Below, piece after piece: positions 1-64,000 of a stretch of 64,000 bases of DNA. The DNA is from Phytopythium helicoides (taxonomy: Eukaryota > Oomycota > Peronosporomycetes > Pythiales > Pythiaceae). The notes beneath the pieces are model-generated. The model made no database searches and had not been told where the DNA came from. It saw only the letters and a list, made by a program, of their open reading frames with translations. How positions within the stretch are numbered: position 1 is the first letter of the stretch; every line of letters starts with the position of its first letter. Both the position numbers and the translations under genes were made by a program. The stretch lies in contig JANFNE010000009.1 in NCBI GenBank assembly GCA_024867545.1, forward strand, positions 458,501 to 522,500, given 5' to 3'.

Positions 1-16
1 TGTCATTGCCACAATA

Positions 17-2983
17 TTAGACTATGATCAAAGAGTTGAGTTCAAGCGCAAGTGTGTTTACCTTGTCAAATAGATCGACCAAATCCTTCGCCTTGAGTGC
101 TTGCCGCTGCTCTAGAGCCGTCATCAGCAGCAACAAAACCTTGTGGACATCTGCGACGATGATCGGGTTGACATGTGACCGATCGCTTTCTCCTGCTTCC
201 GTGTTTCTGTTGCTATTTCCCGAGGACGCCTCTGCTCCATTTGTTAACATCGCTCGTCGCATTTCAGCTCGCACAGCCAATCGATTGCCAGATACTTCAG
301 TAATCGCGCCACCTATGTATAGTGCAGTGCTATACTCAACCTGCCAAACCAATAAAAATATAAGTAAAAACGACAAACGGAAGAGAGAATTGACTCCTCG
401 ATGAAGGAGTACCTGTCGACAATATGCGACCACTTCATCATCAGGTAGGTAGCTAAGATACCACTTGACGATTGCGATCGCATGATCCAGTGGTACCCAC
501 TTCTTTAGCCCGTCAACCTGGATGACGTGGGGAAGCTCGCGTATCTGATGCTTCTTGCTAACTAATGGATCTGGCTTCGTCTTCTGACTCCTTTTAGGAG
601 ACGCAGATGCTGGTGGTTTTCGCAGCAAGTAGTGTCGTGCGGCCAGAAAAACGCGTAAAAAGCTTCTATCAAGGTAATGGGTACCAACGTTTTGATTGGC
701 ACTACCAGTTTGTGCTGGCTGCTTTTGCTTAGATGACTCTGGTTCCTGGTCACTATTGCTTGAGCTCCGATCGTTTCTTAGTAGGTTTGCAAAGCGTGCG
801 AACAAGTGGATATGGGTGTTTCGGAGGTACTCGCACTTCGCTGATACAAGAAATCGGTATAGCGCTATTTCGGCGCTCTGGCGGAGCTCATTCAACTTCA
901 AAAAGTACTCGCAGATAAACTTTGGTAACTCCTCTTGAGCCACACCATCGGATTCATCCACTTGATCCGATATAAACTTGTCGTCATAGATTTGCTCGAT
1001 TTGAGTGATTACTTGCTCCACGCTGTAGAAAGGAAATGCCATGACGGATTTTGGTAAGTTGGAAAGAAAAAGCAATACTGGTGCAGGCAGCTCCCTAAAA
1101 TGCTCTCATCAGCACATGCCAAGTTGCAACAAAAAGTCCAGACCACGTTACCATTGCTGCTCAATACTCTCGAAGCGCCTTGCCATCTTTTTTGATACCT
1201 TTTCCGCCCTACTAACAGACCAAATATCTACAAACTGATGGACATGTGAGTCAATCTGTAAGCAATCAAAGTGCACGTCCTCAGAGAGAAAATATACAGC
1301 GCATATTACCTCACTAGAATCCTGCTCTTTGTGCGCACTCTGGTCGTAAATAGTAGACCCTCGCCCAACGTGTGGAAGGGGTCTTCCACCGCAATTCTTG
1401 CAAGTAACGAATGCATTGAACCGTCGCCACATCATCCGATGTAGAACCGTTTTCGACACGAATCGTGGAATGCCGTCCTAATGACAGATAAGAGGTTTAG
1501 CCTTTGGCAAGAGCAAGTCAATCGAGGTTATACCAACACACCTGTACATCCCACAGCCCGTCGTCATCCACTTCTGTCTGAGAAGTTCGAGTGGTATACT
1601 CGACAGGCTCAGGTTTCTCTGATAGCTCACGGATGGCAGCATTCTGTGTTAATATCATCTTTTCCTTTTCTCGAAGAGATTTTCTAACCAATTACGGCAT
1701 CAGCAGATATTCAGTGTGAATCTACAAACTCATTGAACACCTTACTTTAGCTCTTCCACAATCATTTTCTGCTGCGCTCGAGTCTGCAATAGATAGTGAA
1801 GATACATAGTTTGTAAGCTCTCTGGTGTGACCATAGGTCATCATTTCCTCTACCTCTTCTAATTGAACTCGACTGTATTCGATCATCTCTGTGTATCGTT
1901 GCTAACAACAATATTGATTTTAGACAATGAAACTCCTTCGAAGCATTGTCCAAATACGTGTTAGCAAACGCGTACCTGAAGCTCGCGCATTTCTGCTTCA
2001 ATTTCCCTCTCTTTTGCACGCAACTCGGTCTCAATATCCATTAGATTGAGCACTCGAGATTCGAGACTGCGATGATCTTTCACTCGATCTTCCAGATCTT
2101 CAAGCTGCTTCTTGAGATCGTCTATCTCAACTTTTTGGGTGCGGCAAATGATTTCTTTTGCTTCCAGTCGTTGAGTGAGCTTTTTACACTCTGCAGTCTT
2201 CCACCCATACATTTCCTGCCAGTGAGCAATAGTTGCCTTGTCGGCTGCGCGCTCTGCGTTGCTGGCCTGCTCGTAATTCCAGTACATACCGAGCGATATC
2301 TCGAGCAGCGACTCAAATAATTTCAAATAGCTCTCTTCAATACGGAAGAGAGTGTGACCTAGCTCTTTTCGGTGGCCAATTGTCTCGCGGGCAATCTCTT
2401 TGAATTGTGTCGACAATATCTGAATAGTATCGATAGCTTTTACAAGCTTTGGGTGGCGCTGTATTCGTGCAATTTCTTCTTGCTGAGCACCTGGATTTTG
2501 CTGGATTAGCTTGGAGGGTAGGTATCGACCAGTCAATCTATGACAAAGCGCGCTCGAATAGGCAAACAGCTCCACGTTCTCTGGTGGCTGTAGCTTGCTC
2601 AAAAACCCTTCAGGAGGTTTGATTTTGGAATTTGGGGTGTCGTAGGCGATCATTGAAGAGGCGGAAACTTCTATTGTATTTGACGTTGCCTCTGGGCCTT
2701 CGATCGCTGCGCGAATCGGAGAAAGTGCTGGTACAGATACAGATGACAGCATCACTCGCTCATGATTCTGTTTCTTGGAATGCCTCTGCTTTGAGTTACT
2801 CGACTGACTTAGAAGATCGGTGATGGTGAATTCGGGTTGGGATGCTTTGACTTCAGCATCATGCGCCGCCAGCACAGACGAGGAGATACTGGCTCCTAGT
2901 ACCTGGCGGTCGCGCCGATTCTTCTTTTTTGCATGCTCCTCGCTGCTTTGAACCATTGGGGCATTGGGAGATAGCAACTCCAC
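17..2983 (-). CDS. Coiled-coil protein of unknown function (6 exons)
   Basis: I do not recognise the family. My model has exons 2983-1976, 1901-1741, 1683-1542, 1477-1152, 1022-413 and 340-17, which join in phase to about 856 residues. After a polar, Ser-rich N-terminus (about 110 residues) there is a helical block with a long heptad-like stretch (the part rich in KLTQRLEAKE and LKKQLEDLEDRV). The C-terminal third is a globular helical region that looks somewhat like degenerate EF-hands (IEQIYDDKF, VDESDGVAQEE). Such architecture is common among ciliary or axonemal coiled-coil proteins, but that is only a hint. The second-exon donor (GTGTTC) is weak and was chosen because it keeps phase. The last intron (341-412) is 72 bp with no in-frame stop, so retaining it would add 24 residues rather than truncate the protein. 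Confidence 0.7.
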
Positions 2984-3175
2984 CGATTGGAGTGCCGGTG
3001 GAGTTGGGAGTTACTCGGCACCGTAAAATTAGCCACAAACAAAGTTCATCTTGGACCATCCAGCAATACATGGCAGCAACATAATCCACGATATTTTCAA
3101 CAAGGTCTCATTTGAATATCATAAAGAGCTAGTTTATTGCAATGTAAAAATGCAAAGTGGTCCTTTTCGAGCATG

Positions 3176-6100
3176 CTACTTAGAAGCATCAATATACCTC
3201 TGTGTTGTCGTTCGCTTGCCGAGTGATTTCTTCCTGCACGGGCTCACAGCAAGAATTTCGTGTGAAGGCGTTACTCGTGCAGCATTGTGCCCAAGCGATG
3301 CTACTCTGGGTCCTGGCTGATCGAGTGGTGCTGGTTGCTTGCTCATGGATAACGTCAGTCCTAGTTCTTTTTTGTGGCCGCCGGTGTTGTCATTTGTATC
3401 ACCAGAGCTTGTCGAAGATGCACTTGTACTACTGGCAACCTCTCGGTGGCGAAGTACTTTTGGTACTAACATGAGGGCTCCAACGGACAGCGTAGCAAGC
3501 CAAAGCACGGCCGCAAAAAACACGTAAAACGTTGCAGCCGTTAGTGGAACGAGGTATGCGAGCGGAAGAACCATGAAGCAAGCTGTCGCAACGACAACTG
3601 TGGACGCAAAGATCCAAATCGATTCTTGAAAATCGACCGAGACTTTTCGAACGAGGAATGAGAGGTACAATCCAGCTGCCAACAAGATTGCTTTCCAAAA
3701 TATCAGCAAACCACTGAAAATAAAATGCGAGGTGGAGCAAGTGACTCGAGAGATGCTCACGCTTGTTGCAATATTTGTGAGTTCAATAGTAGATTGAACG
3801 GCTGAAGGAAAATCGATGGCAAACCACACAGTCAACACGGCTGTGTCAATAAACAGAAACCCCGCGAGGATCTTAAACATGACGTAAATGGGCAATACAA
3901 TGCGCTTGAGTCTCTTCGAATTGAAAATTCGGTACACTCGGAGTGTCTTGACGATGAGCGAGCCGAACACCAATGTAAAGCCTGTTGAAATCATGACTGG
4001 ACGCGCTCCACATAACGAGTCTGTTGGCTCTCCTGCGTACAGTAAAATAGCGCCACACACCAGAAGGCAGCCAAGCAGCATGGTCAGCAGAAACTCGTAC
4101 TGGGATCGCCGAATAATAGGTACGTCGCGGTGTCGGAAAACCTCGACACAGCTCATAGCGGTTACTCCTCCAAGAAGCGACGTCATTACTGCTATCACAA
4201 AGTACAATGGAGATCGCGTCGACACATACTCGCAGTCAACTTCGACATCTACTGGGAGTTCACCTTCACATTCTAGGGAAGCTGTCGCATTGTTGGGCAT
4301 TGGCAGTAGCCAATAAAAGTTTATTAGTCTCTTGTTGTTTGCGGAACACTCTCCGACAGTGTACGAGAAAAATGTGGAATCACACATAGGTTGCTCCACT
4401 ATCCAATCGAGCCAGGTGTCGTTATTGTTTTCAAGCCACTCACACGATCGGCTTGTTCGTACCGAGGAAGGTAGCACCATTTGACCGCCGTCACAAACAT
4501 ATGGGCTGGTGTTGTTGGTGGGATCTGGGACTGTCCAGCGAAACGTAATCTCTCGGCTGGGAGAACCTTCTGTGCATCCGGTTATGAAGTACGACATGTG
4601 ATCTAAAACTGTACAAAGCGGGAGTGGATTGAGCATCCAATCAGTCCAAGTATCATAGTTGTCACGAATCCAAGAGCATGCTGCATCAAAGTGAGGGTCC
4701 TCGGATTGCGGCGTCGAGGTATTCGTTAGAGTAACGTAGCGGGTCAAGATATCTTCGAGAACAGTGTCTGGGAGGCGAATTCTAGTAAATACATCTCGCA
4801 CAGGAGCATTACCGCTGTCCGACAGTATGTTGTAAGACGTCACTTTATCCATTGTGTACTCAAAAGGGTCGACTCGGACGGGGTTGCTAGTCGGTTCGCC
4901 ATAGCCATTCTCGCCAAAAGTTCCTGTACTCATTGCGATATCAGCAGCGGATCCTTTTGGCATCAATACACGTTTGAAGGTATCTGGGAACCTGAAGTGA
5001 AATTCGTCTGGGTAGTCCATGTAAAATAGTACGCCTCGCCGTTGTGCCATCATATCGAGTGCAAAGGACTGCAACCCAGCTCTGCCAATGTGGCAAATGT
5101 ATGCAGGAATCCCTAGATTGGCGATCATAGCTGGGTAGTATGCGCGTGTAGCGCTCGACTGAGTAGCAACGATCACCAAACATTCTTTCCCGTGTACTTC
5201 TTCGCGAAGAGTGCAAGCGTAATTCTTCGAGCAATGATAACGACAGCCATAGACGCCATCTTTGCAATAAACCGTGTTTGGCGGGAAGTATCGCGAATTG
5301 TTGCGCAAAGTCGACTCTGCGAGCTCACCGATCAACACGTCATTGCGGATGTAATCACGCCAAAAGTCAGCGTCAAACGTGCCAGAAAAAGAAGTTCCCA
5401 TCTCTCCATCAAGAATGAAATTTTGTGGCGTGTATATCCCGCGGATGATTCGGTTTCCAAGGTCGCCTAGGACAGCCCATCCATGCTTCGACATTGAGAG
5501 TTTGTTCGAAACAGCCACATTAGCGTGGACAGGAGTACAGAGTGCTTGAGGATCCGTGAGAGAGAGCCGCTTCTCAAGTGTCGAGGATCCAGGAGCATAG
5601 TAGATGGACACATTGTATCCAATCTAACCGAGCAGGAGCAGTACGAGTGAGTTCATTTCAGTCGGAATACGCATGCAAAATCTCCGTACGTACTAGTTCG
5701 GATGCAACGATAGCAAAGATTATAGTGTTGAGTCGGTGAACTGCCCCTTCGTTGATCTCGAGCACAACGGAGCCGGCAACATGCCCAAAACTGGCAACAG
5801 TGCCTGTGTTAGGGTCGACTTCGGCATCAGGACCGTATATTTGCTCTGAACTGGGAATGCAAGTAGGCGTATAAGCTGAGCTGTTGAACGTTCGTGAATC
5901 TAAGAGCTGTTGCGAGTCTTTGATGTAAGTGCCTAGTCATCAACAGGTACTTTGATCGAGAATCAAACGTACCGTGTAGCGAGGACCAGGCAACGCTGCA
6001 TGTAGGAAAGGATAGAGTAGTTGGTTGGTTGAGGGATCACGTGCCGATGCAGAAATGTTGAGCTCTGCTTCCTTGGCTTCGACCCATGCTTCGGTCAAAC

Positions 6101-6212
6101 ATGTCCCCAAAAACCGATTTGGTGCGAAGAAAGCTGCCAGTGTGACCTGAGCTACCACAGCTGCAGAAAACAGCAATACTGCCCCTAGCTGCCGTCTGGA
6201 GCGACCCACCAT
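3176..6212 (-). CDS. Class C (GABA-B/mGluR-like) GPCR with periplasmic-binding-protein ectodomain
   Basis: Exons 6212-5973, 5906-5694 and 5623-3176 join in phase. The start at 6212 gives a signal peptide (MVGRSRRQLGAVLLFSAAVV). A long extracellular part follows, resembling ABC-type (glycine-betaine-like) substrate-binding folds, then seven hydrophobic segments of the 7tm_3 type (first about FVIAVMTSLLGGVTAMS, last about VLWLATLSVGALMLV) and a Ser/Thr-rich cytoplasmic tail. The ectodomain holds two similar Cys-flanked units, CSWIRDNYDTWTDW and CEWLENNNDTWLDW, which look like an internal duplication of a ligand-lobe motif. Receptors of this fused type are known in oomycetes; the ligand is not evident. 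The plasma membrane is the expected location, probably in environmental sensing. Family call is strong, ligand unknown. Confidence 0.85.
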
Positions 6213-6904
6213 GGGTCTTATGAGGTCACTGGCAAGTTGAAATGTGTAGCAGTGAGCCACAGCAGCGATTTGTACAACCGCGTTGCTGTGAGATCTAAAA
6301 GAGGGAACACGCATCCACTCGAGATCCTGTATCTGCTTGAAGCGGAGCAAAAGTTACCTCGTCGCGTTAGTCATGAGCAAAGAAATGCGTCTGCAAGATC
6401 GCAACGGTGCCACTAATGATCGATGCGAAGCCAATGGAAATAGATTCGACAAGTGACAACAACTGCCGCGGGACAATAAGGGTGTTGGGGAGTGTTGCCA
6501 TTTTGGAGTCTTGGGGCAGATAGCCCAATATGGGATTGCAGCAATCGGTTTCGTGCCAAGACGTTCGACTGCTAGGCGCAGAAAGTGTGATCAGCCTTTG
6601 CAGTTGCTGTAGGTTATTCACCCCCATCTGATCTGACCTTGGTGCGCCATGCTCATAATGGCTTTGTTGTTCATCCAACATTTAGGTGATCTTGGGAGCT
6701 TGTGCATACATCTAAACACGGCGTCATCCTACTCGCTGTGAACCGCAAGCAAGGCAACCAATAGTCGGGTGATAGGCAATGATGTAGCAGTACAGGAACC
6801 TGATTAGAGGCACGATCGCACGGAAGATATGTGTAAAGCTATCGTTGTCGCTGTCTCTTGCTATGAAGGAGTGAGAGGTTGGAAAGCCCAAGTGGAGGCA
6901 ACAC
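6213..6904. other. Intergenic region between GPCR and RNA-binding protein genes
   Basis: About 690 bp. It should hold the GPCR promoter and the 3' UTR of the RNA-binding gene. A 104-codon minus-strand ORF lies at 6367-6681, and the GPCR reading frame is open up to 6350. Neither has recognisable domains, so I do not call a gene, though an additional upstream GPCR exon is possible. Confidence 0.5.
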
Positions 6905-7821
6905 CTAGTAGGGGCGATGCCGGCGGTCCGATCTGTCACGGTAGTCTCGGTCACCTCCACCTCCGCCGCCACCTCCGCCGCCACCTCCGCCGTAGCGACT
7001 GTAGCCTCCTCCTCCTCCACCGCCTCCGTACCGGTCACCACCGCCGCCGCCGCCACCGTATCTATCGCCGCCACCGCCGCCGTAGCGACTGCCACCACCA
7101 CCGCCTCCTCGTCGACCGCCGCCGAATCCCCCACCTCCACGGCCGCCACCGTATCCACCTCCGCCGCCACCCATCCATCCTCCAACTGGCGGCTCTGGCT
7201 TCCCGGCGAGCTCAACCTTGATCTTCTTGCCACGCATGTCTTGCCCTGTATCATTGCGTCAGCGCTACATTCTCTCCACCACCTCCACACACACACAGAC
7301 ACAGGGCAACAGCAGTCCACCTCACCGTCAAAGAAAGAAGGCGCGGTGCGCGCGGCGTTCGAGTCCTCGTACGTGAGCACGGCGTCGCCCTTGGGGCGTC
7401 CGCTGTCGTCCGTGTAGACCTTGATCTTGAACGGCCACTGGTCCTTGTACCCGCGCTTCTGCTTCTCGCGCGCCACGACGCCCAGCGCGCCGAACATCTC
7501 CTGCAGCTCGTCGCTCGTCACGTCGTCCGGCAGGTTCGAGATGTAGATGCGCGCCCACGTGGGGTCGTTCTCCGCCTCCTTGACCGGGTCCCACGTCCCG
7601 CTCGCCTTTGGCTGCGCGCTCTCGTCCTCCTCGGCCCTCGACCCGCCGCCCCGATCGCCGCTTCGATCGCCTCGTTCTCGCGATCGGTCGCGCCGATCGA
7701 CGCCGCGCCGCTCGTCACCGCGTCGCTCATCCCTCCGCTCGTCGCCTCGGCGCTCGTCGCGGCGCTCACGGCGCTCGCGGTCGCTCGGCGGGCCGTAGGA
7801 GCTGGCGCCTCGGCTGCTCAT
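6905..7821 (-). CDS. FET-like (FUS/TAF15/Cabeza-type) RNA-binding protein
   Basis: Two exons, 7821-7326 and 7245-6905, give 278 residues. The N-terminus is an Arg/Asp/Glu-rich low-complexity stretch. A single RRM follows (RNP2 IYISNL, RNP1-like KGDAVLTYED, then FFDGQDMRGKKIKVE), with the insert and spacing typical of FET-family RRMs. The C-terminus is an RGG/GGG-rich region ending in RDYRDRSDRRHRPY. Proteins of this layout bind RNA in the nucleus, act in transcription and splicing, and readily phase-separate. The usual second Zn-finger of animal FET proteins is not seen. The 80-bp intron sits inside the RRM. The Gly-rich end is encoded by long GGT/GGC/GGA tracts, which explain many spurious antisense ORFs here. 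Confidence 0.85.
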
Positions 7822-7959
7822 GCTGCTGCCTCGCCGTGTTGTTCGGTGGATTGGGGCGGGCCGCGGGAGGGCTCACAACCGACGGGAGTACCGGTAGAAT
7901 ACCGGTTCTTTCATACAAACTTCAACATATAGGGGCTTCTAATCGGTCGCCTTTTTTGT

Positions 7960-7974
7960 TTTTCATTTTCAAAC
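7960..7974 (+). promoter_or_regulatory. Oomycete initiator-like element
   Basis: The stretch TTTCATTTTCAAACA lies 15 bp before the ATG of the WW/zinc-finger gene. It resembles the known oomycete Inr (core TCATTTYY or TCAWTTT), which usually sits close to the start codon. Match judged by eye. Confidence 0.4.
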
Positions 7975-7988
7975 AAAATCGAGTCGAG

Positions 7989-9854
7989 ATGGAGAGCGCG
8001 GGGGCTGACGAGCGGTGGGCCGTGGAGCGCGAGGGCGACGCCGCATGGGGCGCTGGGGAGCTGCGCGCGTCACATGAGGCAGAGGAAGACGCGCTCGCGA
8101 GGCTAGCGGACCGCTACGACGCTTTGCGGCGCCAGGAGGAGCGAGAGCGGACGGACGACGGTGAGGACGGCGAGGAGGACGAGGACGACTGGATGGAGGC
8201 GCACCTGGCGGCGCTGGGCTCGGAGAGCAAGCAGAGCGCGGCCATGGGGGAGGTCGAGGCGAGTGTGCGCGCGGCGCTGAGCATTCTGAACCAGAGCTCG
8301 GACGGACAGGAGGACGAGGAGGACGAGGAAGACCCCGAGGAGGAGCTCAAGCAGGACTGGACGCGCGCGGACGCGCAGCAGCCGCACTACTTTGACTTTG
8401 TGCAGGAGGCCATGGAGGCGAGGTGGTCCCTGAACTCCCCGAGCAGGAACCTGCTGAGCAGCGCAGAGGCGGCTGCCAACGAGGAGGAGAGTGGAGAGGA
8501 GCAGGAGGAGGATGAAAGAGATGACGACGAGCAGAGCGAGCACGAGCATCATCAAGAGTCGACAACTGTCGCTGAGAGCACTAGTGAGAGGCCGGAAGCG
8601 GAAGGAGAGACAGCTACGAAGACGGAGGAGACCGCCAGCACGGAAAAGGAGGAGGACAACCAGGTGGAACAGGCAGACGACGAGTGGCAAGAGGCGTACA
8701 CCGCAAAGGGCCGAGTATACTACTACAACCGGCGTACCCGTGAGTCATCGTGGTCCAGGTACTGTAGTTCTCACCTCCTCGCTATTATTTGCTGTTTCTG
8801 CCGCTGACAAGCTCACTGCCGAGACAGACCACCAAAGTTTCGTGCTAGTTCTCGCCCTCGGTCGCCTGATAATGGAAGCGCGACGCCTCATCGGGCTGTA
8901 TCCAGCCAGAGTTTGGGCTATCACTCCTTGTCAAGTGCGAGTCCTGTCTCGATCGCGGACCAGCATCACCTCTTTTGCTGTTTCTGCGGCTCAAGGCAAG
9001 AACCCAACCGATTTCAAGACCATTTCCAGGAGTGCAAGACACTCACCTATCACAAGAATCAGTCGACCTCGCTTTATCGTGGCTTCCAACGCATGCTCAC
9101 CATTCTGTCCGAGGACTCCTCTCTACGTTCGATGCACTATGCCTCGTCATTCCCGGATGCAACGCCTGTACCCTTGTCGGACAAGTTGCAGGATAATCTC
9201 GCCCTGTTGCGCCGTCGACCAAGTACTCCTTCCACTGGAAAAGTGCAGGGACCAGACAAGGTCAAAGCTCGGCGAAGCGTATCAGCAAACGGATCACAAG
9301 GTGATCGTGGCAAGGATTCTCCTGATAGGTATTCACCTGAGCGGCAGCGCCAGCGACCAAAGAAGCTTCGCCCAGCTCGGAATGGCACGATTTCAAATGC
9401 TTCGCCCAGTGTTCGCAGCAAAATCGCGAACAGCTTCCCAGTAGAAGTAGAGAAGTGCCGATATTGTGGACGGAGCTTTGCGGAGGGTCGACTTGCCAAG
9501 CACGAATCTGTTTGCCCTCGAGTTTTCGGCAATGAGGGCTCATGGGGCCGCGGAAGCCCAACGATAACCACCAACACTAGTGGCACAGGGGCTGGTCAAC
9601 CCACAACATCTCCAGCGTCGAAGCAGCGCCGAAGCTTGACGCAGCGAAAAATGAAGACAAACAAGACTTTGACCGACGCACACACTCTGGAGACAAGCTA
9701 TAAGGAACACCAGGCTGCGCTAGTGCTCTGCCCGTGCTGTAAACGCAAATTTGCGCCTTCAGGCGCTCAACAGCATATCGCGATCTGCAAAAGTGTGCAA
9801 AATCGACCAAAGAACCCTATCTCTCTACTCAAGGAGTTTGCCACTGCGGGGTAA
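7989..9854 (+). CDS. WW-domain and triple C2HC zinc-finger protein
   Basis: Exons 7989-8758 and 8828-9854 give about 598 residues. The first 240 residues are strongly acidic, with runs of E and D. A WW domain spans the splice junction: DEWQEAYTAKGRVYYYNRR, the second Trp in ESSWSR, and the closing Pro supplied by the second exon, which supports this intron. Three C2HC motifs follow: CCFCGSRQEP..HFQEC, CRYCGRSFAEGRLAKHESVC and CPCCKRKFAPSGAQQHIAIC. The last two match the ZC2HC1-type zinc finger. The first is more diverged. Between them lie basic Ser/Arg-rich linkers. The combination suggests a scaffold binding Pro-rich ligands and possibly nucleic acid; the real role is unknown. An Inr-like element precedes the ATG. 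Confidence 0.8.
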
Positions 9855-9958
9855 TGTCTGTTCGTCAAATATATGTGGGATGTTGCGTGTATTTCATGCT
9901 CAATATATGTCACCTGCGTAAAGCAAACACCATTCTGGGCCACTTCTGCTCACAAAGA

Positions 9959-12900
9959 TCAAGGACGAAAGCCAGCGTAGGCCTTCTCGAGGATCTCCTT
10001 CCGAATCTTCGGGTAGTCCGGGTATTGATCGAGCACCTTGTTGCATACGTCGACTGTAGAGACGTATTTCTTGGCCTTGAGATAGTTGAAAGCGAGCTTG
10101 AAGCCGATAGAAGCACTGGCCTCGCCCTCACATGACCACGCTTCTTGGTAGCACTCAGCCGCATCGATATACGACTGCTCCTTCTCCATGATTAACCCGA
10201 GAAGCTCCCAGGCTTTACCAGATGACTTGTTGTGCGTCAGAGCTTTCTTGCACAGCTCCTGAGCGAGATCATACTTGGCACGACCAACGTAAATGTCAGC
10301 GAGCATAAGATAGCTGCGCTCGAAATCGTCTGCGAGTGTCTGGTCGTACGGCATCTTGGCGATGCGCTTGAGCTGGTTGCGTGCTTTTGGCTGCTGCTTG
10401 GTCAACATGTATGCAGTAGCTAGACCCAGTAGTGCTGGCACGTAGTCCTTATCAACTGTCTCGAGCAATTCCATGAAGAGCTGGATAGCTTTGTCCAGCA
10501 TGGGTTTGCTACGTACTGCCAGCACTGCATATGCTTCGAGCACTTTGACACGCACGTTGCGCTCTTGTTTGACAGGAAGCTCATCCAGCAGGGTGTTTGC
10601 GATACGGATATTCTCGGTCTGCTCTTTGGTGTTCGCTGATATGTCCGAGCTACTACCACCGTCACTCGAGTCCCAAAAGTTCTCGTTGTCCGGATTCAAG
10701 TAGATTTCAATCATGTTGATGAGCGATCGCTCGCCCCATTCTGGATCGCGACGCGCCAAGTTGAACTCCTCGATGGCCTCAAATACATTGTTCTTGAATC
10801 GAGCATACAATCCCTTACAGAAATGTAAGCCAGGCGAGTGTGCAACCCGAACACCAGCGCGCTCAGCTAGTTTCAGGTATCGCTCGGCATTCCCAAGCTT
10901 CCCAGCTCGGCGCAGCATAACAATGAAGCGGCTGAGTGCCGCGAAATTGTCGTGCTTGCTTTCCAGTAGTTGCTGGAACTGAAAGATAGCCGATTCATTG
11001 TCTTCTTTTTGCAGCATAATGTCAGCAAGCATGATGGCAGCCTCTTCGTGGGCCGGGTTGAGTCGTAGCAGTGTTGCACAGCGCACTTGGCACTGGTCAA
11101 AATCGCCAGATTGTTGATGAGCACGAGCGAGGAACAGTATTGACTCTTCGTGGGACTCATCCGACCGGAGAGCAAGGGTGCAATACTTCAGAACGTTTTC
11201 ATGCTCGGCTGCAAGTCCACGCTCCGCATAAATCGATGCGATGCGGAAACATGTATCAGCGATGGCAGTTTTCTGCTTGCTGATGACGTCTGGCTGCTCG
11301 TTCTTCTGACGGTCAAGAATGAGTTTCTGGATTGAGTATGCTTTTAGCAGTGCCTGGATTGACAATTCTTCGTTGCCAAGTCCTTTGTGAATGGACGGGA
11401 GAATCAGCTGGAGCTCAACAATTTGCAGCAAGTCACGGATCTCCTCCGAATCATTCGATGGAGCCTGCTGCACAACTCGGAGTGCTTGGTCGAAATGCCG
11501 CAGTTTCGAGTACAGCTCAGCGAGGTCTTTGCGTAGCACAAGATTGTTAGGCGACAATTTCAAGGCGCTCTCGTAGTAGTCGACGGCTTTGAGATAGTCG
11601 TGTTTCGCGATCAATACCTTTCCGATGCGACCAGCAATTGTCGGGTCATTTGGACTCAAAGCCCCAGCGGCACGAAAAGATTCAACAGCTTGGTCAAGCA
11701 TTTGGATACGCAGATACGCTTCAGCCATGCTCACATGACTTGCGTGGCATGGATTGATCGCCACGAGCTCCTGGTTATTGTGCCGCAAACGGAAATTAAT
11801 GATGAGTACCAGCAGTGTACGCTGTAGAGGCATACCTGGTAGCAACGGGCGTATTGGGTCTTGTCTTTGCGATACTGCAGAAATATGTCTGCTTTCACCA
11901 TCTGTGCTTTGGTGAACGCAGGAGAGCTGGATGGGACGCTACTTAGCATCATGATGGCTGCATCGTAGTCTCCACGCTTAATCGCTAACTCGCTGTTGGC
12001 CACAAGCACGCGGACCTCTTGAGCGGTTCCCCTACACCCCCACATGTCAGTTGATTTACTTTATAATCGGTAGAAGCGAAAACGTTACCTGAAGACTTGA
12101 AGTGCTTCTCGAACAACTTGTGTAGCCCCTGCGATATCGTTTAGCTGTGACAGCACTTGAGCCATCTGGATGTATACCGATGCCTTGTCAAACAGCGGAA
12201 TTGACGAAGTCCCTCGCTCTGGAGCTCGTTTCTTCCCGAAACTGCTGCTGCTACCTCCACCAGCATTCGTGATCATTTTCATTGCTGCTTGCAGTGTTTG
12301 AAGTGCATCACGAATATCCCCCGAGTTCTCAAGGATTTTGGCTTTGATGATGTAGTAGGAAAGCGATTGTCGCACAGAGAAATCATAACTCAACGCCTGG
12401 TCGAGGCAGGATGATGCAGCCCGGTAATGCTCGCGTTCAAGGCAGATCTGAGCTTGAAGGAGGTGTGTTTTCGAGTGACCGGGGTCCATTTTCAAAATCT
12501 AAACAACCGTGACAAACGTCAGAATGAAACAATTTGTAAAACCAGAATGGATTTGTACTCACTCACCAGATTGCACACTTGATAAGCGTCGTCGAGGCGA
12601 ACGGCATTGAAGTACGCCTGTGCGAGAATGAATTGTGCGCGCAGAAAACCAGGAGACTTGCTCACCAGCTTTTCAAGCAAGCTGATACCTGTGTTGGAGG
12701 CGACGCTGGCGCTATCGCTGGACCCATTCGTTGCGACCGCATCTTGCTTCAGGAACTCGGAGGAGAGCTCGACCAGGAAAAGCGGATTGAGTTGTGTCAT
12801 GAGCTCGTGGGTAGAAGCATCTCCCTGCTGCATTCGGACCTTCAATTTGTCCATATGGAGCTGGGCCGACGACTGGAGGAGTGTAACTTGTTTAGCTCGG

Positions 12901-14246
12901 TCCCGATCCTTCTCCCAGCTGAGGAGTGCCTGGAGAAACACGAACCCAGCGCTGGCACCGATCGACTCTTGAATTACGCTCAGAAACTCCATTTGTTGGG
13001 CTGCGTCATCAAGCTGGCCGAGTTTAATTTGGCAGTAGATAAGCCCGTGCAGCGCAACTTCATTCGACTCATCGAGTTTGAGCGCTTCCTTGTAGGACTC
13101 CATTGCTTCTGGAAAATCTTCAAGTAATCCTCGCTGATAGCCTCTCTCAGCTCGAAGCGCGCCGTTATCAGGCTGTAGTTGAACTGCGTGCTCGATAAGC
13201 GATAGATTGCACTGAATGACTTCATGGTTTCCGTCAGAAAGACGTGCGTTGCAGCGCGATATCTTGAGAAACAATGCCGCATTTGATGGCTCAGCGCTCT
13301 TCAGCGCCTCAAACAAATCGCGAATCGTTTGTGCCGCATCTTTCGCTCTCCCTTCCCTTGAGAGAAGTGACAGCACTTCGATGCACAGTGCCTCAATGTC
13401 ACGCGGGTTGTCGCCAAGAGCACGCTCAACTGCGTCCATGCACTGGTCCCAGTTGCCCATCTTGAGCAGCACAAGCGCTTTTTCGCTCACACCGTGCTTG
13501 AACCATGGGAAGGTCACAATGAGCTCATCGAGGCACTGTAGTGCTGACTCGTACGCCTTCTTTCCATCGTGAAATTTCGCCAGACCAAGCAGAAGCTCTG
13601 GGTCCTTCCGACTGCACAGTGGCATTTCACGCATTAGGGACCATCTCACACCAAATCAAATTCACATTAGCACTCACTCGGGTGCCTGGTTGAAGAACTG
13701 GTTGGCGTTGTCGCGCAGCTCCGCCTCACGTTTCGTTTTAGGCTCTGTTGTGAGATCCACCCAACCTCTCAGCACGAGTGCTCGCTGCTGAAGCGTCAGG
13801 TCCACGGGCTCGCTCCCCCCTGGACGCCGCGTGGACGTGAGCTGCTCCAGCATCTTCCTCGCCTTGGCGTGCTCATTCAGGTGCCAAAAGAGCGTTGCAC
13901 AGAGCAGGCGACTGGCGTCTGGGGCGGATTCCTCGGCCATGCACACCTGCATCTCCAGCTGGGCGATCTCGTCGTGGTCCACGTGCTGGCACTGACCGTG
14001 CGCGTAGATGAGCGCGTGCAGACACGGCAGCTCGAGCTCTCGCCCCTTGCGCAGACTCTCGAGCTCGCGGATGGCCGACGAGAAGCTGCGCTCGAGCGCA
14101 ATGCCCACTGCGCGCCAGAAGAGCACGGTCGCGTCGCGGCCCTTCTTCTCGAGCAGTGACTCGCACAGCGCCTGCACATGGTCAAACCAGCCCTTGCGCA
14201 GGTAGAAGTTGGTCAGCACGCGCGCGTCCAGTGCCTGCGAGCTCAT
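9959..14246 (-). CDS. IFT139: Intraflagellar transport protein IFT139 (TTC21B)
   Basis: Five exons, 14246-13678, 13611-12567, 12498-12089, 12031-11836 and 11770-9959, join to about 1343 residues, close to animal TTC21B (about 1300). The N-terminus follows the family pattern (LTNFYLRKGWFDHV, then CLHALIYAHGQ, FWHLNEHAKARKM and the ILKMDPGH motif after the third splice). The rest is a continuous TPR array, including KALTHNKSSGKAWELLGLIMEKEQSY at the C-terminal end. IFT139 is a core IFT-A subunit needed for retrograde transport and ciliary membrane cargo. Its presence fits an organism with flagellated zoospores. The gene is complete and intact in this reading. Confidence 0.93.
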
Positions 14247-14515
14247 GCCCGGTGGTGATCCAGTCGAACGATGGGCTCGAGCTGCAGGACAGCTACAAGA
14301 TCCTTCCGATCTTTAAAGGTCGCGTCGTTTTGCGTTCCTTGGATCTCGCTTGATGAAATTGAACAGGTTGCACCTCACTTCAACTTCAGCTGACTGCTGT
14401 TGAAAGATGGACCAAGCAAATGTTGCTACTATTGATTCATTCAATTTGCGGCATCTACATGCTCGTAATGCAGCTTTATGGAGTTCGTGGCGGTGTCAGT
14501 GCCAGCTCATGAGCC
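14247..14515. other. Intergenic region upstream of IFT139
   Basis: Short interval between divergently placed neighbours: the IFT139 promoter side and the 3' end of the first temptin-like gene. I see no further gene. Confidence 0.5.
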
Positions 14516-15007
14516 TTACACGAGCGCCAGGACACCCATGAGCACGGTGGACATGGCTCCTGCGACAACGAGGGCGTAGTGGGTTGATGCGGACGCAGCT
14601 CCTGCAGTTGTAGCCAAAGAAGCGTTGCACGTGATGTTGGCCCATAGCGATTCGCTCGAGGTCTTGCTGCTGTCTGCGGGGTTGGAGACCGACGTCCACT
14701 GGGGTGTCGAGCCTTCGGTCCACTCGCAGCACGGGTCGCCGAGTTCCTGGCCGTTGGTCTGTCCGTCTCCGTCCGAGTCGGACTGGCACAGTCCAACGGT
14801 CCACACTTCTCCGGCGTCTTCAAAGTCCTTGCCAAACTGGTTGAGTGCGCTTGAGCTGCCAGTGAAGTCCGAATGTCCGACAGCCTCGACATTCGGCACG
14901 TTGTCTCCGTTCGGGACTCGGGACACGAATTGTCGCCGAGCTGAGCAGTCCGACGCAAAAGCAGCGAGGGTCGTGAAGAGAATTGTAATGGAGGTGGAGG
15001 TCTTCAT
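14516..15007 (-). CDS. Temptin-like secreted, probably GPI-anchored protein (copy 1)
   Basis: Single exon, 163 residues. There is a clear signal peptide (MKTSTSITILFTTLAAFASDCSA). The core RVPNGDNVPNVEAVGHSDFTG, then CQSDSDGDGQTNGQELGDPCCEW, matches the temptin family, originally described for a mollusc water-borne pheromone component and common as secreted proteins in oomycetes. The DSDGDGQTNGQE segment looks like a calcium-binding loop. The C-terminus ends in a hydrophobic stretch after small residues (YALVVAGAMSTVLMGVLALV), as in GPI-anchored proteins. A close paralogue lies 900 bp upstream in the same orientation, so this is a tandem duplication. The function in oomycetes is unknown; a cell-surface or adhesive role is plausible. 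Confidence 0.85.
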   Translation of the reverse strand: MKTSTSITILFTTLAAFASDCSARRQFVSRVPNGDNVPNVEAVGHSDFTGSSSALNQFGKDFEDAGEVWTVGLCQSDSDGDGQTNGQELGDPCCEWTEGSTPQWTSVSNPADSSKTSSESLWANITCNASLATTAGAASASTHYALVVAGAMSTVLMGVLALV

Positions 15008-15910
15008 CTTGTGTGGAGGCTAGGAAATTGACAAGTGAGACTGCCATAGAGTGAGCCGAGGCAGGTCGAGGGGAGTCCGTCGTAGCGGTGACGGCTGAGC
15101 TGGGACCTTTGGACTCGCCAGCCTCCGTGCGAAGCGTTGGACAGCGAGGCTTTTTTCCTTGAAATCACGATTGTACCGTCCTCATCCGACGACCGCAGAG
15201 TACGTTGAAGCCCACTGTGGCTCTGTCGTCTGTCTGGACTCCAGACAACCGGTATGGAGTCGGGCGAGCCTTCGCTGGAGACGGGCGTCTCGCACCATAC
15301 GACTCCACTCTCTAGCACTACCGTACAGCACCGCACTTGATTGATCACGGCTGCTTTGTAATATCTTGTGTTTGCACGACACCTTGCGCATCCCTCGGCC
15401 TCTCCATGTGGCCGGAGCACGCACAGTGTGGCGGCGCATCTTTGTCTCGAGCAAGCCTCGAACCTCCAGAACGCCACTGGTGTCCGACGCCGCCGCATCG
15501 TAAAGAAAGTGGATGCGAACTTCGCAGCGAAGAGCTGCCAACCCAGATCGGCTTGTTGGTGATCGACTGGTTGAGAGGGTGCTGCTTTGTGTCCTACGCG
15601 CGGATGCGTCACCCCCATCTTCATATCTAGTCGTCATCGTGGATGGGATCGTGTCCAGGTTGGTGTGAAAAGTTTCACGAACGGTGTCGAGCAGCAGCAA
15701 GCCATCTATCTGCTTACGGTACAAATAGCAACAACAAGGATTGCGCTGTTCGGTTGGTGGCCATGCTCAACGGATCCATCGCAAGTGAGATTCACAACAG
15801 CAAAAGTGGCCTCGCCTCTACGATGTACTTGCACTTTTGAATGTAGGATTATTGGCAGCTCAGCGAGCAGTCTACAGTAGGAATTTGTCGTCATCATCAT
15901 CAGGTTGATC
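15008..15910. other. Intergenic region between the temptin-like paralogues
   Basis: About 900 bp. Overlapping minus-strand ORFs of 206 and 180 codons (15004-15624, 15182-15724) and a few plus-strand ORFs occur, but their proteins are Arg/Ser-rich without domains and their codon use looks random. I see no supported gene. Confidence 0.45.
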
Positions 15911-16393
15911 TCAAACCATCCCAAAGATCCCAACGAGTGCTGTGGAGACCGCACCAGCAATCACGAGAGAGCTTCGTCCGTACGCCGACGGAGACGCTGA
16001 CGTCGACGTGAAGTTGCACGTGATGTTGGCCCACAGCGTCGCGCTCGAGGTCTTGCTGGCGTCCGACGGGTGCGACACGGCCGTCCAGCGAGGCGTGGCG
16101 CCGATCGACCACTCGCAGCACGGGTCGCCAAGCTCTTGGCCGTTCGTCTGTCCGTCTCCGTCCGAGTCGGTCTGGCAGAGCTTGACTGTCCACTTGTTGC
16201 CGGCGTCCGAGTAGTCGCGGCCGAACTGGTTGAGCGCGCCGGACCTGCCCGTGTTGTCCGAGTGCCCGATGGCAGGCACATTCAGCACATTCGCGCCGTT
16301 CGGGACGCGAGCCACGTCCTGCTGACGAGCGCTGCAGTCGGCGGCGAAGAGCGCCACGCACACGACAATGGGGAGACCACCCGAGAGCTTCAT
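15911..16393 (-). CDS. Temptin-like secreted, probably GPI-anchored protein (copy 2)
   Basis: Single exon, 160 residues, with signal peptide (MKLSGGLPIVVCVALFAADCSA). The core is nearly the same as copy 1: RVPNGANVLNVPAIGHSDNTG and CQTDSDGDGQTNGQELGDPCCEW, then DASKTSSATLWANITCN with an N-glycosylation sequon. It ends in a hydrophobic GPI-type tail (SSLVIAGAVSTALVGIFGMV). It differs from copy 1 mainly in the signal peptide, the stalk before the tail and scattered substitutions, so the duplication is not very recent. Extracellular, wall- or membrane-attached location expected; the role is not known. Confidence 0.85.
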   Translation of the reverse strand: MKLSGGLPIVVCVALFAADCSARQQDVARVPNGANVLNVPAIGHSDNTGRSGALNQFGRDYSDAGNKWTVKLCQTDSDGDGQTNGQELGDPCCEWSIGATPRWTAVSHPSDASKTSSATLWANITCNFTSTSASPSAYGRSSLVIAGAVSTALVGIFGMV

Positions 16394-17349
16394 GCTGTGG
16401 CGAGCGATGGTTGGCGAATTTGAAAGTGAGGAGGACCACCAGTTGAGTTGAGTTGGCCTGAGCTGGCGAAGCAGCCCGGACGCTCAACGCGCTCGCGGCG
16501 TTGGACAGCAGAGTAGCGATTGTCTGCACCCGCACTGCCCTCTCCATGAGCAAGGGCAAGGATCTCCACTGCCTGCTGTCCATGTTGTCCGAATTAAGTT
16601 TAGTCGTGAATCATTCGAGTGGCGAGCAGTTCACTCGCCGCTGGACGTAAATGTGCTCGACGCAGCTAGCTGGTCAGCAGGCAAGCAGTTGAAGCGTACC
16701 CGTACGATTGATACATCGATCAATTTCCGCAGGTTCAGTATCGGTTTTTAGAGTGGAAACATATTTTCCCCTACAAAAGTTACCTGTACCATATATTTTC
16801 CTGCGAAAGCACCGGTGTCTTGGTCCGGTCACTTTTGCTGCAACTCAAGCAGCGCGTTGTCTGGTGCGGTGCTGTTGTTGTTGTTGCTGCTGAATTGAAT
16901 GGGGCTGTTTCAGTGTGTGCCTCTCGGCGTTGAGAGGAGTGTAGGAGGCCTAGTGGAGCCCGATAGGATCGACTCCACACACTCGTTCATTTTCCCCAAC
17001 TTACTCTCTCTTGTTATAACACTGAGCAACGAGTGGCTGTGTCACTCGAGTCTAAAGTTTCTCCAGGAAAGTACGTTCGAGTTTGTGCAGGGTGAAACAA
17101 TTGCGCTGGTGCAGGCTGCACATGAAAGTCACTTGGTGCAGTGCTCCGCTGTGACTCTGAGTTTCACGCCACTTGAGAAATCGCAAACCGATGACAGACA
17201 ATTTAAGCGTGTATGCCAAGCTTGCGTTTCTGGCAGTATATCTCCAAACCCGAACGCTTTTCACCTCTGACAATGTCGGCCATGTCATGATGACTATTAT
17301 ACAATCTTCCCAATTGCGGCGTTCGTCCCGCCCCACGTGTACTTTCAGC
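16394..17349. other. Intergenic region
   Basis: About 950 bp with only short ORFs. A (GTT)n/(GCT)n microsatellite lies near 16870-16890. An Inr-like TTCATTTTCC occurs at about 16988 with no gene behind it. Nothing else supported. Confidence 0.45.
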
Positions 17350-18190
17350 CTAGAAAGTAGCAGCTCCGCCGGCGTGAGCTGCTCGCTGTCGCGGCTGGTA
17401 TGCACCATACACGAGTCCTGGGAGGAGAAACCCTGAGATCAACAACGCACTCTTCCACCCACCGGCAGCGAATGCTGACACGATGATGTAGCCGAAGACA
17501 GCAGCAGGCACAATCGAAATCGCAAAGACTCCTACAAAGCCACCGGGAACTTTAGCTGGTCGTGAAATGAACGGGAGAGCGAGTCGGAGCTGAACGTTGC
17601 TCCCGAGAATCAACAGCGCCACAAGACTAGCGAACGCATTGGTCACAGGCAGCAGGATATCAAAATTGACTCCAGTCAGCGCCAGCGTTGGCACAAGTGT
17701 CACGAGTACGCCCAAGTGTGGACTGCCCACCGATCGTTGCGCTTACCAAAGACACGAGGAAGTAGGCAATACTCGGCCATCCCGGCAGTCTCAAGAGACT
17801 TGCAGTACAGATTGGAGATGTAGAGCCCTGCAGTCGTCGCAATGGTTGAAATTACCATAAGTACACGCAGCACGTCGCCACCAAGAGCTTGGGCAGCGAT
17901 AACGTACACTCCACGACCAAAAAGCTGCCAGTCGAGTGCGTTGGTTGCTGTCGTAGCCAAGATTGGAAGTACAATGTCAGGATGATCAGTGCAGCGATGG
18001 CTGGAATGACTCGTGTGTACACTCGTGCTGGGTTGGCCACTTGCCCAGCGAAGACAGAGGCCATGTGGATGCCGTCAAAGTTCCAGAAAAGCGTATTGAG
18101 CAGCGAATCCCAGTCTAGCTCACTGCTTTCTTCGTTGTCATTTCGTGGGCTGGGGTCACTGAGAACCTCCCAATATGTCGAGTGAGGAGG
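17350..18190 (-). pseudogene. Truncated, frameshifted LAT/PUT-type amino acid or polyamine transporter
   Basis: The minus strand carries three ORF pieces that together follow the C-terminal half of APC-superfamily LAT/polyamine-uptake transporters. They are, in order, SLLNTLFWNFDGIHMASVFAG and QVANPARVYTRVIPA; then ALDWQLFGRGVYVIAAQALGG..LYCKSLETAGMAEYCLLPRVFGKR; then HLGVLVTLVPTLALTGVNF to the last membrane helices and a stop at 17350. The pieces lie in different frames. One shift is at about 17965, where one base seems missing, and another at about 17735. No stretch there is long enough for an intron. The part before about 18190, which should encode the first five or so helices (about 190 residues), is absent. 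Two breaks plus the truncation argue for a pseudogene; sequencing error could explain the shifts but not the missing N-terminus. Confidence 0.75.
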
Positions 18191-18428
18191 CGATTAGAAG
18201 CTCAGTAAGTTCATGATATCCAGCAGTTGGGGAGGAGAAAATGACGGGAAATCTATAGCTAGTGTTGAGTCATGTGGGGGTTCTGGGTTATTTTCGTTGA
18301 TCAGTCTCGGCATGCGATGGCGTTGGCTCAGAGTGTCTGTGGGATTCGATTCTAGTGTCGGACAAAATGGACACACACGACCTGTAGCCAGCGAAGGAAT
18401 TGCAGATGGAATTGTTCGAGCAGACGAA

Positions 18429-19821
18429 TCAACCAACTGCAGGGACCATTGACGAAAAGCTACTCCACTGCGCATCGGTGTCTTCGTGCTTCCATCTTAG
18501 ACAGAAACAAAATGTCTCCGGATCCTTCACATGAACAAACGTCTTCATCACGAGCGGATCATCCGTCTGAGTTGCTCCTTCTTTCAAACGACTGAAAACA
18601 CGATCTTTGCCGTTTGTATCCAAAACCTTCACGAAAACCTCGACCTAGGCACGCAAATATCAGCAAATTTGCCACCACACAATACCACTATACGCGTACT
18701 TTGTATCTGTCGTTGATCGATTGATTCTTCTCCACAGCGCCAGGAGTCATACTCACGATTGGAATCTGGTAGCTCAGACCGTCGTAGAAACCATGCATCT
18801 CGCGAGAGAGCGCCAGCCGATTATTTGGATCACGGTTATACTTGCCGTATTCTCGTTTGTCATCATTGCTTTTCTTTTTTGACACCAAATGACAACTCTC
18901 CGCCTTGCCTTATGGCAGGAAGTATCGCTCATGCTCGATCCGTTGATAGCGAAACTCTTCAGTCGAGGAATCCACAATCGTCACATTGCTTGATGCCAAC
19001 GATATGGATGACATCGTATCTTGGGGACTCAGATTATTGTGGCTCATAATCATCGTAATAGATGCGCCGTAGAGAACTCGGCGATCCTTCATGTTGATCA
19101 ACAGTCGTCACCACCACTTGGCCATAAAGCGGGGACCCAATTGTCAGTTTTTCATCGCGCAGCGCGTTCTCAAATTGCAGTGCATTATCTTCTACAATTG
19201 GAACACAGTTAGCCGACGCAAGCAGCATTATCACACAGCGACGACGCAAAACAAACCTGTCTTGAAGAGAACATGGACACGCAACGTCTTATCATCATAC
19301 CAAAAAGCGCGATCATTGTCATCCGAGCGATGCGCAGGATCGTAGTATCCAAGGTACAATCCAGCCAATCGATACAGCCGGCAGCGAACTCCTTTCGTGT
19401 TGAGAGCATTCGCAATCGATCCACGCACCAGCCATAAACCAGTTTGCTGCATTGATGGCACCCCGAATGCCGATGGCAACTCCACCAGCACGTGAATGTC
19501 TCGACTTCTTGGTTTGAAGTTCGTGCGGAAGTATTCCTCGTCATCAAGCGTCGCAGCTTCATCTAGTAGCAGTTCCTCTTGCATGAGGCTCTTGATACCA
19601 TTCGGAATCTCTCCTTTCTTAAGGGCCATGATCTCAGCGTCTCGCGAGTTCAGCCACATGTCACCCTCCCGCGCGAGGTACAGCTTCAGCCTGCTCGCAG
19701 GAAAATCGTACTCCTCCTTCTCCTTGATCTTGTCCTTCAGATCACCGACCATCTCGCTGAGCTCAATGCTCACATGGAAGACACTCCCGACGCCAACCAC
19801 CGCGCAGACGAGCTTCACCAT
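18429..19821 (-). pseudogene. Crinkler (CRN) effector gene with HNH-like C-terminus, broken
   Basis: The first exon (19821-19257) has the typical CRN N-terminal ubiquitin-like/DWL layout: MVKLVCAVVGVG, then the LKLYLAR motif (the Pythium-type version of LFLAK), and HVLVELP closing the N-terminal region. There is no signal peptide, as in many CRNs. An intron (19192-19256) leads to a second exon (EDNALQFENAL..YYDDY). About 19045 the frame shifts by one base and an in-frame stop follows near 18910 (after RYFLP). Beyond these breaks the same protein family continues: SCHLVSKK, DPNNRLALS and MHGFYDG, a pattern resembling an HNH nuclease core, then a final exon to a stop at 18429. CRNs are host-delivered effectors; the C-terminus carries the activity. 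As read, only the N-terminal part could be made. Confidence 0.8.
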
Positions 19822-20109
19822 CCTGTCTCTTTTTGTGGGTCCTTCTCTGAGCAATCTTTCTTGCAATTCTATTGGGCGCTGTCGCCTTTGGCTCCTAGTG
19901 GTCAGGGTACCTGACATGTTCCTTGACAATGTGAGGCTCGACCGAAGTTGAACGGAAGCTTGTGTCGTGGTGAAGTTAGGTGGATTGAGGTCACACTAAG
20001 CAACTGAGCGTGTGGGTGGCGTGGTTGTTACGAGATGCACGAAAGTGTCCAGAAGCGCTGAAGTGGTATTCGCATCATTTAGAGCGTCGGCAGCGACGCG
20101 CCATTGCAT

Positions 20110-21740
20110 GGAGAATTGTTCGGCAACGCAATGTTGGTGCAGTTGGCAATGACTCTCAGTGCCTGCAGCGTGCAGGGCGTAGTCTGCGATGTGACGGTGA
20201 ATAGTGGGTCGTCAGCGACTCGATTGGTGGCTCTGTTGCAGTGGCGAGTGGCGGTGAATTTGTCGACGAGCAGAAAGCCAATTCCAAAGTGACTGTGACC
20301 AGCGGCGACTGTGACGTGTCGAGCGGGTCCGTGAGGACTGGAAACGGATCGTCAAAGTCGTCAGTTGCCGGCAAAATCGAGGTCATGGGTGGATCTTCCG
20401 TGAGCAGCAGCGTGAACATCTTGAGCGGTGCGAGCAAGTCGACGAGAAGCGGCGCAGTGAGAGTGTGTTCAACCGTAGTGACGGGCGCGATGGAGAGCGC
20501 AGTCGCGCAATCTCGTCGTGTGCGTCCACGACTGCATCTGACGGCGTGATGAGCATGTATGGGGGCTCTGGCGGTCTGTCAGGAAGAAAACGAGACTTTC
20601 TCTCCGGCGACGCGAGCTCTGCGTCTGTAGGTATCTGGTGGCGTTGGATCGGTCGGCAGTGACGTGAGTGCGTCGGCTCTTCGCCTGCTGGCGCCACGAT
20701 GCGTGTGTCGAGTGGCGCGACCTCGACGACGAGCGGCGGTGTGTTTGTGTCAAGCGCGACTGGCATGAGCTCTGGTGCGGTGACGCTGTCGAGTGAGTCA
20801 GCGAGCAGCATTTCTGCCGGCGACATTGTCGTGTTGGTGAGATCATCCGCTACGGACGGTGGTCGAGTAGCTGTGTCTCGTAAACTCCCTGTACACAAAC
20901 ACGTCAGGCCAAAATGACTATTAGCCAGTGTATAGTAAACTCGGACGCGTTGTCAGTGGAGTTTGAGCAGCTTTCAAGATTACGGTTTGCTATCATATCC
21001 CGCTTGAGTCCCTCTTCGAGTCCGAGCCGTTCTCCTCGTGGACTCACTGTGATTCACTCCCACTCCACACGAGCGCAATACGTCGACGCAATTGCCATCC
21101 GCACCACCTACTTATCTTCATCCCAAAGACTGCATTATGGAACCGGACGAGATGTAGATGCGTTTGAGCACTGACTTGTTTGCTGACACCCTCTAACAGT
21201 TAGCCAGTGTATAGTAGATCGCCAAATGATGTCAGTGGAGTCCACTAGTTGTGTATGGCGACGAGAGCTACCGGAGAAGCCTTGATCTCTGGAGGCGCGA
21301 GTTCTGCGAGCACGATGTCGGCGAGCTCAGTGACCAGTGACTAGCTACTTTCTATTGCTGAGTGCCATGAGGTCTGTATCACCTCAACGTCAGAAGATAG
21401 CTTGCAGTATCTTGGAGGAAGCAAGATGGTGGCGATTGGAGCTAGCAGAATGAGTAGTTGTGAGTCATCATCTGTGGTGTGGTGCGAAAGCGGTTGGAGC
21501 GGTGAATAGATGCGCCAACAGTGGCGGCACTAGAGCATCCGGTTGCATGTGTATCCTGACCAGCATCACAACAAGTTTGAACAGCGTTGTCATGAGTGCT
21601 GGCTTCGCGTGCAACGGCGGAGGTGTCGAGTTTGTGACCATTGGAAGTAGCTACAAATCGATGGGAAGTGTGATATCGACCATCTATATGCCCTCACTCG
21701 ATCGGACGAGGCTCTATTGCGATCGAATTCGCTGAGTGAT
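20110..21740 (+). pseudogene. Scrambled remnants of a Ser/Gly/Ala/Thr-rich repeat protein
   Basis: Plus-strand pieces in changing frames encode the same biased composition: VTVTSGDCDVSSGSVRTGNG, SVSSSVNILSGASKS, MYGGSGGLSGRK, VSSGATSTTSGGVFVSSATG, SSGAVTLSSESASS and ALISGGASSASTMSASS. Each ends in stops or shifts (frame changes near 20240, 20465 and after 20917). The short SG-x-hydrophobic repeats recall large repetitive surface proteins of oomycetes that probably form beta-helices. No continuous frame survives. This is a composition-based call, so another low-complexity origin is possible. Confidence 0.4.
20923..21241 (+). repeat. Pair of imperfect direct repeats (about 40 bp each)
   Basis: The sequence starting TTAGCCAGTGTATAGTA and ending TGTCAGTGGAGT occurs at about 20923-20962 and again at about 21198-21241, with divergence in the middle. 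The two copies lie about 275 bp apart inside the Ser/Gly-rich debris, consistent with a decayed tandem or segmental duplication. Confidence 0.6.
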
Positions 21741-22003
21741 CTTACACTCATCTCACCCTGTATTTGCAGCGATTCAAACCGTCTCTGAGCGTTGTCGAAG
21801 AAATGGAATCCAAACCAAAGTACGTCGATGGCATACATTGCGTTGCAGTATGTGGGAATCCAAGCAAACGATATAATCAGTGTTGGATGCTTTGTTCGCT
21901 GAAAGATCTCGTGCCGGAGAAGTACGACCGCGCCACAGCTTCAAGCGGCTCTGCATCTGGCGAGGCGGCGAGCGTGTCAGGCTGCTCTGGTAAGGAAACG
22001 TGA

Positions 22004-22442
22004 CATTATTTGACTGCGAGAACGTTGCGTCTGTCGGTAGTAGAGGGACACCGTCAATTTTTCACAGGTCATTCAACACGTAGTTCAACCGGCATGGGCC
22101 GATTGTGGCAACGCTTGAATGCATTATAGGAGGTATCTCCTCCCCCATGATGATTGTTCGTGTTGTCTCGCACATTCGAGACACCTCCAAATATTAACGT
22201 ATTTCCTCCCAGGCGGGGCGACGTGGCTCCTCCTCTCGTTTTTTCTATACCTAACGGTCGCATCAGAAATGTCCTCCTCCTTCGAACGGAACTATCTAGA
22301 ACACCACTGCGACACCCTGTAACGCCCTGCAACCACTGGTGCATCAACATGGCCGTCACCAGCAGCCAGCTCGTCATTCGGCAATCTCCAAGCTCGCAAG
22401 CACACGCGTCCATCCAGCCCCCGCGACGCGACGACCACCGAC
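22004..22442. other. Intergenic region upstream of the 22.4-kb gene
   Basis: About 440 bp with no convincing gene. The AT- and CT-rich stretch 22130-22325 ends in CGACACCCTGTAACG and looks unlike its surroundings. It could be a degraded repeat, but no paired copy or clear target-site duplication is present in the window. Confidence 0.35.
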
Positions 22443-22991
22443 ATGATGCGCACCTGCAGCTACGCGCCCGCGAGCTTCGACCGACGGCGCAGCGCCGCGC
22501 GCCAGGACTGCTTCGCGCGCGCGCGCCACGCCAAGCGCCGCCAGCGCGAGGACGACGCGCCGACGTCGAGCGACGGCCGGCGCTTCGTGCTCGACCAGTT
22601 CAAGCGCATGCGCCTCGCGTCGCCGCCCTCATCCCCCACGAGCGGCGAGGAGCGCGTGGACGCCACCGCCATGATGACGGACGACGAGCTGCGCGCGCTC
22701 GTGGCCGTGCAGCCCCACGGCTACCAGCAGCTCCACCTGGCGCCGGCCGTGCGCGACGTCGCGCCATTCCCAGCGGGCTACGGACCGCTGAACGCCGAGA
22801 CGTGCACGGCGCTCGTGGTGTTTGACCCGCGCCAGTCGCGCGCGCTCGCTTCCGGACCCAGGATAGAGCTTGTGGACAGCGACTGCGACGAAGTGGCCTC
22901 GCTGTCCTCGAGCGAGGACGAGAGCGGCTTTGTGCGCTTTGAAGAGCTGCCCAGCGACAACGACGAGCCCGTGGACATGGACATCGACTAG
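22443..22991 (+). CDS. Small hypothetical oomycete protein with acidic C-terminus
   Basis: Single exon, 182 residues, with strongly GC-biased third codon positions like the housekeeping genes here, which is the main evidence that it is real. The N-terminus is rich in Arg, Ala and Cys, a middle segment reads FVLDQFKRMRLASPPSSP, and the end is acidic (DSDCDEVASLSSSEDESGF, NDEPVDMDID). Two Met codons start it; I chose the first. KRRQRE and FKRMRLASPP could serve as nuclear-localisation or phosphorylation sites. No domain is recognised and no function is proposed. Confidence 0.7.
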   Translation: MMRTCSYAPASFDRRRSAARQDCFARARHAKRRQREDDAPTSSDGRRFVLDQFKRMRLASPPSSPTSGEERVDATAMMTDDELRALVAVQPHGYQQLHLAPAVRDVAPFPAGYGPLNAETCTALVVFDPRQSRALASGPRIELVDSDCDEVASLSSSEDESGFVRFEELPSDNDEPVDMDID

Positions 22992-23670
22992 CCGCCAGCT
23001 CCCTCCTGAATGTGCATCTACCTATCTATTCGCTACGGCGACAACAATCAATGGCAGCAACGTGCCGTGCATCGTCGTGTACCTACTCGCCCTTGACGCG
23101 CCAAAATCAAGGCCGTCCGTTGTATCAATAGGCGTCTAGCCTCCACCAGAAGCTTCTACAGCTGATACCAACCCTCGCATACGAGCACGACGGCCGCCAT
23201 CTGGGATCAGCTTCCCTGGAAGTTGAAGCGCGTTTGCTCGTATTAGGAGGCGCAAAGGTGGCGTCGACAATTATAAGCACCACAGCACCATGGCGACACT
23301 GAACAATCGGATTCGTTGAATGTCATTACTTGGTCCTCCCCTGACACCTCGCTGGTTCCATCGAGTTCATTGCTCAATCGCACACCTAGCGTCGCACCCA
23401 CGCTTGTAGCAGACGGCAAATCCAACCACTTGCTGATCGGATCCTGCCTATCGACCACTTGCCAGACGCCCAGAAGCCTCCTCCCTCCCTCGTCGACACC
23501 CAACGTAACGCCGCAGCGAGCAGCTCCATCCCTTGCTCGTCACCAAGTTGAAGTGCCCTCCGTCCGCCTCCTCTCCTCCCATTGGCCAAAACTCCTTCAT
23601 TTCCTCCAATCGCCTCCCCCCGCATCCGAGCGATCCCACAACAGCAACCAGTTCAAGAAAGGCGCTGGGG
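22992..23670. other. Intergenic region and 5' leader of the MICU-like gene
   Basis: About 680 bp between two plus-strand genes, expected to hold a 3' UTR and a promoter. Overlapping ORFs near 23316-23861 run into the first MICU exon in other frames and are shadows. Nothing else seen. Confidence 0.45.
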
Positions 23671-25929
23671 ATGGCGAAGCTGCTACGCGCGCGCGCGCCG
23701 CTGGCGCTGGCGGCCGCCGCGGGCTCCCTGGGGCTGCTGGCGGCTGCGCATCCGATGGGGTTAGGGGCTCGCGGCGCTCGATCGGAGAGCGCGGCGCCCG
23801 GGGCCGAGCGCTCGCTGCGCGGGCGGCCGAGCTTCTCGGAGCGCACGGTGGGAAATTATGAGAACCGGCTGCGCAAGTTCTCGGCGCCCGAGCGCGTGTT
23901 TGAGTACTTTTCGTCCGTGGAGATCGACAAGCAGTTCTTCATGACGCGCGACGACCTGGCCAGGGCCATCACGCCCTACACGTACCGCCCGGGGGCTCCG
24001 CTCGCGTCCAAGAACCCCAAGTTCAACGCCAAGGCGCGCACCGACAAGACCACCAAGGTGACGGACGCGGCTGGTCGAGGAGAGGGAGGGGAGAGAAGGA
24101 ACTGGGGAACTGAGACAGCGGGGTGATGTGTGCAGGAAGTGGCCGATGCCTACCTGCGCCTGCTGCGTGAGGTGCTGCTCGAGACGCCCAACGTCACGGC
24201 GGCCGACGTGAACGCGCTGCTCAAGTTCCACGAAGAGAACCACATCGACTTTGAGGTACCTGCTGTGTAATGTTAGAGTGCTGAGCTGCGTGTCTGACGG
24301 CGTATCCCCCGAGACAGACCCACGTCAAGACGCTCCGCGAGCTGCAGATCACCAACGTTGAGTACGACCAGTTTATCGAGGTGAGGCGACCGCAATGCCT
24401 ACGCGCTTTACGTGGAAATGTGACATCGTTTGTGGTCGATGTCCAGCTGCACGGCGGACCGCCGCGACCCAAGACTTTCTTCGATCTGGTGGACGCGGAC
24501 GGCGACGGACTCATCTCGTACGCCGAGTACATGTTTTTCAATACGCTGCTCGCAAGTACGTGAGCGTCCCCATCATCAGTCATGAACTCAAACTGAAGCT
24601 CAAGCTGACTATGTCGTCTCTGCAGTTCCTCAACGCCAGTTCGAGCTTGCATTCAAGATGTTTGATGCCGACGGCAACGGGCGTCTCGATCACCGTGAAT
24701 TCAAGCAGGTGCGATGGAACTCGCATACCACATTTTATTGGCAGTGGCCAGTCTAATTGATTATGGCAGATCATGGAGCTGATGAGAAAGCGAACGCCTG
24801 CGGGCCGCCAAGATCGATCGTTAAAAGAAGAGGATGCCCCCATCTTTAAGCACCTTTTCGGCGAGCTGGCGACGTACGCGAAACACATTTTTTTGGTCAT
24901 ATCCAAAACGTGGTGCTCACATTGCCTCTTATACTTCAGGGAGACACTGTCGTATGAAGACTTCTGCACCTTCCGCCGCGATCTTCAAGAAGAGATTCTC
25001 CGCATTCAGATATCCTTTCCACGTTATGTCCTTGGTTCTGTGATTGTGGTGCATGACATTTCGAACGAACTGCACGTTTTCCTTGACGAATGTTTACTTT
25101 GAGCAGTATGATCTGGATCACAACAAGGAGCTCTCTCCGCGTGAGTTCGGCATGTTCCTGGTCTCACACGTTAACCAAGTGCGTGGAAATACCATCCTTT
25201 TCATTTGTTCCACACGTTGGACCTGACACTTTGGATGGTCACATTCCCCAGGTTGAAATCGACAAGTGGGTGGAGCGCGTTGAGAACCTCCAGTCGCTGA
25301 AGGTACAGCTCCTTATCCTTGTGCCGGCTCTTGTCTTGTAGTTAATATGCTATTCACACATTCGCCCACAGGGGAATGTCTCCGAGCAAGAATTCATGGA
25401 CTTCAACGTCTTTCTTGAGCATCTGGACGAGATGAAGGTCGCAATTGACCTTATCATGCAGGAGCACGGTCTCAACAAAGGTATACCTGGAAATTCCCCG
25501 ATTTCTGCCTAGTGCTCTGCTTATCATTGCTTGCGTTGGCAGAGCAATTCCTACGTGCGACGAAGGCAGCGCTTCACGGCCAAAAGAAGACAAATCTTGT
25601 AACTCCACTTCAAGTCGACATTTTGTTCGCTCTGTTCGATGACAATGGTGCGTCTCATAGTCAAGAAACCTGATCGACGTGCTCGCACTAAAGTCTTTAT
25701 ATTTGTGTTAGGTGACGGCTTCTTGTCGCCCAAAGAGTTCATCGATGTGATGCAAAAGCGGAAGGACGGTGTGTTCAATGCGGTACGCCTTGCCTATTCT
25801 TTCATTTTGCTGAAACAACCATATTTTGCTAAGTGGATGCTGTCGCGTGCGAATATACAGCGTCGTGATACTGGAGCATTTGAGTTGATCTCAAAGGTCA
25901 AGCACTGCATTGAAGAGTGCATGTACTAG
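23671..25929 (+). CDS. MICU-like mitochondrial EF-hand protein (13 exons)
   Basis: Thirteen exons close in phase to 473 residues: 23671-24057, 24136-24255, 24318-24380, 24447-24555, 24626-24708, 24770-24873, 24940-25009, 25098-25178, 25252-25302, 25372-25480, 25543-25647, 25712-25782, 25861-25929. An Ala/Arg-rich presequence with a hydrophobic segment (LALAAAAGSLGLLAAA) fits mitochondrial import. The MICU pattern follows: FFMTRDDLARAITP, the EF loop DADGDGLISYAE, RQFELAFKMFDADGNGRLDHREF, LSYEDFCTFRRDLQEEIL, DLDHNKELSPREFGMFL, and near the end DDNGDGFLSPKEFIDVM. MICU proteins gate the mitochondrial calcium uniporter by Ca2+ binding. Twelve introns are short; eleven are GT-AG and the one after exon 7 (25010-25097) is AT-AC. 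The last exon is short. Confidence 0.9.
25010..25097 (+). other. U12-type AT-AC intron in the MICU-like gene
   Basis: No GT-AG pair joins exon 7 (ending CGCATTCAG) to exon 8 (starting TTTGAGCAG) in frame. The interval starts ATATCCTTT, the textbook U12 5' splice site, ends in AC, and carries TTCCTTGAC at 25079-25087, a consensus U12 branch site whose branch A is about 11 nt from the 3' end. Removal is phase 0 and restores the MICU motif with FEQYDLD following ILRIQ. Splicing must use the minor spliceosome. Confidence 0.88.
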
Positions 25930-26030
25930 CCTGATGTGGTGGGGGCTTGTTTGGGCGTTACTGATAACAATCCAGCATGATCCATGCATTTGTTTGCCCT
26001 CAATCGGTGTGTTCCTAACGTCTATATCAT

Positions 26031-29000
26031 CTAAGAGGTGGTGCCTGAGTACGGTCCAAACAGAACCTGCGCGTTAAGAGCTGCAGTATCTCCATCGTCT
26101 TGCCGCTTGCTTTTTTCTTTCTTGTCGCTTCCACCTCCGCTACTCGTGACTGAAGATAGCGACAATGAGGCAGATGGTGTCCATTTGAGCAGCCGGTTCT
26201 TGAACTGCGAGAGACCAGATGATGCGCTCTCTTTGGTCACATACCACTTGAGATGCGACTCAAACTTTTGAAGCAGCTTCTGGTATGTGTACAGCCGGCT
26301 CTGGCACACAAATGGTGGTAAATCAAGGTCAAAGTTGTTCAGGTTGACGAAAAATCCGTTGCAGTTGATGCGCAGACGCACGTTGCCGAACCGAACATAC
26401 TTGAAGTAAAACAGCTCGCACCCGTCCGACTCGCCAGAAGTACCGCTGTCATCTTCATCTCCCGCCTCAACTAAACTACCGCCAGTGGAGTCGCTAGTGC
26501 TGTAACCGCTTCCACTGACTGAGCTTGTATTCGAAGGTTGGATACTTCGACGGCGCGAAGCTCCAGGTGATGAGAGCAACCCTGGCGTCTGCAACCGGCT
26601 TCGAAAGCTTGGCGATGGCTGAGCACCGTTAGTGCTTAAGTTTCCTGCAGCTGCCGGCGTTGGTGGTAGTCCAGGGTTACTGGAACTGCTTGCTCCTGTG
26701 CTAGTAGTAGCACCACTCACCTTCCGACCGAACAGCAATTGCTCAGACGTGAGGTCGCCGTTGATCTCGGGTGCTGTCGTCTGAGCGAAGAAAAACTTAA
26801 ACACTAGGTCGTAGAAATCCGCGGCAAGCTGGATCACAATCATGTTGGAAACCTCCGGAAACATGCTGACCTCCAGCACATCCAACACGCGAAGTTTTTG
26901 CCCAAGTACACGAACGATCGGTCCACTTTCAGCTCGAACCGACAGCATCCCTTTCTGGTTACTCGCCAGTCGAGACGAAGATGACGAAAATGACGACAGC
27001 AACGGTTGTGAATTTAGAGATGCCCCGATTTGGTGCTGATGGCGCTCGTCGACCAAAAGTTTAGCACGGAGCACAGACATCGCATCGTCGAACGCAATAG
27101 AAGACTGTCCGGGACGTAAATTTGTCACTTCCATCCACTGCAGATTGAGAACAAACTTTGCGCACTGGTTCGTGTAGAATGTGTGCGACCCGGTAAGCCC
27201 CTCCGCTCGGATTTCAACAAACTCATAGTCTGCTCCTGCGATCTCTGGACTGAGACGAAGCCGCATACAGACTCCTGACGCGCGAAACGCAATTGACTTG
27301 AAGCTGACTGCATTCAAGGCTGCTCGAGCAGCTGTTCCGAGTGTCTTGAGTTCACGCGCTCGAAGTTCCTCGACTAACTGTGCGTATAGCTTTTTTGTTG
27401 GTGGAGCTGTTGATCCGGACACTGGTTGTGACCCACATGTGTCGCTCCCACCTGTAGCTTGCTGTGAGGTTGGAGACGGAAGTGAGTCTGCTTGGGATGC
27501 TCTTGAAGCAGCGGTTTGAGTCCGCCGTGTACGTCCTCGCATCATTGTTGTCGGAGGTGCAAGCAAGACATGACGCAGCACATTCAAGCACTGATAGAAC
27601 TGATGCCGATCGTTTGTGATTTGAAGAAACGACAGATCAGCGTCGATCGTAGATGCGCCACTTGCGTGTACTTGCGTATAAGTCGCACTTAGACTGCATT
27701 CTTCTAAAACTTGTTTGAGGAGCGAGCTCGAGCTTGGGGCGGCAGCTGACGATAGACGGCGACTTCCGGAGCCGCCGCTAGCACTCGTCGGGTTAGAATA
27801 CCAAAGAACCCGAGTCGAAATGTCCACATCGATTGGTGCCACATGTGCAGTGACGACATGAAATGTAAGTTTGGCTTCGCTTCTAGTTCGCTGAGCATCC
27901 ATCCCAACCTCCAAGTGGATTCGATCAGCAGCAACAAGCACACTACTTCGCGAATTCTCATCACGCATGTTGATTTGAACATCGTGAATATCAACGGTGT
28001 ACTGCTTGATGGCAATCGTTTGAGAACATTTGTCGCTATCACTTGAGTCTTTTGGACTATTCAATGGCGTAGATTGAGCGTTGTCATCGTCTCCGTCTGC
28101 ATTGCTAGTCGCCTTTGCGCCGAGTTTTCCCTGCATTAAGAGGTCAAGGAGCGTGTCTCGTGTGCTTCCGCGTCTATTCAGATTCATCCGTGCGTCTAGT
28201 TGCTCCACAGATCTCTCCTTGGAGGATTCGTTCTGATTCTTTTCAGACATGGATCGTGCAATTTCAGGAGGACGGACGGCTCCCATATCAGAAACACATG
28301 CAGCTGACTTTGACGGTGGGCGAGGAGAAACTATTGTCGACCTTGTCTCTTCTTCACTCGAACGAGGGTTTTTCGTTCTACTCATCCCTTGTTGTTGCTG
28401 TCGACGTTGGTCTCTGGCATCAACTAACAAGTGAAAACTGTCCACCAGTACAGCAACCATATAGAAAACGGCATCTCGTGTCTCTAGGGTCCACAGCAAT
28501 TTCATAGAATCGACTTGAATGGGGCAAGACCCATCGTTCAGCAGCATGTTGTCCATCGACGCTGTTCGCCGCTTCAGTCTCGACAGCCGCGACCGAATAG
28601 TATGACTCCAATGCTTACCACCTCTAGGTGATGGAGGTAGCCCTGGATTACATCCAGGTATTCCACTTGTGGGACTCAGAGCTGACAGTTGAATAGAGCC
28701 ACTCCTAGCAAAGCTGTCGAGCTTGCGCAGCTTGGTTGCTGCATTCAAGCTAAACCCGTAATCGATAGGTATAAACGCGTCATGCATTTTGTCTCCTACA
28801 GGCAAGGTCGGCTCGCAAAATAACACACTTAGTGGGTCATTGCCTTCATCATTTTCATCTGTTCGAACAAGGCGATAGCTCGTTCCCATTGTTTCCCAGA
28901 AGAATTCAGAGTTGCTGACTCTCTCGAAGGGGATCACACCTGCTTCCTCTGTCATGTTGATGCTCCCATTCGTCGGAGATGTGACGGAAAATTCAGCAGG

Positions 29001-32000
29001 AGGTTGGTAAACCGACTCGTGGAGTAAATATCCATGCAGACGGTCTAGATACACAGTCATCTCTGACAATCCCCAAAGTTCATCATTAGACACTTGGTCA
29101 TTGCATGTAGAATCTTCTGAATTCCTATCCGTATCTTGCGCGTTCACGGTCGTGTCGGCCTGAGCAGAGTATAGTGCTATTCCGTGTGAGACGAGTTCAC
29201 CAAAAATGATCATAACGCCTTGATCTTGGGTCATTCCGTCCCACCAAACGATTTGAATTGTCCCGAGCGACATATCCCATTGAACGCCTTTGCAGCAAAT
29301 AATAGGAGAGCTCGCCAGGCTCTCTTCTAAATCCTTGCTCGAATGCTCATCTATTTCGACAGAGTTGGCGTCATCGTCGTCCGTAACCACGTAGATTAGC
29401 CAAGGGTACACGTAGTCCCAGTTGAGAGATAGTAGCGCTTCATTCATGCATGGTACTGAGCCAGATGGCCAGGCGCACAAAGCTGGATGCTGACGAAGTG
29501 CGATGTCAGCAGAAACTGAAAACTCCTGCGGACCGTCGTGGAGTTGTACTGATAGCCATTCGTCAAGCCAATGAACGATAATATTTGTGCTCAATGCTGG
29601 TAGAAACATAAGACGAACTTGGTCGGCACACTCTTGATCGTCTTCGTCATTCCTTGGTGGTGGTCTGTTGACGAGATATACACCCATTGTGTCGAATTGG
29701 AGCGCAACTTTTTGAAATTGACGTGTGCAAAGCATAAACTCGTTGATAACTACACGCATTGCCTTAATGCCGTCGGTGCCTGTGAGTCTTTGATAGTATT
29801 GATGCGTTGTGTTGTCACCGTACGGGAAATCAATTGTCCACCTGTGCACACCTACATCAATATTCCCGAAAAAGCGAAACCTGAAGTTTTTCTTTTGGCT
29901 GTTGTCACTGGTGGCATCGTCATCACTGCTTTGGGTATCTATGGAGCTTTGGATGGTCTGAAGCATTGCCGAGATGTCTTTGAGCTCGTTCTTGTCCGCA
30001 TTCACCAAGACACTGTTGCTTGAAATGCTTGTATCGTAGATCAAAGTTCGCAACGAATTATTGTCACCAGAAGAGTCTCCGATAATCTGCTGCCACTCGA
30101 TATCTGTAAGCCCAAAATGGACTTCGACACCGATGCAAACTGCAATCGGACTTGATGTTGCCTCTCGTGCGATCACCAATGATTTTGCTGCCACAAGTCC
30201 CTCAAATGTGGTCGCCTTGCTTACGAGCTCTGAGAAGCTTCGTGTGGATAAGGTGCTGTCAGTAGCTGGACTACTTATTCTTTGGATGAACTTTCTCATG
30301 GCGTCACTGCACTCAACAAGGTTGGCCTTAGTGAACTTGACACCAAAAGTGTTCAAGTCGATCAAAAATGTTCGTGCCTTCACTAATTCGCTGTTTCTTA
30401 CATCTGGAGGACACTGTACCTCGATTATTAAATGGCTGCAATCTATCGAGGTAGCTTGAGCAGTGTTATCGCACATCTTCTCACTGCGCTTGTCGGTAAC
30501 TTTTCCTCCAGCAAGTGTATCGAACTGAAGGAATAGTGCCAGTAGTTTTCGATCAGGGTACATCAATATCCGCAAGTCGCTCATGGTAATCGTGCTCTGT
30601 GATGGCGTTTTTACCATGAATCGTTGTCGCCCCAGCTCTGTTCTCTGATTGAAAACTAATGCAGCGACTTCTACAGCTGGGGTACTTTCTTCATCCCACG
30701 ACAAGCGAGTAAAGGCACTCTCAAAACTAGTTGTGGCTAGTAAGTGAGTCTTTTTGAGTCGAATCTTGGAATCCGTGAGCGACACAACAATTAGAGACGC
30801 AACATCTGCGACATCGTGTAGCAAAATTTTGCTCTGCTTTGACATCAAGCTCATTCCGGTCACCTTTGGGACCTCTTCAGAGTGTATCGGGGCGACCCGA
30901 TTCTTCTGAAGCGATGATAGAGCAATCATTCCATCAACTGACTGGATGGCGCGATCTAGCTCGTCGATTTGGTCAAGGAAAGAAGTATGAAGTTGATGGC
31001 TCCAATTCACTCTCGTCTCATCGACTTGAATGTCCATTTGAACTTCAACCACGTCAGAAGAAACGTGCTCGTTCCTTTTAATTATCATTTCACGAAGTAG
31101 AGCAGCTGGAAGAGTTGGGTGGTTGAACTCTCGATGTGTATCCAGTCGAGCTCCAGAGTTATTGATGCAGATTTGGCCAAATTTGGTAATCAATGACACG
31201 TCTCGAGTGCGAGGAGCATTTTGCACTTTCTTGGACATCAAGATATTGACATCAATGAAAGTTGCCACGTGCTGGTTTTCAGCTTCTGCTGGGTTATCGA
31301 CTAATCTCAGTTGAGCATCAATACGTTGAATGAAGATATCGTGCTTGACACTCAACATACTCCCGCTTTCTGTCACTGAGTTGATCGTGGACTCTGCTCC
31401 ATGACACTTGATATTTGTATGGACTGATTTATCTTTTGCATTGAAAATATCAATCTCAGCTTCCCATCGATGCACTCGAAGTTCAAGTTGAGTTGATTCT
31501 TGTGTCGGAATAATTTGCTGGAGCTCACTTTTATTGTCTTCTTCATTTTGGCTATCCAAAAGACGTCGTTGGCAGTCTTTCAGGCGATCACTAGCACAGA
31601 CCAAGCCACAAAGATTTTGCTCAATTGTAGGACTCATTGTCACAGCACATGACTCGAGCTCTCCACCTAATCGGCGCGTTCCATCTCGACTATCTTTGTC
31701 AACACGAAGGTCAAAAGAGGTTACTTGAACTAAGATATCTTCAAGCTTGGGACCAACAGAAGTCGTAAAATTTTGACCTAGCATTGAGACTCGAATCAGT
31801 GTCGTTGGTGCTAAATCACCTTCATCGGGTACAATAGTTTCGACCTGTTGAACTGTGAGCCTGGCAATTTCCACTGACACAGCTGCTGCACAGGATCCAT
31901 AAATTTCATCAAAACTCGATACTCGGGTGAATAACCATAAGTCGGTGACTTCCATGTGAGGAATAGGCTTTGGATTGGGTGGTGTACCGTCTTGACTATC

Positions 32001-32964
32001 TACGCGCAGCTGTGGATTGCTCTTTCTTCGAGTTGAAAGTGATACCCATCCTCGCCGAACTAATTCGCAGTGTGTATCGAACAGCTTTTCTATGAAGTTC
32101 ATATTGCAGTTTATATTTGCTGGCTTCCCTTCAGTTCCTTGCAGAGTGCATCTGGTAACCAAAAGAGAGGTCAAATCAAAGTCAAGCTTAGCACTGGCGC
32201 CCGGTAGGCTCATCACGACGTCACTAAAGCTGCCCTCGACGTTATGTTCCACGTTAGCATCTCTAGAGCAAGTGCTGAAGTAGAGGGATGATATGCTGGA
32301 GCTCAGTTGGATGAGATTCAGCGACGTGAAGACATCCGTAATAGCGACATGTATATCTTTGCAATGAAAGAATGCTGCAATATCGAGCAATTGCGCAGTG
32401 ATCTGGACGTCGTTGACACGAAAGTCGACAAATCGGAAAAATGCGAGTGGGCTGACTTTGTTGGTGTTTGCTGAAGCCGAAGAAGCGAGAGCGTGTCAAC
32501 GTAGACCATCTGCATAACAGTAAAGGTGGCCACGTACATGGTGAATTCTTCGTAGAGCATTTGCTGCTCGCATTTCGCTGTCGGCTGCTTAGTATGTTGG
32601 CTACGTACTCATCCTCGAGGTCTCCAAACGTAGCTGTGACAGCGTCGACCTCGAGGGCCAGGATGCGCACCTGTCCAAAAGACCGGAAGAACTCCCGCAC
32701 AAAGCTACGCAGTGTAATTCTAGAGAACTCGATGCTCCATCGCTCTCCACTGCTGAATTTCACATTCCGCAGCTCAAAAGGACTAAACCTGACGCTCTCA
32801 ATTTGCGCAGCGACCTGCAGAGGTGCGGAGTCTCGGTCCCGCGCAAGCTTCAACGTCAGTAGCTTGGCCACCACCAGTCCAAGCAGCCGAAAGCGATTCA
32901 GGAACGCATAGCCGAGCACCAAGGCGAGCAGCAGCCAGTTATTCTGCCAGCCAGGCGCGAACAT
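26031..32964 (-). CDS. Giant bridge-like lipid transfer protein (BLTP2/Hobbit/SABRE-like)
   Basis: Two exons, 32964-32538 and 32470-26031, give about 2288 residues, with the second exon 6.4 kb long. An N-terminal membrane anchor (NNWLLLALVLGYAFLNRF, then LGLVVAKLLTLKL) is followed by the amphipathic, beta-rich segments of repeating-beta-groove proteins (for example SIEFSRITLRSFVREFF). Long polar loops with Ser-rich runs interrupt the middle. The C-terminal part has the conserved FYFKYVRFGNVRLRINCNG and FVNLNNFDLDLPPFVCQ, matching the C-terminal domain of the SABRE/Fmp27/Hobbit group. Such proteins form hydrophobic channels at ER-plasma membrane contacts and move lipids. BLTP1/Csf1-type is the alternative. 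The reading frame is intact. Confidence 0.72.
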
Positions 32965-33172
32965 GGCCGGCTGATAGCTCGCACCTGGCGTCGTGCAACA
33001 CCTTGCGCCGCTTCAAGATCGAATGGGTGGTCCACAACAGAGACTAAGGCGGATGGGTTCAAACCCAGACTTCAACGACTTTTCAAGATCTTTCAAGATC
33101 CATCGCTGGATGATCCCAAGGTGAGTCCATTCCCAGTCAGGCAGCTAACGAGCAGCTCAAGACTCGAGCTCC
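32965..33172. other. Divergent promoter region between BLTP-like and GH47 genes
   Basis: About 210 bp shared upstream region for two genes pointing away from each other. It contains a tandem copy of TTTCAAGATC near 33082-33102 and a palindromic GGGTTCAAACCC near 33055 that resembles a tRNA T-loop but lacks the rest of a tRNA. Confidence 0.5.
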
Positions 33173-35223
<2,051 letters not shown>

Positions 35224-35338
35224 TACATTGATGTGTTTCACAGAATGCTATAGAATAAAATCACTGGCTGCGTGAGACTGGCATTATCCTCGTGGGGGTA
35301 CGTGGCATGGAGAGAGTGATCCGGCAGCACCAATCAGG

Positions 35339-35623
35339 ATGGTGACGGCGCGCAGTCGTCATGTCGATGAGGGCGTCAAACTTGTCTCCACTATGTCGCC
35401 CCTCGAGATCTTTGCCTCGCCCGACCCTTTGCGTGGGCAAAAGATACTTTCCGCAATATCAACAACAACAAAAAGTCAGCTCCGAGAAGTGAGGGAGGCG
35501 AGCGCGTCAAACAGACAACGCGAACGCTACATGCAGCTGTACGCGGCTAAGCACGCCACGCAGCCTGCGCTTTCTGCCATCCCGCCACTCGCTTCTCACA
35601 AAGGTGGCCAGCCGCCAACTTGA
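35339..35623 (+). CDS. Possible small hypothetical protein
   Basis: A 94-codon ORF (MVTARSRHVDEGVKLVST...) between GH47 and the PDZ gene. It has a helical basic middle (QLREVREASASNRQRERYMQLYAAKH), no domains and no strong coding signal. It could instead be part of an unrecognised multi-exon gene or a chance ORF. Confidence 0.3.
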   Translation: MVTARSRHVDEGVKLVSTMSPLEIFASPDPLRGQKILSAISTTTKSQLREVREASASNRQRERYMQLYAAKHATQPALSAIPPLASHKGGQPPT

Positions 35624-35861
35624 GGTTTCCAAATGTAAAGAAAAAGCGTCGCGTTGTGGCATTTTTTTTTCCACATTTATGCAGCCGCGCTCTATTTCCT
35701 CCAATCCGATCCCTCCCTTCTCCCCATTTTATCCAATCCCATACTCCCTCCTCAAAAAAAAAAAAGCAAAAAAAAAAAAAATCAATCGCTAAAGCAAAGA
35801 AATGCCTTCTTTAGGCATAAGGTGGGTTCGAGCCGCCACTTCGGATCTCCCATCGAGCCTC

Positions 35862-36803
35862 ATGGGCGCCGCGCTGTGCTCGTGCACCGGCCGCGGCGAT
35901 GAGCGAGCGCTGGCGCTGACCGCTGGAGGAGACCGCCACCTTCATGCGCGTAATGGCAAGGCCGTGCCGCTGGCCATCGCGGCCAAGTACTCGAGCCTCG
36001 TGCCGCCGAGTCACCCGCTGCAGTACGCGCACCCGACGCCCGAGCAGCACAGCCGCGGCGAGACGTACGCGCTGTCGGACGACTGCCGCCACGAGGAGGA
36101 CGCGCTCGAGCAGCTACGTGCGCTGGGCCCGCCGTCCGCGCAGGCCATCGCCGACGCCTTCCGCGCCAAGCTGCACGAGCCGCCGCTAAGCCCACGCAGC
36201 AAGTTCCAGCTACTCATCACGCGCATTGGCGCGGCGGCAGACGACGACGACGACAGCGGCGACAGCGACGACGACGCCACCACCAGGACGTGCGACGACG
36301 ACAGCGACGCCGACGACCAGGACACGGACGACCCGCGCGCCAGGCGGAAGCGCAGGCGCGAGCGAGAGCGCTCGCTTGGCGTCTCGCTGCCTCCGCGACG
36401 CAAGAGCGCCAGCTACTACACGAACTCGTTCGCCGCCGCGGCCTACGCGGCGTCGGACGAGGACGCAGAGTCGCTCACGGAGGAGGACTGGAAGGCGCGC
36501 GCCAACCCGCTCATCACCATCATCGTGCCGCCCGGACCCTGTGGACTCGTGCTCCAGGTCGACCCCGACGCGCAGGGCCGGCAGCCGCCCACGGTCGACG
36601 GGTTCGTGCGCACCTACGACGGCATGAAGGGCACCATCGAGAACAGCGGGCTCGTGCGCAAGGGCAGCGTGCTGTGCGCCATCAACGACATTGACGTCAC
36701 ACGCATGCCGCTCAAGGAAGTTATCCGCACACTCAACCTGTCGTCGCACCTCGAGCGGCAGTTCGCCTTCCGCAACGGCTACGAGCACACGAGCACCCTG
36801 TGA
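35862..36803 (+). CDS. PDZ-domain protein with possible N-terminal acylation
   Basis: Single exon, 313 residues from the Met at 35862. This start gives MGAALCSC, a Gly2 plus Cys pattern seen in N-myristoylated and palmitoylated proteins, and is preferred over an in-frame ATG 60 bp upstream. The middle is very acidic (DDDDDSGDSDDDATT..DDDSDADDQDTDD), then a basic run RRKRRRERERS. The C-terminal 90 residues look like a PDZ domain: GPCGLVLQVDP, GFVRTYDGMKGTIENSG, LVRKGSVLCAINDIDVTRM and PLKEVIRTLN. A membrane-attached scaffold is a reasonable guess. The upstream leader contains long poly-A runs near 35755-35780. GC-rich codon use supports expression as a host gene. Confidence 0.75.
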   Translation: MGAALCSCTGRGDERALALTAGGDRHLHARNGKAVPLAIAAKYSSLVPPSHPLQYAHPTPEQHSRGETYALSDDCRHEEDALEQLRALGPPSAQAIADAFRAKLHEPPLSPRSKFQLLITRIGAAADDDDDSGDSDDDATTRTCDDDSDADDQDTDDPRARRKRRRERERSLGVSLPPRRKSASYYTNSFAAAAYAASDEDAESLTEEDWKARANPLITIIVPPGPCGLVLQVDPDAQGRQPPTVDGFVRTYDGMKGTIENSGLVRKGSVLCAINDIDVTRMPLKEVIRTLNLSSHLERQFAFRNGYEHTSTL

Positions 36804-37141
36804 GCGGGCAGACACGCGCGCTGCGGGGCGAGCATTGTACTATAACAGAGCGCGCGCGCCGCAGGAACAAGCAGAAGAAGAGGGAAGGGCCAGGAAGTGC
36901 GTAAATATGAATCCCGGGAATAGGTAGAGGAAGGCGGCAGACCCGGCCAGCAACTTGCGTGTGAAGGAGCAATGCCATGATAACATTTGTTCCTCGTCAG
37001 CGCTGCGTTTCCAGGACAAGCGGCCACGATCTATTGCGTCGGCGCCGCCCGCTGTCATTATCATTTTCTTTTGTTTTCCCGGATTGCAGTGAAGAGACTA
37101 CGAGCTACAAGCGGATGGATTCACTCACCTTCAGGAGCTCC
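36804..37141. other. Convergent 3' region between the PDZ and AAA-protease genes
   Basis: About 340 bp between two genes that end toward each other, so it should hold both 3' UTRs. No gene seen. Confidence 0.5.
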
Positions 37142-40038
37142 TCACTTGTTCTCCGGCTTGTCGCTCGTCGGCTCTTCCGCACTATCGCTACTCGCTGCCA
37201 CACCGGTCGTCGTTTCCGTGGCCGTCGCCTCCACAGTTGATACCCCAGCGACAGCGGCATCCTTCTTGGCAGCCTTGTCCGCCTCGTACTTGTCGGCCTC
37301 CTTCCAGGACTCCTCGACGAACTCCGTGTACGTCTTGTTGCCGCCGAACGGCCGCGGGCCAAGCACGCGCACAAGGTCCGAGTGGTTGATTGTCTCATTC
37401 TTCAGCAGTTCCTCTGCCAGCTCGTGGAGAACGTTCTGCTTGTCCCGCAGCAGCTCCTTCGTGCGCTTGTACGCTGCGTCAACGATTTTCTGCACTTCTT
37501 CGTCAATCACCTGCGCCGTCTTCTCACTGTAGAGCTTGTCGTTGCCGAAAGAGCCCTCCTCCTTTGGGAACGAGAGCTGACCAACACGATCGTTCATACC
37601 GTAGAGCTGCACCATCGAGTAGGCAATCTGCGTCACGCGGCGCAGATCGTCAGAGGCGCCCGTTGTGATACGGCCGTCGAAGTTGATGAACTCGGAAGCG
37701 CGGCCACCAAGAGCCATGCACATGATGTCGATCATCGCCTCCTTGCTGTGCAGCGCCACTTCCTTTGGCAGGTACTGCGCGTAACCGAGCGATCCCTTGC
37801 CACGCGGCACGATCGTCACCTTCAGCAGCGGGTCTGCGTGCTCCAGGAACCAACCAGCAACAGCATGGCCAGCTTCGTGGTACGCCACTGTCCGCTTCTC
37901 CTCCGGAGACATGATGCGGTTCGTCTCGAGACCGCCAATAACACGATCCGTGGCCTCCTCGAAGTCCTTGAACTGGATGCTCTTGCCATTGCGACGCGCC
38001 GCCACAATCGCAGCCTCGTTACAGATGTTGGCAATCTCGGCACCGGCGAAACCAGGCGTGAGCGCAGCCATACGGCGAGCAAAGTCATCCACGTTGCCGT
38101 CAAGATGCAGTCCCTTCAAGTGGACCTTGAAGATCTCGCGACGGCCCTTGATGTCGGGCTTATCGACCGTGATCTGTCGGTCAAAGCGACCAGGACGAAG
38201 AATAGCCTTGTCGAGAATGTCAGCGCGGTTCGTACCAGCAAGCACCACGACGCCCTCACTCGAGTTGAAACCATCCATCTCGACCAGAAGCTGGTTCAGT
38301 GTGTTTTCACGCTCGTCATTGCCTCCCGAAAAGCTGCCCTTACTACGCGCGCGAGCAACAGCATCAATCTCATCGATGAACACAATGCACGGAGAGTTCG
38401 CACGAGCCTCACGGAAGAGGTCACGCACACGGGAAGGGCCGACACCGACAAACATCTCAATGAAGTCCGAGCCGGAAATGCTGAAGAACGGGACACTCGC
38501 CTCGCCTGCGGTAGCCTTGGCTAGCAGCGTCTTACCCGTACCAGGGGGACCAACGAGCAGCGCACCCTTCGGGATCTTCGCACCAAGGTCGGTGAACCGC
38601 TTCTGGTTACGCAGGAACTCGACAAACTCCATGATCTCCTTCTTCGCTTCATCGACACCGGCGACATCCTTGAACGTGATGTTGATGTCCTCCTTGGTGA
38701 TCTTCTTGGCAGGGCTCTTGCCGACCTTGAAGATGTTGCCGATACCGCCGCCGCCGCTTCCGCCAGCACCGCCGAGACCACGCATCGACATGAGGAGGAA
38801 TCCGACAAGAACAATTGTCGGCAGGAACTTGAGCAGCTCACTTCCGATGTTGATCTCATTGGCGTACTGAACTGGGATGTAGTCGTGCGGCCGCAGACCC
38901 ATCTGGTGCTGTGCGTGCTCCAGCTGGCGCTCAAAGCTCTCGACGCTGCCAATGTTGAAGTAGTGCGACGCCTGGTTGTGCGCAGGCCGCATCCGCGCCG
39001 ACATCGATGACGGCGCGTGGCCGTGGTTGGTCTCGTCGTGGTGCTGCTGCTGCTGCTGGTACTGATACTGCGACTGCTGGCCGAATTCCTTCGGCCGAGC
39101 GTTGTTCCAGTCCGCATACTCGGCACCACCGCTCTCCATCGTATCTGCGTCGTCGCGGAGGAAGACCTTGACGTATTTTTTGTTGACGACGACAACCTTC
39201 TCGACCTTGCCGCTCTCCAGGAAGCTGTTGCGGAACTCCTGGTATGTGATCTCCTGCATCGGCTTCTCGACCGAGGCAAGGTCCGAAAGGAACAGTGCTG
39301 CAATCGCGAGTGGGATCAGGTATGCCATGCCCTCGCGTCCCGAGTTGCCGCCGCCGCTTCCGCCGCCAGCCGATCCGCCGCTGCCTCCGGTGGCCTTCTT
39401 ACCGCCGTCCGCCGTCTTGGAGCTCAGCTTCTTGACCTCACCTGCAGGCTTCTCTGTCGCTCCGGCTCCGCTGCCGCTCTTGGGCGGTCCCGCCTTGGAT
39501 CCATTCGCAGCGCCGCCGCCGTTCTTCGGGTAGAAGCGGCCGAAGCCCTTGGGGATCTTCTCGGCCAGCCACGCCGCGAGGCTGGTCGCCTGCCGCCGCT
39601 CCGCGCTGGTGACTGTTGCGAAATGCACAACGCTCGTCAGCTCCTCCGATCGACCGCGCAGCAGTCCGCCACGCCGCAGCGCACTGACGCGAAGAGAGCG
39701 GCCGCGAGGCCTGCAGCAGCTGCCGAGCGAGCGCCGCGTGGCGCTGCGGCGCCGTCTGCAGCAGCGCGCCGAACGCCCCGCCGCGCGTCAGCGTCGCGCC
39801 CAGTTGCTGCTCCCATTCACATCGAAGTCGGTCAGAATCCCTGCGATTCCCCCCTTTTCCATCTCGGAAAGTCCATCTCGGAAAGTCCACGTCGGCTCCA
39901 ACGCCGCCGACGGGCCGAGCGGAAGAGCGCGTGAGCCGGGCGCACCTGGTGCAGCGCGTGCATGAGCCGCGGGCTCTGGGGCTTGCGCAGCGCCGCGAGC
40001 GCGTCGCGCCGCAGCCGCCGCGTGGACGTCGCGAGCAT
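37142..40038 (-). CDS. Mitochondrial m-AAA protease (AFG3/YTA12-like FtsH)
   Basis: Exons 40038-39946, 39806-39689 and 39612-37142 give about 893 residues in phase. The first two exons are Arg/Ala/Leu-rich (MLATSTRRLRRDALAALRK, then HAALARQLLQASRPLSSR), a good mitochondrial presequence. A Gly/Ser/Lys linker, a first membrane helix (AYLIPLAIAALFLSDL), an intermembrane-space FtsH_ext domain and a second helix (FLPTIVLVGFLLMSM) follow. The AAA core has Walker A GPPGTGKT, Walker B CIVFIDEID and the second-region Arg residues in ILRPGRFDR. The M41 protease has the zinc site HEAGHAVAGW. Such hexamers degrade inner-membrane proteins on the matrix side. The donor of the second intron (GTCAGT) is unusual but phase-correct. 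Confidence 0.92.
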
Positions 40039-40313
40039 CTCGAGCCGGCGGGGAGGGGAGTGGGGGAACACCTCGGTCGATGCTCGCTCATCCAACAACG
40101 AGCCGCGACCTTCCAAACATAATCATATCATGCCCTTTTGGAGGTTTACAACCAAGCCTTACCTGAGCGGCATTCTGTGAATTGGAGTGATTGTGATGTA
40201 TATTATTGTGTCCGCCTCGTTCGGAAGACCGTCGCGCGACCTCCCCGCATGACTGGCGGGGAAGCCATTGCGTGGCTCCCCAATGCCAATTGCCCGACTT
40301 GGTGGAGCATTCG

Positions 40314-40321
40314 TTCAATTC
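40314..40321 (+). promoter_or_regulatory. Oomycete initiator-like element of RPS2
   Basis: TTCAATTC sits about 20 bp before the RPS2 ATG within GCATTCGTTCAATTC, close to the oomycete Inr consensus (CATTYYNCAWTTT). Short leaders are usual for ribosomal protein genes. Confidence 0.45.
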
Positions 40322-40341
40322 GCCCCCAAAGAACAGAAGAA

Positions 40342-41130
40342 ATGGCTGAGGTTGCTGAGAGACCCGCTGGTGAGCGTGGCGGCTTTGGCCGTGGCCGTGG
40401 CCGTGGTGGCCGTGGTGGCCCCCGTGGCCGCGGCCGTGGCCGCCGTGGAGAGGAGTCCAAGGAGTGGGTGCCCGTGACCAAGCTCGGCCGCCTGGTCAAG
40501 GAGGGCAAGATCAACTCGCTCGAGGAGATCTACCTCTTCTCGCTCCCCATCAAGGAGTGCGAGATCGTCAACCACTTCCTCGAGGCCTCGCTCAAGGACG
40601 AGGTCATGAAGATCATGCCCGTGCAGAAGCAGACCACGGCTGGTCAGCGCACGCGCTTCAAGGCCTTCGTCGCTGTCGGTGACGGCAACGGCCACATCGG
40701 CCTCGGCGTCAAGTGCGCCAAGGAGGTGGCCACGGCCATCCGCGGCGCCATCATCCTGGCCAAGATTGCCCTCGTCCCGGTCCGCCGTGGCTACTGGGGC
40801 CGTATGGTCGGTGCCCCGCACACGGTGCCCAACAAGGTGACGGGCAAGTGCGGTTCGGTCCGCGTGCGTCTCATCCCGGCCCCGCGTGGTTCGGGCCTTT
40901 GCGCCGCCCCGGCCACCAAGAAGCTTCTCGGTATGGCTGGTATTGAGGACTGCTACACGTCGGCCCGCGGCCACACGCGTACGCTCGGCAACTTCGTCAA
41001 GGCCACGTTCTACGCTCTGCGTGCCACCTACGCGTACCTGACCCCGGACCTCTGGGAGCAGCACTCGTTCCAGGCGTCGCCGTACCAGGAGCACACGGAC
41101 TTCCTGGCCAAGACCGCCATCAAGAAGTAA
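40342..41130 (+). CDS. RPS2: 40S ribosomal protein S2 (uS5)
   Basis: Single exon, 262 residues. The N-terminus is the usual RGG-rich extension ([20 protein letters not shown]), then [18 protein letters not shown], the S5 N-terminal domain ([21 protein letters not shown]) and the S5 C-terminal domain ([14 protein letters not shown], then [20 protein letters not shown]). The length agrees with other eukaryotic S2 proteins. It lies at the mRNA entrance of the small subunit and takes part in decoding accuracy. Codon third positions are almost all G or C, as expected for a highly expressed gene. The GGC/CGT repeats of the extension create several antisense ORFs, which are not genes. Confidence 0.98.
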
Positions 41131-41186
41131 GTTGCGTCCGCAACTTTGCAACCAAAGCCTGGTGATCCGAGGGGAAAGCGTGTGAA

Positions 41187-41290
41187 CGAGCGCTACGGTG
41201 CGTAGGTGTCGACCTCTTGGCGCCACGGGCTGTTGTGGTCTGGTTTTAGGAGAGCGCTGGGCGAGCGCTACGGTGCGTAGGTGTCGACCT
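41187..41290 (+). repeat. 29-bp direct repeat downstream of RPS2
   Basis: An identical 29-bp unit starting CGAGCGCTACGGTGCG and ending TGTCGACCT occurs at 41187-41215 and 41262-41290, 75 bp apart, in the RPS2 3' flank. The intervening sequence is unrelated to the unit. Confidence 0.9.
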
Positions 41291-41427
41291 AGAACAATAC
41301 AAAGGACCGCTTCGGCTCTAAAATGACAATTCGTTCCATCCATGTTCGAGTGCGCTGCTGTCTCTGCTCGGTCCTTCGAGGTGAGGAACACAGCACGTCG
41401 TGAAGCAAGCATGCGTCCCTCCTCTAT

Positions 41428-42040
41428 TCACTTGTCCTTCTTGGTCTCTGCGTCCTCGGCAATAATGCCCTCTGCCGTGGCCGCCGCCTCGCTGTGGTAC
41501 TGCTTGATGCAGTCGACGCTTTGCTGCACTAGGAACTGGATGATGGGCGTGATGGTCTGCAGCTTGCCCTGCTGCACGCTGGCCACGTCCACGACGCGCT
41601 GCTTGAGCGCGTCCATGCGCGCCGCGTTGCCCTCCTGCTCCGCATCCTTCAGCTGGTCGCGCACGGCCTTGAGCTCCGCGCCGGCCACCAGCACGACCTC
41701 GAACGCGAACAGCTCGTTCAAAAAGTTGCTGCATCCACCACTGTCAGCGCCAATTCCTTCCCTCGCGCCACCCGCAACCACCACAGCCAGCCACTCACGT
41801 TCTGCTCGCCATGCACAAACCACCCCATGAACGTCAGCTCCATCCACAACAACAAAAGAACCCAAACGGAGCTCCATGAGGGTCGCACCCGAGCTGCTTG
41901 TCCTTGTCATCCGGCTGCTTGAGACTCGCGCGCGCCGCCGCCTGCGTCCACCGACGGTACAGGAACGCGGCGACCGGCAGCATGAGCAGCAGCCCGTGGG
42001 CCACGCCGCGCGCGTACGAGCTCCAGCAGTCGTCGCCCAT
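41428..42040 (-). CDS. Small membrane-anchored helical protein, exon structure uncertain
   Basis: The first exon starts at 42040: MGDDCWSSYARGVAHG, a hydrophobic segment LLLMLPVAAFLYRRW and a basic polar stretch to KQPDDKDKQ. The last exon (about 41728-41428) encodes NFLNELFAFEVVLVAGAELKAVRDQLKDAE, a heptad-like coil and QTITPIIQFLVQQSVDCIKQYHSE, ending at ETKKDK. Between them a small exon reading LTFMGWFVHGEQ (about 41840-41800, followed by a good GTGAGT donor) probably belongs, but I could not close the first junction in phase. The protein would be about 170 residues with one membrane helix and a coiled coil. The function is unknown. Its 5' end faces the Fanzor ORF, about 420 bp away. Confidence 0.6.
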
Positions 42041-42463
42041 GAGCCAAGCAGCGCGTCAGTCGCCAAATGAGGCAGTGGCTTCTTCCGCTAAGGATGCAGT
42101 CCCACAGTTGCTCAAACGCGTTGCTGACTACCCGGTCGCCACTCCCAGGCGTACCAGTCAAAGTGTTCCGATTATTATAGTAGAAACAATTGCGGTTTGA
42201 CTTTGACGAGATGACGCAGCCTTCACCATGTCAGCAAAGGCACATGTCAGCAAAGGCACACTGCGTCGCAATCTTGGCATAGCGCCAATGAGTCATTATG
42301 GTGCTGCAGTTTGACAGTTACGTTCTCACAGCACACTTTCGCTCCGAAGGCTTCTTCGCGACGACCTCATTCTCTGCCTCTCATTCGCGAGGTCGCTTTC
42401 GCCGCCTCCAGCACTGCAGCGAGCTCACTAACCTCCGACCTTGGTGGTTGGAGATTGCTGGTC
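42041..42463. other. Region between the 41.4-kb gene and the Fanzor ORF
   Basis: About 420 bp. It includes the promoter of the minus-strand gene and the 5' flank of the Fanzor ORF, whose frame is open back to 42311 but without an earlier ATG. It carries the 16-bp tandem repeat listed separately and CGTCGCAAT at 42264-42272, whose inverted copy lies at 44608-44616 just after the Fanzor stop. Confidence 0.6.
42227..42258 (+). repeat. Perfect 2 x 16-bp tandem repeat upstream of Fanzor
   Basis: CATGTCAGCAAAGGCA is repeated exactly twice (42227-42242 and 42243-42258), about 205 bp before the Fanzor ATG. It may be part of the element end or of a promoter. Confidence 0.9.
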
Positions 42464-44593
42464 ATGCCCAAGCGCAAGAAGACCGAGGAGGAAAAGGAAT
42501 GGGACATACACCACTCGTTCACGAGCGTCACGTGCAGGCTTCAACAGTTGTGTGAAGACCCCGACCTCATAGATGAGATTCAGCGATCCTGCGTCGTGTT
42601 CAAGCAGATCACGTCGGAGGCGTGGCACCTCGCGAATATGCACGTGCTCCGTTGTTTGCAAGCTCAAGGTCAGCTGCCGCGTCTTGATCAGACGTTCTTC
42701 TCCTGGTGTTGCCACGCCGTTCGACCTCAGGGTCTCGGTGCAAGAAGCTCAGCGACCAACGATTTTCGAGAGACGGCTAGACTGTACCGTGCCGAGCGAG
42801 CGCGTGTTGAGGGCTACACGCCGCCGGATACAGCTTCACACGACAACGATCAGCTGTTGTGGCTCGCGGAGCAGATGCGGATTAACACCAGGAACATGAT
42901 CGTGTCGAACTTCGAAAAACGACTTACAATGTACGCTCGACTGTTGCTCGAAGAGCGCCAAGAAGAGCTACGTTTGATGGCGATGGAGGATAGGCCAGCT
43001 CTGGAGACTACTTTGATGGTGATGGAAGATGCGCCACAGCACAGAGAGCGTTCGACCACGACACCCCACCCCCACCAGAACGATGAGCAGCCAGCTGTCA
43101 CCCGAGCTGAGATCAACCGCCTTGTGACTGCGTGCTACCGACCGAGCAACAGCGAGTTCACAGTGGATGAGCAGGAGCTTCGTGGATGGCTCGGGCTTGA
43201 ACCACACCAATCTGTCATTGAGAGAAATCTTGAGCACTTCGTCAAGAGGCTGTATGTCATCCTCCAGAAGGTCGAAGCCTCGCAGCGCCGGGATCCAAAT
43301 AAAAAAGGCATTCGATCATTCTCTCTGCTCCCATGTTCGGCGAGTTATGTTCCGAGCCACATTATCATCAACAGAACAACGCTACACGGATTCTGCGCCA
43401 GGGTGTTCGAGTCGACTGGCGGTCAAAACGCACTGCTAATGCCTCAAGGCGCGAGAGCTGGAACGCTCAGCACTGCCGTTACCACCCAGCAGAAAGGACC
43501 CATACTCCGACAGCTATTCTCTGTGAGCAAGTTTGAGACGATGAAAGTAGATGCAGGCATTTCAAAGGCGGAATTTAACGACATGGACCACGATAGTAAG
43601 GCGCCGTTTGCAAGCCAACTATTTGCTCACCAGATAACGTCGGACGGCTACTCTGCCTCTGTGTTGCTGACTCGTCCAAAGTCAGCTCACGACTTGAAAA
43701 TCGAGGAGCTCCAGAAGGAGCGCAGAAAAGGCAAGAAGCGACGGAAGCTAGCGGCGGAAGCTGAGGTCGACTATGAGTGGGAGTCGCTGCCAAGCGACTT
43801 CTCGCCAGACGTGCTGATCGGAGTCGATCCTGGGCTGCGCAATTTGTGCACGGCTGCCCACGAGGGCGAGGTCTTACCAACTGTCAACAATGCCGTTCAG
43901 CCACGCAATAACATCACGCAGATTCATGCGCGGGAGTATCGCCATCTTGCAGGCATGAACAAGCAGCGGTTTTGGTTTGAGAATCTAAAAAAGCGCTATC
44001 ATCGGTACAACGATGTGCTGACGAGGCTCCCTTCGTTTAAGTGCTCCGACTTTGACGTCTACTTGCAGCACCTTCGAATCTACTGGGCGAGCGTCGCGTA
44101 CCTGGTCGAGTTCTCCGCCAGCCATGCCTTCCGAAAGCAGCGGTTCATGGTCAAGCGGATGAAGGCCAAGACTCTGGATGCAATGGCCAAGCGTGTCGTT
44201 CCTGTTGCAAGCCCGCAAGTTATCGTCGGGTATGGTGATTGGAGTGTTCGCGATGGGATCCGCGGCCACGGCCCCACGCCAGTGAAAGGGTTTCGGCATG
44301 CGCTGCAGAAGCGAGCGAGGGTGGTAACTATCGACGAGTTTTGCTCGAGCAAATTGTGCTCCAGTTGCCACCAGCCACTTCGCAATGCAGTGCTGCCGCA
44401 GTTTCGCGACGGCGAGACGGAGCTGATCACCACCAAGAATGTCCTGCGCTGTCACTCCAGCGATTGCAGGGCGCTCTTTTGGGATCGTGACGTCAATGCG
44501 GCGCTCAACATGCTGACTCTGCTCAAGGCAAAGCTGCGTGGAGACCCACGGCCAGCAGCTTTCCGTCGAGGAGCAGCAATGGTGCATGCGTGA
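42464..44593 (+). CDS. Fanzor: eukaryotic TnpB-like RNA-guided DNA endonuclease
   Basis: Single intact ORF, 709 residues from the first in-frame ATG. The start is followed by the basic cluster PKRKK, and a second cluster KERRKGKKRRK lies at about residues 419-428; both look like nuclear-localisation signals. The N-terminal 400 residues are helical and diverged, as expected for the wedge/REC part. The RuvC core is complete: Asp455 in LIGVDPGLRNL (RuvC-I), Glu625 in TIDEFCSSKLCSSC (the RuvC-II region in the Fanzor-type rearranged position), Cys632/Cys635 and Cys663/Cys668 forming the Zn ribbon, and Asp676 in FWDRDVNAALNML (RuvC-III). Fanzors are OrfB/TnpB homologues of eukaryotic transposons that cut DNA guided by an RNA from their own locus. 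The gene lacks introns and its codon use looks less GC-biased than that of its neighbours, consistent with mobile origin. No other transposase is next to it. Confidence 0.92.
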   Translation: MPKRKKTEEEKEWDIHHSFTSVTCRLQQLCEDPDLIDEIQRSCVVFKQITSEAWHLANMHVLRCLQAQGQLPRLDQTFFSWCCHAVRPQGLGARSSATNDFRETARLYRAERARVEGYTPPDTASHDNDQLLWLAEQMRINTRNMIVSNFEKRLTMYARLLLEERQEELRLMAMEDRPALETTLMVMEDAPQHRERSTTTPHPHQNDEQPAVTRAEINRLVTACYRPSNSEFTVDEQELRGWLGLEPHQSVIERNLEHFVKRLYVILQKVEASQRRDPNKKGIRSFSLLPCSASYVPSHIIINRTTLHGFCARVFESTGGQNALLMPQGARAGTLSTAVTTQQKGPILRQLFSVSKFETMKVDAGISKAEFNDMDHDSKAPFASQLFAHQITSDGYSASVLLTRPKSAHDLKIEELQKERRKGKKRRKLAAEAEVDYEWESLPSDFSPDVLIGVDPGLRNLCTAAHEGEVLPTVNNAVQPRNNITQIHAREYRHLAGMNKQRFWFENLKKRYHRYNDVLTRLPSFKCSDFDVYLQHLRIYWASVAYLVEFSASHAFRKQRFMVKRMKAKTLDAMAKRVVPVASPQVIVGYGDWSVRDGIRGHGPTPVKGFRHALQKRARVVTIDEFCSSKLCSSCHQPLRNAVLPQFRDGETELITTKNVLRCHSSDCRALFWDRDVNAALNMLTLLKAKLRGDPRPAAFRRGAAMVHA

Positions 44594-44730
44594 GCAGCAG
44601 CGGCGAAATTGCGACGTGCGCGAGGGAGTTAAGCGTACACAAGTTTGAATCTGTATGCACTGGAGGGAAACTGTAAAACCCCACAATGCAAAACCCCAAA
44701 ACCTAAAAAAAAATTGGGGTTTTACCCTAC
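44594..44730 (+). ncRNA. Candidate Fanzor guide-RNA scaffold / element 3' end
   Basis: The 137 bp after the Fanzor stop contain an 11-bp perfect inverted repeat, GTAAAACCCCA (44673-44683) and TGGGGTTTTAC (44715-44725). A nested alternative arm AAAACCCCAA (44690-44699) pairs with TTGGGGTTTT (44714-44723). In TnpB and characterised Fanzor loci the guide RNA is made from the 3' end of the ORF and the adjoining noncoding end of the element. Position and fold therefore fit, but the assignment is inference; a simple terminator hairpin is the alternative. Confidence 0.4.
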
Positions 44731-44870
44731 TTGACAAGGAGGCCTCCAAGCCTTGGAGGGCTCGGCCCGCCACTACATCGCGAGAAGAAACGCAGCGCGC
44801 GCGCCTCCATCGCCCCCGCCCGCCTGCCAGCCTGCCAGTCTGCCAGCCAGTCAGCCAGCCCCGTAGCCTC

Positions 44871-45910
44871 ATGGTGCACGTCAACAAGCCGCTGGTGCTC
44901 GGCGCCGTGTCGGCCGTCGCGGTCGCGGTGCTGCTGTTCGCGCTCTCGCGCTCGAGCGACAAGTCGGTGCGTGGTCATTGGTCGATGGGTGGCCCTCGCG
45001 TTTCGGTGGTCTAATCGAATTTTGTGCCGAGTGCAGACCGGAAAGAAGGAGAAGAAGGAGGACGCCGTGCGAGAGGTGCCCAACCTGCACAAGGAGCAGC
45101 TGCTCAGCATCCTAGAGACCATTTGCACGCAGATGGGCCAAGTCGTGGTGCGTACCAGCGCGCTGCCGTGCTCAACCCGCGCTGCCGTCGGAATGCTCAT
45201 GAACGCGTGTGCGCGCAGATGCAACTGGCCAAGCTCGAGGCCAAGATCCGCCAGGAGTCGTCGCAGAACGGACGCTCGCTGCCAGAGGACCAGCTCGCGT
45301 CCTACCTCATGGGACAGTTTGAGGAGGCCATGAAGGCCATCGAGGCCCAGGTGTACGCCAAGTACCAGACCACGGAGGACGAGGTCAAGATCGCGACCGA
45401 GTTCTACGAGGAGGAGGAGGACAAGGACGTCGCCAACGCGGTTGCCAAGCTCCAGGAGCTCTACCGCGTCATGACGGGCGGCGGCTTCAGCGACGTCGAG
45501 GTCCCGGCCGACCTCACGCTCAACAAGGTCCGTCCAATCCGGCTGATAGTTGCTTCCATCGTGTGTGTCGCTGACGGATCGGTGTCCAGTTCATTGATAT
45601 TATGCAGGAGACGATGGAGTCGCTGAATGTTGCGATGGAGGAGGTGTGCCTCGAGGTCAAGGAGCTCAACCCGGAGAACAAGGAGGAGGCCATCAACCAG
45701 CGATACGTCAAGCGCGCCGACAACCTGTCGGCCGAGATCCATGCCAAGCACGGCCTCACGCGCGAGGTGCTTCAGGCCGCTATGATGAAGTACCAGCAGG
45801 AACCGGCCTTCCTCATGGCCATGACGGAGCTGCAGCAGCAGCAAGCCGAGCGCTTTGCGGCGGCTGCGTCCATCTTCAACGGTGAGGTCAACATGGGCCT
45901 GACGGAGTAA
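44871..45910 (+). CDS. Membrane-anchored coiled-coil protein of unknown function
   Basis: Exons 44871-44966, 45037-45147, 45219-45527 and 45590-45910 give 278 residues in phase. An N-terminal hydrophobic anchor (LVLGAVSAVAVAVLLFAL) is followed by a Lys/Glu-rich linker (TGKKEKKEDAVREVPNLHKEQ). The body is helical and charged: LSILETICTQMGQV, MQLAKLEAKIRQES, YQTTEDEVKIATEFYEEEEDKDV, FIDIMQETMESLNVAMEEVCLEV and AERFAAAASIFNGEVNMGLTE. I recognise no family. The high GC3 and clean splice sites support a conserved host gene. The anchor suggests attachment to the ER or another membrane, with the helical body in the cytosol. It lies 280 bp after the Fanzor stop, so its promoter abuts the possible element end. 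Confidence 0.75.
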
Positions 45911-46128
45911 GGTAGGAAGAGGTGGAGTGTTGAAGCTCGCGAGGCGTGCGCGACTACCGCTGAAGTGATATCTAGATCGGACCCTGCCAGCCCAGTGGTA
46001 GTCGCTCGCGTCTCTGCCGATTGCGAAATACAAAACAGAAAAAAAAAATCTCGAGCCGCAATGTCTTGTCGTTCTTGACGCTTCACGAAGATGGGATTGC
46101 CGACACCAATCACAGCGTCAATGTGCCG

Positions 46129-49100
46129 ATGACGAAGCGCTTGCTATTTATACGCCCGCAACAGGCTCGCTTGAATCAACAACGCCCACTTGTGCAAGGA
46201 CTTTGGCAGCGCGACTCTCAGCGCACCATCATGCAGCAAGAGCGGCTGGAAGGATGGATGGTGCAGCAGATTGAGCACGCCAACTTGGCCAAGGAAACAT
46301 TGCTGCAGCTACCGACTCGACCGGTTGCTCCAGCATCGCCAAAGTTTTCAACGGACAGTCCAGGAAAAAGAGCACGCCCAGTTCCTGCGTCGCCACGGGC
46401 ATTTGTTTCTCCACCAGAACCCTCTGAGCATCGAGCAGCATCATTCCCAGCTTCAACGCCCCGGCAACGCCATTTGCGGCTATTCGACACAAGAGACGCT
46501 GCTCACGCGGAGAGTGGGGGTGTTGCGACGAACGAAGGCCCGATCGATAAGCAGTGGCGATCGCAGTTTAGCTCTCGCTCCGGACCGTTCATCGAAAGTG
46601 GGCGTGTAGACCGCACCAAAGTGTTGAGAGGAGATGGTGGTAGCTCCAATGGCGAGCCCAGTACCACAAACGAGACAGACTCGCCACTACTCCTCTGGGG
46701 CTTGCCTCGGGAGCAAATCCTTGATTTCATTCGCCAGTCGTTGTTGCCGTCGTCTTGGGTCGAGTGTGTTCTTGCTTGTTGGTCGTCTATGGAAAGGTAG
46801 TTAGTTCAGCCGTCACTTACCCCAACTTCGTGTGCCTGTGTTCTGCTGCAGTCACACACAACTAAGCGAGCGGCAGCCTGCGTCTCTAACGAACCGAGAT
46901 ACCGACAACGAATTGAAATCCCCGGGGCATGCTAAAGTGTACGTAGATGACTTCACCTCACCAATCAAACGTTCACTAATGGGAAAACAGACCTCCTGTG
47001 CAGCTTCCGATTGTGTCATCAAAATCTACACCGACAACCGCCAGACAAAGCATAAGCCAACCAAAGCCCAATTCTACAAGAGTAACCCCTCGACCACGAA
47101 CTTCTCCGCTTCCATCTACCGGACTATCGCTCGACACTTCCTCCCGTGTTATCTCTCCACGCCCAGAGACGAGGTAAGTTCATTGTGCAGAACTATGTTG
47201 TGCCGCTTTCCTTACAGCCTAGTACTTGCAGGATCGCCAAGCTGCTGGACGACTTGCGCTCGAACCCAGCTATGCTCGCTGCCTTTCTAGTGAGTTTCAT
47301 GGTCTCCTCAAATCGATAAATGGGCTAATCCTTGGTGGTTTGATAACGCTTGCAGAAAGATGTAGAGCGATCCCAGCAAGAACAGCGCGCAGTACGTGCT
47401 CCTTCTCGAGCACAGTCATGCACAAGATCAACTAACAACTCTCTATCACTGACAAACATTCAACAGCGAACTAAAGCGTCTGACGTGAGTCTTTGCTTCT
47501 TCTCCGAGTCCTGCGTTGCTCACGGTCTTGACTTTAGCTATTGCGAACAAATATCGGTAGAAACTTCGTGAAAACAGAGAGCGAGCAGGAACTGCGCGTT
47601 CTGCTGCAGATCGAGAGGAGCGGTGAGTTTCAATCCAAATACTTTGCTTTTCGTTTCATGACGCTGACAAACTTCTATGCTAGTAAGAAACTAGCCGCGC
47701 AGCGTGTCGAGCGTGTCCGCCAAAAGCGAGATAGAATCGTTAAAAGCGAAGACGACCGCTACTCTGCTACATTGGCCGAATACCAGCGTCGAGTAAAAGC
47801 GAAGGATGCAGTCCCGTCACCCCCGTCCGAGGCGGAGCGAGCGCAACGAATCACTCTGCGCAGGTGTCGCTTGTGGTTGTCCTCCATTGCGTTCTCTGTT
47901 ATCAGTAGCAAATGGCACGCCCAGCTCGTGAATACCAAGGTGCTACTCCAGATTGCACGTGCGCAAAACCGAGCAGCTCGCATCATTCAGTCACTGTGGC
48001 GCAAGTGGAAGTGGCAAAACGCATCGCGACACACCGTTGTTATCTACACGTGGCTACGTCGCTGTCTGTGGAAGCTACTTTTCCGTGTGCGAGTTGCTCG
48101 GAAGATTCGAAGCGCGACACTATTGCAGCGCTTCATGATTGACAACTTTTCAGGAAGTCGTGAGACGCGAAACTTCAACCACATGATGGCCAAATGGCGT
48201 GGCAAGGTCATTCACGCACAACGTCTTGGACTCGCCTTCGTATTATGCTCGCGTGCTCGCCTCCATGCATTATCTCTATGGTGGGATACCGTTGACCATG
48301 AACGCCAACGAAACGATCGTCAGCGTGCTCTCGCTGGAGGAAATGAAGATGACGACAGATCAGGTAGCAAGCGTCCGAGCAGTAGCGCGAGCTCCACGAG
48401 CAGTAGTGCTTTTCGAAGAGTTACATTCCGACCATCTCGAAAAGAACCATCACTAGTGGTTGAGCCAAGCACACCGCCTGGAATGGACGGTATTTCTAGT
48501 CCAGGTGGCAGTCGGCTTGGATATCGCCGCAGTTCGCGAATGATTCTGCAGCTCGATGCTGTGGAAGATAAACTTTCAGCAATGCAGATGCTAATGACCC
48601 CCGTAGAGATCCAACGCCTTCAACAGCAAGCCCCTCGTGTAATCCGTGTCTCAAAGAGGTCACCACGTTCATTTCTGATGCCTTTATGGGAAGGTCCTCA
48701 CCAATTGTTTCATGAATTCAGTATCAAGATGCGCCTACTGCTAGATTACCTGGTGTCGGCTAGGCGAGAGTACATGAAGAAACTACGAGCCTACTACGAG
48801 CATATCGCCTGCGCCAGCTATGCCATGTGAGTGAAGCATCGTCAAAACTGAGTAGGCAGGCGGTAGCTAACAACTTGGTGCCTGCTATAGGGAGGTGAAA
48901 TTGGACGATGCCCGTGCTATCGTGCAGAGCTCTGTCTCCTGGCGAGCGACAACGGGAACTCCAGCTCCAGGAATTCCGTTGGCAAAACCAAGTACGTTAG
49001 CCCCACCAGTATTTCAGCTCTACTCGCGACCGGAGGCCATGGTGGCGTTGGTCAAGCGTGGCGTACAGCTTACTCTTGAGAACGACCCAGAGCTAAAGGC

Positions 49101-49311
49101 TGCTGTTGAGCGGCAAGCACAACGTCGAACAGCTGCGGTGGCTTCTCCTTTTGGTCCTCCGACCAATCGCCCATCCATGGCATGGCCAGCTATGAAATCC
49201 CCTTTGCCACCGTCGATGAAGAAAAGCGTCGTTGCAAACCCGCCGTTGAGTGGGCAATCTGTCCGAGCTCAAGTGACTTCAACATCTAGCCCAAGTAGCC
49301 CTTTCATTTGA
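46129..49311 (+). CDS. IQ-motif, Arg-rich helical protein (7 exons, one 18-nt microexon)
   Basis: Exons 46129-46796, 46852-47173, 47218-47289, 47356-47391, 47467-47484, 47538-48826 and 48891-49311 sum to 941 residues in phase. The N-terminal 300 residues are Pro/Ser-rich and probably disordered. A helical coil (RIAKLLDDLRSNPAMLAAF, QQEQRA) leads to a long Arg/Trp-rich helical part with an IQ-like motif RAARIIQSLWRKWKW and further KIRSATLLQRFMID, which are possible calmodulin-binding repeats. Ser-rich stretches and a C-terminal disordered tail follow. No enzyme domain is seen. Cytoskeletal or ciliary IQ proteins have this look. A 61-bp GTGAGT...CTAG interval at 47623-47683 resembles an intron but would break the frame, so I kept it as coding. 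Confidence 0.7.
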
Positions 49312-49537
49312 AAAGCAACAACGACAACAAAGCGTTTGGAGTGGTGAAAAAAAAAAAAGCTACTGTGATATTTGTGACATCGTGGCTGGAAAACGAAAGA
49401 TAACTTAGAAGAAAGAGGTGTTGGCGTGTCGGCGTGCATGTGTCAGTCTGTCGGATCCGGCTGATGGTCGGTCGGTCCCCGCTCTGGGTAAGCTTCTCGT
49501 TGCTGCTGGCGCTCTCCAAGGCTGCAGTCACCCTAGT

Positions 49538-51889
49538 TTATACTCTATCGATCTCCTCGGCATGCATGGCGCGAGGCGTGAGACCTGTGCTGGATGAGGC
49601 GGACCCGCGCAGCATCTGCAACATGTCCGAATGGGTCAAGTTGCTCGCGCGCATGGCCAGCGTCTCACTGCCGCAAACCATCGATCCCTCGTCGTCGTCC
49701 TCGTCCTCATTGTCCGACTCCTCAATATCCTCGAACATGGGGATGCTGTCATCCCAGGACAAGTTGATCTCTGCCTCTGTTTCACGAATTGAGTTGTTCG
49801 ACTTCTCGCCACCATGGCTGATCCGCAGTAACTCGCTAGGTACGTTCAAAATCGGCGTCTTCTTTTGGTTGGCAAGTTGTGAGTCATCAAGATGCTTTGC
49901 CTTGGGTGCGCGGCCGCGCGCAAGTGTCACAAGCTCAAGCTTGAGCATCGGCGAGTGCAGGTCGATCGGGATCGCCTCGACAAGGCCGATCGGTTGAGAA
50001 ATACCCTTGAAGTTGTAGTACCCATGTGACTTGAACTGGAAAATCGTCGTCCCCGATACTTCTGCAAGAGTGTCTGATTTGAGCACAACCTGGCTTCGGT
50101 AGGGCCCAGAGCTGAATGCGTTCCAAGCGTCGCCACCGATAAGCACCTGCGCTCCGTGGGCAGCCTTGGCAATACGCGCGGTCTGATTCACGATGTTGCC
50201 AAAGTAGTCTGCACGCCCGCTTGTCTTGTGTGGACTTACACTTGCAGGGACACCCGTCTCGATACCCATCGACATGGAGAACATGAGCTCCTTGTTTTCA
50301 CTCTCTCGGTTCCATTCGCGGAACTTTTGTCGAATGCGCAGCTGAAACTCGCCGCACCACAAGATGGCCGACGCTGGATTGAAGAATGCCAACATGAAGT
50401 CTCCTTGTAGTTCCTGGCACTCGTAGCCGTTGTGTTTCCGCAACAACTCGCGCGCGACCATGCAAAGAGTCTTCACCCGGTCAGCGAGCTCTTCCGCGTG
50501 GCATCGTACCAGAGGACGAGCACCTTCGATGAAAGTGAAAACCATGGTGACTGGCTTTTGAGCTGACGGGGCGTCCCGCATTCCCAGCGAGAGCTGCACG
50601 GGAGAGTTTAGGCTCGGGAACCGCCGACAGTCGAGGTCCCGCGGCAACAGCAACATCAACAGCACTTCGTCGCCTAGCACAGCATGGCAACCAAGATCTT
50701 CGACGACCGGGTTGCCTAGCTGGACAAGCTGTTCCTTCAGCCGATCCCAGACGCTATCACTAAGAATGATTTGTCCGCCATGGGCATACTCGCTGACGGT
50801 CTTGGTCCACTTGACGGCATCTGACAGCGATTTGTCGGGGGCTTCGTCTGGATCAGCGGTGTGGATCACCATCCGAACGCGGAACCCGCGGTAGAGCAGC
50901 ATCTTCTTCTTCGACTTGCCGTTTGTCGTTGCGTAGACTTCTTTTGTATCGTCAAATTGCTTCAGAAGTTTCTCGTTCCACGCTGCGTACACCAGGCTGA
51001 GTTGCAGTGACAAGCACCACTTTGCGGCATGGAACTCGGAGGCGAACGCGATGACGAAGAGCCCGGAGCGCGAGTGGCTCAGAATCTCTTGGCCTCCATA
51101 CTCGGACGCAAGTCGCGAGAGCACCGTGTGTTCGTACAGGAGCTTGGCCTCCTCCATCAGCTCCTTGGCCTGACCCATCATTTCGCGGAAGCCCTGCACG
51201 GAGACCTGTACAATCACCACCTTTTCCCACGGCACGGGCGTGAGATCACCCAGGTCCGTCTTGATCTTGGCCATGGTCGACTTTTTCATGAGGGAGCTGA
51301 GCGTCGACTGGTCCGACCCGGACATTTCGCCCGGGCGAGTCGAGTCCATGTCGGAGCCCGAGAAGCCCACACGCATCTGCTGCTGTGAGTGGGACGGCTG
51401 CCACGCGTTGAATCCGCTCGATGCGGCCGTGCTGGTTCCACTGCTGAGGCCGCTAGCGGCGCTGCCTGGGTTGCTGAATGTTCCATCGAGGTGGCGGCTG
51501 GACCGCGGCGCGGCGTGCGCGAGGTCTAGCGTGGGTCTGTCCCTGGCGTTATGCGGCAGTCCCCGGACGACCTGCTGCTTGGCGTCGATGGTGAGCGACA
51601 CGTCGGCGTCGTCGCCCGTGCTGGCGCGCAGGTATGCGTTTGGGTTGTTGCGGAACGAGTCGCTGGACGTGGCCGAGTTCTTCTCGTCCGTGTAGGACGT
51701 GAACTCGAATCCCCGCGGCGACTGCACGCGTCCCCACCCGCCGGCGCCTCCGTCCGCGCCGCGCCGCGTCTCGTCGTCCAGCGCGCCGTCGTCGCGGTGC
51801 ACGTGCTGCAGGTATGGCGCTAGCTCTCGCACAATGTCGTTGCGCGGCAGGCACTTCTCCAGCACGCGCATGCAGCACCACCAGCACAT
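49538..51889 (-). CDS. Tandem class III nucleotidyl-cyclase-like protein, probably inactive
   Basis: Single exon, 783 residues. After a 230-residue Ser/Gly-rich region come two class III cyclase-homology domains. The first (about 238-440) starts EKVVIVQVSVQGFREMM and includes GLFVIAFASEFHAAKWC and EYAHGGQIILSDSVWD. The second (about 470-650) starts PVTMVFTFIEGARPLV and includes LQGDFMLAFFNPASAILW, GIETGVPASVSPH and GRADYFGNIVNQTARIAKAAHGAQVLIGGDAW. In active cyclases the first strand reads F-x-D-I-x-G; here the metal-binding Asp is missing in both (VQVSVQG, FTFIEGA). The second Asp (QGDF) and the Asn/Arg pair (NIVNQTAR) are kept in the second domain. A regulatory or binding role is more likely than catalysis. 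The acidic tail contains ESDNEDEDDDEGS. Confidence 0.78.
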   Translation of the reverse strand: MCWWCCMRVLEKCLPRNDIVRELAPYLQHVHRDDGALDDETRRGADGGAGGWGRVQSPRGFEFTSYTDEKNSATSSDSFRNNPNAYLRASTGDDADVSLTIDAKQQVVRGLPHNARDRPTLDLAHAAPRSSRHLDGTFSNPGSAASGLSSGTSTAASSGFNAWQPSHSQQQMRVGFSGSDMDSTRPGEMSGSDQSTLSSLMKKSTMAKIKTDLGDLTPVPWEKVVIVQVSVQGFREMMGQAKELMEEAKLLYEHTVLSRLASEYGGQEILSHSRSGLFVIAFASEFHAAKWCLSLQLSLVYAAWNEKLLKQFDDTKEVYATTNGKSKKKMLLYRGFRVRMVIHTADPDEAPDKSLSDAVKWTKTVSEYAHGGQIILSDSVWDRLKEQLVQLGNPVVEDLGCHAVLGDEVLLMLLLPRDLDCRRFPSLNSPVQLSLGMRDAPSAQKPVTMVFTFIEGARPLVRCHAEELADRVKTLCMVARELLRKHNGYECQELQGDFMLAFFNPASAILWCGEFQLRIRQKFREWNRESENKELMFSMSMGIETGVPASVSPHKTSGRADYFGNIVNQTARIAKAAHGAQVLIGGDAWNAFSSGPYRSQVVLKSDTLAEVSGTTIFQFKSHGYYNFKGISQPIGLVEAIPIDLHSPMLKLELVTLARGRAPKAKHLDDSQLANQKKTPILNVPSELLRISHGGEKSNNSIRETEAEINLSWDDSIPMFEDIEESDNEDEDDDEGSMVCGSETLAMRASNLTHSDMLQMLRGSASSSTGLTPRAMHAEEIDRV

Positions 51890-52739
51890 TCTGGCCAGCG
51901 CGTCGAGTCCTGGGCGTTTCGGGGGCTACCGCGGCTTCCACCGAGCCGATCGGAGCGAGAGCGGCACTCTCCGGGAGCCAGGCGCGTCGCGGAGCCGGGG
52001 CACGCGCTGCCAAGTCGCGCCGGTCGCGCGCTGCCGCTGGGTGTGCGCCGCCGCCGACGCCTCGCGGCCGCAGTCTCGCTTGGCGCTCGCTCGCGGGGGG
52101 CGCGCGCTTGGACTATGGGCGATTGTATGCCGCCCCCCTTTTTATTTGCCGCACAAGCCAACAACTTGGTGGCTTGCTGGGCGGAAAAATGCCAGTGGCG
52201 CGAGGTTTTGAGGTGTTTCCCATACAAACGCCGAGAGAGTGCGATTCGGCGAAACCAGAATCCCGGGTAGTCATTTTTTTCCCTTTCCCCCCCCACTGGC
52301 TGCTAGTGTCGCTCTTGCGCTCAGTATGGGATGGGGGATGACCAGCCGACTCGCGCGTAATCCGAGCGTGAGCGTCACTGCTGCTTTCTCCGTAGAGGTG
52401 AGAAGAAGGACGGAGCTGCTCGATGGGCTCGGCAGGTGGTTGGCGATTGGATTGCGCTCGGCGATTGTTTGGATTGGAAGGTCCACGAGCCATCGGCGAG
52501 CGCGTCCGACGCATGGAGCGCTCGCTCGCTGGCGCACGCGCTTGAGAGAAGACGAGCCCCCATCCTAGGAGCAGCGTGGGTGGCGAGAGGATACCACGGT
52601 GGATTCTTCTGTCTGGAGGGGCAGCAGTGTGTAGGAGGCATCCGCTGCGACCGTGCAACACGACACTCAAACGCGGGGTTTACGTGGAGAGTGGCGCTGC
52701 AACACGCAGCGAGCAAGCAATCATCGTTCAGTGCGCATT
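51890..52739. other. GC-rich intergenic region
   Basis: About 850 bp between the 5' end of the cyclase-like gene and the 3' end of the carrier gene. Many overlapping Arg/Ala/Pro-rich ORFs occur on both strands, as expected from GC-rich sequence; none has a domain. Nothing supported. Confidence 0.5.
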
Positions 52740-53825
52740 TTAGGACGACTGCGAGTTTGCGAGGATCATCATCAGCGTGATGTACATCTGGATCTTCTCC
52801 TTGATCATGAGCATGACGGCGGACGAGAGCGCGCCCTGTTGGAGTGCGTGATACGAACAACCGCAAAGTTAGTCGATGGACAGACATGTCACCCCGACAA
52901 CAACACGGCGAGACACACCTTTGTGAGCTCCGGCCAGAGACCGCGGTAGAGCGCCAGCGGACCCTCCTCCGTGTACACGCGCTGCAGCGTCGACACGATG
53001 CCGTCCTGCTCGGCGGCGGGCGCCTTCTCGCCGCTCTCGAGGTCGCCGGCGATGGCAGCGCTCTTCTTCTTCTTGGACTGCAGGATCACCTTGGCGCGGA
53101 TGTACGGGAACAGCAGCAGCGTCGCGATAGACCGCGCCACCGCGCCGAGCACGAACGCCTGCAGGCAATAATGCAATCGTTTGGTCAGTACAAAAGTCGC
53201 CACTGCCTCAAATGGAGTTGGTAAAAGCGCATCGCACCTCGAACGCGCCGAGCGACTGCGCAGCCTTCTTGAAGCGCGCGAGGTAGAGCACCTTGACGCG
53301 CTCGAAGACGGTGTACTGGATGGCGGGCTGCAGGCATAGCACAAAGTAGGCGTGGAAGCCCTTGTAGAACCCTCCGATGCCGCTCTCCTGGAACACGGAG
53401 CGCACGATCTGCACGACGCCGGCGCTGGCGTCGCCCTTGGCGCCGGTCTGCAGCTTGGTGGCGATGACCTCCATGGGCAGCGTCACGGGCAGGTGCACGA
53501 ACTCGCTCAGGTATCCGATGGCGAGGTTGGTGCCCGTGCCGATGGGGCTGCCGTCGCGCGGCGCCACCACCTGCGCCAGCAGCGTGTACGCGTAGAAGTA
53601 GAAGAACTTGGAGGTCGTCGACTCGGCGATCTTGTACTGGATGCCGCTGTAGAGCGACCGCAGGGCGGCCAGGCGGCCCGCGCCGTCGCCAGGCAGCGCC
53701 GCCGCGCCCGACTGCAGCCGCGTCTTGAGCGTGTCGAGCGGGTACAGCGCGCCGGTGGCCACGAAGCCGCCGACGCCCGCGGCGGTGGCCGCCGCCAGCA
53801 TCTCCATGGGTTTGCTCAGCGCCAT
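52740..53825 (-). CDS. Mitochondrial-carrier-family protein, peroxisomal adenine nucleotide carrier-like
   Basis: Exons 53825-53238, 53158-52919 and 52835-52740 give 307 residues, the normal carrier length. The three repeat signatures are YPLDTLKTRLQ, LPMEVIATKLQ and FPYIRAKVILQ. The third lacks the acidic residue of the PX[DE]XX[KR] motif, as in plant peroxisomal adenine nucleotide carriers (PNC), and SLYSGIQYKIAESTTSKFFYFYAY after the first repeat also matches PNC. Such carriers bring ATP into peroxisomes in exchange for ADP/AMP to support fatty-acid activation. The substrate is inferred from similarity only. GC3 is high. The start at 53825 follows a GTG-started upstream reading frame that I did not use. 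Confidence 0.85.
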
Positions 53826-54333
53826 TTTGGCTCCTGCGTCAGTCACGTCGGGTTGTGTGGTGAAGCGGCGTGGGGAGGACGGGCGGAACGGTACCGAGTA
53901 CCTCTCGAGGTGTTTGTTTTACGTGAGCAGTGCTGGCTTCAACAGCTGACTGGATGCTGATGAGCGGGTGGATCGTGGGCGCCCATGAGCGGTGGCTGAG
54001 CAGTATGCACACGAGCGACTGGGAGGCGATGTCGCATGAGAAGCCTCGTCATGGAGAGAGACGTGATGAAGGTAGTGCTGAAGCAGTGGCTGGTTGGGCT
54101 CGAACTGGAGCGAGGGGCTGGCTGCTGCGTCAAATGCGGCAGCTAGGAATGGCATGGACGCTAGTGGTGACTCTGCAGGAGGCATTGGAACTCTGTATGA
54201 AGACGAGCGTGGTCGGTTGAAGAAGAGAGTTCATTCATCAAATAAAAAAAGGAGGCAGCGTGCCATGCCGGCTCGACAGAATACACGCATGAAATGCCCG
54301 ATGCACGCGAGACTTGACCCCGTCGGAGGCGAC
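53826..54333. other. Intergenic region
   Basis: About 510 bp between the carrier promoter and the ceramidase 3' end. An 88-codon minus-strand ORF (53919-54185) lacks any recognisable feature. Nothing supported. Confidence 0.45.
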
Positions 54334-55372
54334 TCACAGCGTCTTTGGCTTGGCATGGCAGTCGGCGTCGTCCTCGGTCTGCACGACGATGGTCTGGATG
54401 CCGAACAGCGTGTCGCGGACCTCGACCTTCTTCTGGAGCTGCTCCATGCGGACGTACTGCATGAACACGGGGCCGTGGTAGGTTGAGAGTCCCATGAAGA
54501 TGTGCCACCTGACAAGTACCACAAGAGTGAGTAATGAGGCTCTCTATCGAATCTCGTCGAGAACAATCGAGGAGGACTCACCAAGCGTGACCCTGCGGGT
54601 TGACCGGGAGGTCGCGCATGACGTGGCAGTAATGGTAGTCTACGAGCCAAAAGCCGAAGCCCACGAGGCTGAAGTAGATGTACGAGCGCGCCAGAGCCCT
54701 TGCGCGCGGGTTCTTGACCTGGCTGTAGTGCATGCCGAGGCGGATGGCGCACAGCACAGCCAGCACGCCGAAGAAGACCTGGAAGACGGTCGTGAACCGG
54801 TGGATGGCGTGCACGATGGCGAAGCCGACGCCCACGGCCACGAGCGAGCCGATGACGAGCGCGTTCGGCACGCGCATCTGCTCGATCTCGTTGTTGTACA
54901 CAATGTAGATCCTGCGTTCTCGCGTTAGCTCCGTCTGCATCTCCACCCACACGCAGCGCTTCTCCACGCACCAGATGAGCATGGCCCAGATCATGGGCGT
55001 CTCGTCGCACTGCTGGTACCTGCATCGGACGCCAGGAGCGCGTCAGCCCCTCCCCCCACCATCCTACCAAGCCAACGCCGCGACTCACACGTGCTGCAGC
55101 GTGCCGTGGAACATGGCGGAGCCGAATCCCGTGACCATGATGCCGACGAACTGCGCGTGGAAGCGCCACTCAAAGCCCTGGCGCATGGACTGCGCGAGCC
55201 CGTAGAGCCCCACGAGCACGAAGAGCAGGTTGCTGACCGTGTTCCAGAACTCGGCCACGTAGAAGCTGCGCTCGTAGTTGGGCTCGCACCAGTCGATCGT
55301 CGACGTCACTGGCCCCCAGTAGCCGTCGCGCGGCGCCTCGGAGCGCATGGCGGAGCTCATGGCGGAGCTCAT
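54334..55372 (-). CDS. Alkaline ceramidase (ACER-like)
   Basis: Exons 55372-55089, 55019-54582 and 54508-54334 give 298 residues. The family features are all present: DGYWGPVTSTIDWCEPNY near the N-terminus, the first metal/active-site element SAMFHGTLQHVYQQCDETPM, several membrane helices (FWNTVSNLLFVLVGLYGL, ALVIGSLVAVGVGFAIVH, VFQVFFGVLAVLCAI), then WLVDYHYCH and the last HAWWHIFMGLSTYHG, whose His residues bind zinc. The enzyme hydrolyses ceramide to sphingosine and fatty acid in ER/Golgi membranes. The ATGs at 55372, 55360 and 55348 are spaced by a GCGGAGCTC repeat, so the exact start is open; the first gives MSSAMSSAMRSEAPRDG. Confidence 0.93.
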
Positions 55373-55868
55373 GGCGGCGCTCGACGAGCTGCAGGCGGGC
55401 GGGCGCAACTTGCGCAGTGTCGCCTTGGAGCTGCTCGAGCAGGCATATCCGTTTCGCCCCGGCTCTGGCCAGGAGACGTCTTGCGGCGCCGTAAGGAGGG
55501 GTTTACGGTGCAGCAGAGGTGTTCACGCAACGTTCGAGCAACTTGGAGGGCACTGTCCCAGCAGCGGCCGTAATCGCTTGGCAACTGCTGATGATCAGGG
55601 CGACGGCAGCGATGGATGCGATGCGATGGACGCGTGTGGTGTTGCGTCCTGTATGGACAGCGGCCACATACTGAGCTGGTGCGGTCGTGCAAGGTGACGA
55701 GCTGGCGTCAAGCGCTGTAAGGTGGCAAGTGCGTCACAGGCCGCTGATCACAAAGATTTTTTACTTGGGAGAGAACGTTGCCACCCACGCCAGCACGACG
55801 ACACCCACAGTCTGCACGCCTGAGAAGAAGAACGCCCTTCTCACGAGGCGATGGCGTGAAGTGATCGC
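55373..55868. other. Intergenic region
   Basis: About 500 bp holding the ceramidase promoter and the 3' flank of the channel gene. ORFs on both strands are short and without domains. Nothing supported. Confidence 0.45.
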
Positions 55869-58320
55869 CTAGCTGCTCTGGCGGCGGTGGAGCTTCTTCC
55901 GACCAGGAACTTCCACTGGCTCGGCTGGCATCTGCTCGACCTCGACGAGCGGGATCGTGTTGGTGATCTCCACCACGCCAAGCGATCGCTGGGACCCTCC
56001 ATTGTTGTGGCTCAACACGTTGAGCGACCGCTGAGACCCGTTTTCGTTCACAGCTGGGTGCAGCGAGCTGAAAGCGTGCGCACGCGCAATCAGGGCTGGA
56101 GTCAGTCCGCTGGCCGCACTGGGCTTGACCCCGCCCAAGGCAGCATGGATGGATTCGCGACGCTGGTGCACACGAGCTAGTCGCATGTGCGTGTCCTTGA
56201 GCACGTCCATCAGACGCTGGATCTCCTCCAGGTTGTGCGTCATGTTATCCAGCTCCGAGTTGATCACCCCTCCCTCTTCTGACTGGAAGGAGTTTCCTCG
56301 CACTAGCTTTTTCTTGGCGCCGCTCGTATGCGAATCGCCCACACCTGAGTCGGATCCTCCGTGCATAAATGGCTGCAAGTTTGGGTTTTCGCTTGGACTC
56401 TGATGCGAGTCAACGATGCTACTCACGTCGACTGCGTGTGCATTGTCGAGCACTTTGACATTGTACAGCTTTGCTTTGAGCCGCGTGTCTTGGCGGCGCT
56501 TTTCGGCTTCTGCCAACAGTCGGTCAAAAATCTGCGGGAACGAGTCGAATACCTCTTCTGCATCGCTCCGCTCGAGCGATTTCAGCTCGCAAAATGTGCC
56601 AGCTACGACGGTGCAGGAGCGCGTCATGTTGCGAAGCAGCCCAATCTCGCCGAAAAAGCTGCCAGGCTTCAATACAGCCAGAATTCCTTCGTTATCCGGT
56701 GAGATGACCTTGACCTTCCCTCGACTAATGATAACCATCGAGTTGGCTGGGTCTCCTTTGTGATAAACGACATCACCTCGCATGAACAGTTGGGTTTTTA
56801 GCTTCATGACAACACATGCCAAGCACGAATCCGAGCAACCTTGAAAAAGTGGAACTGTCGCAACCAAGCTACGATGGATGTACAACGCGATCTCCGAACG
56901 AAGAGCTGGGGACAAATCCTCGTCTTCGTAGATTGCCTTTTCGTAGCGATCAGAGGTGTTTTTCATGCGCCATAACGTCTCGTAGTACGCCTTTGTAGCC
57001 TTCCGCAGATCAACTGGGACCTGCAGTGCCTTCAGATCGCTCATTACCATTCGAACTTTTTCCTGATACTGGAGCGCGCGAGAACCAGACGACATGGCAA
57101 CGGCTGTAATACTTGCCAGCGTCATGCACTGAAACAGGAACCCAACAAGTCCCAGCACGGCACACAGGAATGTCCACTCGGGTTTGACGTCCACACCAGA
57201 TATGTTGAGCATGAGCAGCACGGCTGAGTACACTGCTTCGCTGTACTCGAGTAGTTCGTCATCGTACTGGGTGATGGTGACGACGCGGCCTGCCCAAAGG
57301 CATGCGATCCAGTGGATGATGGTGATGTAGCAAGCAAAGACTTGGACCGCGTACGCGTACTTCATGTACTTCCTGTTGCGGGATCCATGTGAGAAAACGG
57401 CGAGCTTCCACAAGAAGTGTTGCAAGAACTTACTGAACGAATTTGATCAGTCGAGTGATCCGAAAGAGTTTCTACGCAACGAGATCGTGGCAAGCATTAG
57501 TTCCATCTGCTCGTTGGATGACCACAGTCATGAAGACAAACAAACAAGCACTCAGCGTACTGGTATCTTGATATACTTGAAAGAAGCTTTGATAGCTTTT
57601 CGCTCCACCCCGGAGGAATGCGACCCCATGATTGTCTCGACAGGTATTGAACCGATGAGGTCAACTAGAAACCAGCCCTGGAGCACATCCGATTGTCAGC
57701 GTGCTCGATACGGAGTGTGGAAGTGGATTGACTCACCTTGATATATCGAATCGCCACCTTTTTGCTATCCATCACGACTTCAGCGTCTTCCGTGTACCCT
57801 GTCCTGTCATCGACAAATCCAGCCAAGGTCAGGATCCATACTGGGTGGATGAAATGGCGATTTGGTGCTTCTATTCGCACCGAAAGTTGAGAATCACGTC
57901 GGCCATGTAAATCGCGTCGCTTCCCTTGTTGAAAATGTACCAATAGAGCTTGTTGCCTTCACCAAAGGCGATCGTGTACGGCACTCGCCAGATGAGCACA
58001 ATCGTCACAAGTGCCATCAAGAGGTCCCACCAGTAGCGGATCATCGAGTCCGGTGAAATCATGTAGTTTTCCCTCTGATTGGAGCGGGCAAGACGGACCA
58101 ATCGCTCCTGCTCTGCCAGCTTGAGCGACACTCGATTCGATGCCGGGACCACATCCGTCTTTGCGGTGCTGATGCCCGACAGCCGCAGTCGTGAGGATTT
58201 CGTTGGCGTTTGCTCTCGCTCGAGCACTGTCAATTTTCGCAGGCTAATGTCGCTGAGAGGCTGAACTGGTGGTGAGCTCGGAGTCACCTTGGCAGTCGAA
58301 TCCGAGCCACCGTCAGTCAT
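55869..58320 (-). CDS. Voltage-gated-type cation channel with cyclic-nucleotide-binding domain
   Basis: Exons 58320-57881, 57803-57737, 57677-57561, 57471-57433 and 57432-55869. S1 (WWDLLMALVTIVLIWRVPY), S2 (IFNKGSDAIYMADVILNF), S3 (GWFLVDLIGSIPVETIM), S4 (IPKLFRITRLIKFV) and S5 (VQVFACYITIIHWIACLW) are clear. The pore region reads AVYSAVLLMLNISGVDVKP, without the TVGYGD potassium filter. S6 (LGLVGFLFQCMTLASITAV) and a C-linker lead to a cyclic-nucleotide-binding domain (LFMRGDVVYHKGDPANS, GSFFGEIGLLRN, TRSCTVVAGTF). The tail is disordered. One problem remains: between S4 (KFVQ) and the S4-S5 linker (KFLQHFLW) a single extra T at 57432 breaks the frame, either a real frameshift, a sequence error or an unread splice. 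The gene may therefore be broken. Location plasma membrane or endomembranes. Confidence 0.75.
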
Positions 58321-58463
58321 TGTGCTGGGCTTCCAGGATGATTGAGACTGGGCACCTTCAGCTTCCTCGAGCAAGTAACCGATTGGAGTGAGCGAAAATA
58401 GAGTCTATCTGTAGCCAAACTGGATTTCTGTCGTGCAACTGCCAGCACAATCGACAATCCGCC

Positions 58464-58554
58464 ACGCTGACCATGTAGCCTAACTTATCTCCTCGTTGCG
58501 AGTCGGAGACTCGCACTCTCAACGAGGAGATAAATAAGGCTACATGGTCAGCGT
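58464..58554. repeat. Long foldback inverted repeat (35-bp arms plus inner stem)
   Basis: Arms 58464-58498 (starting ACGCTGACCATGTAGCC) and 58520-58554 (ending GGCTACATGGTCAGCGT) pair with 33 of 35 positions. Between them GCGAGTC (58498-58504) pairs with GACTCGC (58508-58514) over a 3-nt loop. The DNA or RNA could fold into one long hairpin. It stands 144 bp upstream of the channel gene start. Confidence 0.95.
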
Positions 58555-58599
58555 CACGTGGAGAAGGTCCTTGCGCTCACACCCACTCAAGAGCCACCA

Positions 58600-60149
58600 G
58601 CGAGATCACTTACTCGTTACACATCCAAACGTGAAGCACGCTCGAGCCCACGTGGTAGTTCCATCGTGAACAAATAGTTTTTCTAGCAGAGCTCATTCTC
58701 CATCTTGGCCGATTCGACCAAGAACGGGCAGGAGTCCATGACGTGTGCGATGCAAGTCGATTCCCTGCAATGCATACTGGTGTACGTCCTGCCACCACAT
58801 GCTGATCGAGAAGATGCTTAAGATGCACCGTCATTGTACGTGGGCTATGAGTATCCTTTTGGAAGTTGGGCGGGGCGTGCAGGTCCTTCCTGATAAATTG
58901 CCAGATAGCCATCAGTTGTTCCCATCAACAACACCACAATCCACTTCGCCAGCAAAGAGGCGGCGATATTTCGTTGCACAAACGAATGTTTGTTTGGTAC
59001 GAAATCATACGATATTGATACCCTGCCATCCGCTCGACAGGCCCGGGTTGCCGTCTTTCACGAGCAGGTATCACCGCAGTTGCCCCTTCATCGCCGTTCC
59101 ACCTGGTCGATGCTATATTGATCTATCCAAAATTAGTTTCAGCCAATGAAAAACTTCTATTTGACTTGTTAGCCAATAATACAAAAATGCCCTCTTGATT
59201 GGTCAAAAAATGAAAATTATAACTATTGATTGGATAAAAACGTTGGCACCCAAGTCGACAATCGAACGCCCATCCGAATCGGCCTCACTGTTTCAAACTG
59301 GGGCCCCAGTGTTATAAAACTGGTTGGTGCAGATTTCGGCAGGATTCGCAGTATAGTGTAAGATCAGAGAAAATGCTCCTGAAGCACCGTGTTTGTGTCG
59401 TATTGATATCACTATGATGAAACGTCGATCAGCCAAACCTCACCGGTCTCTTAGAGTGCTAGCTTCCCAATCGTGACGATGAATGTATGATCGCCATCAC
59501 TATTAATGTCGCAACCTGGGGAGGAGTGGCACCGCGTTGACTAGAATACTTGAGGGTGCGCACCAAAACCGGTCTGTGATTGGAATGAAAGATCTAGTAA
59601 TCACCCCAATCAGACACCACTGTTTATTTAGATCTTTTTCGGTATCAATACATTAACTCTTGATCGCATTCTTCTGTACTATGGGATAATTTCGTTAGTC
59701 TAGGATCCTCAATATTGTTATTGTATTCGCGTATTGCATGAGTAGCGCCATATAGGCAGTATCCGGTCAATCACTTGTAAGCGTGATGGAGCCACCCTTC
59801 TGCATGCAGGTCAAGATCGCGAGTCGTTTACAGGCCAAAATCCTTTGAGTAGAATGCTTTTGAAAGAGACAAACTCGGCTTTTGTTATTACTGCCGGCAA
59901 ATTTAGATTGTCCGAGACTCCTGAATCTGACTTCTTTCCCCGATACAACCTCCGAACAACTCTTTTCATCCAATCAAATTCTTTTATAGTAAAAAAACAT
60001 TTTGAGCCAATCAAAATCATATATATATTGAGGAGAGACGGTAGGTGGCCAGTCGTCGATTTTCATCTGAAGGGGGAGGATTCCGCCGAAGGGTAAGCGG
60101 GCAAAGAAGTCTGCGCAAGCGCGCGATCGTCAGCCACCGCCGCCTGCCA
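58600..60149. other. AT-rich gene-poor region
   Basis: About 1.5 kb. Short ORFs (58745-59149 plus, 58610-58912 minus, 59767-60020 minus) encode no recognisable domain. Many CCAAT/ATTGG boxes occur, for example near 59145, 59168, 59197, 59228, 59620, 59972 and 60009. The stretch 60010-60035 contains TATATATAT and could be the promoter of the broken gene that follows. Confidence 0.4.
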
Positions 60150-61076
60150 TGAGCGATGCAGAGTATCTGTGCGACGGGTGCGAAAAGGTACTTTCAAAGA
60201 CTAACAAGTCACATCATATGAAGGTGTGCGGAAAGAAGAAGCCACCAAAGACCCGCAAGGTCATCAACAAGGAGTCTTATGAGCGCAACCGAGCGAAGAT
60301 TCTGTAGAAGAGGTGGGAGCAACGCATGTTCGAGAAGAATCGCCGTCTTGAAGGTAAATTTCCTCCCTGTGGCATGTGTACTGTTTGTTCCTAAAAGCTC
60401 TTTACAGTTGCACGAGAGGAATTGTCCGAGCTCGAGTCGACTCCGCGACCAGTACAGCCGATAAAGGACACAGAGTGGGAGCCTCTACCGACGACAAACA
60501 TTTGCACGGCATCAGCAAGGAGTTTGATCTGTTCTCATTCTTCTTTGAAGAAATCGCCAAGCTTTGTCAGGACTTTGGTCAGCCAGCATGGTGATGATTT
60601 CGTGGGCTCAGTTTTACAAGGCGGCAATGATGGTTCTACATCCAGACCGGCTATCAAGACTGACGGGCGACCGCTTCAGTGATATACTTCGTGTGCCAGA
60701 AAATGCCCTGTGGCCTGAAGCAAGACATTGAAGTGAAGAATCCACTTCCAACCCGAGTAGAAATTCGTGTCATGCAGAGGCCAGAACGTGGAATCATGTT
60801 GGACAAGTACTACCAGGCGGAAGAAAAGGAGTATCGTGCCACTCAGAAATTCAGTCGTTTACAGTCACTTCTCGGTCATTACCGAAAGAAGATTGAGACC
60901 TACGAGTCCAAGGTTGCCGAGCGCATGAAGAAGTATGAAGTTCGCAGAGCCGAAGCCCAGAAGAAGCGATTGCGCATGTCTAAAGGAATAGATCGCCAAG
61001 CTGGAGGCCGCAGGTCCTTGTGCAACATACGATGAGCTCGTGGCGACGGCAAAAGCCTGTCGTTCTGCTACAGTCT
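60150..61076 (+). pseudogene. Broken zinc-finger and coiled-coil gene
   Basis: The start MSDAEYLCDGCEKVLSKT and NKSHHMKVCGKKK encode a C2HC-like finger. The frame meets a stop at about 60305 (after NRAKIL), then continues as KRWEQRMFEKNRRLE to a splice-like GTAAAT donor and a TTTACAG acceptor near 60410. Further coherent blocks lie in changing frames: ELSELESTPRPVQPIKDTEW, then HGISKEFDLFSFFFEEIAKL, WAQFYKAAMMVLHPDRLSR, and EIRVMQRPERGIMLDKYYQ with a long coil SKVAERMKKYEVRRAEAQKKR. It ends in IAKLEAAGPCATYDELVA and a stop at about 61076. At least one in-frame stop and three frame changes make it a pseudogene. I do not know the intact family; HPDR is faintly DnaJ-like. Confidence 0.6.
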
Positions 61077-61208
61077 AAGGACTGGAAGATGTAGTGGTAG
61101 TCCCCCTTTTCGATCTCTGCGAATGAACGATGCGATCATTTCAATCGTCAGGTCGTGAGCAGGATTCCCAAAACCGCGCCTTTTCCCACTTTCGTCATCT
61201 TTGATGAC

Positions 61209-61580
61209 TCAAGTATTTGGATCGGTTCCGTCAGAATTCTCGTGTGATAAAAAAATTGACGACGGCCGATCTCGCTTTCTCTGCTGTTTGAAGTGAGACA
61301 CCACTGTCAGCTGTAATGCGTTGCAAATAGGCGACCAAAATTGCTGTAAGTTCGTGATGCCACACATGATGAGGATCGGGAATGGCAATGCAGAACTCGG
61401 CAAACTTTTTGAAGCTTGACTGGTACGTACTGTGTGTGGCTTTTTTATATAGACGTACTGGCTGTGTTTTGACCATCTCTGGTCAGCTTTTTTAGGCTCA
61501 TAGAGCCAGAACGACTTGACCGCAAGAGGATAACTTGGAAAGTGAGGGTGCTTGTATTTTTCAAAACTCCTTTTCGTCAT
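61209..61580 (-). pseudogene. Possible tyrosine-recombinase (Crypton/DIRS-type) N-terminal fragment
   Basis: On the minus strand two overlapping frames hold pieces of one protein. STYQSSFKKFAEFCIAI, then HHELTAILVAYLQRI, then SLQTAEKARSAVVNFFITREF (61476-61231) has the rhythm of the SAM-like core-binding domain of tyrosine recombinases (Y-x-x-x-x-x-F-x-x-F-C, then a turn, then A-x-x-x-I/V-x-x-F-F). Upstream, MTKRSFEKYKHPHFP (61580) is in another frame. The catalytic domain with R-H-R-Y is absent after 61231. Crypton and DIRS elements are known in oomycetes. The match is by pattern only and the fragment is short. Confidence 0.4.
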
Positions 61581-61583
61581 TGT

Positions 61584-61829
61584 TAGTATGAACTCGTCAT
61601 TATTGGAATGAACTCTTTTTTTCTGTCTGACAAAGACGTTTGCTCTAATCTGAACTCGTCGATAATAGTTTGACCGTCGATCGTTTTATTTAGTCTGAAC
61701 TCGTCATTATTGGTATGAACTCGTTTCTTTTGGTCTTAAATCCCTCGTTCGTTATGGTCTAACTTCGTTTGTTATCGTATGGAACACGCTCGTTGCTTTT
61801 GGTCTGACTCGTCGATTTTGGTATGAACG
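61584..61829 (+). repeat. Degenerate minisatellite, period about 20 bp
   Basis: Ten or so diverged units follow TATGAACTCGTCATTATTGG. The clearest are at 61587-61606, 61651-61669, 61694-61713, 61714-61732 and 61803-61819. Spacing drifts between about 18 and 25 bp and units lose similarity in the middle of the array. The array lies at the 5' side of the minus-strand recombinase-like fragment. Confidence 0.65.
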
Positions 61830-62829
61830 AAAAAATTACCAACATCTTCTCCGAGTTCTGTGTTCCGACAAATTGTACCAGAATGACGAAAATCATCACC
61901 GATTTCTTTTTTATTTTTCACGCAAGTGTGTGTCGATTGGTTAAATAACATTTGCAGGCGGTGCTATACGGTACCTACACTATAAAATAACTATTTAGAA
62001 TATTTTTCACCCGCGTAAATTCAACGTCGAAAATGCACAATGAAAGTTCCCCATTTGTAGACGAACCAGGCTGCAAAAGGATGTAGTAAGCAGTAGCCAC
62101 AACTCAATCATGCAGCTCATCAGCAAGGCTTCAGCAATAAACACGATTTGCCCCTTTGCTGCAGTACAGTACAATGACGCTTCTTATCGGTCGATCAGAC
62201 CAGTCGGGGGCTTCTGTCCCGGGTTTGTATAGCTCAGCCGGCTGCAGAATATCTTAAGTGCGGTGATTGGTTGAAAGTCCTAACACGCGTGAAATCAAAG
62301 TTTAAGCGCGAGCGTGATGGCACGGTGCTCAGCCTTCAGCGGAGTGATAGTTACGGACTTTGCCCACTTTCTGAAGCGATTGCAGCGAGCAGCATGACGC
62401 CTAGTAGACCCAGTCGTGCCGGTTCATGACCCGGATTGGTTATACTTCGCGCCTGTACAGTTGCCTTTGAGTGCGTGGCTCTCGTGCTAATTGTTGCCCC
62501 GCGCGAGCTGCCTGACCGTGCCCGCCGACACCTTGGTCTCGGCTTTTGAAGAGCCATTCAGTGTCCGTTCTCTCAGTAACTCTGCATCTCTGATTGGTTG
62601 AAAATAGCAGCGATGAGCTCCAAGCCGGACATCCTCACATCGACGCTTCCCAGATCGACTAAGCCAAGCGACTCGCGGTGGCCGCATGCCCATGCCGCTA
62701 TGCGGCATCTTCACCGTTAATGGCACGGAGCCAAGGCGAGAAACTGACGGATTTAAAGCACCACGGAACGCTGGTAATCCTCGCTTCGAGGCTCTAGCGG
62801 CCGCTGTCTGTAACAGATTATACGCACGA
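61830..62829. other. Gene-poor region
   Basis: No supported gene. A tRNA A-box-like TAGCTCAGCCGG lies at about 62230 with a weak B-box-like GGTTGAAAGTCC 38 bp on. ATTGGTTGAAA occurs at about 62268 and 62591. A minus-strand ORF (62487-63005) of 172 codons has no domain. Confidence 0.4.
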
Positions 62830-62890
62830 CGAGTTATTTTGAATCTCGGTCGAGTTATTTTGAATCCGGTTGAGCTATTGTGAATCCGGA
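62830..62890 (+). repeat. Three-copy tandem repeat, about 20 bp
   Basis: Units at 62830-62850, 62851-62870 and 62871-62890 share GAGTTATTTTGAATCCGG with a few changes, the third being the most diverged. Confidence 0.8.
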
Positions 62891-63351
62891 CTAAAGATAG
62901 TAGCGTGAAGCACACAACTGAGAAGTAAAGGTTTTGAATTGATTGTGCGGGTACACTATTCCGCTGCACATGTCCGGACAGCCACCCATGGCTGTCCTTA
63001 ATCATGATTGACTGTTAGCGGATACTAAAAGGCCAATCAGCGTTTTTCTTGTTAGGTGCAGCGATCGTGTCCATTCACGAGCGTCTGCCACATTGCATAT
63101 ATATTAGGTTTAGGAGGTCAGAACCTACGCCCTCGCCTTGCGGGTCGCTAAACAGATAATTTAGTTCTCCATTTTACTATAGTCAAACGCTTCCTCCTTA
63201 CACACGCACGTGTAAGTTTGTAGCTGGGCAGTTACACTGTCCGTCATCGTCTTGTACTGCATCCGGTCAGCATCAGCATCAGCGTTAGCGTCAGCGCACC
63301 GCTGCACTGCCTGCGTCGTGTGTGCGCTCGGCTTGGTCGAGACCTGTCAAC

Positions 63352-63837
63352 ATGAATGATGCGGCTCATGGTGTCACTCGAATCGACTTGGAGAAGTCGC
63401 TGAGTGTGCTGCGCGAACTTTCGTGGTGTCGGCAATCGGCGTGATCCTAGACGAGAAAGAAATCAAGCTTGGCGCCACACCCACCAAGCTCTCGGTATGG
63501 ATGTTCTGTGTCAAGTCCTTTGATGTCGCCAAGGATTTCCATGGGGTCGCTTCCGAAGGAGGTGGTCGGAAAGGTCGTGCAGCTCCTGCATCACTCAAAT
63601 CAACCAATGCGTCCAGGAGCTGAGTTGTTTAACGACGAGCTGTTGGTTGTTGCCCACTTCTCCGGCATGGATACAATGCTGCTGGTGCGTACTGTTGCAA
63701 GTGGGTGTGATGTGCAACACCCAATTTTTGATATGCATAGTATGTATATATATGACATCGTGTCTGCGTCTAGCAACTCAATCTGGCGCGACATTTTTCA
63801 CCTTCTCCAGTTGCTGGACATGATCGCCGCCAAGTGA
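63352..63837 (+). pseudogene. Frameshifted gene fragment of unknown family
   Basis: MNDAAHGVTRIDLEKSLSVL starts at 63352 but the frame stops at about 63443. A second frame continues as VVSAIGVILDEKEIKLGAT and, after another change, LPKEVVGKVVQLLHHSNQ, MRPGAELFNDELLVVAHFSG and SIWRDIFHLLQLLDMIAAK, stopping at 63837. The coherent helical blocks in successive frames suggest a decayed coding region rather than chance. I do not recognise the parent protein; a captured host-gene segment is possible. Confidence 0.45.
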
Positions 63838-64000
63838 ACAATCCGAAGCAACGAAGGAGGAGGTGAAGGAGATTACTCATCATGAGTGGTTGCACAAAAA
63901 ATAATACAACTAGATTCAACCCAAAGTCCTCTAACATTAAATTTATCGACCTCCTAAATGGATAAAGAACACCTTTCTTGCGCTCTGAGTGCTTTAGAAC
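63838..64000. other. Window end
   Basis: Last 160 bp, AT-rich, no feature seen. Confidence 0.4.

Follow-up and report, generated by a model that had tools for sequence, protein, structure and literature searches.

A predicted Fanzor1 nuclease gene

We analysed a 64,000-nucleotide stretch of the Phytopythium helicoides genome (assembly GCA_024867545.1, contig JANFNE010000009.1, positions 458,501 to 522,500 of the forward strand; hereafter the window), in which one open reading frame had been singled out, from the letters alone, as an intact Fanzor gene. The frame and its signatures are arranged as follows:

42464..44593, forward strand: Fanzor1 ORF, 709 codons plus stop, single exon, frame unbroken (Pfam, profile and fold matches)
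42470..42481, forward strand: N-terminal basic cluster KRKK, residues 3–6, NLS-like by sequence pattern
43733..43747, forward strand: second basic cluster KKRRK, residues 424–428, NLS-like by sequence pattern
43826..43834, forward strand: RuvC-I catalytic Asp455 in the DPG motif, residues 455–457 (sequence and alignments A1 and A4)
44336..44338, forward strand: RuvC-II catalytic Glu625 at the rearranged (Ealt) position (sequence and conservation)
44357..44467, forward strand: C4 zinc ribbon, C632-x2-C635 ... C663-x4-C668 (sequence)
44489..44491, forward strand: RuvC-III catalytic Asp676, within WDRDVNAA (sequence and alignment A4)

The original prediction described the frame accurately: 42464–44593 on the forward strand translates to 709 residues with one terminal stop, Asp455, Glu625 and Asp676 lie where it had placed them, the four zinc-ribbon cysteines and both basic clusters (NLS-like by pattern) are present, and the glutamate does occupy the rearranged RuvC-II position, six residues ahead of the zinc ribbon (E625-x6-C632-x2-C635; the Ealt arrangement as defined in a passage of PMC10711439). 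The Fanzor1 motif given in an excerpt of PMC3627910, D-x(125-275)-[TS][TS]xx-[C4 zinc finger]-x(5-50)-RD, is represented by D455, S628-S629-K-L, C632/C635/C663/C668 and R675-D676. The C-x4-C spacing in the second half of the ribbon is also present in GtFz1.

Conservation of these residues was assessed in alignment A1 (22 rows including the window, L009, which, of 30 genomic loci, leaves out L022 and L024 with one internal stop each and L026–L038, which are partial or contain stops) and alignment A4 (23 of 26 public proteins, leaving out the fusions P0006 and P0021 and the fragment P0011); a further alignment, A2, comprised seven of ten proteins, without P0006, P0009 and P0010. All 22 rows of A1 have D455, as do 20 of the 21 A4 rows that have a letter at this position. 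Counted in the same way over rows having a letter, E625 is conserved in 19 of 19 rows of A1 and 18 of 18 of A4, and D676, which follows R675 after the zinc ribbon, in 17 of 18 rows of A4. The frame is not accidental, because homologous copies keep it together with D455 and E625; a chance open frame at 42464–44593 is excluded by this homology (seven genomic copies in the same frame, with no stops in the compared stretch).

The protein matches PF07282 at 29.3 bits (cut-off 26.3), and its predicted structure has the Fanzor1 fold, being nearest overall to solved Fanzor1 structures among the families listed in the fold comparison. The homologue searches, which scored only those candidates sharing most words and may therefore miss relatives beyond oomycetes, returned 9, 9 and 16 public proteins matching the window protein. 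No DDE or other transposase family was found among these matches, and the homologues group with Fanzor1; one distant match that its source labels ‘transposase’ (P0008) carries the TnpB-type domain PF07282. Both checks thus upheld the original assignment to Fanzor, and together with the motifs they support the view that 42464–44593 encodes a Fanzor1 protein, a predicted RNA-guided nuclease.

The closest public homologues (within the set P0002–P0026) are P0003 from Nothophytophthora sp. Chile5, at 49–53% identity, and P0002, at 50–56%; further named homologues come from Globisporangium and Phytophthora, and many are partial. They are deposited as hypothetical proteins or under other names (for example, DptG), and no listed name says Fanzor. 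Fanzors in oomycetes are already published: the portion of Bao and Jurka 2013 concerned lists counts for Pythium ultimum, three Phytophthora species and Albugo laibachii (PMC3627910). The window gene is a well-preserved member of that known family. Among the titles listed in our literature searches, none was devoted to an oomycete Fanzor.

Genomic copies and the boundaries of the element

Comparison with the genome (49.06 Mb in 100 contigs) identified eight near copies: the window copy (C90) and seven others with 89–91% protein identity to it, located on C58 (five within 35 kb, C58A–C58E), C6 and C47. Seven of the eight are full length (709 codons compared); the C47 copy was compared over 680 codons, its match stopping at residue 685 within a frame that continues to 1035 codons. 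No stop occurs in the compared stretch of any copy, and the catalytic residues and zinc ribbon are retained in the full-length copies. Across all 28 pairs dN/dS is 0.13–0.25; between the window copy and the other seven, dN is 0.042–0.050 and dS 0.213–0.265. These values support purifying selection over the history of the family, not of the window copy after it landed. The original suggestion that an intact core reflects recent activity or selection is supported in part, by the purifying selection on the family and by the empty sister site described below; the dN/dS values do not bear on use of the window copy since landing.

More distant subfamilies are found on C22 (63% identity, three copies), on C24, C72, C2 and C16 (51–54%) and on C4 (51%), with the rest lower; one C16 copy and one C22 copy contain an internal stop. 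The genome also holds a second, more numerous family matching the C-terminal half at about 34–37%, in at least 17 places and with open frames of 662–663 codons. One piece of it (L064, C45:228600–229500) keeps the DPG motif, the shifted glutamate and RD, has histidine in place of the first zinc-ribbon cysteine, and lies at a place absent from the genome's 46 PF07282 matches. Six other loci (L001–L006, at C79:629226, C79:639817, C70:143218, C1:965356, C1:961874 and C32:606039) give TnpB/Fanzor-like zinc-ribbon matches of 74–81 bits, much stronger than those of the window family, and are perhaps Fanzor2 or TnpB-like genes.

The five C58 copies lie, in both orientations, in a GST-like gene array (C58:200000–240000, L040–L043), for which the GST label is based on Pfam for one gene. 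C58A and C58E have a GST flank in common through a 3-kb duplication. C58C adjoins a GST frame without a start, and C58D is placed where an ankyrin-repeat-like gene begins (the naming of both genes relies partly on reading of the sequence).

Comparison of the copies defined the following element:

42189..44675, forward strand: element core, with left end ATTGCGGTTTGAC and right end CTGTATG plus an 18-nt tail

Leftward of 42189 the copies diverge into unlike partners, and the likeness of the window copy ends at ATTGCGGTTTGAC. At the right, seven copies reach the same run of bases despite unlike surroundings, and their agreement halts at 44657, with CTGTATG (CTGTATA in C58C), 64–66 nt past the stop codon. 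Beyond this point C6, C58C and C58D have an 18-nt tail in common, which by eye resembles window 44658–44675 (12 of 18 bases against C58D). A sharp right end is also seen in four other subfamily pairs or groups (one judged by eye); in the C22 pair the right end is not fully shared, one copy diverging about 30 nt earlier.

The left-hand partners are of at least three kinds: the last exon of a GST gene (C58B, C58D and C6), an oppositely oriented GST gene (C58A and C58E), and, common to C58C and C47, a segment of another gene. The captured pieces of C6 and C58D encode GST residues 265–310. In C58D these are preceded by a short piece of the preceding exon and then a 71-nt GT...AG stretch, positioned as is the intron of the intact neighbouring GST gene, and the captured piece of C6 starts at the first bases of the GST intron. 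The C47 copy carries GST residues 1–28 (96% identity) in the opposite sense. As the captured GST pieces retain intron sequence, we rejected an origin by retrotransposition of spliced mRNA.

We ran one script for target-site duplications on four insertions (C58D, C6, C58B and the window). Exact 9-bp repeats lie at the limits of the copied unit in C58D (AATGATAAG) and C6 (ACAATCCGT); random boundary pairs given equal freedom reached at least 9 bp in 0.12% of 6,000 trials. Elsewhere the repeat is at most 4 bp (C58B) or 4 bp (window, at the core limits), and at the limits of the window insertion as judged against C57 it is 0 bp. Between the left and right ends of the window copy there is no inverted pair of at least 11 nt, nor is there one of at least 10 nt between the ends of C58D or C6; shorter ones may exist. 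Searches for empty sites with the right flanks returned, for C58D, only itself and 12 partial matches of 44–361 bp and, for C6, only itself, and thus revealed no empty site for either.

The right end and its predicted guide RNA

The region 3' of the stop codon, where conservation ends sharply, contains the following:

44594..44657, forward strand: predicted guide-RNA (omega RNA) scaffold, 64 nt, ending at CTGTATG
44611..44641, forward strand: 31-nt run, invariant in the seven copies keeping the right end
44616..44638, forward strand: predicted terminal hairpin, stem GTGCGC (44616–44621) / GCGTAC (44633–44638), modest covariation support
44658..44675, forward strand: 18-nt tail, the expected guide position (20-mer search)

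A search of the genome with a 24-base core of the scaffold, allowing up to 3 mismatches, found seven sites, each an exact match at the right end of a copy; the reversed pattern found none, and no orphan right end was detected beyond the seven Fanzor copies. In those seven copies, fourfold sites vary at 75 of 228 positions (33%) in codons 1–608 and at 8 of 49 in codons 609–709 (Fisher p 0.025). Invariant runs of up to 57 nt occur within the ORF, though these are coding, and the 31-nt length is not decisive by itself.

The hairpin has 92.6% of its cells paired over nine distinct rows from four subfamilies (slid controls 8.7–69.6%). All 6 bp are intact in two subfamilies, and two of the six pairs are broken in C22a and C4. 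Two of six pairs have changed on both sides. With 11–57 of 500 shuffles scoring as high, covariation lends the predicted hairpin modest support. By single-sequence folding, none of six right-end stretches from the four near subfamilies was better than its shuffles (z −0.15 to 0.91), and five stretches from more distant copies gave z of −2.9, −4.0, −2.3, −0.8 and −1.3, three of them below −2. The first two values belong to segments 3' of Fanzor-like genes at L026 (C84) and L028 (C27), between which paired changes in a long hairpin are visible by eye; this segment is a good candidate for the guide RNA of a distant subfamily.

A 20-mer starting at 44658 has no second genomic site at up to 2 mismatches. 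Against the empty C57 site its best agreement is 11 of 20 bases, under the shuffled mean of 11.9, and homing into C57 with the present guide is not supported, because the tail has no match there. An Rfam scan of 42000–44900 returned one sub-threshold hit, ohsC at 26.1 bits where the gathering score is 50, which we attribute to chance. By analogy with SpuFz1, the right end fits the position of a guide RNA, and the RNA is a predicted one.

An empty sister site and the movement of the element

A DNA search with window 41800–45300 found that C57 matches both flanks and lacks the element:

39601..47147, no strand: segment present without the insertion on C57 (empty site; DNA alignment, 92.7–94.3% identity)
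42174..42188, no strand: 15-bp filler between left flank and element, absent from the C57 sister site
44676..44713, no strand: 38 bp of filler next to the right flank, parts of which recur in it in inverted form (GTAAAACCCC vs GGGGTTTTAC)

The alignment comprises window 39601–39809, 39902–42173 and 44714–47147 (39810–39901 unaligned, the C57 stretch compared ending at 47147), and C57 has 18 bp in place of window 42174–44713. Window 30000–39700 matches C57 at 93%; likeness is known for 30000–47147. A search with 47000–60000 gave about 100 bp at 82% on C57 and no long match, and missed the query itself as well. The matches to 20000–38000 were filled by repeats; 20000–22060 is a multi-copy repeat with many genomic matches, including repeated identical-scoring pieces on C50.

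Synonymous divergence between C90 and C57 is 0.03 in a gene that we take, from reading its sequence, to be that of ribosomal protein uS5, and 0.064 in the ORF at 45602. Because C57 is empty and this divergence is small, the window copy probably landed after C90 and C57 split. The right filler, whose inverted pair (I6) is 11 nt long, 100% complementary and 31 nt apart, looks like the product of repair synthesis. The left filler includes TATAGTA; C58C and C58D have the similar TACTATA at their right ends, so a short terminal inverted repeat is possible. No near donor for the window copy was found in the assembly, every other member of the eight being at dS of at least 0.21; cut-and-paste, donor loss, introgression or loss from C57 are possible reasons.

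The last of these would make the locus old, with C57 losing the element rather than C90 gaining it. We consider this doubtful. The dS of 0.21–0.26 separating the window copy from the others, set against the low C90/C57 values, and the missing donor would suit such a loss, yet in the 5-kb piece of C57 that we read, the 18 bp at the site are unrelated in sequence and nothing matches the element, and cut-and-paste, donor loss or introgression would also explain the missing donor. It is also possible, if on balance unlikely, that the copies are passengers of segmental duplication or ectopic recombination in the GST array, and that the window copy was captured at a break in C90. The duplicated GST flank of C58A and C58E is what such events would leave, and the window junctions (18 bp lost, and filler holding inverted pieces of the flank, of the kind that break repair leaves) and the lack of a target-site duplication there and at C58B (at most 4 bp) point the same way; against it stand the exact 9-bp repeats around C58D and C6, which chance rarely produces, and the agreement of seven copies to an identical right-end run in unlike surroundings.

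We judge it highly improbable that the Fanzor1 fold has been kept but co-opted, by the host or the element, for a non-cutting role such as RNA-guided binding. Purifying selection on the copies would fit a binding role equally, and five copies are located in a GST gene array; however, the full-length copies retain the catalytic residues and zinc ribbon, and domestication should leave a gene at a single fixed locus, whereas here there are eight copies and a sister site that is empty.

We therefore think it very probable that the Fanzor1 gene of the window is intact, is carried by a small, multi-copy insertion element and encodes a predicted DNA-cutting nuclease whose guide RNA likely derives from the element's own right end. 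In the mechanism we propose, the 3'-terminal part of the transcript (some 64 nt past the stop, plus the tail) would be processed into a scaffold-and-guide RNA, as is reported for SpuFz1. The Fanzor protein would bind this RNA and cut both DNA strands at a TAM-adjacent site matching it, and repair of the break would favour keeping or copying of the element. Having no transposase of its own, the element would be moved in trans by a host DNA transposase that recognises mainly the right end and occasionally takes left neighbouring DNA along. The 9-bp repeats at C58D and C6 are compatible with a Mutator-like transposase. The genome also has Helitron Rep-type domains, with 33 Helitron_like_N matches; several of the frames that contain them are open for about 2000 codons and may be intact Helitrons. 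A further idea, which we offer tentatively and think quite unlikely, is that the guide-RNA end is the one fixed end and that only this right end is acted on by a foreign transposase, so that each jump would take different left-hand DNA along. If true, such one-ended jumping would make the Fanzor element a shuttle for pieces of detoxification (GST) genes.

The role that a Fanzor plays for its element is debated in the field, and this locus allows guide RNA, target choice and mobilisation to be studied on natural insertions: one genome offers an intact copy, an empty site with readable junctions, full-length relatives and a predicted guide-RNA segment. The family also supplies further cases of a Fanzor element carrying pieces of host genes, one of them with its intron.

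SpuFz1 of Spizellomyces punctatus (PDB 8gkh, 9ceu–9cez) is 16–18% identical to the window protein. As described in excerpts of PMC10432273, its elements carry inverted repeats of 30 nt, 134 ghost loci lack the gene, and its RNA takes in about 75 nt from the stop to the right end, followed by a 14–15-nt guide; unlike these elements, the window family has no terminal inverted repeats that we found, and its 24-mer occurs only at seven Fanzor copies. The remaining parallels come from the sections of Bao and Jurka 2013 (PMC3627910) that describe individual elements. The MuDr-type Fanzor1 elements ROr-4, PBl-3 and MCi-4 make 9-bp target duplications, as at C58D and C6, but have MuDR-like inverted repeats, none of which were found in the window family. 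The Fanzor1 elements CRe-1/2/3 of Chlamydomonas and MCi-2 of Mucor combine, like the window family, a fixed 3' end with variable or captured 5' regions, and target duplications with a lack of inverted repeats. The CRe ends resemble those of known Helitrons and their duplications vary in length; the duplications of MCi-2 are 11–12 bp, compared with 9 bp at two sites in the window family and none at the window copy. Relative to CRe and MCi-2 as described there, the captured pieces of the window family are distinguished by a GST exon with intron sequence.
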